64,000 nucleotides of DNA from Lineus longissimus. Lineage: Eukaryota > Nemertea > Pilidiophora > Heteronemertea > Lineidae. Numbering within the stretch: position 1 is the first letter of the stretch; every line of letters starts with the position of its first letter. Positions 1-64,000 of the stretch are shown in pieces. The position numbers were made by a program, and so were the translations under genes. The notes under the pieces were generated by a model that was not told where the DNA came from, did not search any database, and saw nothing but the letters and a program-made list of their open reading frames with translations. The stretch is from contig NC_088310.1 of NCBI RefSeq assembly GCF_910592395.1, forward strand, positions 13,151,501 to 13,215,500, given 5' to 3'.

Positions 1-1240
1 CCTGAAAAAAAAAATTTTGTTTATGGAAAACATTTCCTCCAAAAAATATCATATGCGACCTTTAAAATGAGGGCCAGTAAAGCCACTAGATGGCCAAATT
101 TGTTTCCGAGAGGTTTCGTTCTTTAAGCCTATACCTGTATGGCCTGTAGGTCCCGCTCCGAAAGTTTTCGCTGGACTTTATTTGGAAATGTTCTCGGAAC
201 GGGATAGCAAAACGTACCTCTTACGACGGCGTTCTCGTTTTGTGCAGTCGGGGACGCGGTGGGGTTGCGGCAGAGGCAGACCTGGGTCATCCCCGCCGGA
301 GATGATTTTGTGACTTTCCGGTAAAAAAAGAAACTATGTAGGGGAAAAATAGGGATAAAAAGGCCTGTGTATAGACCACGGGTCGGGAGCAAGATCTTTA
401 ATGAGCCCAAGTTTGCAAATTGTGAAAAAAACTCAGTCGATTGTCCCCTGCGGCCGATCCATCCGAAAACACTCTTATTTGGCTTCGATTGAGTTTTTGA
501 TGCTGGCCAGTCATGCAGTATCGGAGATGACCTAGCTTGAATACCTTGGGGCATGCTTTGACATTCCCAGCAAAGAACGCACTCTTCGGAGGCTACAATT
601 GGCCATTATTTTTGGCATCTAGCAGCTTATTGACCTTCATTTTGAGGTCGCATGCAAATTTCGAAGAAAAATAATGTTTCAGGTTATAGGCCCTTTGAAC
701 CCTTTGAGCCGCGCGGGTTGTGGTCCTCCTAATCTCTACGTGAAGGTATTTTGCAGTGACATTTTACTGCATGGCTTTCAGTCTACACAAATCCGTCTCA
801 GTAGTTTTGTGGCGTCTTTGTCTTCGCGAATTACGCGAAAATATTTTTTTTTGTCTTCAAGAAGGTTGTGACCAGGAAATTGCATTTTTGGCACTTTTCT
901 CGGCTCTCCGTGGTTAAAATGACGTGGCAAATGTTGTCATTCTGGGCTGGCTTTTCTTAGACAACCGACGACCCCCCCCCCCCCCCCCGGGCGACGACCC
1001 TAACCCTTTTTTTATTTTTGAAGGAACTTAAGACAATTTTTAGGCCTAGGCCTGATTATTGGACGTATAGGCCTATACGGTAACACGTTCAGGAAAAGGA
1101 AGAGTGGCTTTTTCATCGGCAATATAGCTTGGATATCCACGTTAATCCCTTAATCTACCGACCAAACCCCCGTTAGTGCCTTCAGTCAACAACACGTATG
1201 GCCATTATATGGCCATTACATTTCTATCCCCGACATTTAT
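1..1240. other. Gene-free flank
   Basis: The open frames here (for example 129-554 on -) have no recognisable domain and low-complexity composition. A C-tract lies near 971-989. No gene is supported. Confidence 0.5.
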
Positions 1241-1242
1241 CC

Positions 1243-1610
1243 CTACTATAAAAATAATTTTCTAGGGTGTCCAATGGTGTTCTAGGGTGTTCTAAGGTTT
1301 TTGTTCCAAAATACCCTTTGCTGAGAGGTGCTCTATACTAAGTGGTATCTCTTAATGTGTTCAAGGGATCTCTCGGGTTTTCTAGGGTGCTCTAGGGCAC
1401 AGGGACATGTGTCGTGAGTTAAGGGGCCGGGGGGGGATTTTTATCCCTAGGGTTGTTTTATGTTTTTTGGCCCCCGAACCCCGAATGAGCTCATATTTAC
1501 CTCACGAAACATACCCCCTGTGTTCTAGGGAATACCACTTGGAACAAAAACCTTAGAACACCCTATGAGAACACCCTGGGACACCCTAGCTAGAAAATTA
1601 TTTTTAGTAG
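1243..1610. repeat. Foldback (MITE-like) element
   Basis: The left arm (1243-1310, TTTTCTAGGGTGTCC ... AAGGTTTTTGTTCCAA) returns as an imperfect reverse complement at 1538-1610. The centre is GC-rich and rich in TCTAGGGTG motifs. No coding capacity is seen. Confidence 0.6.
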
Positions 1611-2050
1611 GCCCCTACGGGAATTGAGGCATTGGTAATAATGGCTTTATGATTTCACCGGCGAATTTTCTCCCTAACCAACCATGGAGGTATTACCGCC
1701 ATGAACCAACGGAGTACTGGGTAAATTGACCCATTTTCCTGCAAATCGGTCCCCTTGGCAAGGGGCCTTTCTCAGGGGGGGGGGGGGGGGGGGGGAGCAT
1801 CGAGGTTGGCCAGTCAGTCGAAGAAGATTTTGAGACAGGTCTGAGACCGTTCCTGACCTATAGGGCTACGTCATCATCGAACCACGCCAGCTCCGCGCCT
1901 AGATGCAGTGTATAAAAATTCCAATCCAATGCATGCCATGTCAATGACTAGCATGGCAAGTAGGAAGGTAAGTTTCTTGCCCCTTTCCTTCAGTAATTTA
2001 TATACCCTGTACTTATATATGTGCCACAACCACGCCCAGCGCGCTGTAGC

Positions 2051-2057
2051 TATAAAA
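2051..2057 (+). promoter_or_regulatory. Candidate TATA box of the SET gene
   Basis: TATAAAA lies about 150 bp upstream of the proposed first ATG at 2205, a plausible distance with a 5' UTR. It is a short motif in AT-rich DNA. The putative 5' UTR overlaps one arm of the 2084-3253 inverted repeat. Confidence 0.3.
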
Positions 2058-2083
2058 TTAGGTCACAGAGACTACTCGCTGAT

Positions 2084-3253
2084 GCCGGCCTGCGAAATTT
2101 TTTTCTGCAGGATACTTCTGCCACAGTGTACATCTGACAGCCAATCACAATTGGCGCGATCTTTGACGTCACACTGTTTATTTATGCATGATAATGCAAA
2201 TACAATGGACGATACCGAGTCGCATGCCGAGTGCCACTTCAACTGTGAATGTGACAATAGTTCATTGTCTGACCCCAATTATGCTCAACTCAAGGTTTGT
2301 GTCGTAGTGTTTAGGAATGAATTGCACAGATTCATTGTAAAATTGATGATATTATGCGTACAAAAGAGGCATCAGCTGATCTGATCGCTACATTGCAGTG
2401 CATGCATTGATTTGTGAAATTTTAAGGGGTAGTGACACTGACAGTGTTGCCAATGTTGATAATTATTAAAGGGACAGTGTATCCGATGTCTCGCGATTTG
2501 TGAAATTTTAAGGGGCAGTGACACTGACAGTGTTGCCAATGTTGATAATTATTAAAGGGACAGTGTATCCGATGTCTGCTGTTTGTTGAAGGTATCAGGC
2601 CTATTTTGGTAGTTTGAACATTGTTGAAGGGCCATTGTATAAAACACATTTTGACAAGCAAACAAAATAAATTGAATGGTGGCGCCACCTATGCATATAC
2701 AGCAGAACTAGTTACACGGTTGACAGATAAACATTGTTGCCAATGTTGATAATTATTAAAGGGACAGTGTATCCGATGTCTGCTGTTTGTTGAAGGTATC
2801 AGGCCTATTTTGGTAGTTTGAACATTGTTGAAGGGCCATTGTATAAAACACATTTTGACAAGCAAACAAAATAAATTGAATGGTGGCGCCACCTATGCAT
2901 ATACAGCAGAACTAGTTACACGGTTGACAGATAAACATTCAACCTCGGCTATTTTGCCGAGCACAGTGCGCCTTTAACAGACAAGTCCAATAAATACAGT
3001 CCACTCGACATTGACGACAATGAAAATACATGTTAAGATACTGCAAATAAATATATTTTAGCTAATATACTCCTCTAACCATTTGCTAACTTGTTCTTTC
3101 CAAGATTATCAGAACACGTGGCATTGTTGACATTATTGCGCCATGTGGAAAGATGATGTCAACAAAGACACGTGCTTGCCTTGAATTCTGATTGGCTGTC
3201 AGATGTACACTATGGCAGAAGTATCCTGCAGAAAAAAATTTCGCTGCCGGCCT
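2084..3253. repeat. Inverted repeat with arms of about 65 bp
   Basis: The stretch from GCCGGC through TTTTTTTCTGCAGGATAC to CAGCCAATCA at 2084-2149 returns as its reverse complement at 3189-3253 with few differences. The interval includes proposed exon 1 of the SET gene and tandem repeats. It could be an old TIR element or an inverted duplication. Confidence 0.65.
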
Positions 3254-6200
3254 ACGTGGTTTGATAGGGATACACTACCGACGGCCCTATGCATGTATGC
3301 TACACACACGTTGGTTACAGAATACACAAGGCTTGTCATGCTGCTCATGAGATCTGACATGGTCAAGTGCGGTGCTGGCGAGCATTATTCATTTTTGTCA
3401 GTGATGGATTTACTTCAGCGTACGATTGTTTTCCTGGACTTTGTTGCATACAATGTCTTCAGGCCTTTGGTGAACTTAACTCGGATTGCCATTTTCTTCT
3501 AGGCCTATTCTGGATTTCATTGTGTTCGTTTTTAACTCTGGAGTCCCATGCGGACTTCCTCACAGCCAATGACACTGGCAGCAGTCTATTTTTTTTATGG
3601 AAGGAATATTATCATGGTCCCAATATTATTAGCCATCGGCGCTGGGTGATGAATGAAACCTCATCATCATCATTATCATTTCCTATGGAAACATGGGCAT
3701 GGAATGGATTATGGAACTTGGCCCAACCAGGTAAGCATAATGCTGGGGTCTGGGGAAATCATTATGAAAAAATAGGCCTGGCCTAGATCGAGCCCATGAT
3801 CATGAATTGGCCCCGTGTTTACATAAATGAGACGTGTCATGGTTTTTCGAACTTCCATAACTTTCAAAGTGTGGCACCTACAAAACAAAGAAATACACCA
3901 AAACAGAGCAGAAAAAGCCCGTAGATTTTGTAATCTGCAAGTTAGTAGGCCTATAGGCCTGACTTCTCAAGTGGGTGCAAAAACCACTTTAAGTCCAGAC
4001 TTTCCGGAATTCAAGGTTCAAAGTTTGCATTTTTTAAGTTTCGATCGTTCTGGAGGCTTCCATTTTGGAAAATTTCAATCGAAAAAAGGTTCATTCGATA
4101 GCCCACTGTCTGACAATTGAAATTCTGCTGCGAACAACCCTTAAAAAGCTGAGTTACTCATGAGACTTTGAAGAAAAAACTGTCCATATCAAGTGCCGTT
4201 TTAGAGCCAACTGTGAACCACGTGTGCGCAACGTGACATCGCTTCACAACAGTGCAGTCTGCAGGACCATGGAAACAGTGAAAACTTGGAAAGAGTGTGG
4301 AAAATCATGGAAACAGTCAATAGAATCATATTATATTTAGCAAGAAAACACCCCACAATAGCCTGATACACAGTACGCATGTCATTACACATCATTATGA
4401 GTGAGTGAGTGAGGTCAGAGTTAGACCTACAGTTCATTCGGAAATGATTTTGCGCTGGGTTTTTGGGGATTTTGATTATATAGAATTTAAAGAGCTGGAG
4501 TTCTTCAAATCGCTTCGAATTTCAAAAATTCTCTCTGCATTATAATAGCAGCGATATTTTATTCAAAAAGAATTTTAAAAATATCTATCTATTTTTTAAA
4601 AAATCGATATTCTGAGTAGACTGTACATTTGTTTAGGGTGCTTGTACATTTCGCCATCGTGATGTCGAAATGATGTCATCTCGAGTCATGGACGAAAATT
4701 GTAGTTTTTCCCTATTTCTCAGTGGCAAGTGAGCTATGAAGATATTTTTTTCTGCATAGAATACCACCCAAATTACCTAAACTGCTGGGAGATTGTTTTG
4801 GATTGTTGAAACAAAAATAATTGAATATGAGACATTTGCAAAATTTGATTTAGCTGACTGTATAACTTATTGTAACAGCCCAAAAATCATCTTCCAACTG
4901 GGATTTGAACCCAGAACTTCCCATACCGAAGTCTAATGCTCGACTGCTCGGCAGGCTTGAATGAGCATTGACACTGTTATCAGTAGGCCTATAATTAATT
5001 GTGAGCAAAATATATTTTTTCAAGAATTTCTTGATCTGGCCACACAAAATAACAATATTTTAAAACATTTTCTTTTGATATAGACGAGGGGCCCACGTGC
5101 GGGAAATGGCACTGAAGCATGGGAAGAGAAGCCCTGTACTGATCTGGAAATGAAATTTTTCAATCCCAGAAAAGGTAAGCACAAGATTTGTTACTAGAAC
5201 TATTGTAAAACTATTGTGCCACGTTTCCTTCTTCCCGCCAGTTTGTTGCATGTTGGACAGTTTGTCGGCAAACATTTGAAATGGGTGGACTGGGCGACTG
5301 ACTAGGGCCAGTTGGTTTTATTCAATCATGTCTGGCAACCCAACGCTTCCATTTTTAACCTTCACTTTTGAAAACATGACATTCCTGTGAAGTTACAATG
5401 CTCTGTTAATTAGGCAAATTTGGCAGTGTCCTCACGGACCTCATTTGTCACGTCCGATATCTTGATGAAGGCAACTGGCTAGGAGAGAATTGGTACAAGA
5501 ATGGCCTGATTCTCCTCACAGATTATGGCCTTCTGCAAAAAAAATGCCAATTATAATCAAATTTGACACATAATTCACCCGGCTCCACCGACAATTGCTA
5601 GGTTCATAGATGAAAATGTAAGTTAACGATCCCCAAATCATGCAAATCGCTGCATCAGAAGTTTGCAAAAAATATTTTTTTTGCATTTCATGGTAAACTA
5701 AGGTGAATGATTCCACGTCAACCGTGGCTTGATCAATAATTTCAACTTCGTTTCCATTGATTGTACGCCTATCCTTTCTCTAGTGCATAAAAGCTTGCCA
5801 TGCTGTTGCGTCGAGGATGAAGAGGATTCATAGCGTAGCATGGCCTTATAAGGAATGTCACGTGCCTTTGGTGGGAGCGTGGTTCTGATTCTCGATTGGC
5901 GTAAGTCTACATGACAATAGTACCGTTGACATCGACTATTGAATCTATTGTAGTTTGTACATCGTATTGTACTGCATGTAGGATTGTGATCAAGTTTAAG
6001 GGGCAAAGAGCAAAAGCACACCACATTCCAATACAATTGGATCATTAAAACGTTTTCCTCATTTTTTTGGAAGTGGCAATCTCATCTATAGATGTAGGTT
6101 GAAAAAGACCTCCCCCCTCTTCCTACCAAGAAGTGTCCAAGGTGGCAACATTCTCCTTAGAACCATTTAGTAATATAGGGCGGTGAGGGTAAGGGTAACT

Positions 6201-9200
6201 GACTCCATGGACTCCGAGAATTGCAGTGAGTCCTGTGTCCCTCTCATACATGTCATACCTTGAAAAAATGAGATTTCATTGGAATCTTGATTTTATGAGG
6301 TTTCTCATTGTAAAACCACTTTTTCAGGGTTCTGCAAACCTCAAATAAATCAAGTTTTTAACAACCTTCAAAAAAGGTTATCAATTTCATGAACCTCATT
6401 TACTGCCATCCAAAGGAAAATTCGGATTCATTCATTTGATCAGTGAAAACTGATTTCTTTCTTATGAGTAACCCTTGAAAAAATGAGTTTCTAGCAAACC
6501 TCACTTTTTTTTAGTTTGACTGGACTGCCTTAGTAAATATCAACACAGGGATAATAATTACTCTCTAATTCAGAATCCTAGCATGAACCCTGTGCCCCCA
6601 CGCCCCATTTCAATGAAATTCATATCAGATGTTAGTATGGGAAGGGTGCCCTGCAGAAAAAAGCAAAATTTCAGGTCTTTCTGCAGTGTGCCGCTAAAGG
6701 GCCAGGTCATGTCAGAAGGAACAAAAAGTGTGTCTTTTTGTATTGAGTTTGTATCAGCTGAAGTTAGCCAAAATAGGTGGGGAATGTACTTTCAATTGGC
6801 TTAGGCCTAATCCTTCTTGATGGCTTAAAAATTATACGTATTGACCCCCCCCCCCCCCCCCCGTTTTAAAAACCTGGTACTCAACTCTAGTTCATCTTGG
6901 CAATGGAAAGCCCAAGCCCAAGTCCACCTACAGTTACGTTTTTTATGTTTCAGGTAGAGGTGTTATTGCTACAGACAGTATTCAACCTGGGCAATTTCTG
7001 CTAAGATACAGTGGGGATCTTATCTCTGCTGATGAAGGAGACCGGAGGTGTGAAGAATATAAGGAGCTGCAACTGGGAAATTACTTATATTACTTTTCAC
7101 ACAGTGGCAAGGAATACTGGTAAGGTTGTGCTTTGCATCTGGATTCATGATGCAGGTTTTTCAATTACATGAAACAGGACGTTATGTTGTAGGCCCAAAT
7201 TGGGCACCCAAAATGAGAAAAAAAATGCTTAAGTTTCTCTTTGTCTTAAAAGTCACCAATTTAACTATTTAGAGTCAAAGTCTTTATTGCTTGGGACTAA
7301 TAGGAGAAAAAAGCCTATAGTTGTAACTGAGTTCAACCATGTCACAAACTACATTCACGGGCAAAAAAGCCCAAATTTATTGGGGACCATTTAAAATAGA
7401 GGGTGTAGCCCAAATGCCGTAATTGAAAGGCCTGTGATGTCATGTCATGATGTTTTACTGTACTGGTACTCGGATGTAAGGTCAGGGAAGGCTGAGTATC
7501 ATCTGGTAAGCCATAGGCCTACATTTTCGAGCATGTGGGATTGAGCCACTAGGCCGTGCTAGTTTAAATAGCAGAAAAAAATGCTATGGCTGCCAAGCTG
7601 GCATGGTGGCTCAATCCCACATGCTGCATATTTGCCAATTCGCCATGTTTTATAGAAACCCGGTTTGATTAACCAAGCCCAGAATATTTGTAAAATTAGT
7701 GCCTCCATCCATTCTTCACTAGTTTAATACCGGTTAGGTTGGTCATGTTGATTTATCAAATGAGCAATGAATTAGATGAATCACCTGCTGATAGCATTGA
7801 GATGTCTTTTAGTTTGCATAATCTAAAACTTAGCATGTTTTTAGTCAAATGACATGAAAAAGTATGTAAAAAATCCAGGCCACCTCCCTTGACCTTACAG
7901 TTACTGTGTACTTGCAGGAAATTCTGTCTCAGGTCAAGTATAATTACGATTTTCAGCCTTTTTACAAAAAAATGGATGTAGCCCAGTGAATGCTTGGAGG
8001 TTGGGAGTTGTGGGGCATTATGTATGCCCCATATTTTTGGAATGACTCGCAAGGAAGGTTTCATTGTGGTGGTCTTCACGGTTTCTTCATGTCCACTTAG
8101 ATATATGGCTCGAGCGCGTAGATGTTGGTTTTCTTGTTATTTCAAACTTGGATTGGCTTAGGCCATCTGTCTTGTCATCCTTTTTCATCATGAGTATGAT
8201 TCTTGCGTCGTCTTTTTTCAGCATCGATGCCACTTCAGAAATATGCCTAGCAAGGCTGGTGAATGATGGCACGGGGAGAGAGAAGAATGCAAAAATGAAG
8301 AAAATAATCACTAATGGCAATCCTCATCTCTGTCTTTATGCTACCAAAGAAATCAAGAAAGGGGATGAAGTTTTATATGATTATGGAGAAAAAGAGTTGG
8401 AGTGGAGAAAGGTTTGTTCGGTTATTTAATTTTTAGTCTGGGTTGATTGTGGTATACTATGCGACAATAAACCCTGATTATTCTGGTTTGTCATTCATCC
8501 GTATACCAATGCAATGAATGCAATATTTAGATTGGGTTTCAAAACCAGTTCCATTCATAAATGTTAGTCTAGCCACCAATTTTATCTGAAACATATGTTA
8601 TATAAGCCAGTATTTTTTTCTGCTTTTAATTGAATGCATCCAGTCAGTTGTTAATAAATTGCTGTGTTGATAGTGTTAAAGATGGTAGGGACTGACATAG
8701 GGAATCCCCCTTACTGAGTCATCAAACAGCTGAAAGGGGGAAATGCAGCCAGTGAGAAATGTAGCCATGGTATTACAGCTACACCAAATCTGAAAATCCA
8801 TTTTTCTGCATGGGGCCACAGGGGTAGTGAAAATTATCATCAGAACTGAATAGTTTTTTTTGCCAGAAAAAATGATTTTAAGGCATTTTGTTCTGCCAAT
8901 AATCACTCCCCAGGCCAGTGCCTTGTTCTAGCATGATTATTACAGGTGCATCCCCATAGATAACATATTTTATAGGAGGTCCTAGTTGAAGCACCAGTTG
9001 AATGGACTCATTCTAATTTCAGGAGCCAGAGCAAATCAGAGTGGATGATTTCTGTAAGTAGTGAATTAAATTACCAAACTATCTCCCATGAGAGAGCATG
9101 ACAAAAATGCTTGATGCTATTCCTTTCAGAGGTTGCCAACAACTCTTTACTACCAAACCTTGCCACAAAAAACAGAGGCCAAAGCCAGGCTGGTGGTTGC

Positions 9201-12200
9201 CTTACGTAGCTTTTTATGAAATCTGATGGCTGATAGATCCTTTGGATAACCATCATCAATCTAGGCTTAGGGGGGTGAAACTGGAACTAAATTGACATTG
9301 TAGACAGTGATGTATGCAGCACTAGTTCCATTTCCCATCATTTTTCAATGTTAAGTTGACAATGAGCATCCCATCTTTACCTGCCATATTGTGCCCTGTG
9401 CATACATGAAAGGAAATTTGAGGGTGTCCAGTTACATTACGAAAATCTAAAAACTTTGTTCTCCTTTATTTGCCATTTGGCAAAAACACTGGTCTGTTAC
9501 AAGGGCATAATCCCCGCATAATTGAGACATAAGTTATTGGTGCAAACTGGGTCAGATAAGAATGGTTTGTTGTATGGCACATTAATCCTATTGTTTTATC
9601 TAATAACACTATAACAGCTAGGGCATTTATTAGCTTGAAGTAGGTCAATCTGATATTGAATTTTGGTACCAATTTGGCTGAGGGCTCATTTTCGTAATGC
9701 GCATTCAGTTTCACCACTAGTGATGCTCATCAAATGTACTGAATGAATTGCTGACCATAGTTTATGCCATGCGATGGACACATCTGGTACGGTACATGTG
9801 GCATTTTTCATTTTCAGGGTATCTGTTTCTGGTTCAGCTCAATCACGACCTATGTGTTGGCCAACAACAGGCAGCTGAAGGGGTTGAACAGGTGAGTGAC
9901 CACACATACTCCCTCTAAGCACTGGAGTGTCAGTATTAGATCTTGCAATCACATGGCGTCCGTCGTCGTCGTCCGTTAGCTTGGCACGCTTCGTAACCAC
10001 TGGAGGGATTGACTTGAAACTTCATACATATGTTCCCCTTGGTCAAATCTCCCCACATATCATATTTTCGGTCCGGTCCAATTCTCTGGTTGGCCACAAG
10101 GGTGTGCAATGTAAAAACAGAAAAAGTGCAATAACTCTCAAACGAATGGTTGTAACCTGATCAAATTTTTATGGTATGTGTATCTAGAGAGGACACATGA
10201 CATATCAAACATGTTTTTGATTGACCTACTTTTCAAGGTCACAGAGGTCAAAAGTTCAAGACATCACTGTCCGAGGTCAGAGTTCAAGTGTTCTAATCTT
10301 GTGTGTGCATGTATCTATATTGACTCTAACATGTCATTAAATTTGAGGCTGATCAGACATCCAATATGGCTACCAGACGGCCATCATGAAAATTTGACTT
10401 CATCCAGTAACTCACTAATTAAGTCAGAATGTTCTTGGCTTGTGTGAGCATGTATCTAAGTACCTCCTACCATGTCGCCTAATTTTGGCCTGATTGGATA
10501 CAAAAAATGGCTGCAAGGTGGCCATCTTGAAAATTGGACTTGGTCCTATTACTCACTTATTATACATGCCAGAATGTTCTGGGCTTGTGTGAGCATGTAT
10601 CAAAGTACCCTCTACCGTGTGACCAAACTTTGACCAGATTGGATATCCAATATGGCCACCAGGAGGCCATCTTGTATATTTGACTTGGTCCTCTAGAAAA
10701 TTCCACCATGTCCCCAACTCGGGCATTCCAACTGTGTCAATTTTCTCGAGGTAAGCACATGGTCCATTTCATAAGCTCAGCTGGCAGAGCTGGTAAAATG
10801 GTTCAAATGACATCGGATGTCCTTGGCATCCATCCACTCGTCAACATGGGGTGGATGTTTTGTCATCTGGAGAGCTGTGAACCTCAAATTTAGTGGAGAG
10901 TAGCCCTTAATTAGGAGCTCTGATGGGAAACCAGAAATCAGTCCTGATCAGACCAGTTTTCACTAGTAGGGGGCACTTTAGTCGTAATATTTCTAAAATT
11001 TGCTAAAAAACAGAGGGACGTCAGATTCATTTTTCTACTAGTGAATCATGGATATCCCTGCTCCAATGGAACTTTTGATGTATGGAGTATTTTGATTAAC
11101 CCTTTTGGGACTGAATTACCTCAGAAATGAGGGATTTTTGCATAGGATTTGTCACATTTTAGAAAGTCGGCAGGTGCTATGCAGGTTGCAGCCCAATACT
11201 GTGGGGTTTTTGAAATACCCCTTAATTCCCAGCTGATAGTCTACTTATCACAGCAAGGAAAAAAATCACATACCGGTACATGTAACAGCATAGTTTCAAA
11301 ATGACTGTCAGCCCCTCAGTATATTGACAGGCGCTGTTTAAAGTTCTCAAACTTCTTGAACTCATCAGCCCCAACGAGAGGTATGTGTCCCAAAACTAAT
11401 CTCCATCCCATATCTAACTATTTGTTTTGTTATCGTACTCCTTTTTGTAATTACAGGCAGTACTTTTTACAAGAAGGACATTGACTCTGATACTTGATGA
11501 TATAGAGGCAACACCTCAATTTTTACTTGGCCTTAAAGAATTAGACCCTAAACTTTTGCAAACATTGGACAAGGTGAGTCATGACATTACAGTCGCAAGT
11601 ATTCTGTTCTCCGAGTCTTGTTTCTTTTCCCTGGTCATAGTCTAGCATCAATGGTGCAAGGTTCGAAATTACTTTTTCCAACCATGCAGCAATTTTGCAT
11701 TTTAAAATCTAAATCAATGACGCCATATCAAAATTTTGTTTAGCAATTCTAATAGAACTTTGATTACTGTATTTGTCAATCAACTATTGCCTTTGGGTAG
11801 GAATTCCTGAAATTTATTTTGGACCATATAGATGTGAATTTGCCTTTGAGTTCATTCACCACTCAACTAATCTTGTTTGTGAGTAGAGGAAGGCTGCTTT
11901 TGAAAATGAGCTTGCATGATAATCCTTTCTTTTACAGTGTGCGTCCAGTTGTGATGAGGAAATAAGGATGAAAGCCAAAGGCCTTCTTACCAAATTCAAA
12001 CTTGGGGATAGACCTGGCAATGTTAAGAAAGGTAAGATTGTGAATTGTTATCAAATGAAGGCTCTTGAGTTAGTCATATAATAATAAAACTGCCCGAATG
12101 GGTGATCCGAGTCACTAGATCGCACGAGGTCATGTTCTCCGGCAATGACTTTTTGTTGCCGGAGAACATGATCTCGTGCGAGCTGGTGACCACAGGAAAA

Positions 12201-15200
12201 TTGAAGGATGAAAATGGGCGCCTATTGATCACTCTGATGGATATCCTGCTGCAAGATTTCCACCTTTCTTTCGAAGGTAATAATGAGAAGATATTTCTTA
12301 AAAGATTTGCTTGAAGAACGTTCAAAACCAGTCAGAGAGGTAGTCTCAGTATGCACTAACAGTAACTAATGGTTTGATGTGTTGTCCACTGCCTCTATCA
12401 AAGATATTGAGAATAGAGCTGAGTGCCTAATACAGCATTATTAGCACTTTAGACAAATTGGGCAAATTTGGTGCTATGTAGGAGGAAACCGGAGTCCTCA
12501 GAGTAAACCTACACTGTCAAAGAGAATCGCCCTTTCTATCACATGAGGCCTGATGTCGGACTGTGATTCGAACCAGCCAACTCAGTGGTAACAGGCGTGG
12601 ATCTTGCCACTGCGCCACTTCCTCTGGTCTGGATGTTTTGTAATTATGAGCACCACCTATCTCAGAGGAAGGTTTGCCCCCATTGTCATTTACAGCGGCT
12701 TTCAAGTAAACTTTGGTATTTGTTTTAACCGTAACAGTCTGATCCTTGTCCTCTTGTCGGATATAGTCTTCCGTGGTGTTCATCAAATTTGCCAAGCAAA
12801 TTTCCAATTCTAGTTTTTGAATTGACTGCTTTCAGGAAAGTCGCAACTCCTGTCTGACGGAAGTAAAAGTGCTATGACCGAGTCTGATCAGCCAGGGAAA
12901 GAAAATGTCCAGCCAATTAATCAGGAGGATGTGACTGAAACCTCGGATATACACCGAACCAAAGGTAATTTAAAAAAAAACTTGCACAGAATTTGATGAA
13001 AGGTAACTTGTGTAGTGTTGTCAGCACGTAGCGCCATTTGGCTGTTGCAGTCCCTCAAAAGTCACAAAACAGATCCACTGCATGGATTATGATCACTGAT
13101 TAAAGAAAACCACTGAAACCCATTGCAAACAGCACAAAGTGAAAATAAAATCCATGTTCAAGTTGATAAACTTGAGAAAAGCAGGCTTTGAATTTGGAAC
13201 AATAGACATTAATTCTGGGACTGTATTCACGAAGCCCTCTTAACTATACGCAATGCGTAAACTATTGTCCACTTGCAGGTTTCCTTTTGTTCATTCCCGG
13301 CCTAACAATAGCTTACGTACTGCGTAAAGTTAAGAACTCAAGGCTTTGTGAATATGGCCCCTGATTTCTAACTGAACAATGCACACTAATGCAAAAAATT
13401 ATAGAAAAAAATCAGAAAACAATGAAGAAAATGTGATAATAGCATATATAGTATCACCCCAATTACGGGGTACTTTTAAGAATGAAACCTTTCTTGTGGG
13501 TCATTTAAAAAATATGGGGCATATATAATGCCCCACTATTACATGCACCTGACCTAATTACCCTTCAAATCCACCAGTGTTTTGTCTAAATACCTTCATG
13601 GAATTAAGATAATTGGATACTTCTTGAATGCCTTTAGTCATACTCGCAGGTATTTTGGACCTTTGTTCAGTTTAAAGGGGGTATTTGCCCCATGAGTCAC
13701 CTGTAGGCTAGATTACAGGTTCCCCTCATTACTTGATACTTTCAGACCTTTCCTCAATTTTTGTTTTCATTCCAGCATTCAGAGGTCGACAATCTCTTAA
13801 AACCTTCGGTGTCCGAATTTCTTTTGAGTTTTCCCAATGTGACTGGAATTCACCTATTTTTGTCAAATTTTGATGGCTTGCAAAAAAATAGAAAGGACAA
13901 AGATTTTTTTCTGGAAACTAATCAGGCAATAAAGGTCATGAATTGTCACAAAAGTAAAATGCAGGCAAACGTTTCCCAGATAACAATATGCCCCTTATTT
14001 CTATATGCCCTACATGAAAGGTTTGATTGGTGAAACTGAAAATATCGCGTACATGATTATCATGCTACACGTACTTCCGAGTATGAGTGTGCAGACCTCT
14101 CATTTAAAGGAAAATAGTCAGCTGACTCTCTAAGGAAGTTGCCTTTTCAGGGGCATACCACGCTCTGCATTGCTTATGTCATAGGGTCGGATGAGGCTCA
14201 GTTACAATTACATTATTATACCCACGCCTTAATAAAGTAAGATGTATCTTGTAATGAGCCGTGCCATGTGCAGAATTGTGGGGCATTATATTCATATGCC
14301 CAATATATTTGAATGCCCAACAAGGAGGGTTTCATTGGTAAATATACCCCATACTTGGGTGATGTGTTATAGGTATCATGAGTGCGCATATTGTGTCAGT
14401 GTCATAGTCTTTCATTTAAAAGAAAATGGACCGACTGATTTTTTAGCTCAGCTGGCGAAGTCAGCAGAGCTGGTACTAGTAAAATGGCTCAAATGGCTTA
14501 TGTGTGTGGCGTCAACATGGGGTGGAGAGGTAGCCCCTGGGGGTCTCTAATAGGAAACCGAAATTCCGCTGAATTGAGTGCCCTAATTTGCCACCAGGTG
14601 GTGCTCAAATTCACGGCCCTAATTCAAACTCTTTTGGCCATATCTTGCAAATGCTGCTATCTAGAACCATAATGACTTTCGATTATTGATCTGCCCATGT
14701 CCCTGCATCATATGATACGTGATTTTTTTTCTTGACGCAGTTTCCTTTTTCAAATTTTTTGAATTCCCGCTTTTTTGCATTTCCTTTGCTTGACTTGGGG
14801 TATAGTCGGACAGGTGGCTGCCAAATGTGTGTCCCAGTTTCTCAATAACAACTAGGGTATATGTTCATCTAGTGGTTATGTATCAGTGCCTTGTCAAGGT
14901 TTCGTTGTTTCAACTTGGAGTAAAGCCAATAGGGGGCAGAATGCAAAAACACAAAACGTGATAAGTCTGTTGCAGCTTCCCAAAATTCAGTGGAATGTGG
15001 ATCTCTTAACGAGACATAACATGTAAAGTGTGTATTTTGTCCTTGACAAAATTTTCAAAGTCACCGAGGTCAAAGTGTGTTCAAAATAACAATATATAAT
15101 TTTTTTTATAACCAAGTTCACTTAACTGGTGTTGACTCAACATCCCTCATCCAATATGGCTACTATACTAGCCTTAGGCCATCTTAAATGGCTTCTGCTC

Positions 15201-15921
15201 ATTTCCAACAAATATATGTTACGGTTATTTCCTGTAGTGTAGATGCACACATGGAGCAAGGCAGGCTGGGGTATCTCCATAATTGCTCACAATCATTGAC
15301 AATGTCTAGATTGAAGGTATAACAAAAAGTACGGTATATTGTCTTGTTTATATGATTGCAGTGACATTATCAGAACAGAGTGATACTTCTCATAGGAGTA
15401 ATGGAAATGGGGATCGTGCAGTAGGAAAGCAGCCTCATATTACATGTTATCATGATGAAGAAGTCACAGAGGAACTTCAAGGCAATTCATCTGAGGACAA
15501 TGCCAAAGAAACCGTCATCTTGGTAACACAGGAGGATAGTGATCCACATTGTGTCGGAGTGGGTGGCGCGAACTATGAGAGGTATTCACAAACTTACCAA
15601 TCAGTGGGAAGAGTTCCACTACACAGCACCATTGAACATATTTTTGATGATTCAAATAATGTTGAAAATGATGGTGATAAGACTGAGGCATTGGTACCAC
15701 TCACTAGGCCTACTATCTGTGTAGACATTGAAATTAATATGCAAGATGTAACTGATAATAATTTTCCTGTATCACCAGTTTCATTCAGCACACCAAAAGC
15801 AATGAAACAGAAATGCCCCCATCAAAGTGCAAACAGTTCTCATGAAAATGTTCCTGTTCAAAACTATTATTTGAGCCAGAAACATAGATGTTTACATGCA
15901 GTGTTTGTGAGTACAGCTTAA
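2205..15921 (+). CDS. KMT5A-like SET-domain protein, 10-exon gene
   Basis: Exons by GT-AG junctions and phase: 2205-2294, 5084-5174, 6954-7119, 8222-8411, 9023-9053, 9818-9891, 11457-11573, 11938-12031, 12836-12964, 15362-15921. All phases agree and give 513 codons plus stop. Exons 2-4 encode a SET domain: GRGVIATD, then RYSGDLI, YLYYF, a Cys split over the 3/4 junction followed by IDAT, then GDEVLYDYGE. This order matches KMT5A/SETD8, which methylates histone H4 K20 with S-adenosylmethionine in the nucleus. The usual RLINHS motif reads RLVNDG, so cofactor binding may be altered. Exons 6-8 are predicted helical (LGLKELDPKLLQTLDK) and unidentified. Exon 10 is acidic and low-complexity. Exons 3-4 are the surest; exons 1, 5 and 6 rest on splice phase only. 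Introns hold many repeats. Confidence 0.75.
2531..2938. repeat. 204-bp tandem duplication
   Basis: Unit 2531-2734 is repeated almost exactly at 2735-2938, from TGTTGCCAATGTTG to ACAGATAAACAT. Just upstream, a unit of about 85 bp beginning GATTTGTGAAATTTTAAGG is also tandemly doubled (about 2413-2575). Part of the unit is shared, so the array grew in at least two steps. Confidence 0.8.
4880..4960 (-). repeat. tRNA-like sequence, SINE head or tRNA pseudogene
   Basis: On the minus strand a perfect T-arm (CTGGG TTCAAAT CCCAG) follows a 5-bp anticodon-like stem and a box A-like TGCCGAGCAGTCG. The anticodon loop is oversized (about 9 nt) and no clean acceptor stem forms, so a functional tRNA is unlikely. 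Confidence 0.5.
8005..8070 (+). repeat. Dispersed GGGGCATTATGTATGCCCC hairpin repeat, copy 1
   Basis: A short palindrome (TGGGGCAT TATGT ATGCCCCA) is followed by a conserved tail (GACTCGCAAGGAAGGTTTCATT). Related copies lie at 13447-13530 (reverse orientation), 14276-14365 and 15925-16012. Three are in SET-gene introns and the fourth starts just after its stop codon. Confidence 0.6.
10301..10692 (+). repeat. Degenerate tandem repeat, three units of about 140 bp
   Basis: Units beginning TGTGTG(T/A)GCATGTATC recur at about 10301, 10442 and 10585. Each contains a diverged GGCCATCTTGAAAATTTGACTT-like block. It lies in a SET-gene intron. The preceding 9950-10250 has the tract GTCCGTCGTCGTCGTCCG and looks like part of the same repeat. 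Confidence 0.6.
12110..12188. repeat. Near-perfect hairpin with 36-nt arms
   Basis: The arms GTCACTAGATCGCACGAGGT... and its reverse complement, joined through GTTCTCCGGCAA and TTGCCGGAGAAC, enclose a loop of about 12 nt (TGACTTTTTG). Only a few mismatches occur. It lies in SET-gene intron 8 and could be a young foldback or a hairpin RNA precursor. Confidence 0.7.
12475..12627 (-). repeat. tRNA-derived SINE-like element
   Basis: On the minus strand a box A-like GTGGCGCAGTGG and a box B GGTTCGAATC are about 40 nt apart, as in tRNA-derived SINEs. The body ends in the reverse complement of GGAGGAAACCGGAGTCC, a motif common in repeats of aquatic animals (from memory). It lies in a SET-gene intron. 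Confidence 0.55.
13217..13361. repeat. Short MITE
   Basis: About 145 bp with imperfect inverted ends of about 50 bp: GGACTGTATTCACGAAGCC with ACTATACGCAATGCGTAAACTATTGT on the left and the reverse complement on the right (GGGCCATATTCACAAAGCC). It is non-coding and intronic. Confidence 0.65.
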
Positions 15922-16190
15922 GTGGTTGTGGGGCATTATGTATGCCCCATAGTTTTGAAATGACCCGCAAGAAAGGTTTGATTCTTAGAAGTACCCTGTA
16001 ATTGGGATGGGCTATTTTGATTAGGAATGTACACAAAGTATACAATTTCTTTATTTTTGGAAATATTTTAATCACACATGTTGGCAGATGTAAGAGGGAA
16101 TGAGTTTCAAAGAGCACGTCATATCAATATTACCTTGATCATTTTGTAGTCCTATATTTTAATCAAATCTGTTTTATGTTTTACTCTTTA

Positions 16191-16196
16191 AATAAA
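16191..16196 (+). terminator. Candidate polyadenylation signal of the SET gene
   Basis: AATAAA lies 270 bp after the stop codon at 15921, on the same strand, in AT-rich sequence. It is the nearest clear canonical signal found. Confidence 0.45.
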
Positions 16197-16199
16197 AGA

Positions 16200-19100
16200 A
16201 TACTTAATTCAATTCTGATTCTCTATTTTGATTTCTTATAACATGTCCTTTTGATGTGTTGATTTGTAGTTTCCTTTGAGGATTATCAAAGAGAGAATTT
16301 TAAGCCAGGCCAAGCATGGTGAAGGAACTCTCAATATTACCATATTCCTATAAACAGCAGGACATCGTTTTAGCTCAGTCCTCACCAACCCCTGCTGAAT
16401 GTACACGTATGTTTGAAAGGCTGTTATTGTCCGTACAGCCTATAGGAAAAGCAGGTGTTTGTTGGTCCAGGAGAGAGATGACGTTTCTGTCTCGGTCTAC
16501 TGTTTCAGTGAGATAAAAGGCATCTTGGTGATGTTGCCCAAGTAATATGAACAAGGAACTACAATAAGATAACAATGGACAGAGCCTGGAGACAGTAAAG
16601 TGAATGGACAAATGTTGATATTTTTAGTATAATATCATTAATTTGCGAGAGTAAAGAACCTTAATAAACAAATCAATGGGACTAAGAGTAACTTCTACCA
16701 TTGTGAGGGTCTTCTACAAAAGGTTTCGTTAAAGTTGAAAACTTTTGGACATGACAGAATAAAATGGATTTCATCCTCTACCAAATTACACTGGAAAGGG
16801 CACAGCCTAACCATCATCTTCGAAAAGATAATTCCAGGGTGGTCTATCAAAAACTACCTAATTTGTTTTCCCGCTAAAAAAAGTTCCTAACAATATTGCT
16901 CCATTATGCTCTGCTGATATTGAGTAGATGCCCAGCACCGGATATAAATCGTTGTGGCCTATACTCAGCGATAAAATCAGTGGTGACGCAAAGACAGTAT
17001 GCAAGAGATTTTGGAAGGGGACAATGTGCCGACCAGACGGACTATGGAGCGCCTGCAAGGGCGGATCCAGTCTTCCGTGACCAGACAGCCTAATTAACGG
17101 CATACCTTCATGACCATAATCTTTGTAAGAGACTAGTAAGCCTCTTTCAGACCCCCCCCCCCCCCCCCCGAGTCATTTTGGAAACTCGGGCCGAAACTCA
17201 TCCTACCAATTAAGTCTTCTCGACCACGTGTTCTTCTGCGGTCGGGTCGCGCCTAATTATATTAAAATTTTTGTACATCATGGATTACTTTCCACAACAC
17301 TGGAACAGGGTCAGGTCACTGTCAGAAAAAGTTTTGAAGTTCGTCACTATTTTTCCAAGGAAAAAAGCAAGCCCGTAGGAGCAGGGGGCAGCTGCCCCCC
17401 CCCCCATATTTGGCTTGTCAGTGTTGTGAAAATGAGAGTGCTGAAATGTCGGTAAAATGCATCTGCGGTCTTTAAATTTCAATTTTTTCCGGGGACAGTG
17501 ATCAGACCCCCCCCCCCCCGCTGGCGGTTCACCTATACATCCCCACCCTGAGCCGGACCTTTAAACAGTGAATGTTTTATTGAAGAACCCACCTCAGCCC
17601 CCTCCCATCCCAAGTCGTTCCTACGGCCCTGAAACATCCTAAAATCAACTGAATCTTGCTATTTTTGATGTTCTCAAATACCGGAAAACCCATCTCGACC
17701 GCCCCCTGCTGAAATTCCTGGATCCACCCCTGCGCCTGATACCTAAGTTTAAGGAGACTGGGACTGTTGGAGACAATAATATTGGTCGATCATTTCAGAG
17801 GTTACTAAGGAACATTCCGGCAGACATGATTGCAAGAGTCTGTTCGTGTCGCTGCCCTGGATATAGCACATTAATATCAATCATTGAAATTTGACTACCT
17901 AAAAAGTTTCTAATTTCTGCAAAATGGTGATCCTTATGAAAGCATTTGGTGAAAGAAAATTGGAAATATCTTAATTGTATCAAAATTGAGATGGAAAGTA
18001 AAATAGGTCGTTTTTTGATGGACATAATTATGGGGTATATAGGGACACAACCTTAAAAGAATAATTAATAGTGTGACCCCAGGTGGCAGCAGTATACAGT
18101 AAAATTCTCTCAAACAGATTGTCAAAACAAGCCCAATTACGGTGGTGGAAAATTGCAGGGCATATAGTAGTGGGAAATTGGTGGGCATATATATTGTATA
18201 TATGTTGTTGGACATATAAATGAGTGGGGTATATATAATATATATAATATATACAACCTTTGTATACAGGTTTGATTTTCATGCGGGATTCTAGGTCTCA
18301 TTTCAATACCCCATAATTGGCACTGTACGCCTATATTTATATATATAAGCACCAGTAGACGAAAAATCAAACAATTTGGATGAAAATTCGATGGGTCCAT
18401 CTATAGGTCGAAGATTTGTAATGCTCAGCCAAAATTACGTAGTGTAAATTTGAGAAAATATGTGTTTTGGGGCTTTTCCAGCTTGGATATCTCGTAAAGC
18501 GCGCTAGTGCGGTCAGTTCCAGACTTCAGAAATAGATGGCAACACTGTTGACTACTGCCTGGAGAAATTTGAGGTTGATTGGAAAAAAATTTATAGTGTC
18601 CATGGGGGTGTCTTTGTGAGGGAATTTCAACCAGGAGTGAAGTAATTGCTACTCATGCATATTTATGGGAAATGGAGGAATAGAAGCCAACTTCTTCTTC
18701 GAAGTAAATGATGTTAGTAATATATGTTGCAGTCACTTTCATAACCTTAAATTGGTCATTGCCTCCTTAGAAATGTATTTTGGGTGGGGTTTCCTCAGGC
18801 CCTGCCCGCTGCTTCAGTATATGGACCTGAGCTCATAACAAAACTTGTGTCAAACAATATGCAAATTTCATCATTTTGCTTTCAGTACTTCTTGACCATA
18901 TAGCCATATACATTGTATCATTAAAATTAAGTAATCTTTATTGGTGCATGGTGGGTCAGTGTCATGAGTATGAGGCAAAGCGGGGGGGGGGGGGGGGGTG
19001 GTGGGCAGGTGCATCCACTTTCTCGAGGAAATGTGCAGTCCAACACAATCATGTCTCGTCCCTGAGTGCCTGTACTTGGAATTTCATTTACGTCAGAGAA

Positions 19101-19380
19101 CAATCACTGAGCTGTCCTTTACTGAGGATATTGGTATTTCAGGCCCATTTAAAAGTTGTTTGGAATCCACAATTCGACCGCGCGTCCTTGGTGCTGATGT
19201 CGCCATTGTTCAAATCTGATTGGTCGATCTCAGTCACGTGGTATTCGACAGTAGCGCCGTCTGAGGAGTGGTTATTCCCGCAATAGCTGATAATGGGGTT
19301 CTGCTGTTTTAGCAAGTAATTTAAGTTTCTTGTACTCTGGTAGTTTAGTCATTAACTCTTTAATGAATAGGTGAGAATCA
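16200..19380. other. Gene-free stretch with G/C homopolymers
   Basis: I see no gene. C or G tracts occur near 17151-17170, 17396-17406, 17507-17519 and 18982-18998. An AT-rich stretch at 18160-18350 holds TATATA runs and short GGGGCATAT-type palindromes related to the intronic hairpin repeat. Confidence 0.4.
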
Positions 19381-19383
19381 TAA

Positions 19384-19569
19384 TTACTTAGATTGTGAAA
19401 AAAACACTGGAACAAACATCGCTTTCTTTTCATTCAGATTGCATGAGTTGTGAGCAGCAACTGGATACATACCATTGTAGTGATCATGATCCTTGACTTT
19501 ATCATAACCTAGTAATTGATTGCAGTAGTAACAGTGTTTTTCTTTGTTTTTCTTTGGTATCTCCTCCAC
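19384..19569 (-). pseudogene. Endonuclease VII-like (HNH) fragment of a PolB-type element
   Basis: The 61-residue frame has CYYCNQLLGY, then KVKDHDHYNG, AAHNSCNL and FVPVFF. These are the zinc ligands and DHDH...N core of a recombination endonuclease VII fold, as fused to DNA polymerase B in many animal mobile elements. A TGA lies directly upstream in frame and the protein ends where the family would continue (normally FHNL...). It is a relic of an element related to, but not the same as, the 32859-39878 copy, which lacks this motif. Confidence 0.6.
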
Positions 19570-21060
19570 TCAGACTTTGTCCTGATAGCGGAGCTCGACT
19601 CTTCATCATACATTGTTAAAGGATAGTTACAATTTAATAGATTTGAGAATATTTCTTCCATTCTTATCTACATCTAAATGTGTCTTAGTCTTCCTGTGAG
19701 CTGGCATATTGCTGTATGAAATGTATTAAGTAGGACAGTGAACCTTTTGTTTTCTATCACTCATTATTTAGATTAAAAAAATGTATTAAATATAACTCAT
19801 CTGCATAGACGACACAATTCAAACAGCTCGGTGAGGCCTACTTCTTCATAGTTCAATGCATGACAGCTTGTTGTCGGCGTTGCCAAGATACACTATGTCT
19901 TGTGACGGAACAACGCACTGTTTTCAGAACGCATTGGTTTCTTAACGAGAGCGGTCCAACCTGACTCAAACGTTACAACTATGCAGAAAACGGCTGATCC
20001 AATGGATACATCTCCTGCAGGTGAGTTTGTTAATTCGGACGATACAAATAGCTATTTTAACCGAACACAGAGCGTATCATCGCCGAATGATGGGTTATTT
20101 AAAGCACCTGTTGGATGGCGGGTCCCAAACAGACATTACACCAGTTATTCTCGAAAATTAAGGAGCTTTTCTTCAGTCGTGTCACCCTACAAACAGATAC
20201 GACTCCTATGTATTCAAATTTGAGATGTTTTTAAAGATTTAGACAAATTCAAAGCTTTATTTTCGGAATTTTCTCATCCACGACACAAGGACTATTGGTC
20301 ATAAAGTGTACGCTCTGTGTTCACAAAATAGTTATTTCTCAAGAGCCCAATTGCAAACTCATAATGGTTGTCAAATCAACATTGACACAATGGAGTATGG
20401 TATGATCGCCGTCGTTAAGTTTCATTGTGTCGTTTGTTGATCATAGTAACGCTCCCAATAAATAGGACGCAAAGTTAAGAACCAATGCCCAAAATAAAAA
20501 AAGAATAGAACCCCGCCCCAGATGCCACCTACTGGCAAACCTCCAAACTACTTTACAATAAAATAAACGGACCTCTGCCCAAATTTTCCCCAAATAACGC
20601 CCGTGGTGGCGAATTAGGAACTGCCCCATCATGTCATCACTCCTAAGTGCAACTGTAGTTACTTCTTACAGATAGTACATACTTTACAGGTTGTAGTAAT
20701 AGGGAAGTGCATGCTAGATTATGGGGTTTTGTATTGGAATTAAGGCAACTTTAATGGGAAAACACTTCACCCATTGATTTTGGCCCTTGTTCTACAACAA
20801 ATCGTAGATATTTGTAGATTGCATTTCCCTATTACTAGGTTAAGTCTGAACAACAGTCCTTGCGATGCATTGTTATTTTGTTCATTGAAATCAAGACGCA
20901 GTGAATTTCACGTATACACCGTGTATGGTGCTTTGGATCACAGGATTGCTTGGCTAATGAAGCAGATATTATTCTTGTGATTTTAGAGAGATGTATCAAA
21001 AGTGTTTCACTTTTTTCTCTTCCCATCAAACTGACTGCCGGGTGGAGAGAAGTGGCAACA
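19570..21060. other. No confident gene
   Basis: An open frame on + starting at ATG 19981 encodes about 80 residues of unknown nature. A good donor (GCAG|GTGAGT) lies 39 bases after that ATG, so it could be a first coding exon with no partner found. Nothing else is supported. Confidence 0.3.
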
Positions 21061-21062
21061 CG

Positions 21063-22351
21063 TTATTTCGGCTTCATCACAGTAATTCCTTTGGGTCCAA
21101 TATTTGAGGAGCCTACAGAACGGCACTGAAAAATTTCTCTCGGTTGTTCTGGATAGATATACCAACAGCGAGTAAACAGAAGGTACCCTCGCGAATGAAT
21201 TACGAAGACAAGATTTCCGTCGCCAGGAAGGAATATTTTCATGCCCGGCACCTTTGTAACATTTAAATATTTTTGGTCAGTTGTGAATTTCAACCGATAA
21301 AAAACAATGCAGTGCCCACTTGTTCGAAATCTAGCGCAGCCCTCGTCTTTGACGAATAACAACGCGTGATTTACTTCATCCCATTGTGGATATCCGCGGA
21401 ATAACAACTGACGAGTTTTCTTAGTTACAATATTTTTTTTGCCAGTCCTTATGCCGCTGATGAACAGAACTGTCTCTTGACACGTATCATACACGTAAAT
21501 GATTCCCGTTTGCCAAAATGTCGAGGGAGGTCTTGTTCCATCATGAATGAGAGTAGTTATAACGAGCGGTTTAACAAATCTGGTGCAATTGTGCTCTTCC
21601 GTAATTTCAAAAGTTAGCAACTCAAAGTAATTAGCGCAAAATACACCTTCTGATCCTTTCGTATAATTGGATTGCCAAACTGATATCTGGTGTTCATCTT
21701 CGGAGAGAGCAGGACGAACCAACAGGCCCTTGAAATTGTACTTGAGGTCAACATCCGATACGATTGTTCCGTTATGCGCATACACTCCTGCAAGCACTTT
21801 CGCTGACAATTTCTTCGCAGATGGGTTTCGGTAGAAAGTTATCAAGTGATCTTTATAGCACGTCACATCACTAATATACTTTTTGAGCTGAAACCTTTGT
21901 TGTGTACGGTTCTTGCTTGATGAAGGGTGATATACTACAACAAAGCCGGGTTCATTTACCCAGCTTCTGGCCACTTGCGTGTGAAACAGAACAAAGTCAC
22001 GTTTTGGACAGATTCTCATCTTGAACGTCAACCACATAGATCTTTGAGGGTGGATTAGAAATTTCTTTTGAAAACTGAAACTACCTGGTATCAGACCTAT
22101 TGACTATTGAATAAAAAGTGCGATTAAGGGTGAAAATGTAATTTGTAACATGTAATGTTCGGCAAATCCCTGAATACCGTATTCAGAGCTTCAGTTCTTC
22201 CCCTCTTTTCAATCCTAGAGGGATCCTCACTTCCGATGCATAAAAACGTATAGAAATCTTGGCTGTCTGCAGTAGTCGGTAATATGCCACCGCCACCGCC
22301 AACTACACACAACACAGCCAACAATACAACACTATAACACTTTAGTTGCAA
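21063..22351 (-). CDS. Unrecognised secreted glycoprotein-like gene, two exons or frameshifted
   Basis: On the minus strand the first frame (22351-22124) begins with a strong signal peptide: MQLKCYSVVLLAVLCVVGG, then a Gly run and Thr/Ala. The second frame (about 22076-21063) carries 330 residues with several N-glycosylation sequons (NRT, NGT, NYT, NCT, NVT) and scattered cysteines, suggesting an extracellular protein. The two are in different frames. A short intron using GTGAGG near 22230 or a nearby GT, with the acceptor TTTCAG at about 22072, is possible but the junction is unresolved. I do not recognise the family. Length and composition argue that it is a real gene or a recent pseudogene. 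Confidence 0.5.
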
Positions 22352-22359
22352 ATCAATAA

Positions 22360-24885
22360 CTGGTCAAAGATAGTGCATGGGTCAAAACGGCCTCTTGTTT
22401 CAGCCTAAAGAAATAACTTTTGATCTAACATTACCTGCTTTCTCCATATGTGTTTCCCCTCTTTGTTTTTTTTCGATCCTGATTCAAAAGCAGTTCGGAA
22501 GTCACAAATGCGGCGGCTTGAATCAAAATGAAAACCAGAGGAATCTGGCTCCAGCGAAACAAACGTTGAGCAATGCAATGACGAACGTGTCATATATAAT
22601 TTTTGACGGATTTTGATATCAGAAAAAAAAGGTGGTGTCACTTTGTTAAATATTTTGGTATTTTTAAGTGCGGCATCGGAAATATAGATGCATACTATGT
22701 TGAAGATGATGTACGTTATGGCACATTCTTTGATTGCCATTGCTCCGCCTTGGAGGATACTAATTATCATGAGATGTAGAAGGCATCTTTAGCATTGACT
22801 GTGCCATTTTTCAACATATTTTTTCGCTTCATGTCGGTCGAAAACTTGGTATTAATCCTCATCACTCCAGCCAGCTCTACAAGGTTTCGGTAGAATATCT
22901 TCGTTATACATTATCGACACGCACCCTTGCGCAACTGACCGCGTTGGATCGCTCATAGACTACCAATACCAGTACATAGTGGTTAATACCATAGTATGAA
23001 TAAACGTCCAGGTCCCACTACAAATTTCTCACATTGAACATTTTTGCCTCACCATACTAAGTATTCTGGAAGAAGTGAAAATACATTATCTCCTGTGATT
23101 ATTCTTTATAGTAAAAGAACGAAATTTCTGCTCCGGATGCCTCCTCCTGACGAAATTACAATAATTTTGTTAATTACCGAGTTGATCGCATGAGGCAAAA
23201 TGATGGAGGTGTTGACACGTCCGACAATCACAGAGTTAATGCTGATATACACACAGCATCGCATTGGTTCAACTACACCCTGGTTGTCAGCAGGCAGTTG
23301 AATAAAATTATATCCAACTCAACAGTCGGTAAAAACGAGTAATGGCCAAATGAATTTGTGCATCTCGTCATGTTTGATTCATTGTCAAATGAATTATATA
23401 TTCATTGCCTATGTAGCGGATGCCCAAACAAGCTTTTACCCTTTATCTACATCGCTAATGATAATGCTGTTGTCTCCCTTTGCTTATAAATTCCGCGACC
23501 TTAATGGAAACGAAGGCTGCTAGATTGTCAGCACGAGTATTTGTTAACTGCGTTCCTGTCCATTATAGTAAAGGAGGACGGTTTTGATATGCGAAGAGTT
23601 ATTGGCTACATAATGCTTAACCAACAATATCTGCCACTACTTATCATTAATTGTCAAAGGTGAATATGTGAATGTGTGAAGAGCAAGCGATTACCAAGAA
23701 ACTCTCAAGACGATGACCACTTTGTAAAATATACAAATGTTTGTGTCTGATCTGTAGATCAGACTACCCCTCCAAAAATGACTCATCGATCATTTCTGTG
23801 GCCAAACTCCAGTATTCAACGATATGACAACCCTCAGCTTGTTGGTAAGACCCCCTTCGGGAGCCACTCGCTCCGTATTGGGGAAACAACTAGAGTAATA
23901 GAAGTGGACACCTCCGTCTAGTCAGCGTAATTGAAAGCAATTTCTCCAGAACTCAATTAAGAGCGATATGATTGCCCTGACGATATGTTAGTTACCTCAA
24001 ATCAGGTTTGTGAAGGTAATACATCAAAAGTCATCCACAGCTATGTATGGACTTAGAATATGTGCTGAAGCTCCTTTGGAGGACTAGCCTATTAATTTGG
24101 GATATTGCGGTATCGAAGGAAATTTACAGTGTGTCGACTCTGAACCAATTTCTTATGCAGGTGTATTATATAAAAGTCTCCATCATAAGAAAAGTTGGCG
24201 AAAATTGGAACCACCCCATCGGTATGGATTAATCTATTCTGTGTAGGATATTTAATTCAAAGCACAACTTTAAGACAACAAATACTCCCATGTACTATTT
24301 TCATTTCTAACTACCATTACCATCATTACGCCGTGTAACGCTAGCCATTATCAAAATGCAAAGCAATTGACGAAAAGCATCTGATATTCATTTAAAGATA
24401 TGATGAAGAGAGAAGTGTGTTCAAGTTGCTTAATGTAGCAACCAGCTTTTATTCGCCGTAATGCCGTCTTGGTGTGTTCGTAAAGGGGCCAAGAACACCC
24501 ATTTGCGACAGTTAAACATAGCGATTTGTATAGCGTGTGCCCATGATAATACCTTTGATACCGCTGGGAAAAAACACGGATGTGGAAGAATTGCTAGCAG
24601 TTCTCAGTTAGATACTAGGGTTTGTGGTCTCTAGGAACGCCGGTGGTATTCGTAGAAGGTTGTGAAATTTAGATCCATCCTAAAACCATTCATTCATCAA
24701 GAATTATTAACTTCAAGTAATAAATGCCCATTGCACAAGGGATTTGATACTGGTGTTAAATTACCTTTTTTACACCAATGCTAGAGTTAGACATTTGGAT
24801 ATTGCTCTATTCGTGAACACCAGTGCTAAATCAAACATTAATATGATCGCGTTTTGTACAGGGAGACCCTAGTCTGAAGCCATCA
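22360..24885. other. Gene-free stretch
   Basis: Open frames are short (the longest, 22770-22405 on -, is about 120 residues with no domain recognised) and no splice-phased coding segments were found. It probably includes the promoter side of the minus-strand gene ending at 22351. Confidence 0.4.
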
Positions 24886-24890
24886 GATGT

Positions 24891-25672
24891 ACAGTCCTAC
24901 CAGAAAGTAAATGTCCAAAGTTTTCTTAATATCACAGAGATAGAATAAGATAATTGATTGCGGTTTTCAGCACATAATGGTATATCTAGTTGGTCATATA
25001 TCTATTGTATTTGGACCCAGCTAATCCTGTTTCTTCATTATGTAACAGGCAATTTTTAAATGTCCAAAAAGTAACTTTCTTATATTGTTTTATTTTCGGT
25101 GTTTTTTTACAATGATGCAACAAAGGTATTTTTGCTTTCATTACAGGACAATTACTGCTAAATTCTTTCATTTTGAAGATTAGTTTTAGCTCGCTACAGG
25201 TGTTTTTTTCAGACAGCTGGTGACCTTTGCGAACACCCCACATAGTTAGCAATGGAGTCAGTCAGGGTCTTATGGCCAACTCAGCTCATACATGAAGGAT
25301 TAGGGGTCTTTATCAAAGGATATGGAGGAGAATAGAAAAATAACATAACAATCCTAAGCAAAAATGTGCATTTTTATGACTATCGATCACATTCTATGGA
25401 ATTGCAAGTGCCAACAAATGATGATCATAATGCACAGTTCATGGGCTCATGTGGATTTTTTAAAAGGCACATGAAATCAAGAAAGTGATGTTTGGACCTT
25501 TTTTGAAATGCTTGTTACATAATGAAGGGATAGAATTAGGTGCATCCAAATACAACATATATTATGAACAACTAAATATACCATACTCAGCTAAAAACAG
25601 CAATCAAATAACTTATTTTATCTCTGTGATATTTTTAAAAAACGGTGGACATTTACTTTCCGTTAGGACTGT
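24891..25672. mobile_element. Non-autonomous element with inverted arms of about 190 bp
   Basis: The left arm 24891-25083 (ACAGTCCTACCAGAAAGTAA, then TATCACAGAGATAGAATAAG and TTCATTATGTAACAGGCA) returns as its reverse complement at 25478-25672 with roughly 80% identity by eye. The loop of about 395 bp has no gene. It is a typical long-TIR MITE or foldback. No target-site duplication was identified. Confidence 0.7.
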
Positions 25673-25950
25673 ACATGTACATGTACATAATGACAGCCAA
25701 AACCCGGTGATCGGTGTGTGCGCGTTACTGGCTTAATTACTGAGCACAGGTTTTAGGAAGGGCAATTCAATGTCCCTTTGTCAATGTCTGCTATTGAATT
25801 ATAGTGATGTGTTGTGCAATTAAGATAAGGAAATAAACAGGTAGGAGAACTACATGGATCTAGAGTGTTGTAGCCTCCTTTTTGATGTGATCTGTATAGT
25901 TATTTACAAAATATCCATTGAACATCCTCTCTGAACTTAAATGTAGTAAG

Positions 25951-26770
25951 TGGGTGATTTCAAAGTCAGTTTTTAGATTTAGTTTAAAACTAAATGAAAC
26001 ACTAAAACCCTTGATTAAGCAAGCATTGGAATGAAGTGGGTTTTTTTTTCATCCTATTTCAAAGTCGGTGTTTGTTGGTGTTAGCATTATGTCCGGTTTT
26101 AGTGTCAAAAACTAACACCGGGACTAAAACTAAAACTCTCTACAACACCAGAACTGAAATCAGTTCTGGTGTTAGTTTTGACACTCAGATTTAGCATTAT
26201 CCTATTTCAAATTAGGTTTTAGCTTCACACTGAAACCAACTGGAACACCAAGGTCTGATCTTAATCCCAGCTCGGTGTTATATTTGGTTGATTTTTAGTG
26301 CATTTTGTATTACCAATAAAACTAACACCTTAGGCATTAACACCGAGTGGATTTCAAAGTTGGTGTTGGTGTTAAGAAAACAAATCATGTTGTTCGTACC
26401 ATTTCAAGAAGTAGTTGCTGGTATTTTGAACGCTGATGGGAATGAAGATGGACGTGAAAGAAGATGACCAAATTTATATAGATCGGAAGCGGTTACAATA
26501 GGGAAACAACAGTAATAACGACAACAACATACATGTTTGGTTTTTCCAAGGTTTTATCTCTTTCCATCTTGGTGTTAGTTTTACCTGCAGAATAAAACTT
26601 ATTCTTAGTTTCAGCCCAGGTTTTAGGTGTTTAGATAAAACCAGGTGTTGGTGTTAAACTAAAACCTCGAATTGGTCTTATCCAGATATAGGTTTTTAGG
26701 GGTAGAAATTAAGAATAAAACTGACACTAACACCCAACACTAAAACCCAAACCAACTTTGAAATCATCCA
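25951..26770. repeat. Repeat built on ATTTCAAAGTYGGTGTT motifs with inverted ends
   Basis: Starts TGGGTGATTTCAAAGTCAG and ends in the reverse complement (CTTTGAAATCATCCA). Inside, TTTCAAAGTYGGTGTT and ACTAAAACCTAACACC motifs recur on both strands about every 80-150 bp. It looks like a non-coding foldback repeat. Similar GGTGTTAAATT...ACACCAAT sequence occurs at 24745-24830. Confidence 0.55.
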
Positions 26771-26930
26771 TTGTAGAAATTGAAAGAAAGATTGAGAAAA
26801 ATCAGGACAACCTCTGTTTCATGTGACCTTTCATATATCCTGGTCAGAGGCTCGGTGGGCTTTGCTTGCAAAAGCTCTCACACCCACTGATCAACAGTCC
26901 ATGGAAAATTTGTAAGAAAGAAAACCAAGA

Positions 26931-27361
26931 TTATAGCGTCGTGGAACCTTTGTTTTGTAATTCTGATTTTGCGTTACGAAATCGCTGCTGGATAAACGTA
27001 AGAACAGTTATGATGTTCAAGCACAAAATTAGGAAAAAAAGTGCGGTGAACATGCATGTTGAGTAAAAAACGCGCATCATTGGACTGATCCAGTCTGAAA
27101 ACAGCGTAGGGTCAAACCCACAGTTGTTCTTCACCACGATAGCGTCGTTGTTGAAAGACCGTATTCTGAACGATATCGTCAATCCTAGCGAAAATAGAAT
27201 GATAAGGCCGAACGTTATTTTACAACGTTTCTTTGTACACCACTTGCTGCCTTCCGGGGAAAATGCACAGTTATAAACCGATCCGAAGTCATGGCAACGA
27301 TTGTCAAATTCGAAAATCCAAGGTACACTCCGTTATAGCTATCAAAGAGCACATAAAAGAA
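26931..27361 (-). pseudogene. Rhodopsin-family GPCR fragment (TM3-TM5)
   Basis: On the minus strand 27361 to about 27262 reads a TM3-like segment ending NLTIVAMTSDRF, where DRF stands in for DRY, followed by ITVHFPRKA. A shift of one base leads to WCTKKRCKITFGLIILFSLG (TM4-like), an extracellular loop with Cys (NNCGFD), and a hydrophobic TM5-like stretch (FFLILCLNIITVLTFI) followed by a basic loop. A stop precedes TM3 and another follows the basic loop. It is a frameshifted partial receptor copy; the ligand class cannot be assigned. Confidence 0.5.
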
Positions 27362-27364
27362 TCA

Positions 27365-29350
27365 TTTTCCGGTATTAGATGCGGGTAGAAATTGATAATG
27401 CACTGACGTTATGCTAACTTTCAATAGTTTCACAACTTTGATAGTACTTGGACCCCATTCCTCTCCCAGAAAGTTCTGTACATTTGCACTGAATTGTTGA
27501 CTTCTATATTTACATTCCCTCTTGATGTACAAGAAAGTAAAGAGACTGCAACCCTCTCCTCCACCCGAACCCATTGTACTCGTGGAATTATATTAAAAAT
27601 GTTAAGAGGAAGTCGTTTTCTGAATGATCAAAACTGTTTTTATAAGTGTTTGATTTTACATTTGTTTAATGAATACTTTTGAAAGGATGCAATTAATTTT
27701 GACCAAGGATATTTATGATACATGTAGCTCTATGAATGGGAGGGTTCCAATAAAACTTGGCTGTGAAAGTATGACATAGTTTAGATAGGTATGACTCTGT
27801 AGATATTGAGATTTTTGTTGCTGAAATAATCAATAAAATTTATATCGTTTTGTTAGCGACCTCTATCATCTTTGATGTATGTTGCCGAGCACAGATATCT
27901 CTGATTCTCTGGCAAAGAGCTAATTCTATCACTTGAAATCTACCCAGGTTTTAGTGAAGCAAACGAGAACCTTGTAGGTGGCATAACGCTTTTGGTTTAC
28001 CCCATACCGCTCTGTTCCTGACGAAAGACTAACGAACGCTATTGAAGGAGAATGAACACCAAAGCATGCAAGGTCAAAATAGTATACTGAAACAAAAGAA
28101 ATCCTGATGATAAGATTCATTCTGGTTAGAGATCGTCGACCGGAATCTTACAACATTTCCGGAATTTCGAGCTGGGTACTACACTACGCAACATGCACAT
28201 TGTTGCCAAGTGTTCCCTAGCCGAAAAATGAGGAAAATTACGACAACATTTGACAATTGACGTAATAAGGCGACCACTCAGTCAACAACAACCATTATAG
28301 GCCTGATTTTATATAGTTGAAACTCTTAAACATAGAAACATTCACAGATACAAGTACATGTACAACATTTTGAGGTTAGCATTTTTCACTAAGCTTCATC
28401 AGACATAATAAGAAAATGGCATTGATTAACATTCTTACTGTTTATCTCTATATGCATCAAAATTAAATGAAACAAAAAGAGTTACGGCAAATAGGACAAC
28501 CCTGGTGGAGAACATGATTTCAATCCATAAAAATATTACAATGAAAGACGTGTATCATGTCAGGTGGGTTGTATATTCTTCAGAATGTATGTCAATGGCT
28601 GATGGAGAAGAACATTAGAATGTAGTTTTTAAACAGGAATACTACATCAGTAAACAACTTATACACTGCGTAAACGGTATGTACACTGTCCTTGATTTCC
28701 ATAAGTCCCTTGCCATACATTCCATTCATTACTGCATCAACATAGCGCTAACTGTGATGAGAATCGTGATGAGACCAAGATACGTTCCACCCTTACTGCC
28801 AAGGTTTGACAGTCTGCCATTGTCACGGATGCACACACTGGGCATGGTGCAAGCTTCTTTGTGGCGACCGTTTGTACTGCACTTCTTACATCAACATGGT
28901 TTGTGTGACGTTATTGATGTATTGCAGCCTTGCGGGGCGCAGATGTACCCAGTTTCATGCTCATCTTCGACCGCCTGAAAGAGAGCGGAAAAGCAAGAAA
29001 CATATTGCGATAGGTTGACAGTTCAAGAATTTTCAAAATGGATTATAATTTCTGTCAAAGTTACTGGGCAGTAAGGCCGACTATGAAAAGGAAATTGACT
29101 CCGTTGTGATTCCACTGGTCGTTCAAACAAAATGTTGATCGTAATTAAAATAGTATGAGATAGTACATTACATGATTGTATGTGATAGACTATCGTCATA
29201 ATCTGGCGCGAATTGAGTTTGCTATCCGCTCAGCTAACTAATATTTTGCTCGGTTAGATAGTGATTCCTTACCACGCATTTATCGCCATGGTTGTTGCAT
29301 GCTGTTTTGACAATTGTTGAGCCGTTACGACTGCTCCCAACATGGTCGGG
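27365..29350. other. No confident gene
   Basis: On the minus strand near 28978-28895 a Cys-containing open segment is bounded by CTTTCAG and GTAAGA but contains a TGA just before the donor. It is too weak to call. Nothing else is recognised. Confidence 0.3.
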
Positions 29351-29354
29351 AAAC

Positions 29355-29645
29355 CTAAAGCTGGCAGCACACCTGACTCCAATTCCGGCGTCCAGGGGAG
29401 TTCGACTAAACGCCGCTCGCCGCCACTCGACTTTACTCGCCGCTGAACCTGGCTTCTTCAGGCGTTCACTGGCGTTCACCAGAGTCTAAAATCAAGCCAG
29501 TTTGATATCTGGCGTTGAGTGGAGTTCGCCGGCATCCAGCGGCGTCAAGTCGTAGCACACCTGGGAGTTTTCTAGCGTTCAGACACTAACGGCCAAAAAA
29601 ATCCACTGGACACCGAAGTTGGAGTCAGGTATGTTGCGAGCTTAA
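29355..29645. repeat. MITE-like element with 28-bp TIRs
   Basis: The left end CTAAAGCTGGCAGCACACC (continuing TGACTCCAA) matches the reverse complement of the right end (TTGGAGTCAGGTATGTTGCG, then AGCTTAAG). The interior is GC-rich with repeated GGCGTTCACT and GGCGTTGAG motifs. It is non-coding. Confidence 0.6.
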
Positions 29646-30346
29646 GGATGTGGGAAACATCACATAACATAATGGACAATCCAGTAAATCAGTGTATTTT
29701 TCTATTCTTACTATTTTTTTCTGGTAGGTTTGTGAAAAATACCTTTCCATTTATTTCTGGTAGATTGTTATGCAAGTATCAACATATTCCCTTTCCATTA
29801 TCGTTCCCTGCCTCTTGCTCCTTTGGCATATGCATCCTTTCTCCTGACGCACGAGAGTTATAGTTGTACAGTGCCTGACCAGGAAGCGCATAACTGCACA
29901 CTCAATATAGGAGAGGATGTGTACACTCCCCAGGTCTCGTTCGATGGTGGTAGTTGGTAAAAGTTTTGCATCATTGGATTGCATCACCTGCATTCAATAA
30001 TCTTGCCTCCAGCCATATGAATTGCAGTGGGCCTTATCGAATTGACGGAACGGACTTGACTACAGCTAGGGTGGCCCAGAATTATATTCCCTTGCACAAC
30101 GATTGTGTATCCATGTTTGAGGGAAAATAGTTCTGGGCCACCCTGTAGAACGGTTTATGCCCTTTAGAAGTGGGATCGATTACCGTCTGGGCCGCGGGAG
30201 TGTTTAACCTGGTGTTATGACTGTGGTAGGTGGTGAGGCTGACCTTAAGGCATTCATCGCAGAGTGGAACCGAAGAATCCAGCCTTAAATAAATCGCCAT
30301 GTCCAATTGGGTTATGACTTACAAATGGGAGATCGAAATCCAGAAA

Positions 30347-30775
30347 TTAGATGCCTGAGGATGAGACGAGGAGAAACACTTTTGAGAGAAAGACCACACT
30401 CGTCGAAAATACGCCTTTATCATCAAACAATATAGCATGCTGGGGGTGATACAGGGGGTAATAGATAAAGTCTACGAGAGCACAAAGGAGAGTTGATGAT
30501 TGACCTTGAGTAGAGATCAGCTTTGAGCGAGATGTGCAACCGAGTCTAAAACGAGTGTGTTGGGTATCTATCTTTCGTAAGCCGTGACCAGCTCCAAAAA
30601 AACCACGTTGTTTGAAGCATGGTCTTTTATATTGTGTCTTGAAATAACATAATGTAGGCGACTGCATTATGTTGGCTGGTAAATCGTTCTGAAGGGAACA
30701 AGCAGAGGGGATCAATGAGTCTCTTGCCCGATCTGTCAAACAGAAAGGCGGACGGAGAGCTAAAGGTCGTCGCAA
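30347..30775 (-). pseudogene. LINE (non-LTR retrotransposon) 3'-end relic
   Basis: The 142-residue frame contains RARDSLIPSAC...LQNDLPANI...SPTLCYFKTQ, the pattern of the C-terminal region of CR1/Jockey-like reverse transcriptase proteins (R-x-SFIP...WN-x-LP...FK). It continues with THTRFRLGCTS-like RFRLGC, also typical of LINE tails. The tryptophan of the WN motif is lost. No RT palm is present, so it is a short 5'-truncated insertion. Confidence 0.55.
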
Positions 30776-30779
30776 GTTT

Positions 30780-32858
30780 ACATTTGCAGCAGCCCGACCA
30801 CATTATTGTTTAAATTTGTTAGAGAAATTACTGGGGGTAACCCATTTTATAAAGCCTTATAGAATAAGGTAGATTTTAGAAAGCGCACGGTCACTGATTG
30901 TCGGCCATCCAGTTCCATGTTATGTATGTACGTATCTCTCCCAGGACACAATACTTCACAGGTGCCCACTGCTTGATGAGGTAGTAGATTGTAAACTTTG
31001 TACCGATCGGCCTAGGTTAGGTAATATGTGGGTAGGAGAAACTGTATGTGAACCCCTGGGAAACTAGCCACTGCAAGATTCTCGAGAATAGTGAAAGAAA
31101 CACATTGAAACGGCTAGCTTACCTGTTTAAATGTTTCACAACCCGCACGAAGGTCAACGACAGCTGTTTTATCGACAACAATTTTTGAAATTCTTGACGA
31201 TTTTTTTTATTTGTGTGTGCCGTGTCGCAGTAATGAATTCGCACAGGACTCGATTACCTCTCAGTGACTTGTAATCGCGTATTTCGTTGTTCGTAAACAC
31301 TGCGACTCCTGTACGGTATACTATGATATAGTCTCTATCGATTTTTTAAGAACAGCGTCGATTTAAATAAACTCGAAAATAAACGATTTTTCAATCGATT
31401 ATTACGACGAGTAATTGGTTGATAACACGTTAAAAAGATTTTAATACAGGGTTTTCAAAAAGATATTGCATGGCGAAATGGGAATAAACCATTGCATCAC
31501 TGAGAATTGGAAATCTTTCTCACTGTGATTTATGGGAAAACTCAGGATTTAGTAGACCAGGTGAATGAACCAATGCATCACTGAGAATGGGAAATCTTTC
31601 TCACTTTGATTTAAGGAACAAGAGGCCCAAAGGCCTGGCGCTCAGCTGAAATGGATAGGTGAAGGCAAGGGCCAAGTGTGTGTTGGTACCCTGTTATTAT
31701 GAGTCAACGTGAAGCTGTAACGTCTAGCACGCAGAAGTGCTGGTGCGAAAGACCTTCTTGTTATGTCGGTGCATGCTAAAGTACTGACTTGACGTCACCC
31801 TGCTATTATGACCTAACGTCATTTCCATTGCCGTTGCAGTAATGGGGTGTGTGATGACGTCAAGGAGTTGTGTGGTGACGTCAAAGAGTGCAGTCCTGGT
31901 CTTCATGCAGCGTAGGTGGAACTAATAACATGCACATGGACACAAGGTACATAATTATTACGGTGTATTTTGCGAGGTGGGGCCTGGTGCTTTACAATGG
32001 TCAAATGAACCGACTGTTGTCTGGACGTTGATGAAGTGGATGCAGCCAAATGTTTGGGATGGTCTTTTTTGTATGTGAAGAAAAGAAGATAAAGAGTTGG
32101 TTAACAAAATGAACTTTATTGGTGCGGCAGATATTCGATGCCTTTCGACAGATATTTGAAGCCTTTCGGCAGATATTTGATGCCTTGCGGCATATATTTG
32201 ATAACGCTCTCCGGGAATGGAAAGCAGTAAAACGAGTAAGCACACCTTACTCTGATGTGGGAACAGCAAGTGCTTTACTGGACTTGAAATTTGCCAACGA
32301 CTCCTCTTGCAATTACCAACAACAGCTAATCTGTAAAAAAAGAGAAGAGAAATTAACGCTGACTGAATAAAAAAGGGTGACATAGACTGGGAAATGTACA
32401 CCACCGGATACAGTCTGTGCTTGATCAGGCATTTGTCAGATGATGTCCTGAACAAGGCATCTATGGAGGCAAATGCAGAAAGAGACTTAACCTTCGAAGG
32501 GCAACTTATTACTCAGTGAAAAGTCAGTCCTGTGGGCTGTTTTCCAATTCAAAATAAAAGTGTAACCTCTTTAAATTAGTCTCACAGAGTGAACCATAAC
32601 ACTCAACAGCCAACCGTGCCCACAAGATGTGAGCCGAGAGCTGGGCTTAAAGATGAGCGAGTGGTGTGCTACATTTTGAAAATTGTCTGTCGTCTACGAC
32701 ATGTGACAGAACAGGATCTAGTGGACTTAATGATGAGGTACTATCAAATAGGGTGTCCATCAAATGAATCATGAGGGCCTGTTGAGTTATACTCTACTCA
32801 GCCTATATAGGGCCAGGCTATCGTTTTTGTCTTTTGTACAGCCTACAGCACAGCCATG
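30780..32858. other. Gene-free flank of the PolB element
   Basis: Contains an 80-bp direct repeat (CATTGCATCACTGAGAAT at 31490 and 31570) and several TGACGTCA-like motifs at 31790-31890. An AATAAAG signal on - lies near 32115. No gene is recognised. Confidence 0.4.
32128..32205. repeat. 21-bp minisatellite
   Basis: About four copies of a 21-bp unit of the form AGATATTTGATGCCTTTCGGC. Because the period is a multiple of three, both strands stay open and give spurious repetitive peptides. Confidence 0.7.
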
Positions 32859-32990
32859 AGTAGTATGGTTCGTCAATAAGGACCAGCATTGAGGCGGTTC
32901 TTCTGAGGCGGTTCCTGCCTCTTACATCACGCGTTCCTCTGACGTCACAAGCATCAGTGGCCAGCATGACGTCACAAGCCAGCATGATGT
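32859..32990. repeat. Left TIR of the PolB element
   Basis: Matches 39757-39878 in reverse orientation over about 120 bp. It contains two TGACGTCA palindromes (cAMP-response-element consensus) about 27 bp apart. Confidence 0.85.
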
Positions 32991-33425
32991 TAAAGAGGCA
33001 ATTGTTATTAACGAGCATAATACCAGATACCGAGGTGAATGTTTGAGACTTGGTATCTTGTTCTTGGGTGTCTATCCTTGGGGAAGGGTGGGATCCTGGA
33101 TGGTTATGTTTTGGGTCCGGTATTAGATGAGTGTGATACAATCACGCCCCGGAATCACGCTCATCTAAGGTAATTGTCTAGGCATGTGGGTCAGAGCGGA
33201 CACTGGACATTAGCGTAGGACAATATTATGCTTAATAGAAATGCAGGTCCAGGTAGACCTTGTCACAATGCATCCGATTCTGATGTGCAGCGAGTGATTG
33301 GTGGTCATTACATAAGAGCAATGGCTCCCATAGTATTGGTAAGTGTGGGACAAACCAATATACATCATTTGCATACATTTTACCCGCATCAATGACAATG
33401 GAGGCTAATGTTTCTCTGGAATAAT

Positions 33426-33569
33426 TTATTCACTGATAATGATGTCCTTGATGGGTGTGTTCACTGTCTCAGATAATGATGTCAGCATCCTTTTAACAAA
33501 GACGGTTTTGCCAGACATTGTTGGCCCTGCCACGAGACAAGTGAATGGATGTCGAATTCGGGGGTCCAT
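33426..33569 (-). pseudogene. P-loop ATPase remnant in the PolB element
   Basis: A 47-residue minus-strand frame from ATG 33569 reads HPFTCLVAGPTMSGKTVFVK, a Walker A motif with the PFT-x2-VAGP lead-in typical of FtsK/HerA-like packaging ATPases of Polintons and related viruses. It stops at 33426, and no Walker B is seen downstream, so the gene is truncated or decayed. Found by reading the strand; it is too short for length-based gene finding. Confidence 0.55.
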
Positions 33570-33847
33570 CCTGATGAGTGAAGCATATGGTGGGGAACTG
33601 TCTATTTATTACCGTTGTCTGTTTTCTACATATACGCTTTTCAGCAGTCTTGTTTCGTATCAACACACAGCCAAAGAGCATAGAAATAACATGCAACGCT
33701 ATAACAACCATGCAGTAAAAATGAGTGAAGAATTATATATATATATAATGGTTTACACTTTAATGTATGTACAATAAAAGGTTACATAGTAATAACGGAT
33801 AAATCAAACTCTTGATCATGTTGGCTACATGCACCACTGCTAAATAT

Positions 33848-34138
33848 CTAGACTTTGTCAGAGGTGGCGGTGGCGTTGTCGACTTGTAGACTCTCCACGG
33901 CAGCTTCATCCATCAACGAGGCAATCTCTTCCTTGAGTAGGTAGGGAGCCATTGCTATGTCTTTGATTCTTTGTAGCATGGCCCCTTTTCTGCATAAGCT
34001 CCACAATAGCTTCGAGGAGAGAACGACTTGCTTGTTCTCCGTCTTCTTATGGAAACTGCTGGTAAACTTCTCCAATGAGACAGTTTCTATAGCGTGGTCC
34101 AGGTACATCATCTCAATGGTTCCGGCATCTTCTTCCAT
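33848..34138 (-). CDS. Hypothetical protein of the PolB element (96 aa)
   Basis: Starts MEEDAGTIEMMYLDH, acidic and helical, with no recognised domain. It follows the 220-aa frame by 16 bp on the same strand, as in a compact viral-type gene row. Confidence 0.4.
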   Translation of the reverse strand: MEEDAGTIEMMYLDHAIETVSLEKFTSSFHKKTENKQVVLSSKLLWSLCRKGAMLQRIKDIAMAPYLLKEEIASLMDEAAVESLQVDNATATSDKV

Positions 34139-34153
34139 ACAAGTGTGCTGGTT

Positions 34154-34816
34154 TTAGCTCGGATGGCCAACTGTACAACCATTACATGACTTAAGGGTTC
34201 TGATTCCTTCTCCAACCAAATCCGCATACACCTGCACTGTTTCATCATAAACTGAACTTGACGAAGTGGCTATGGTGGAAGCGCTGGAATATTTTTCTTT
34301 TCGGTCTAGCTTCTCCAGTAGATCTGGAATGCTTTCCAGAAGATAGACAAATTCGACTGTCTTCAAGTTCAATGTCCACTTCATCCCAGCCTGGAAGGTC
34401 TTTGAAAACTCGACGTAAAGGCCTGAACCTTCAAAACTTTTCAGAGTCACCCCCACTTCACCTGGTAAAGTCAGCTGAAGGTGGGTTTGGTCTTGAAGCG
34501 CTGTAGTCAGCTGCATTAGTTCAGCCTGTAAGGCAATAAGTTGCCGCCCATACAGTCTGAACTTGCCCTTGCCCTTCTCGACTGTGACATAAATGGGGTT
34601 GTGCTTGAGGAACATACTGTTGTAACAACCATATGTTGTTGCAGGAAGTTCAGGTTTCTTGAAGTCTATTTCACTTGAAGACTCTGAGACTTTGTTGACT
34701 CTACGTTTCTTGGTCTCTGGGTTCTCTAGGCTGCTTGGTCTCTTCGCCCTATTTTTCTTTCCATCACTCATCTTAGTTGTCATCTCTTGTTTTAGGCTGA
34801 GGGCTGCTTGTGTCAT
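34154..34816 (-). CDS. Hypothetical protein of the PolB element (220 aa)
   Basis: The N-terminal 50 residues are basic with KKNRAKRP and KKRRVNK, nuclear-localisation-like. The rest is predicted alpha/beta (YVTVEKGKGKFRLYGRQ; GVTLKSFEGSGLYVEF). It could be a nucleic-acid-binding protein; a PC4-like fold crossed my mind but is not supported. It is intact, unlike the polymerase. Confidence 0.5.
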   Translation of the reverse strand: MTQAALSLKQEMTTKMSDGKKNRAKRPSSLENPETKKRRVNKVSESSSEIDFKKPELPATTYGCYNSMFLKHNPIYVTVEKGKGKFRLYGRQLIALQAELMQLTTALQDQTHLQLTLPGEVGVTLKSFEGSGLYVEFSKTFQAGMKWTLNLKTVEFVYLLESIPDLLEKLDRKEKYSSASTIATSSSSVYDETVQVYADLVGEGIRTLKSCNGCTVGHPS

Positions 34817-34980
34817 TGTAGGTGAATATTAACTGACTTGTTTACTTGTGGAGCACCGGTGCTTGAGTGGATAACTTGTCTTGGGATGCTGCCCTCATAT
34901 ACACTGACCCCTTCTCTGATTGGTTGATTTCAGTGCCGACGTAAAAGAACCCAATCAAATTGCATGATAACCTTTAATAT

Positions 34981-35372
34981 TTACATTTTTTGTCCATGAT
35001 TGGTGTTTCTTTGTGGCATTAGAGTATTTTCCTCAGACTTCTTCATGTTCCTGTCTAATTGCGTTTTGGTCTGTTTTCTATTATTTTCTGCTGGTACTGC
35101 TGGTACAATTATTGTGTAAATTGGGAAATATATCCTTTTTTCCGGTTGTGTAATGTTACTGACCACACTCTGCATTAGCGTTGTCAACTCTGATAATAGC
35201 TCGCCAACATCTTTGGTGTCTGGCTAGAAGTTGTGTTCTTTGGTCTACGTTTTAGCCGTGGCAGAGGTCTCTTGAATTGTTGAGTGACTGCACTCTTCTT
35301 GGTGCTGCTGTCTGTACTGTGCACCGAGCTTACTTTTGTACCATTCATGCCTTGCGATTGCTTTGAAGTCAT
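34981..35372 (-). pseudogene. Basic small protein of the PolB element, frameshifted
   Basis: Two minus-strand frames (35372-35184 and 35187-34981) overlap by four bases. The second frame reads upstream through PDTKDVGELLSELTTLM, so one gene with a single frame break near 35215 is likely. The N-terminal half is Ser/Thr/Lys/Arg-rich. Function unknown. Confidence 0.4.
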
Positions 35373-35473
35373 TTTATAGTATGATATTATCTAAACTTTA
35401 CGGCCGCTTTTATATATCTTCAGTAGAAAAAAGGACAACCACTTCTCTCAGCTACTTGATAACTTGTCAATCA

Positions 35474-38400
35474 TTAAATTGTTAAAGCCACCGTGCTGAC
35501 ACCATCAGGTAAAACTTTGCGTTTTGGGTAGAAGTAACTTAACCCGCATCGAATTTGCTCATAAGTCATTACCCTGTCATCCACCACACGAATTCCTCTA
35601 TTAACCCCTGATCCCGCTTGTTGTGACGCTAGGACATTGAGGTAATGTTCTTTCGTAAGTTCATTTCTCCTTTGTATTCCCTTAGAGCTATACTTAGAAG
35701 AATCAGAGCCAAAACAAAAGTATGTCTTTGAGCACAGCCCAATCATTCCATCTCCTTCGAACGCCAATTTAAACAATCCTGGAGTACGCTTATCGAATGC
35801 CTTATGCTCATTACAACAGCTGCGTGGAAACCAAGAGAGTTTATTATCTGGTTTATATTGGGTCCCAAGTTGATGAGCGCTGCTCCTTGCCTGTTCATAC
35901 CTTGCTTTGAATTCTGGTTTCATGAGGTCTTCCAAGTTCTGTCGGGTATGTGCGGCTTCTTTGAAATATTTTACTTTTGAGTGCTTCTCCATATTGGTAA
36001 CTGTTTTTCCATAGTAAGAATTTCCAAACAGTTTCTCCATTTCTGCTAGAATGCTCTTATCAGGGTGTGCGTCCCCTTGTCGTCTTGCATCTGACACTCG
36101 CTCACCTGCCTTCTTGAAACATGCAGAGGGTGTATACTCGACAACCTGATATATCTTGAAGCATAGCAGTCCGTGGTCAAGGTACCAACGTAGCAAAGGT
36201 GTGATGATCATTACCGTTTCACCATGAAGGCTGCCGATGGTCATTTTCCGAGGCTTTTTCATTAGTCCATGGCTTTCGGCATAGTCCTTCATGTGGTCTC
36301 CAATATCATCAATGCCCACATTGACATTTTTGAAGATGGGTGGCATTTCATCAAAACATTCGATCTTCGACTCTGGGACAGCAATGTCACATTCTACGAT
36401 ACCAAACAGGTCGTTGGCTTTGACAGCATTCAGAAATTCCTCCATTGTTGCCCCCTTTTTATGTCTGCGGCTCCACTTGGTTTTCGCGTGAAGGTCATTG
36501 AGAAAGGTCTTTATTTCTTTGTTTCCTTTGAGTTTCTGCCACTGACACTCATACATTTCCTCGACCTGATATCCTTCACCTTTCAAATAGGCATTTGTTT
36601 CTTTTGTTTTCTGCCGCAGTTGGGACAGCGGAACTTTGTTTACTGGATGTACATCGTGTTTACACGTGATGGGACATTCTTTTTCATGTCCGTGGTATAA
36701 ACAACCTTGAAACTGATAAATCTTGTTCAATTCCTTGCTATAGCCATCAACAGGCATGCTCTTTGGTCCTATTTTTGTTTCGTGTCCATCTTGATGTCTC
36801 TGTATGATCCCAGTATTATCCGCATGTCTCTTCCATGCTAACCATTCATAGGCTTGTAGTTCCCATGGAAAAGAACGTTCTAGTTTAAAGTTATTCTCCA
36901 ATTTTCGTCTATTGTAGAATTCAGTTCCTTGTTCGTTCATCAGACTTTCGAGATACAGTGAGTTTGCGTCGAAACCACGAATGGATTTGCAAATCTTTGG
37001 GTTTGTGAAAGCATGTTTTCGTATGTATGTTTTATCTTTTTCCTGATAGCGGTTGAAAATGATGGACGGACCACCAACAATTTGATTGCGCAATGAATGA
37101 TACAAATCAGCATCCTTCTTCCCAAAGAGGGTAAAAAAGATTCCTGTGTCCGAAAATAGATCTTTCATTGCTAAGCCAGGCAAACTTTGCCATCTTTGAA
37201 AAGGTCAAGGCCCCTAGACATGAAGTAATTGCACATTTTGTCTATCGCCCCCATGAAGGGTTTGACATCTTGGTTGTTGTACCATACAAGGAAATCCTGC
37301 ATTGATGACATGTCTTCTTCGATCCGTACCTTCTGCATACTTTCATATTGTTCTGCAGTAATGTTACAGTCTTTGAGTTGACTGTAGAATGCGTCATGAG
37401 GTGGAAGAGGTGTCTCCTTCAATTTCTCCAAGTTGTCAAACCATTTGTAGGGGAAAAAACCGTTAGCCTCGGGTACTTTGAACGATTTCAAGTATTTTGC
37501 ATACGTTGTGTTTGGAGCCAGGTAGTTTAGAATGTCCAAAATCTTCAGGTTATCAGTAGTGATAGACATGTAAACATTCTGTTTTTTTATAACATTAATA
37601 TTTGGTAGGTTCTCTTCGTCCCTTGTGGTGAACTTTATCAGGGCGGGAAACAATGCACTCTTCATTGCATTGACGTCATACTTTGCCGAGTTGAAACCAA
37701 TTACTGGTAATTGCTGTCGCCATCTGGAAAATTCCATGGCAATTGTGTTAATTGGCCTTGACCCTTTCCTCCGAGTTTTCCTCTCACATTCTGGCTAATC
37801 TTTGGTGCAATCATTTCCAACCTCATCGCAAGAGCCATCACAGTCATCCTCAGTTGCCATCTGTTTGTCGTCACCGTCCTCCTCCTCATCGTCATCACCA
37901 GGGTTTCGGGAGGCTTGTTCTTCTTTCACTATCAAACTCTTTAAGATTTCGGTCAGGTCGTGGTATTTGACATCAAGTAGTTTGCCAGCAGCGTCTGCAG
38001 TCTCATTCAAATAGGCCACGAATTGGTCTACAAGTTCATCTTCATTACCAGAACTGATGAAGCATTTTGCTTCTGTATATTCTGGAACAATACTGCATAC
38101 GCTGATGGAGGCAACGCGGTGCAGGGCTACCCACGACAATTTATCAGTGTTGGTCTTGTCTTTAACTTTGTCCATATAACATTCAATGTCATATGACGCT
38201 CAGTACGGGTGGAATTGATCCTCCTGTGCAGGGACCTGAATCCCATGTCTCTCCATCTTTGCGAATATGCTTGCTGGGGGTCTGAATACGCCACCGGGAA
38301 AAATAAACTTTGTCTTTCCCTGACTTTCCCTGAAATGGCAACTGTACTCAAAGACACTGTCACAACTTCTGCACTTGTGTGCTTTAGAATAGGACTTGAA

Positions 38401-39666
38401 GTCCTTTATATAACTAAAATGTTTCTCGGAGAGGTTAAGATAAAGTGTGGTTTTATAGTGACTAACACTGCGCCGTACGAGTTCAGCCTGGGCTTGTTGG
38501 TTGATGGAATAAACTTGAATATTGATCTCAAAGATGTCTTCCATTTCTCTCAGTTGATGTAACATCACACCACCATATTCTGCCATGCTGGTTTCTAATT
38601 CTGCCATTGCACAATACTCATTGAATAATACAACTGCGGGTGTCTCCAAACCATGAACTGAATGACCTTTATGTAGTGCCAGACAGCGAAAAAAACAGAG
38701 GTTGTCCGTGATTACACCCCCAGCTTTATATTTGCGATCCAATGCGATAATTGACCGGTTGTTCTTGATGAACTGTGGGAGCGGATTTAGTCCTGTACCT
38801 ATCGGGTGTGTGTGTAACGGGTATACATAAACCAGTACATTTGTCACAATATCAACGACCCACTGACTATTTGGTCTCTGCGCCTTAGCATACACTAGTA
38901 TATCAACATCTCCTAGGATTGATAAGAGACCATTCAACCCACTTTCGTTTTGTATCAACAGGGGTCGATCTAGTACTCTGGTGTTGTTGCTAGCGTGGTA
39001 ATACCTGCGCTGACCGGAGACATTGTTGTACAAGATAAAGCCAAAAGAATAATTAACCCTGTATTGATTATTCTGCTGTTGATGAATTGTTCGAAAGGTT
39101 ACCTCTAATTCCTGGAACGATGCAGACTCTAGCATGATATTATAAAGTCTCTGGCGCCGTCCATTCACCTTGCTTTTTGACTCGATGTGCTTCAGATTTT
39201 CCAAGTAGATCTGATGTAGTTCTGGTCTCACAAATGTTGGAACATGGACCTGGTGCGATTGCGCTGGATTGACACGTCTCGGAATTTTGTCAGATGGTTC
39301 CTCAGCTGCTATTTCTTCAGGTTTCTGGTGACGTTTCCTTGTTCCCCTTGTCTGCCCAGATGTAGTTGCCGTCTCTGTGGCAATTGCTGATTTCTGTGCA
39401 TGGCTCTTCATATGTCGTACCAAGTTATCTTTACGATCATATACTTGTGAACAATTGCTACATGTAAAATTCTGTTGGTCCAACGTGTGAGTGCTACGCT
39501 GGTGCCGTTTAAGCATGTCCAATCTGACAAATGTACGCTTGCATATATCACAAACATGGCTGCGCTTGTCATGCCCTTTTTTATGTCGATCAAGACTTTT
39601 CTGAGTACTGTATGTTTTATGGCACACAGGACATTAAAATTTTGACGGGGGTCTTTCTTCATCCAT
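35474..39666 (-). pseudogene. Family B DNA polymerase with C2H2 zinc fingers, broken
   Basis: One long minus-strand gene from ATG 39666. In order: three or more C2H2 fingers (CPVCHKTYS...H-x3-H), an OTU-like segment (TDNLCFFRCLAL ... HFSYIKDF), exonuclease motif I (YDIECY, about 38185), exonuclease motif II (GFNSAKYD), polymerase motif A (GFDANSLY), an inserted nuclease-like segment (CLYHGHEKECP), motif B (LFGNSYYGKT) and the C-terminal PGLFK...LCSKTYFC...KRKVLPDG block. Damage: in-frame TAA 39634-39636, TGA 38200-38202, TAG 37795-37797, a frame change near 37184, and loss of about 100 residues between motif B and LEDLMKPE that should hold the DTDS motif C. It would replicate the element DNA if intact; this copy cannot. 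Confidence 0.8.
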
Positions 39667-39756
39667 GGCTGTGGCTGAATTGATTCGACACATTGGGCAC
39701 CAGCATTACTTATTCTAAGTCAATTATCAAATTATTAAGTGGCCAACAAGAATGCT

Positions 39757-39878
39757 GGCTTGTGACGTCTTGCTTGCCACTGATGCTTGTGACGTCAGAG
39801 GAACGCGTGATGTAAGAGGCAGGAACCGCCTCAGAAGAACCGCCTCAATGCTGGTCCTTATTGACGAACCATACCACT
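39757..39878. repeat. Right TIR of the PolB element
   Basis: Reverse complement of the left TIR with few differences. One TGACGTCA remains and the second is mutated to TGACGTCT. The polymerase reading frame starts about 90 bp inside it. Confidence 0.85.
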
Positions 39879-39884
39879 GCCATG

Positions 39885-42263
39885 CACAGCGCAGTGTACT
39901 GAAAGTACAGGATTGCAAACCAAAAACACGAGCATTGCTGCATAACGAAACTGCAGTGGAATTCATACTACGATGTCATAATGTGAATTTCAAAATAATT
40001 GTTGTCACGGCCAATGATCAGACAGGGAGAAAACAAACGTAAATGGCGAGATTTGTTGCAATATTGCCAAGACGCAAGAAAACGGCCGCCATTTAGGCCT
40101 AGAGTTTATACTCCGAACCATGTCCATTGCTTGATGGTGTCATACCCCAAACCATGTCCCTTGGTTGATGATGTCAGGAGTTAAAAATAGATTGGGGCAC
40201 ACAACGGGTTAGTACCTAAAAAAAGCCAAATCACCCCAGTTATTTCAGTGTCTTCCGACCATATGATCTTCTAACACTAATAGTGATAATCTTCTAAACG
40301 GAAAACCACAGGCAATCACGACTGTAAGGCTAACATAAAACACCAGAATTTCCCCCAGATTCCAAAGGCCCTCCAAGAACAGAGAAGAAAGAGCCTCATT
40401 GGAATCTCACAGGAAATCCCTTTATGATGACATTACAGTATCAATTTTGGCCGAGTTTGTCTGCATGCAGTTTGGCAAAATGAATATCCGAATTTTGTTT
40501 GCCACGTGCAGCGTATTCATCCGACATGATCATGCTAACTGCTGCTCTAATTGTTGGGCACATTTTGGGACATTCAGAGTGGATGGATCAGCTGCCCTTC
40601 CATCATATCTCGACCAGGGTAATACGGCCTCAGACGCCTTCCAGCGGGGTGTTATTTGGTGTAAATTCCTCCACGTAAATCCGCCATGCGTTCGGGATAA
40701 GGGCAGCAATCTCGCAAAGTAGAACCCCATTACCCTTCGATTGCCATTTGATCATCCCTCCCAGCCATTGGGTTCGTTGTGGTATGGAACAGTTCCAGAA
40801 CTATTGAACTGAGCCAGTTCAACAGTGGTTACCTGGCCTAAAATGATTACGGGATGACAGATAGATCACGGTCATGATCAATAATAAACTGACACACCTG
40901 CATCAAAGGGGTATCCAACGAATACTACATGCACACACTACAAGTTTTCACATGTATTACTTGCAACCTTGTAGTTGAGAAGTACAATAAGAAACTAATC
41001 AAAATTCTACTGTGAGCTATTATTGCTAATTTCCATATCAAAGGTCAAAGGATTTTCCCACAGGCAGCACATTCCAAGCTACCGACTGGAGTGTGCAGAA
41101 TGAATGCATGCAGATTATGTCAATACAAATTATTGTGCAGATGCAAGCACATATAATACAGCTACTCAGTGCACAAAAAATCAATGATGGCGCTTATATT
41201 TATATCCCCGCGGTTATCATCCCGTGAATTATTGATGCCTAACTGCAACCCTGAAATGTGACAGCAATTATAGTCCTTGGTTTTCAATGGTCCGCTGATT
41301 TGCGCATAATATTTCGAAACGGACTCTAATGGACTCGTGTTGTAAATAGTAAACAAACCGATCGACGTGAATGATAAAGATTCAAAATGTCATGCAGTTT
41401 TCTTTCCACTTTTATAAAAATGTGCTGTTAACCAACTGGAACTTGTCCGTATAGCCGCGGATTCTGGGTTTTCCAAGTAGATTATGCGAAATTTCCGAAA
41501 TAGAGAAATTATGTGGAGTAAAAGCTATAGTTTGTTGATATATGCATGTTTAGAATTTTGTATAATAATCGGTGGTTATACGGACATGCGCTAGGAAAGG
41601 CTGCGTCCTTTCCAACAGAGTATGCTTCGATGCGATGTAGCATGTTGATATAAAATTGATCAAGGTAGTTTTTTACCTTCCCAAAAAAGTAATTTTTCTG
41701 GGTAATAAAGAAATACGATCCAGTTATTTAGGGAGAAAGTTCACTTAGATGCTTCATACGTAACGTAACGTACCATACCATTTGAATCATTGTTATCAAT
41801 GATTTATCACGAGTTGAAGTGGGGGAGCTTTGAGTCACGCATGGGTACAGATCGACCTTAACTGAAAGACTAAAGGCCTTCATACACTACATGACAAAAA
41901 TAGAAATCAGCTGCTACAAAAGTCACCCTCGAAAAAAGACATTCTGGTGACATTCCACAGAAGTCGAAATTTCTCCACACACTGATAGACATGTGGACGT
42001 GCAAAACGCAACTGTGACATATGTTTCCAGATGACACTCGACAATAGTCAATAATGCAGCACACATTTGCTACAAAATGATCCCGACAGGTCACAGAAAT
42101 CACCATTTGCCACAAATATTTTTGTGACTTTCCACACTTGTTGACTGGTCACTACACATTCATGACATTCCACGTCAACAATGACCAAAATTCTTCTACA
42201 CCGACGTCACACTTCATAACCATGGCAGACACCGAACTGGTCGCATCGGTATGTCTGTCTCTC
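39885..42263. other. Gene-free gap between the PolB and Harbinger elements
   Basis: Contains a short imperfect tandem (CCATGTCC...TTGATG) at 40115-40180 and a small TIR pair (GTCCGTATAGCCGCGG at 41445, CGGTGGTTATACGGAC at about 41569). Open frames such as 40399-40722 on + carry no recognised domain. Confidence 0.4.
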
Positions 42264-42266
42264 ATT

Positions 42267-42309
42267 AGTGAGGTTTCGCACCGTTACGAAATACGAAAAC
42301 GAAGCACGA
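42267..42309. repeat. Left TIR of the Harbinger element
   Basis: 43 bp, one mismatch to the reverse complement of 46360-46402. Confidence 0.85.
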
Positions 42310-42433
42310 GAATAGAGTTCGTATTTGTACTTCGTACTTCATGCAATTTTGAGATGCGCATAAAACACGAAATATGAAGGACGAATCTATCTGGCATGCG
42401 CAGTAGCCGTTGTAGGTGGCGCTTTTTATAAAG

Positions 42434-43474
42434 ATGGCAGTCGCAGAATAGGTTGAAAATGTTTTGTTAGCCGGCGAGGAAGACGATGACGTGTTTCTCT
42501 CCTTTTGCCAGGTCTGAAGGAGAGTACGTATGACCCAGCGAAACCAAAATTCAACATAGCAGACGTTTCAAGTGCACAATGCTGGGCATTCTTCAGATTT
42601 GAGAAGCAGGACCTATTCCGGCTCGCTGATGCCCTTCGACTTCCTGAGAGATTCGTCCTACGTAATAGATCAGTTATGGATAGGATATCTGCACTATGCA
42701 TCTTTCTGGCAAGACTTGCCTTTCCCAATCGATTCGTGACTCTTGAGAACTTTTTCAACTAACCTAAATCTACCCTCTTTATGACCGTTTCGTCTTTACT
42801 CAACTTCATATACGACAGTTTCTCTGGTAAACTCACCAATCTTAATCAACCCTGGCTTGTCAACAGATTTCAGGAATTCGCCGATGCGATACACGATAAT
42901 ACGCAACTGCATTGGCTTCATAGATGGGACAGTCAGACCGATCTGCCGGCCGACGCACCTCCAGCGCATATGCTACAACGGCCACAAGAGGGTTCATGCG
43001 ATAAAATTTCAGTCCATAGTGACACCAGATGGGATCATCGCCAACCTCTTTGACCCAATTGAAGGTCGAAGACACGACTGCTTCTTGCTGACACAGAGTG
43101 GTGTTCTGCAACAGCTTGAACAAGGGCAATGTGAGGACAGAAACCACGACCCATTCTGCTTATATGGGGACCCAGCCTATCCTACTGGGGACTTTCTCAT
43201 ACCTCCATACAGGAACGCGCATGATCAGAACCAGCTCGAGTTCAACAAAGCCATGTCATCAGTGCGCGAGGCAGTTGAATGGCAATTTGGTAAACTGATT
43301 CAGCAATTTGCCTTCCTGGACTTTAAAAAAAAACTCAAAGTTTTCTTACAGCCAGTCGCTAAACTTTACCTTGTCGGCGGTTTACTCGTTAACTGCCATA
43401 CATGTCTGTATGGCTCAGTCACCTCCAGCTACTTCAACGTTCAACCACCCGAACTCGAAGTTTATCTTGGGTGA
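42434..43474 (+). pseudogene. Harbinger (HARBI1-like) DDE transposase, broken
   Basis: ATG 42434 lies just after TATAAA (42426). The N-terminal helical region (DLFRLADALRLPERF; RISALCIFLARLAFPNRF) and then LNQPWL and FQEFADAI match Harbinger nucleases. The catalytic part shows GFIDGTVRPI (first Asp), GRRHDCFLL, YGDPAYP (second Asp) and REAVEWQFGK (Glu). The domain corresponds to DDE_Tnp_4. Breaks: TAG at 42449-42451, a frame change near 42505, TAA at 42760-42762 and a frame change near 42900. The protein would cut and join the element ends. Confidence 0.85.
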
Positions 43475-43539
43475 ATTGTTCAAGCTAAGGATACAGGGTG
43501 ACCTAGCAAACCTTTCCCGCCCAATTATTGCTTAGTATT

Positions 43540-44370
43540 TGAGCAATCAGTTTTTTTAGGAAAACGGTTTCTCGGTCACTCGTACCAGAACAGAAACAAA
43601 ATGGACTGTTGTCATTACATGCATTTCACACATTTATTGATAATTAACAAAGATAAATATCATCATAAACATGGGACTTCATGGTCGCTCTGTAATTTCA
43701 TTACATTTTATAAGTGCAGCAACAGTACAAAGCAGCCACAATCAGGACATTATGTATTTCCTGTATTAGAAAATTGTTTCTATCAGAAATATTTGTGTAT
43801 TTTGATCAGGGCTAATTTGTTTTAACTTCTAATGTAAAACAAGTAGAACTCCTTCAAAATGAAGTGAATGCACATTTCAAGGATGTTGTTTATATGTCAG
43901 AAAACAGACTCCCATTCTTTAAATGTGCCTTCACTTCTATTAAAAGGAGTTGCACTTAGTTTAAAATTTGAAATGCTAGCAAAATAGCCGCCCCTTCGGT
44001 GAAACCTTAAGAAGTTCTAAGAGTGAAATTTATGCAACATTCACTTGTTTTAAAGAAGCAGTTAGTATTCATTCCATGGGTGTCCAAGGAAATGTTTCAC
44101 TTGCCAATTTTTCAAACGAGCGAGATTGGTACTGCACCTTATGTTAAATACTGAATGATGTTTCATGTGCATCGTGGACATTCGAAACATTTGAAAGTTT
44201 ATTTTAAAAACTACCTATAAAAAGAACCAGTAGAAGCATAGTGAAAAAGAACCAGTAGAAGCATAGTTGAAAAATTAGCCAATGAAACCTTACCTGGGTA
44301 ATCCTGTAACTGCCCAAACATATGCTTAACATGATTACCAGCACTGCAATTGCGGTACATGATGCTATAG
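43540..44370. other. Spacer between the two Harbinger genes
   Basis: AT-rich with no gene. A short direct repeat (GAACCAGTAGAAGCATAG) occurs twice at 44224-44265. Confidence 0.5.
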
Positions 44371-44379
44371 AAGAAAGCA

Positions 44380-45819
44380 TTAGGTTTTGGCAGGGTTTTT
44401 AAGTATGACCATCATAAGCTTGGTCATTTCCATCTGCTGCTCACGCTGCAAGTCCAACTGAGCTTTTTTTAAACTTAGCTCCTCTTCATGCAACTTACTG
44501 TCCTTTTCAAGTCGTTCTCTTTGGAGTTTCAGTTCTTTCTCACGCAATTCTGCCTCCTTATCGAACTTCCTTTCCTTGAATCGAATTTCCACTAAGCGCA
44601 AACGGTCATCCTTTTCGTTCTTTTCGGATAAGTACTCGATTACATCTGACCGCATTTTTCTCTTGCGTGTGGTAGGTGTTTGCTGTGGTCCTGCACTATC
44701 TTCTGGATCAGTCGCGATCTCGTCTTCTTCGGGGGCATCTCCTTCAAAAGGATTGTCGTCGGTGTTCTCTAAAATGTTATGAAAGAAAATTAGAAAAATA
44801 TCCAATCAAAGCTTTTCCTGCAGCGTTCTATATCTAATTCTAGAAAAAGGGCGCAACCTGTATTGACCTTTTTTCAAAGCCCGCATAGCAGCTTCCCTAA
44901 TGATAATCCCCTTGGCCTCCAGTTTTTTGCCATCAGCATCCTTTTTCTTGGTCCTGGGTTTCTCGTCAACCCCTTGTTCTATTAGAAACATCCAATCGGT
45001 CAGTAGCTTTTTAACTTCGTCCTCTTCTTCTTCTTCGACACCACTCCTGCATTTGAAAAAAATAACAACGTCATCGGCGGTCCCATAGAGTGCAAACCAC
45101 AAAGTCAAGAGGATGTCGATAGACGTAACATATCGTTCATCAGAAATAGTTCATCGATCCTTATAAAAACCATAGATTTGAAATATTTATTTATACCAGT
45201 CAATTTCATTGTGTTTGAAAAGAGGCACATGTACATGCCAAGTGCGTAGGCTGGTTTGGGCATGGGAAGGTGCACATCTTGGGGTGGTGGAACTAAAATT
45301 TAGAAAATCAGCATATATTCCACACCAGAAGCAGTCTTTAGCTGGTCGAGTTAAGACCTTATGCGTTCCCAGGTCCTATATCCCGAAGCTGTAGTTCAAA
45401 AGAAGAAAAAGGGGTGCAATTTATTTGCTTGCCAAGGGCGGAACTACTCTCATGGCTCAGCGGGGTGGGGGTGCACGTGCATCCAGTGCAGCCCCCCCCC
45501 CCCAGCCTACGCCCTTGCATGCACATATGTTTTAAGTTCAAACTAATTGAAAACTAAGTGAACTCACGCTTTCTCGGACTTGTTCTCAGCCTGCCGGTGT
45601 TGCTTTAAGAGATGTTTGGCCCGGTCTTTTGTTTGTCTGAGGGTCACCTTCTTTCGTTCCTATCGAAGGTGGAGGTTTACAGCGTCTGTCACCCCTTGCC
45701 ACTCAGCCGTTGTTGACATCCCTTTTGCTATGTTGACTTTCCTGGCGACGACTTCGCGGAGCGTCACTTCATCTAACGGTCTGTTGAATTGCGTTGAATT
45801 GCGTTCCGATTAGCGCCAT
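44380..45819 (-). pseudogene. Harbinger Myb/SANT-like partner protein, broken
   Basis: Minus strand, three exons by phase: 45819-45568, 45046-44868 and 44770-44380. Exon 1 gives a Myb/SANT-like domain (LDEVTLREVVARK...W...VTLRQTKDRAKHLL). Exon 2 is acidic then basic (GVEEEEEDEVKKLL; IIREAAMRALKK). Exon 3 is a Glu/Lys/Arg coiled coil (REKELKLQRERLEKD). In Harbinger elements this partner binds DNA and brings the transposase to the nucleus. Breaks: a 10-bp tandem duplication (GCGTTGAATT twice, near 45789-45808) shifts the frame just after the ATG, and an in-frame TAG lies near 45662. The exon 2 donor (GTCAAT) is weak. Confidence 0.7.
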
Positions 45820-46359
45820 TTTTTTGGGGGGGGGGGCAAGAAGGCTCTCTGAAACCCGGAAATTACAGAAAATTCAAAGAAAGATACACATGTATAAGGG
45901 TGAGAGGGAAAGAAACCACAGGCGGGCTTGGTCAGTTCAGAACCTTCTTGTGTTTTATACACCTTCACAAAAAATAGAAAGGCCACCCTGTCTGACCAGG
46001 AGTGCACAGCCTATACCACATATGCGTCTGCTGTCGTGTTTTACCTCAAAGCCGATGTTGCTTGAAGAGAATTTAGAAATGTGACAAAACTAGTTCGTAC
46101 TTACCACTTCGACGCAAAGGGCACGACAAATTTGAAAAATCCTCGTGCCTCTTTTATACCAAAGACGGACTGCGACTTCTATTCACACATGAATTGATTA
46201 TGTCAAACACATTTGGTAATTCGCACTGCGCTGTTCAGCCGACCCGTAATCTCCGATCCATTTTGCCACTGGGAATTACCCTTAAATAACTGCGGTAGCG
46301 AACTGAGTGATACTATTTACGAATTGAAGTCAGCAAAAATTGGTGACGTGGTACGCATT

Positions 46360-46402
46360 TCGTGCTTCGTTTTCGTATTTCGTAAGGGTGCGAAACCTCA
46401 CT
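46360..46402. repeat. Right TIR of the Harbinger element
   Basis: 43 bp, ends GGTGCGAAACCTCACT, followed by ATT. Confidence 0.85.
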
Positions 46403-46429
46403 ATTGTCGTCAGTGACGGCGTCCGTCCG

Positions 46430-46807
46430 TCTGTCCGAGGGTCGGGCCGTCTGTCCGTCCATCATTGAGTTTGTCCGGGCCATTTCTCGGTGCCTAGCAA
46501 GAGTATGATTTTCATATCAAGAGCATGTGTGTATCCAACAATGAACCTGTGCGCTGTGCCATTATTTTTTCATTTCAACCCTTTGTGGTTGATATAGGGG
46601 GCGTTATTCGAAATATTTGTCCGGGCCATTTCTCGGTGCCTATTCATAGTAGCCTTTCCATATTAACAAGGTGCATGTGTCCAACAATGAACCTGTACGC
46701 TGCACCATAATTTTGTCAATTTAACCCTTCGTGGCTGATATAGAGACGCTCTACACAAAAAAGTTGTCCAGGCCATTTCTCGGTGCCTATCGATAGTAGG
46801 CTTTTAA
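46430..46807 (+). repeat. Tandem array, about 146-bp units, left part
   Basis: Units start TGTCC(G/A)GGCCATTTCTC at 46472, 46618 and 46765 (periods 146 and 147). Each runs through TAGTAGGCTTTT, TATCCAACAATGAACCTGTGCG and CTTTGTGGCTGATATAGG. The array is preceded by GTCCGTCC simple sequence. The same array continues at 47523-47558 and 54889-55380, so three pieces are separated by two insertions. Confidence 0.85.
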
Positions 46808-47522
46808 TAATAGACAGGATTAGCAGACGCCCGACTCCGACTCCGAGTGCGAGGTGATTCCCTTTTTGCGCTTTACGTCATCAACAGTGCGGGGGTTTCC
46901 CAAGTGGTCACTCGTACTCGCTCGTAAACTCCGAGTTGGACGTCCTCTATTCGTAAGTGCGCTCCCAGTGCAAATTTCTCTGTTATCATCGAAGATTCGG
47001 AGTATTTCCTGATCATTTTTAAATGTAAATGCTTTCAAGGATATGTCAATGCCCAGCAATGTAGTTCTGGTGGAAAAATGGTGCTCTGTATGGGCATCTT
47101 TGTTGGGTGGCATTCTCGCGATTTTTTTGCACATCGATGCGCATGCGATGCGTGCACATCATGTGTACATGACATGCATCATGTGCATGGTAGTAGTTAT
47201 CAATGGTTATTACAAGTGAGGAAGCATGCAATTGCCCTTGGGTTATTTTTTGCTCCCAAGTCCAAGATGTAGGCCTATCTGCCATTTCTGGTTTAATTCA
47301 CGATCAAAGGAAAATCACTGCCGATCAGCTGATTGTTTCCGTCATCTGCTATGTTTACGTTTCGCAGCGCCATCTAACGTAAAACACCTGGAACTGAGAT
47401 CAACTCTGACGGGGAGTCGTGACGTTGCTAATCGATCAAACTGAACATTCGCGCGCGGATCCGACTCTGACTCGTACTCGTACTCGGAGTCGGAGTCGGG
47501 CGGCTGCTAATCCTGGCTATTA
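46808..47522. mobile_element. 715-bp MITE-like insertion in the tandem array
   Basis: Ends are inverted over about 40 bp: TAATAGACAGGATTAGCAG, then CGCCCGACTCCGACTCCGAG on the left and the reverse complement at 47485-47522 on the right. It splits an array unit between GTAGGCTTTT and CAGGGTGCGTGT. A clear target-site duplication could not be defined. The minus-strand frame 47134-46820 (104 aa) has no recognised domain. Confidence 0.75.
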
Positions 47523-47558
47523 CCAGGGTGCGTGTATCCAACAACGAACCTGTGCGTT

Positions 47559-47587
47559 CAAGGAGGATCGGACAACTGGTCACATGA
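47559..47587. repeat. Left TIR of the SANT/HIRAN element
   Basis: 29 bp; differs from the right TIR only at position 26 (A against G). Preceded by CTGTGCGTT. Confidence 0.85.
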
Positions 47588-47978
47588 TCTACTATGAAAG
47601 GTCAAGGTCATATAAACAACTACACGTGGTCAATATGTCAATAATAATACGTCTTTTTAAATGCTGTTTCCATAGAGATAGCTATGGGTTATTAAAGATT
47701 TTATAACTGAATATGTTTAAATAATGACAGAAGAGATTTATAAAGAAAAAAGGTAGTCTTTTGCTGCTCATTTTCTTGAAAAATCTGCATCGATCGAAGT
47801 GAGGTTAATGTATGTGAAAATGAGCATAGTGTTTGGTAGCCTTGGTAAGAGGTCGGTTATTGTCATTATCATAGGGGATCTTGAAAAATGGTGGCCACCA
47901 TCGTGTTTATCATGAAATTTACCAGCAAAAAGAGCCTGAGATCCCCTAAGATCCCCAGGTTTTAGCCCTCTAGATACC

Positions 47979-50900
47979 ATGGAAACGAGACATAAACAGC
48001 GCTCTTCACGATGGGCCTTAAGTAGCGTTTTTGGTGCAAAAAGGCAGCAGAAAAGGACTGAAGAAGAGGTAGATCATCCGTCATCATGTGTGTCAACCAG
48101 CACTCTTGGCAGCACATCAAATGTGACTGATGCTAGTCATGACAGCAAATGTTCGTCACCTGCAAAGCGATTCAGGACATCGGCTTACTCACCATCTTTT
48201 TCTCCTTCGAAAAGTCCTGCTCAACTGGTGAGTAAGAAAAGTTTGATAGCAGATAGATGTAATGTTGATGATGAGTGTAGCCTGTGTGTGCTGTAGCTAT
48301 GTATAACTACAGGCTAGGCCTATGATAAAGGCACTTCCCTATAGGAAGGCCTAGGCCATGTCAAATGCATTGGTCAGGCTTGACTTGGCATGCCTATCGC
48401 CTATTTATGCTACGGTGCATAACGTGTGAATCAGTATTGCCTGCATCATCATCATGATCTGGTTATGAGTATTGTCAATCGAAATAGTTGTCTCTCATGT
48501 TACTCATCTTTGGTAGGGCATAGAATGGCAGGGCACAATGCCTGACACATCTGTGTGTGAGGATGAAGTCTTTAATTCTGCAACTTTGTTTTCAGACTGC
48601 CAATAGGCTTTTACTGAAAGCTTTGAAACCCAGCCCAAGCAAGATACAAGCTAGAGGAATTCATGGTGAATGGTCCCATGACGAGACAGTAGCTCTTGTT
48701 CAATTTATTGCCATGCACAGGTAAACATCAGGAATTATATAGCCTAAAAACATATAGAATTTGATAACAGTTATAATGACAAGAGTAAAATGAATTTTTT
48801 GTCTTTTTTTCTCAAGAGAACTGCAAACCAATGAAGAAACTGAATGGCCCATGATGAAACCGCCACATAATTATTGGACAGAAGCTGCTAAGTACATACA
48901 TGATGTCACGGAATCTGTAAAACGTCAAGGTAATTTAATGTTTTATTCCCAGTTTCATTTGCTGTTGAAGTTGCTGTCATTTCATTGAGTGACATGTTTT
49001 GAATTATGCTGATTATAATCTTTTTCATTGCATAGGTTGACACATAAGGTGTAATGTAAGTATGGGTTTGGCTTGTGTGCTGGTTGCTTTTTGTCCACAC
49101 CGCTTTATATCACTGTCATTGCATATCGCTTTCACCAAGGGTTTGGTATATTTGGGTGTGGTTGTGCTTATAGTTCTCGTCATGGGCCTTACGGTTTCAC
49201 TTGTCTCTGTCTTTAGTCTTTCGTCAGTAGCTTTACCAACTGCACTAACCTCTCCCATCCTATCCTGCGGCTCCTTCATGCTTTTGATGGGCTTGGTTGC
49301 ATGTTTTAGTTGTCGTTATTTCTTTCAGCTGGAGGTATACGCTCAAAGGTCATAAAACTTCGAAATGAATATGGCACTGTAGACAATGCTGAGGAGAGAT
49401 TGGGGATCACAGTGGACTCGTATGTGGATGGCACACGGCCAGCACCAACAGCAACACCGCCACAACTTTCTCTTCCGCCACCTCTCAAGGATCTTGGCCA
49501 CCTGACCCCACTTCAAAAGCAACAATTATCAGAGAATTTAGTAAAATCACTTCCAGAAAGCCAACTCCTGAAGCTACTGAAAAGTCAGATCAGTATCAAT
49601 ACCTTTTCACACCATTTTTTGAGTGACCTCATCCAGACATGCTTTAGAGCTGACAACATGGGGGACCATACAAGTGTGTTGGATGAACTTTTTTTCTGCC
49701 ACTTCTCCAAGCAAGCAGACATTGGGGACCTTCCAGGTGCTGACTTTATCACCCTGTCAGTTGATGCAATGAAGAAGCTGAAGTCGGTGGGGAAATCAAA
49801 TCTTATCTACAAGTGGCCAAGGTGTATCTCATTGAGGAGACCAAAAAGCGAGGAGTCTCTACTGCCACTGAATAGAATGCCATTTGGATTGATTGAGTAT
49901 CAAATAGACTTCTTCAATGCCAATCACGTGAACCAGGTAAATAAGCGACTGTATTTGATGGGACATCATCATATCATTGGAATGAAACCTGTTAACATGA
50001 GTCATGCTGTTATGCTGATGGCGATTGTTTTTTTTCAGGTGAAGGAGTCGAAAGATTTTGCATCGTGGAGAGAAACCCTTGATGCGGAATTAACGTTGCA
50101 CCAAGACAAGTTGATAACCGGTCCTATGTGGAGTGGCCTACCGCACAAGGATCTTGGAAATCCATTAAAGGTAACATGATTTTAATATCTTCTGTTGAAA
50201 TGGCTTAACCAGGGGAGCAGTGAAGCATGTAGAGAATGTGGTTGAATACCATTATTATACTGGTATACTCGAGAAAACATACCTTAGTTTCATTACTTCT
50301 TTTTCTTCTTTTCAAGTCTCGAGTAAACCTTGCCTGCCGCAGTAAACAAACCGTACGCCGGAAACTTGCAAAAGTGGAGGGTGTTTCAACAGAACCTGAG
50401 ATTCAAGTAAGTAAAGATCTGGCTTTCTTTGTCAGGAAGCAATCTGATGGTGCATGTATTGATACATGTTTTGGATTTAAGCTTGAGTTTAAATCATTGA
50501 TTGAGAAGGGGAAAATGCATTGTGCAGGTCCTCTTCAGCATCCTACTCTCAGACTTATATCTTATTAACAGAAAAACACCATTCTGCAACTCAAAGATGC
50601 AAACCCCGATGGTCGCTTTTGGCTCAAAGCAGATGGAGTAGATGTCAAGCCGGCTCTCCAAGAATCTATGAAAGGGACATGGAATGGTGATACCGATATT
50701 GGGGATGGAAAATTGCAGAAGCTGAGAGAGGACTACGACAACCGTAGAAGGGGAATCGAAGACATCATTTCCAATGACAGTCTCCAGCTTTTGCATTCAG
50801 TCAAAACCAGTCTCGAAGATGATTCCGAGTTCCTCAACACTGGAGTAGAAAATGCCATCAAAATCTACCGGAGCAAGTTCAACAACAAGAACACCCCTGA

Positions 50901-53262
50901 GGAAACTCTGAAGTCTCTCCATTGGGAAGTGGTCGAGTACACAACTCTCCTCACCCAAAGTCAGCAGTTCATCGGGAATGTTGAGAAGATTCTTGAACAG
51001 TACGCTTCCAACACCATGACAATTGGCGCTGCAAGGGACTGCCTCCGCAAAATGAATGCTGCTGACTACAAAACCTATCTGAAGAATCTGTTCAAGAAGA
51101 AGCGTCAGCCGCCTGCATCTCATGTACTCGTATTCATGTTGTCAGATGAAAGACGAAAGAAGAAACCATATGCTGCCCCAGTTCAATTCATCCCATACCA
51201 CAGCATTCGAGATCAGTACATCAGGGATTTCAGCAAAGCAATAAAGCAGGAAATGGTTTCAAGTGGTCTTTGTGTAGTAGGTAAGTCAATTCCTCTACAG
51301 TTTTCAATGTGAAATTTTATCTTTCGCAAGGCTTGTGTACATCTTTATACTTGTTTTCTATTCTAATTTCTCATTGCTTCAGGTACTGTTACGGACGGTG
51401 AATTCTGTTCCTTGCGCTCAATGGGGGAAACAAGACCTCTTCATTTATGGCAGCTAGTTCATGATGCCAAGCAAGCGGTTTCCAGGATGAACAAGCAAAC
51501 ACTCTTGGAGGTTCTGATACCAACCAATGGTATGTTCCATAGGTAGTTGTGATTGCATTGATAGAACACTATCGAAAAGCCTTTAATACCCATGATCGGA
51601 TAATGTGGGATGAAGATTTATATGCACCCCTCTAGAAGTTTCTGACTTTTTTCCAGTCTTCCATGATGGTGTCCCTGTGATGATCCGAGAAAATGAGGTC
51701 GTCCCCGACACGCTCAAACTGCAGCTTCATGATCTTGTGCATCAGCAACGGATCCCAGAAGAAGAAGCTATTGACCAAGTTCGCCAAGAGCTTGTCCCAG
51801 TGGGTTATGAACCTTGTCCGTGGAGACCAAACTGCCCAGAGTCATACTTGGAGAAATTGCGCAGCATACTGGGAACAATGTATTTCAGGTTAGCAACAGA
51901 CTGGTTTCTCTTGTATTATTGATAACCATTCATGGCTGTGTGTTCCTTAGGTTGATAATTTATTATTGACAATTTCAGGAACAGTGTGGAAAGTTGGAGT
52001 AATCGTGGAGTTGACTTCCGCCATCATCTGTACATACCAGAAGTGGACCCAACTACCAACCAAGTCCACCACGAACGTGCAGATCACTGCCACCTGTTGA
52101 AACGAATTGCTGGTCATACCCGAGAAGGCCGATATCCAATGCTGGAGTTTGACGGTTTTGACGAGGCAATGAGAGATCCAGGAACTGGACTGACGTACGC
52201 TGCCCTGGTAGGAAAAAGGAAGCAATCGGTAACAGATGCCGAAAAGTTATTGTCCTTCCCTGTTGCCAAATTCCTGGAAGAAAACGGTTTTGAAAGTGCT
52301 GCCAAATATGTACACACCATAGCCCAATGGCATGAGGGCAGTGATGGGCGTGGCTTGTCACAGTTGCAGCGTTCAAGGTACAATTACTTGACACTCAACT
52401 ACATCATGGATGAGTTAATGCCTTGGCATGCTGAGAGGAATGATTTGTCAACAATCGACATCAATCGGTAAGAATTTTTTCAAACGGCTTCTAAATTCTC
52501 ATAAATAGTTTTGGAAGTACATTGTACGTATTGTCATACTGGTACTTTGTTGATATTTACAGCCCATGGAACTCAGTTCGAGGTTTCTCTCGTGAGACGC
52601 TGATTGAAGTGACCACGAATATTGAGAGCCAAGAATACAGAAGACGAGAGAATACCACCATTGGCTATTCGGAGCACCCAAGGGCAGGAACAACAGATGA
52701 TGTCGAGGCGCTGTTTTCTATATGTCATCGTCACCTTGGCGATACCTTCACCCTACAGGACTTCAAGCACAGATGGATGAAATTGGTCAAGTACGGAAGT
52801 ATTCCTTTTCTATATTACTAGAACCGTCCATTCCATTGTCTGATCATAAGCACTTATCTTTTCAAGTGGTCTGATACTTAGTAGGTGAATGTAACTTGTC
52901 ATGCTGCAGGTTAGTAAAGGTTATCATTCATTCATTAATCTGATTTCAGCGAGTTCAACAAGAGGATGGACCACAATCTTCCTTTCTACTATTGGACTTT
53001 GAATGAGCGTTTCAAGCTTGAGCAGGAGAGCTTCGACCAGCGTCCAGATTTTGATGAAAATGAGGTTGATGTCACACGCCATCCACTCAGACTTCATCGC
53101 TTGAGACTGTCATCTCGAGAGGACAGTTCCATTTTCTCAGCTGGACGATCATTTCTACCAGCCAAGAACCGGCCATCAGTCCGTCAGCGATTTCATAGAC
53201 TCGAAGTCGGCCTTCCTCCTGTTCCAGAGGACCAGCAAATCAGATTGCAAGATTTAGAATAA
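47979..53262 (+). CDS. SANT/Myb-like 1,144-aa protein, candidate transposase
   Basis: Exons: 47979-48227, 48596-48720, 48817-48929, 49329-49936, 50039-50170, 50317-50406, 50572-51280, 51383-51529, 51657-51888, 51979-52467, 52563-52790, 52950-53262. All phases agree, giving 3,435 nt. Residues 1-83 are Ser-rich and basic. Residues 108-190 resemble a SANT/Myb-like DNA-binding domain (GEWSHDETVALVQFI; YWTEAAKYI; IRSKVIKLRNEYG). A Pro-rich linker follows. The core from about 440 has FWLKADGVD (Asp 460/463), VTDGEFCSLR (Asp 680), HHERADHCHLLKRIAGH, and AGTTDDVEALF (Glu 1013) with FTLQDFKHRW. These could be an RNase H-fold DDE set, but that is inference. The last codon overlaps AATAAA at 53258-53263. 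I do not recognise a named family. Confidence 0.75.
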
Positions 53263-53263
53263 A
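53258..53263 (+). terminator. AATAAA overlapping the stop codon of the 1,144-aa gene
   Basis: The stop TAA (53260-53262) is inside AATAAA. Use as a polyadenylation signal would give a very short 3' UTR, which fits a compact tail-to-tail element. Confidence 0.35.
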
Positions 53264-53501
53264 TGGATAGAGGCAAACTTGGGCACCACACTATCCTCCT
53301 GGCTCCCATTCTAACTGGGTATGGGGGCAAATGTATCATGGACAATACTAATTGGGGAAAACGGCAAAAAATGATAACGATGAAATGATAATATTTGAAG
53401 GATGAAGTGATTATATTTGAACAATATACAAAATATTATTTACATGACAGAAACACTTCTTAGGTGAATTCATTTGTCTTGTTTCAGTTACAAATACAAG
53501 T

Positions 53502-54809
53502 TCACAGAATAGCCCCGTACGAGTAACTAGTATCTGGGGCAGGCCACTTTCCTTTTTTAACAATTTTACAATATCCATTTAATATACACTTGTTGGCAGC
53601 AGGGACATATTTGCGGATGACCTTGTCAATCTTGACTGACACAATCAAGTCATTTTCCATGCAGGTGGTCACTGCTCGAATCCGCTCCTTCGGAATGTAT
53701 CCCGCAACCTTGAAAACATTGTTAATTTCGCACTTAACCACAATAGCATTTTTATCCTGTGGATTGTCCTCTTCCTTTTCAAGGATGGTTGCGACAGTTT
53801 TTCCTCGACAATGTTTCAGAACATCCTGTCTTTCCTGAGAGTAACTGGCTCCCCTAATCCAGAGACTGACATCCCTGTACCCGTCGTCATCATCATCCCC
53901 TTCTGGCTGATCACAGTCACTATCAGAAAGTCTCATACCGTTCATTCCTAATTCATCCAATGAGGAAGATGAATCACCATTAGAATGAGACACCTCGGCA
54001 TGATCACCGTCTCTCAACAAAACTGTCTCTCCTTTTACGGTACAATTGCATGGGACATCAAAAGACACAAGGGGGAATCCGTACTCGTCTGGTGTGTTAC
54101 CGTTGTCTGCTATTACAAATTGTCCGGGTGCACTGGGCAGTATATCAAAATCAACGATCAATACGGATTGACAGGAATCCTGAGTATCATCAGTGACATC
54201 ATCATCTTCAGGATCGGAGAACTGAAAATATAAAAGAAGTTCGAATCATGAGACAAGTATTACAATAATAATCGATATAGGCTACATCTCGTGCATGTTC
54301 ATCGCCTGTCATACGTACATCAAGCATAGGCCTAACTGCATCACATGTACATAACATGTACTACATGAAGTAGAACCTATTTTCGGATATGTACTACATG
54401 AAGTATAACCTATTTTCGGACAAGAAATATAACACGTACAATCCAAGCAGACCGTTCATTTACACTAATTAGCGGTTAAGACATCAGTAGGCCTCATCTA
54501 TTATCGAAAATACTTTGATTTGATATCATTACTCACCACAAAATCGCATGAAGAAGTGACTTTAATCAGGGCTGGAGTCCACGACTTCCTCAAAGCATGA
54601 ACTTTCTCCGAATCAACAAAGAGGAGAGAATTACGCACAAATATCCGATTCATGTACGAAACATGCCCACCTGTCACTCGTATCTTGTAGGCAGGACAGC
54701 AAACGATCGGAATGTCTTGTACAAGCGGTACTAAACAATAAACTAAGAGGGTATTTGACTGTAGAAATTTGGATTGTTGCTCCGATATGTACACACCGAC
54801 GGCGGCCAT
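53502..54809 (-). CDS. HIRAN-domain protein, 330 aa, two exons
   Basis: Minus strand, exon 1 54809-54537 (MAAVGVYIS..., donor GTGAGT) and exon 2 54221-53502 (acceptor TTTTCAG), phase 0. Exon 1 codes for 91 residues of unknown fold with CCPAYKIRVTGGHVSYMNRIFVR-like beta content. An acidic linker follows (EDDDVTDD; EGDDDDDG). Residues about 212-300 form a HIRAN domain: GASYSQERQDVL, then EEDNPQDKNAIVV and VAGYIPKERI, the family signature of R...E-x-NP-x-DKNAI-x-V...GYIP. In HLTF this domain binds 3' ends of single-stranded DNA (family knowledge). Here it stands alone, with no helicase, inside a transposon. It may recognise the element ends or repair intermediates (inference). Intact. Confidence 0.8.
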
Positions 54810-54859
54810 GACTCTGATGCCGTCAGTTGCAAAGCGCTAATATAACCCGAGAGCACTAG

Positions 54860-54888
54860 TCACGTGACCAGTTGTCCGATCCTCCTTG
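54860..54888. repeat. Right TIR of the SANT/HIRAN element
   Basis: 29 bp; contains CACGTGACC. Its inner edge is 50 bp from the HIRAN start codon, so the promoter of that gene must lie in or next to the TIR. Confidence 0.85.
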
Positions 54889-55380
54889 CTGTGCGTTGCA
54901 CCTTTTTTCATTTTAACCCTTTCTGGCTGATATATGAGGCGCTACACAAAAATGTTTGTCCGGGCCATTTCTCGGTGTGTATCAATAGTAGGCTTTTGAT
55001 ATTTACAATGTGTGTATATCCAACAATGAACCTGTGCGCTGTGCCGTTATTTTTTTAACCCTTTGTGGCTGATTTAGGGGGCGCTCTATACAAAAAAATT
55101 GTCCAGGCCATTTCTCAGTGCCTATCGATAGTAGGCTTTTGATATTAACAGGGTGCGTGTATCCAACAACGAACCTGTGCACTGCACCATTATTTGTTCA
55201 TGTTATCCCTTCAAGGCTGATATAGGGGGCGCTACTCAAAATTTTTGTCCGGGCCATTTCTCGGTATGTGTCAATAGTAGACTTTTGATATTTACAGTGT
55301 GGGTGTATCCAACAATGAACCTGTGAGTTGTGTCATTATTTTCTCATTTTTGCCCTTCTCACCATAGACCGCATCTACAC
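54889..55380 (+). repeat. Tandem array, about 146-bp units, right part
   Basis: Unit starts at 54957, 55100 and 55246 (periods 143 and 146). Continues the array left of the two insertions and decays after about 55340. Confidence 0.85.
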
Positions 55381-55399
55381 AGATCTACCCAGTCCTATT

Positions 55400-56185
55400 T
55401 GTGGAGTTGCCGAGACATATTGCTCCTACCATAAAACCATCTGGATTTCCTTACACTAATCACTTCGTACATTTGACTCTGCTCCACCTTGCTGAACTGA
55501 GAAAACGAATTGAACAGAAGAAAACAGATGTTGTAACAACCCTGTCAAGCGCCTTCCATGTCTACACCACAAGTGTACTGTCAATATCCAATGCAGATTC
55601 AACAAACATTGACAATTAAGATACCGAGGGTAAGACTACATGTATGTACGGAGCCCTGTGAATAGTTCAGTCTTTCCTAACATCATGTTTCTTAGCCCCT
55701 TTACTAAACTTTGTTTCATAGAAAGGTGTCATCAACATAAGAAGGAATTACTACTAGATGGTCCTTTACCCACTACTTCTGAATTCTTTATTTCTCACTG
55801 GTTGTTTATCAAATCTCATATATTTATATACTTTGAAACACATAATGTATTCCCCACAAAATTGAAATAAACCACCCTTTTCTGTCATTATTGAGGATGG
55901 AATATTTCCCTAATAAAAATATAAATATAATTTCTATACTATATAATATTTCTATTCTATTTATAAATATCCAATTTCTTAAGCAAATGTAGCGAATTCC
56001 CATGAAGATTTAAATTAGATGTTCTTTAACCTGTTACAACTGGTCTGATTTATTAATTCAGCGCCATTTTGAAAAACCAAAAAAAATTGTTTGTAGGATA
56101 TACAATAGATTACTCTTGTTATTTCTCATCATTATACTCCCGCACACGCGTGTATCTTAAGAGCCCCTCCTAAGAAGGGGGGCTT
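55400..56185. other. AT-rich gap before the LTR element
   Basis: No gene is recognised; two short frames on + (55401-55619, 55640-55870) have no domain. A GC hairpin (AGCCCCTCCTAAGA/AGGGGGGCT) at 56161-56183 lies exactly where the truncated 5' LTR begins. Confidence 0.4.
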
Positions 56186-56252
56186 AATAATAATTTGTTT
56201 TGTTGTTGAAACAATGCCTTATTTCTAATTCGTTACGCACGGATACACAACA
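56186..56252 (+). repeat. Truncated 5' LTR of the gypsy element
   Basis: 67 bp identical to the 3' LTR end except one base. The upstream 117 bp of LTR, which would carry the promoter, are missing. Confidence 0.75.
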
Positions 56253-56493
56253 GAATTGGCGACGAGGATTGAAATGAACAATCAAAGAATGCAATAGAGC
56301 AAAATGTCAGAACTGTCAGTACTTTGAGAAGAGTGTGTGCAGGTTTTTGTGCAGAGAAAATGATGAGTGACTGATTTCCTGTTCATGCATTGAATGCCAT
56401 GTGCATTTCTACAAACATTTCACGGGACTGAGTGCATTGGCTGTGTACATGAATACATTTGAGGATCTGTGCTCGTTATTCTACAGAATAAAC

Positions 56494-57249
56494 ATGACAG
56501 ATTTTAAAGTCCCGGTGCCCAGGTTTTCTGGTAAAAAGGAAGACTTTGAAGCATTTGCAGAACAATTTCTCAGTTGCATGGTTGCAAATGAAGTCACGGA
56601 TGAACAGAAAATCGTACATACACTTGTGGCATTCATGGGGGACGAGCTATACAAGCTTGCCCATGACCTTTTTGCACCTGCGAAAGTCACGGATCAGAAG
56701 TACGACGAGATTGTTGCTAAATTAAAGGCACATCTCATCCCTGCACCAAACATCATCACTGCGCGTTGTACATTCAATCGTTGCACACAAAAGTCTGATC
56801 AGGACATTAACACATTCATTGCTACATTACGGCGGATGGCAGAGGACTGCAAATACGGTGACCACCTGAATGTGTGGCTACGTGACCGCTTCGTGGCAGG
56901 CCTACACAGCGAATCAATTCGCCGACGTTTGCTGCAAGAAAACGAGAAAATGACATTCGACAGTGCATGCAAGATTGCACTGGCATACGAGACGGCCAAT
57001 CGAGAGGCAAAATCATTGCAAATGTCATCGAAGCCGGTAAATGCCGTAAAACAGAAACAAGGTCGTGCTTTTACAAAGAAGAAATCGGAGGTCAAGGAAA
57101 AATCGGGAAATGCTGCATCCGGTTCAAGTTCGCGACCATACGTCTGCATTCGATGCAAATCTACGAAACATAAAGTGACGGATTGCCCGCATTGGAGTTC
57201 GGAGTGCCATAACTGCGGTAAACGGGGCATATCCGAAAAGCGTGCTTAG
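56494..57249 (+). pseudogene. gypsy Gag protein
   Basis: The likely start is ATG 56494 (MTDFKVPVPRF); the frame is also open from 56401. The central part (QKIVHTLVAFMGDELYKLAHDL; RRMAEDCKYGDHLNVWLRDRFV) is a retrotransposon gag domain. The C-terminus has a first zinc knuckle, CIRCKSTKHKVTDCP, and starts a second, CHNCGKRG, where the frame breaks. Gag forms the particle and packages the RNA. Confidence 0.75.
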
Positions 57250-57267
57250 CGTCAAAATCGGGTACCG

Positions 57268-58303
57268 GTCACGGCAAAGGTCTAACCAAAACTCTCAGCT
57301 TACTCGTAGTTGAAGGTGAGGGTGCTTCGCTCGTTGGTAGGAATTGGTTGAAGCATATAAATGGTTGGAAACATCTTTTTGGTACAACAGCAGACATTAG
57401 GTCTTTAGAGACAGATACTGAACTTACAAATGCTACCGAGGAGGAAATTCGTGGTTATCTACAGGATAAATACCCGGATGTGTTCAAAGATGGCTTAGGC
57501 TGCCTGAAGGGAGTGAAAGCTAATCTGAAGGTCAAGGCCGATGCAAAACCAGTGTTTTGTAAAGCATGTACTGTGCCATTCAGTCTACGTCAAAGGGTGG
57601 ACGACGAAATTGAACGACTCGAACGTGAAGGAGTAATTGAAAAAGTTACCCATTCCGATTGGGCCGCGCCCGTGGTACCAGTGGTGAAACCTAACGGTAG
57701 TATTAGGTTATGTGGTGATTACAAACTGACGCTCAATAAGTTCGCTGATAATGAGCAATACCCCATGCCAAAGATGGAAGATCTCCTCTCTAATCTGGGT
57801 GGAGGTGCCGAGTTTTCAAAACTTGACTTACGCACCGCGTACCACCAGGTTCAACTGAATTTGGAGTCGAAACCGCTTACAACAATAAATACTTTAAAGG
57901 GACTGTATCAATACACTCGTGTTCCCTATGGGGTCAGCACGGCACCAATGATGTTTCAGCGCCTAGTGGAGAATATTTTGGCGGGAATTCCAAATGTCGC
58001 TGTCTCAATGGATGATGTCGGTGTCACTGGGAAGAACAGACGTGAACATTTGAGAAACCTTGAAGAAGTCCTGGGGAGGCTGAATGCAGCAGGACTACGC
58101 CTACGCTTGGAGAAATGTCGATTCTTCATACCGAGCATGCAATACATGGGGGTACAGGTCGACAAGACTGGCACTCAGCCTACAGATGAGAAAATTCGCG
58201 CGATTGCAAATGCCCCTGCGCCGCCGAATTTGTCTGAATTACGTGCATATCTGGGACTGATAAACTATCATCGAAAATTCCTTCCGAACTTACGCGCCTC
58301 GCG
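57268..58303 (+). pseudogene. gypsy Pol: protease tail and reverse transcriptase
   Basis: The frame resumes with LSLLVVEGEGASLVGRNWL, the end of a retropepsin, but the DTG active site is gone, so sequence between the gag knuckle and this point is deleted. RT follows with DWAAPVVPVVKPNGSIRLC, LDLRTAYHQ, VPYGVSTAP and the catalytic VSMDDVGVTG (normally YxDD). At about 58290-58303 the frame changes before the RNase H part. Confidence 0.8.
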
Positions 58304-59458
58304 CCGTTGTATGATTTGCTACATAAGAACACCCCTTGGAGATGGGGCGAGGAACAACGGAAAGCTTTCGAGGACAGTAAAAACAGTCTTACTAGCAACA
58401 CAGTACTCATTCACTATGATCCGAATAAGGAACTTATTCTCTCTTGCGATGCCTCACCCTACGATGTAGGTGCAGTGTTGCAGCACAAAGTGGAAAAAGG
58501 TGAACGTCCGGTCGCTTTCGCGTCGAGGAGGCTCAACAAAGCCGAATCTAATTACAGTCAAATTGAGAAAGAGGCGCTCGCGATCATTTTTGCCGTACAG
58601 AAATTCAGACAGTTTTTACTAGGCCGGAAATTCAGTTTGATTACAGACCATCAGCCGTTGGTAACTTTGTTTTCACCTGCGAAAGGAACTCCTGTACTCG
58701 CTGCGTCGCGCATGAAGCGCTGGGCCCTAATCCTTTCGACATTCGACTACGAGATCCGATACCGTTCGGGAAAGTGCAATGCAAATGCGGATGCATTATC
58801 AAGATTACCGCTTGAGGAAACTGTGAAAGATGGACCAAAGCCGAGTGATGCTGAACATGTTCTTGTGATGGACACTGTTGATGAGGACTTGCCCGTTACA
58901 TGTAGGGATATCGCGCATGAAACCGCAAAGGATCCGATATTGCGTCGTGTAAGATTGCGTACAATGGAAGGTTGGCCCGAGAAATTAGAGTCCGCCGATG
59001 AAGTCTTAAGGCCGTACTTTAATCGCCGGAATGAACTGAGCTGTGAGCAGGAATGTATTCTGTGGGGTACACGGGTAATCGTACCGCGTACATTGCGGGA
59101 AACCTTGCTTACGGAGATACATTCGTCTCACGCTGGTATTGTGCGAATGAAAGCACTTGCGCGTTCAATTCTATGGTGGCCAAAGTTGGACATTGACATT
59201 GAAGAAATGGCCAAGTCTTGTTCCGAGTGTACTGAAAATGCTAGAAAACCCGCTGCTTGTAATCCCACTGCTTGGCAGTGGCCGTCTGCGCCGTGGAAAC
59301 GCATTCACGTTGACTTTGCGGGTCAATTCCTGAACTTTCATTTCTTCGTAGTTGTGGATGCACATTCGAAGTGGGTCGAAGTTGAGATTATGTGTGACAT
59401 TACATCTGCTGGTACAATCAGAGTTCTGCGGAAAATTTGCGCGTTTCGGATTACCTGA
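58304..59458 (+). pseudogene. gypsy Pol: RNase H and integrase N-terminal half
   Basis: RNase H shows LSCDASPYDVGAVL, NYSQIEKEALAI, TDHQPL and NANADALSRLP. Integrase begins with an HHCC zinc finger (HSSHAG...CSECTENA) and HVDFAGQF with the first catalytic Asp. A one-base frame change near 59437 ends it. Confidence 0.8.
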
Positions 59459-60218
59459 GCATCTGGTGTCCGATAACGGTAGTCAATTTACATCCGCCGA
59501 ATTTCAGTTATTCTTGAAGGTGAATAACATTCGTCATACGCTTACTGCACCTGGCCATCCTGCGACAAATGTTCAGGCGGAACGTCTAGTTGGAAGTTTC
59601 AAAGACTCGCTCAAGAAAATGAAAGATCAGTCTGGAACCGTAGAGGACAAGTTGCAACGTTACTTGCTCTCTTATCGTACTACGCCTCAGTGCTCGACAG
59701 GGAAAGCCCCCTGTGAACTGCTCATGCGAAGGTCGTTGCGTACTCGACTTTCTGCGATTCGTCCGTCAGCTGATACACAGCCGATTCCAAAGGAGGATCC
59801 TAAAGCCGAAAAATTCCGATATTTCGAACCTGGACAGCCTGTTTTCGCCCGTAACTACGGCACTCATGGTGCAAAATGGCTGCCTGGTGTCATTCTTGAA
59901 AGACACGGGTCCAGAAACTATCAAGTTTCTGTTGGAGAGTTTGTGTGGAAACGCCACATTGACCAACTCCGTACACGCTATGCAGAGGTGCCCATGCCTC
60001 ACTCTGGAGATGCTACTCCAGATCTCACCGATACTTCGCTACCGGTGAATCCCGCAAGCCAGCCGGCTTCCCAGGCTCCTACTCCACCAATGGAGTCGCA
60101 ACCAAGAGTTGTACCACCAGAGACTCAATTGCCACAGCCACCCCGGGTTGTCACATCACCAAGGAGAAATCCGCCGCGTGAGAGGAAGAGACCAGTGAAA
60201 TTCAAAGATTTTGTGTAA
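59437..60218 (+). pseudogene. gypsy Pol: integrase C-terminal half
   Basis: Continues in another frame with FARFGLPEHLVSDNGSQF (second Asp) and ATNVQAERLVG (Glu), then a C-terminal basic Pro-rich tail. Stop at 60216-60218. Confidence 0.8.
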
Positions 60219-60229
60219 ATATAATAGAC

Positions 60230-60312
60230 TCTTGGACTATTGCTAGTATTAGAATTGCTAGTACTTCCGAAACTGGACTATTACTAGTATTAGAATTGCT
60301 AGTACTTCCGAA
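60230..60312 (+). repeat. 45-bp direct repeat in the gypsy 3' region
   Basis: GGACTATT(G/A)CTAGTATTAG, then AATTGCTAGTACTTCCGAA, occurs twice in tandem. Confidence 0.7.
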
Positions 60313-60625
60313 TATATACGCAAACTTTCGACAAATCAATAGTCGATCTTGTATTCAATGATTCTTGGACATTGAATCAAGCGAGGATTATTTTTGCGCC
60401 TTTTGTGTTCAGTTGCGCGTCGTGATCTTTAGTGATTTAACCGTTCTTTCTCCAGAGAAATTCTTGGACTGTGCGAATTGCATAATAAGTGATTATTTTC
60501 TAATCCGTTCGTTTTCAGAGTTTATGGACTATATATATTTTTGCTGTGCTCAGACTAAACTTTTCAGTGCTTGCAGTTGGACTTGTGTTTTGCTACAAAG
60601 ACAAAACAGCCAGGGAGGGGACAGA

Positions 60626-60809
60626 TGTTACATATTGTACTGCGTTTCATCTGGTAGTTCCATAGTATTACATCAGGTAGTAGTATAAGACATACCAGAG
60701 TGTTACATTTTTGTGATTTTGTTATGACCAGCCAGCATGGATAATAATAATTTGTTTTGTTGTTGAAACAATGCCTTATTTCTCATTCGTTACGCACGGA
60801 TACACAACA
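60626..60809 (+). repeat. 3' LTR of the gypsy element
   Basis: TG...CA boundaries next to a polypurine tract; the last 67 bp match the 5' LTR remnant. Confidence 0.75.
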
Positions 60810-61350
60810 TGATCATTCCTAGCCACAGAAAGCAGGCGATTAAATACCAGTGTTGTCAATGTCACCATCTAGAGCAACATTTAAATATCCACCCAAGTGA
60901 GTCAATGTCGCCAGATGGCTTGTAAACAATGTAAATTTTTCATGTAATTTTAATATTGCAATTTCAAAATATTGTGCACTGTATACTATATATACACTAT
61001 CAACCCAAGTGAGTTGCTTGTTGTTGTATTCTTCGCTTATTTCACTACTGTTACATTGGCCAGTACATCATTTTACACGGGTGTGGACATGGGTGGTGAG
61101 ATCGGAAAGCGACGCCGGAGCATGTCGAAAAAGTGATTTTCACGTTGACTCGTTGATTCCAAGTTTATTATCTGATTCGTGATTGTGTTAAGGGACTATC
61201 AGAATTTTGATATTCGTCTTGCTGGCGAACCAAGTGAAGTTACGCCGGACTTTATGACTTGTTGAGTCGTGCGACTTGAGCTTCTAATGCCGGCTCATTC
61301 AGACAAGACAGCATGATGGATTCCCGCTAACAACTCTATGCGGATCGTTT
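60810..61350. other. Upstream region of the fucosyltransferase gene
   Basis: No gene. CACCCAAGTGAGT occurs at about 60890, with a CAACCCAAGTGAGT variant at 61000. The true 5' UTR or promoter of the downstream gene may lie here. Confidence 0.35.
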
Positions 61351-61770
61351 CTAAGGCACCTATTCCATAGAGCTATACCCTATACTATACAATACGCGAA
61401 CAATAGTTTCATGGTCATGCACCCTTTGTGAAGCCATTGTTCGCGTATAGTCTAGTATAGGGTATAGCTCTATACTATACAATACGCGAACAATAGTTTC
61501 ATGGTCATGCACCCTTTGTGAAGCCATTGTTCGCGTATAGTCTAGTATAGGGTATAGCTCTATACTATACAATACGCGAACAATAGTTTCATGGTCATGC
61601 CCCCTTTGTGAAGCCATTGTTCGCGTATAGTCTAGTATAGGGTATAGCTCTATGGAATAGGTGCCTAAGGCACCTATTCCATAGAGCTATACCCTATACT
61701 ATACTATACGCGAACAATAGTTCGCGTATAGTGTAGTATACCGTATACCTCTATGGAATAGGTGCCTAAG
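61351..61770. repeat. Nested palindromes with three 90-bp tandem copies
   Basis: Copy A (61351-61668) has ends TAAGGCACCTATTCCATAG and the reverse complement, with three 90-bp units inside (61381, 61471, 61561), each itself an inverted repeat (ACGCGAACAATAG / CATTGTTCGCGT). Copy B (61666-61770) is the compact palindrome with the same ends and a core TATACGCGAAC-AATA-GTTCGCGTATA. The two share GGTGCCTAAGGCACC. Confidence 0.9.
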
Positions 61771-61935
61771 GGTTGCACCTCCTCAGTTCATTTGGACTGG
61801 TTTGTGACAATGTCCTCTAAATGAATTGAATGGTCTCTGTTGGCACTTAGCAAACAAAACTGTCTCGGGATATGCTGAGACCCCATGTCCCACGTCATCA
61901 AGGCGTGGCAAACAAGCTGAGACTAATAAGAGATC

Positions 61936-63300
61936 ATGGAAGGCAAGAACAAGGGAATAAGCAGATATTCCACACGAATAATGACATTAAGTGTGTTATG
62001 TCTGTGGATTTTCTTCACATATTTTGCAGTCCAAAACGATCTGACTGTAATGCAACAAAACCGAGTGCCCAATATGAAACTGGCCAACGTGACCCAAAGG
62101 CCTAAACCCGCTATAACTCATGGAACGCCTGAACATAAGCACACTACAGCTGATGGTACGACTGGACATAAGCCCACTATAGCTGATGGAACGACCGGAT
62201 ATAAGCCCATGTTAGCTGATGGAACGCCTGAACATAAGCCCACTCTTGCTCATGAAACGCCTGGCCATATGCCCTCCATAGCCTATGCTTCGACTTGGTT
62301 CCACTATATAAACTGGCCACAGGGTGATTTCAGAAATTTCTCTTCCTGCAGAAACAAATGTATGATTTCAAACGATCCAAAAAGTGCCGATGCTGTGGTT
62401 TTTCATAATCGCGGTCGAAATTTGGATTCAGCTTTTGAGCTTCATCACAGGAATACGAATAATCGACGTCACCAGGTTTTTATTTTCTTTGGCCGAGAGT
62501 CAGAAATACACACAAGAATAAACGGCGAACATCTAAATTCTGTCTTCAACTGGACAGCTACTTACAAACGAGATTCCGATGTCATCACTAGCTATTCGCA
62601 CATCGAACAATTGAAAAATGAGCACATTGAAGGTAAAGTGACAAGTTTCTTAGCTGCCGAATTCGACAAAGATACAAGTCTCATCCAATCCAACAAAATA
62701 GTAACTGGAACGAACTATGCAAAAGGTAAAAACAAGATGGCGGTAATGATGGTCAACAATTGCTATGCCAATACTAACAGGTTAGAATACGCCAAGAAAC
62801 TACGCGAATATGGCGTTCATGTTGATATTTTTGGCAAGTGTGGCAAAAGGTGCCCAGGAGGCTGGTGTCAAATAACTGATATTGCACAGCATTACAAATT
62901 TTACTTGGCATTCGAAAATTCCCATTGCCCAGATTACATCACCGAAAAGTTCTGGACCAATGCCTTGGGACATGGTATGATACCGGTTGCCCTGGGAACG
63001 AGTAAAGAGGACTACTTGCAAGTGGCGCCACCCCATTCGTTTATTCACACCGCCGATTTCCAGACAGTTGCTACGTTGGCGGAATATCTTAAGTTACTGG
63101 ATAAGAATGATGTACTCTATAACGAGTATTTTGAGTGGAAAAAACACTACCGGGTTGTTTATACTCGCCCGGCCTGCCGTCTGTGTGAAGCGTTACATGA
63201 TGAGAAAAAAATGAACCGGAGGAAGATATATTCCGATATAAAGTCGCACTGGGATGCAACCAGTCATTGCCAAAATAAGGGCCCGCTGCCCCTCCCATAG
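61936..63300 (+). CDS. Alpha-1,3-fucosyltransferase-like protein (GT10)
   Basis: A 454-residue intact single exon from ATG 61936. It is a type II Golgi membrane protein: short basic cytosolic tail, signal-anchor at residues 17-32, then a stem with five 11-residue repeats (60-114) of the form xADGTxxHKPT. The catalytic part has NWTATYKRDSD (205-215), a VNNCYANTNRLEY region with VDIFGKCG (296-303), and the GT10 signature YKFYLAFENSHCPDYITEKFW (320-340) followed by GMIPVALG and PPHSFI. GT10 enzymes move fucose from GDP-fucose to GlcNAc in N-glycans or Lewis-type glycans; exact linkage cannot be read from sequence. C-terminal CRLC may form a disulphide. Intronless structure is common in the family. 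Confidence 0.9.
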   Translation: MEGKNKGISRYSTRIMTLSVLCLWIFFTYFAVQNDLTVMQQNRVPNMKLANVTQRPKPAITHGTPEHKHTTADGTTGHKPTIADGTTGYKPMLADGTPEHKPTLAHETPGHMPSIAYASTWFHYINWPQGDFRNFSSCRNKCMISNDPKSADAVVFHNRGRNLDSAFELHHRNTNNRRHQVFIFFGRESEIHTRINGEHLNSVFNWTATYKRDSDVITSYSHIEQLKNEHIEGKVTSFLAAEFDKDTSLIQSNKIVTGTNYAKGKNKMAVMMVNNCYANTNRLEYAKKLREYGVHVDIFGKCGKRCPGGWCQITDIAQHYKFYLAFENSHCPDYITEKFWTNALGHGMIPVALGTSKEDYLQVAPPHSFIHTADFQTVATLAEYLKLLDKNDVLYNEYFEWKKHYRVVYTRPACRLCEALHDEKKMNRRKIYSDIKSHWDATSHCQNKGPLPLP

Positions 63301-63876
63301 GCTCTCGATGCAGTCCTTTAACTGAACGAGGCCGAATCAGTGCGATAGGAATAAGATTATGATTAACTGGACCGTTGTTGCGCATGCTTCACAGTTTCGG
63401 AACTTGAAGAAATGTGTTTGGTGACATCTGACTAACCTTGAATTCAGAAAAGTTCAATATCAGTCGAGCCAGCACAATAGATAGTGCTATAAAGTGACCT
63501 TCTAAATGCTGTCGCAATATCAAACCAGTATAAAGACGTTAGCAATGAAATGGTCTATTAAACCGCACATTTTCTGGGCATTTTCTTGCGGAATTAAGTG
63601 ATATAATGATTTTAAGATCAATGAACGAATGAATTATATCCAATGACCTCCAGTTTAGAGGTGGCCTTCAGTCTGAGGCGGGATTTGCCGGGAGAAATTG
63701 TTGGCTGCCAATTTATTTGTTCGGCTGAAAACGACCGTCAGTGAGAAACGGAACGCCAAATTTCCAGTATTCTCTGAGTCGTAAAACAACCAGCCCCGAA
63801 AACCAAGGGCAGTCGGCATTAGATTCGAAGGACATGGCATTGGTCAACTCTCTTTTTAGATGATAATGATTTATTC

Positions 63877-63882
63877 AATAAA
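63877..63882 (+). terminator. Candidate polyadenylation signal of the fucosyltransferase gene
   Basis: AATAAA 577 bp after the stop, same strand; no nearer canonical signal was noticed. Confidence 0.4.
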
Positions 63883-64000
63883 CTGCATAGACAACTTTTG
63901 TGAACTTTGGATGTCGGATAATCATGGACTTTACACTGAAGCTGTTGGTGGTGGCGTCTTTCCAAGAAAAGTGTCAAGTTATTTCATTTTAAAAGCAAGC

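Follow-up and report, generated by a model that had tools for sequence, protein, structure and literature searches.

P elements, whose described members have a THAP domain in common, belong to the most thoroughly studied transposons of animals. They are reported to generate target site duplications of 7–8 bp, namely 8 bp for P itself (PMC7776569) and 7–8 bp for Galileo (PMC4168063). The insertion domain of the P element transposase is described as using GTP, and P elements as leaving unusual 17-nt 3′ single-stranded extensions (PMC7776569). A C/DxxH motif is reported to be common to hAT, Kolobok, P, MuDR and Dada, whose duplications range from 4 to 10 bp (PMC10045372, PMC3706591), and a member with a 9-bp duplication thus fits this clan. 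Among transposons with two genes, RAG1-like and RAG2-like genes are described as convergently oriented (PMC7204232).

We analysed a 64,000-nucleotide stretch (the window) of the genome of Lineus longissimus, a nemertean known as the bootlace worm. It contains an element of 7,330 bp (47559–54888), which we read, from its sequence and from structural models, as probably a cut-and-paste DNA transposon that carries two genes, is intact and has moved recently (probability about 0.8). The ends of the element and its target site are as follows.

47559–47587, + strand: left terminal inverted repeat (TIR), 29 bp, identical to the right end at 28 of 29 positions
54860–54888, − strand: right TIR, 29 bp, one mismatch, identical to the left end at 28 of 29 positions
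47550–47558, no strand: left copy of the 9-bp target site duplication CTGTGCGTT, exact, matched by the empty site
54889–54897, no strand: right copy of the 9-bp target site duplication CTGTGCGTT, exact, matched by the empty site

With up to three mismatches allowed, the 20-base core of the TIR occurred twice in the window, at the two element ends, and in none of 100 shuffles. The host site is a 146-bp tandem array. When the flanks were joined with a single CTGTGCGTT, the resulting sequence aligned with the array unit at 55143–55342 (86% over 201 nt, 5 gap positions) continuously across the junction; other array units gave 80–83%. Since this alignment spans the junction, the empty site is an ordinary array unit and the 9-bp duplication resulted from insertion, chance being excluded. 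An earlier note on this DNA had described near-identical TIRs, an exact 9-bp repeat and an empty site that reads as a normal 146-bp array unit, all of which these alignments bear out.

Two spliced genes lie within the element. As the earlier note had it, they have 12 and 2 exons and are open throughout, and we confirmed the frames of 1,144 and 330 residues.

47979–53262, + strand: transposase gene, 12 exons, 1,144 residues (open frame, GT/AG junctions, identity with an NCBI protein)
47979–48227, 48596–48720, 48817–48929, 49329–49936, 50039–50170, 50317–50406, + strand: transposase exons 1–6
50572–51280, 51383–51529, 51657–51888, 51979–52467, 52563–52790, 52950–53262, + strand: transposase exons 7–12
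48596–49936, + strand: exons 2–4, Myb/SANT-like domain, residues 108–184 (Pfam Myb_DNA-bind_4)
50632–50634, + strand: codon of putative catalytic D460, strand β1 of the predicted RNase H fold (conserved in 11/11 members; models)
50701–51090, + strand: predicted helical bundle, residues 483–612, between β1 and β2 of the RNase H fold (models)
51394–51396, + strand: codon of putative catalytic D680, after β4 (conserved in 11/11 members)
52082–52093, + strand: D837xxH840 motif (conserved in 9/9 members reaching so far)
52705–52707, + strand: codon of putative catalytic E1013, late helix (conserved in 9/9 members reaching so far)
53502–54809, − strand: HIRAN gene, the candidate partner, 330 residues, exons 54809–54537 and 54221–53502 (open frame; convergent with the transposase gene)
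53646–53792, − strand: HIRAN-matching stretch, residues 235–283, with a DNPxDKNA core (profile match)

Further copies were found in the genome, their counts being lower bounds. The left 601 bp of the element had at least two additional copies at 98% identity, and the three left ends (window, C13 and C7) differed mutually by about 1.5%. The C13 copy follows the element as far as base 2173, where a simple repeat takes over, and no transposase match past residue 305 is among the matches listed; in the C7 copy the left match ends at base 1690, more exons follow past other DNA, and element base 4714 is the last one matched. An 18-base TIR pattern with up to two mismatches was present at 38 or more genomic places, versus 7 or more for the reversed pattern. 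On contig C16, two perfect TIR cores bound 11,958 bp that contain both genes in the same layout as in the window; the transposase match there is split into ten blocks that span residues 100 to 1143 (47–82.5% identity), and for the HIRAN gene the two exons are matched at 43%. On C15 the transposase and HIRAN genes accompany a left TIR, and a search for the right TIR found none; C6 has a right end (96.5%) together with the HIRAN gene, and C20 a right TIR and the HIRAN gene. C9 contains TIR-bounded elements of 947 bp and 5,539 bp, inside which neither protein was matched.

We scanned the window, the C16 stretch, L028, L041 and loci L014–L025 for opposed TIRs and found four pairs, whose flanks matched best at exactly 9 bp in every case: 9/9 positions in the window, 8/9 for the 947-bp element, 7/9 for the 5,539-bp element and 5/9 for C16. 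At 6, 7, 8, 10 and 11 bp, only 0 to 4 positions matched. For the remaining TIR hits examined, no oppositely oriented mate was present in the DNA covered. C16 alone (5/9) would be insufficient, but the common peak of the four pairs makes 9 bp a property of the family.

These results show that the element is a member of a multicopy transposon family of Lineus longissimus. The earlier note had proposed a family of DNA transposons with two genes, one of them HIRAN, and with 9-bp duplications; further copies, among them a second two-gene element, have now been found. The search it suggested, for full copies and MITE derivatives, yielded the C16 element, the truncated copies of about 98% identity and the short TIR-bounded elements; copies with matching ends, whose absence it would have held against a family, do exist. 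It had also suggested recent activity, which is probably right given copies about 98% alike, so that the system may still work in the living animal. The 1,144-residue protein is letter-for-letter identical to isoform X2 of LOC135484921, an uncharacterized Lineus longissimus protein that NCBI lists as an ordinary predicted protein, as one might expect if two host genes, domesticated or single-copy, lay between inverted repeats placed by chance. The perfect duplication, the empty site and the multiple genomic copies leave this explanation with next to no credibility, and the further copies refute a single-copy pair.

What had been taken in the earlier note for a large SANT/Myb-like gene is so at its N-terminus only; the remainder is a DDE transposase with a predicted P element fold. 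A match to Myb_DNA-bind_4 (E 0.0028; at 18.5 bits it falls short of the curated cut-off, 27) stands at the N-terminus, where P superfamily members have THAP; for THAP, no match at E ≤1 was obtained in the 11 family members scanned, 5 of which include the N-terminal region. Beyond this region, the DDE triad characteristic of the P superfamily is present in the predicted RNase H fold, and a D(2)H motif lies between the second D and the E, as in that superfamily, in 9/9 members. When the predicted core was compared with known folds, P was the best match by a wide margin, followed by Transib and RAG1. The aligned 316 residues fall within residues 202..566 of the P chain, from which it follows arithmetically that at least 178 of the 227 residues between D303 and E531 are included; the P-type insertion domain between β5 and the last helix is present by predicted fold only, and Pfam gave no match in any of the five C-terminal pieces among the 11 members. 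Omission of residues 483–612, the helical bundle, strengthened and lengthened most matches to Pfam TNP-like_RNaseH_N. From the predicted fold and the conserved residues, we say that the transposase would work like a member of the P superfamily.

A Mutator-type (MuDR) element deserves mention here, because 9-bp duplications are described for maize Mu, and because MuDR has the DxxH motif in common with P, hAT, Kolobok and Dada (PMC10045372, PMC3706591). The Pfam scan of the 11 members, however, found no Mutator/MULE domain, although remote relatives can escape such scans, and the predicted fold is nearest to P by a wide margin. No solved MULE structure is known to us, and the fold comparison alone is thus insufficient against a MULE. 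Taken together, we consider a MuDR origin very improbable.

The assignment of the second gene was based on profile matches. The 330-residue protein matched the HIRAN profile with an E of 3.3e-4 (20.9 bits, below the cut-off of 24.7), and HIRAN was the top family for exon-2 pieces from all five copies tested (E 7.4e-5 to 0.014, all below 24.7 bits). The DNPxDKNA core aligned weakly with HLTF (E 0.97); in this alignment D243-N244 lies opposite two asparagines of HLTF, which we tentatively take to be N90-N91. In the window, the transposase and HIRAN genes are convergent and 239 bp apart (by subtraction). Tail-to-tail arrangement was seen in all five listed loci with transposase residues beyond 1040 (C3, C15, C16, C12 and C6), the gap between the ends of the two matches being 246 to 331 bp (by subtraction); one of the five pairs, that on C12, is decayed, with stops inside. 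Two or more deeply diverged subfamilies show the pairing. HIRAN matches with no listed transposase neighbour (C20, within the 18.5 kb examined; C12:5397703; C8) and a transposase copy with no HIRAN match nearby (C9:11233210-11243510, reaching residue 939) may be remnants.

Between the window and C16, synonymous sites were too diverged to correct, with dN of 0.284 (transposase) and 0.485 (HIRAN gene). Saturation of synonymous sites at a lower dN indicates that both genes have long been kept together under constraint. The close copies C15 and C16, the youngest pair, gave dN/dS of about 0.75 (0.012/0.016) for the transposase and about 0.6 (0.020/0.033) for the HIRAN gene, which suggests little constraint since they parted. 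Captured genes are common in transposons, and the HIRAN gene might be such a captured host gene, a passenger with no role in mobility. This only moderate depression of dN/dS below 1 would suit a passenger, as would the finding that relatives of the HIRAN protein were confined to Lineus in protein searches of limited sensitivity. A passenger would nevertheless not be expected to stay tail-to-tail with the transposase in all five listed loci that keep its C-terminus and across deeply diverged subfamilies, nor to hold a dN of 0.485 where dS is too high to correct, and we regard this explanation as unlikely. Because of the conserved tail-to-tail arrangement and the conservation under synonymous saturation, the HIRAN gene appears to be a genuine partner of the transposase. 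Relatives of the transposase were found in several phyla, with Branchiostoma, Mytilus, Actinostola and Amphiura among the genera, so that elsewhere the enzyme may work without HIRAN.

It is very probable that the element moves by P-like cut-and-paste transposition, and we lean towards HIRAN being needed for it. In the mechanism that we propose, from sequence and models alone, the Myb/SANT-like N-terminus, in place of THAP, would recognise the element ends, and the RNase H core would excise the element and attach its 3′ ends to both strands of the target at points 9 bp apart. The HIRAN protein, in the least certain step, might be a dedicated partner that binds the single-stranded 3′-OH ends of the excised element and either protects them or steers repair. 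This role is suggested by the 17-nt 3′ extensions reported for P (PMC7776569) and by the HIRAN domain of HLTF, which is reported to bind 3′-OH single-strand ends and to lose this binding when N90-N91 are changed (PMC11237066). A partner holding 3′ single-stranded ends would explain the retention of the HIRAN gene, but we put forward an action at 3′ ends tentatively, as an analogy. It is possible, to a similar degree, that the HIRAN protein is a partner in the manner of RAG2, with a part in regulation or in targeting to chromatin, and does not bind DNA ends; the convergent two-gene layout recalls RAG1-like/RAG2-like transposons, and Transib and RAG1 rank next to P among the folds.

With HIRAN as a partner at the 3′ ends, the element raises the testable question of whether long single-stranded 3′ transposon ends need a guard protein. 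No eukaryotic transposon with a HIRAN gene appeared in the titles or abstract openings of the literature matches listed. The family might conceivably represent a separate superfamily-level lineage of animal DNA transposons that shares the P core, parted from P before or apart from the capture of THAP, finds its ends by Myb/SANT, makes 9-bp duplications and depends on HIRAN to guard long 3′ ends. If this doubtful reading were true, the family would be, to our knowledge, the first known transposon to bring its own 3′-end-binding partner. A lineage that combines the P fold with a different DNA-binding domain, longer duplications and a conserved partner gene would help to separate the essential parts of P from the swappable ones.

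How the family compares with known systems can be summarised as follows. The earlier note had compared it with Harbinger, and this holds for the two-gene layout only. PIF/Harbinger elements have two genes, as here, and likewise a Myb/SANT-like domain; they make 3-bp duplications and encode a DDE_Tnp_4 transposase and a separate Myb protein, whereas in the worm element the transposase itself carries the Myb-like part and HIRAN is encoded by the second gene. PIF/Harbinger was rejected on the 9-bp duplication and on the absence of a DDE_Tnp_4 match in the Pfam scan of the worm protein. RAG-like/Transib elements resemble ours in their convergent two-gene layout (RAGL) and supply the next-best folds, but the fold score is half that of P and the partner is HIRAN instead of RAG2; RAG-like duplications are about 5 bp. 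Kolobok, which is reported to duplicate the 4-bp TTAA (PMC9587614), was rejected because the duplication here is the 9-bp CTGTGCGTT.

The earlier note knew of no superfamily that pairs a HIRAN protein with this large protein; on the predicted fold, the large protein is P-like, lacking THAP and the 7–8-bp duplication. Both of these P superfamily features are missing, the duplication being 9 bp at all four TIR pairs, and we therefore call the family P-like, a new lineage that has a new partner gene, and stop short of assigning it to the P superfamily. The worm element further differs from P in its second gene, in the helical bundle between β1 and β2, and in that no subterminal inverted repeats of 9 bases or more, as P has, were found in it. 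The spacing from the second D (D680) to DxxH is 157 residues, compared with 34 in Galileo, where the motif is given as D449(2)H452, and that from D(2)H to the last E is 173 residues, compared with 190 (PMC4168063). Its TIRs, at 29 bp, are close in length to the 31 bp given for Drosophila P (PMC7776569). With the P/THAP9 superfamily (Drosophila P, Galileo and the zebrafish THAP9 elements), the worm transposase shares the DDE triad and, by prediction, the RNase H core and the insertion-domain fold; to these the new lineage adds a different DNA-binding domain, one more domain within the catalytic core, a duplication of greater length and a second gene that has been conserved.

The 146-bp array that received the two-gene transposon is interrupted by a second insertion, a MITE-like sequence of about 710 bp (46810-47522), the inverted ends of which are 46 bp long and 93% alike. 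This insertion lies to the left of the transposon, from which it is separated by a gap of only 36 bp.

The second HIRAN gene, located on the worm-genome contig C16, is represented by the NCBI model LOC135500158 (P0014; C16:12139445-12142647). In this model, amino acids 1-188 derive from exons of an adjoining repeated gene family and are joined to HIRAN exon 2 of the C16 element, with the neighbouring-family exons lying outside the right TIR of that element. The composite is either a genuine fusion transcript or a model artefact.

The variant end CAACGAGGATCGGACAAG occurs at least 8 times in the worm genome (for instance, at the loci L021, L022 and L024), and no opposed end was found within 1.5 kb at the three loci examined. 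The variant possibly represents a related family.

The window also contains the following features.

61380-61653, 90-bp unit, 3 copies (99% matches)
61930-63297, +, fucosyltransferase (GT10) reading frame
34157-39633, -, series of long frames that includes a C2H2 zinc-finger frame
42785-43471, +, frame encoding a DDE_Tnp_4 transposase domain (E 4.1e-21)
56371-60215, +, frames resembling those of an LTR retrotransposon, with reverse transcriptase, RNase H and an integrase zinc domain

A 33-bp repeat (62103-62282, 5.5 copies) codes for the N-terminal part of the fucosyltransferase frame, and the 90-bp unit, inspected by eye, includes an inverted repeat. Apart from the zinc-finger frame, the long minus-strand frames had no Pfam match at 0.001; by eye, the series looks like a portion of a large self-replicating mobile element. 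We take the DDE_Tnp_4 frame to be Harbinger-type and the LTR-retrotransposon-like frames to be Ty3-type.
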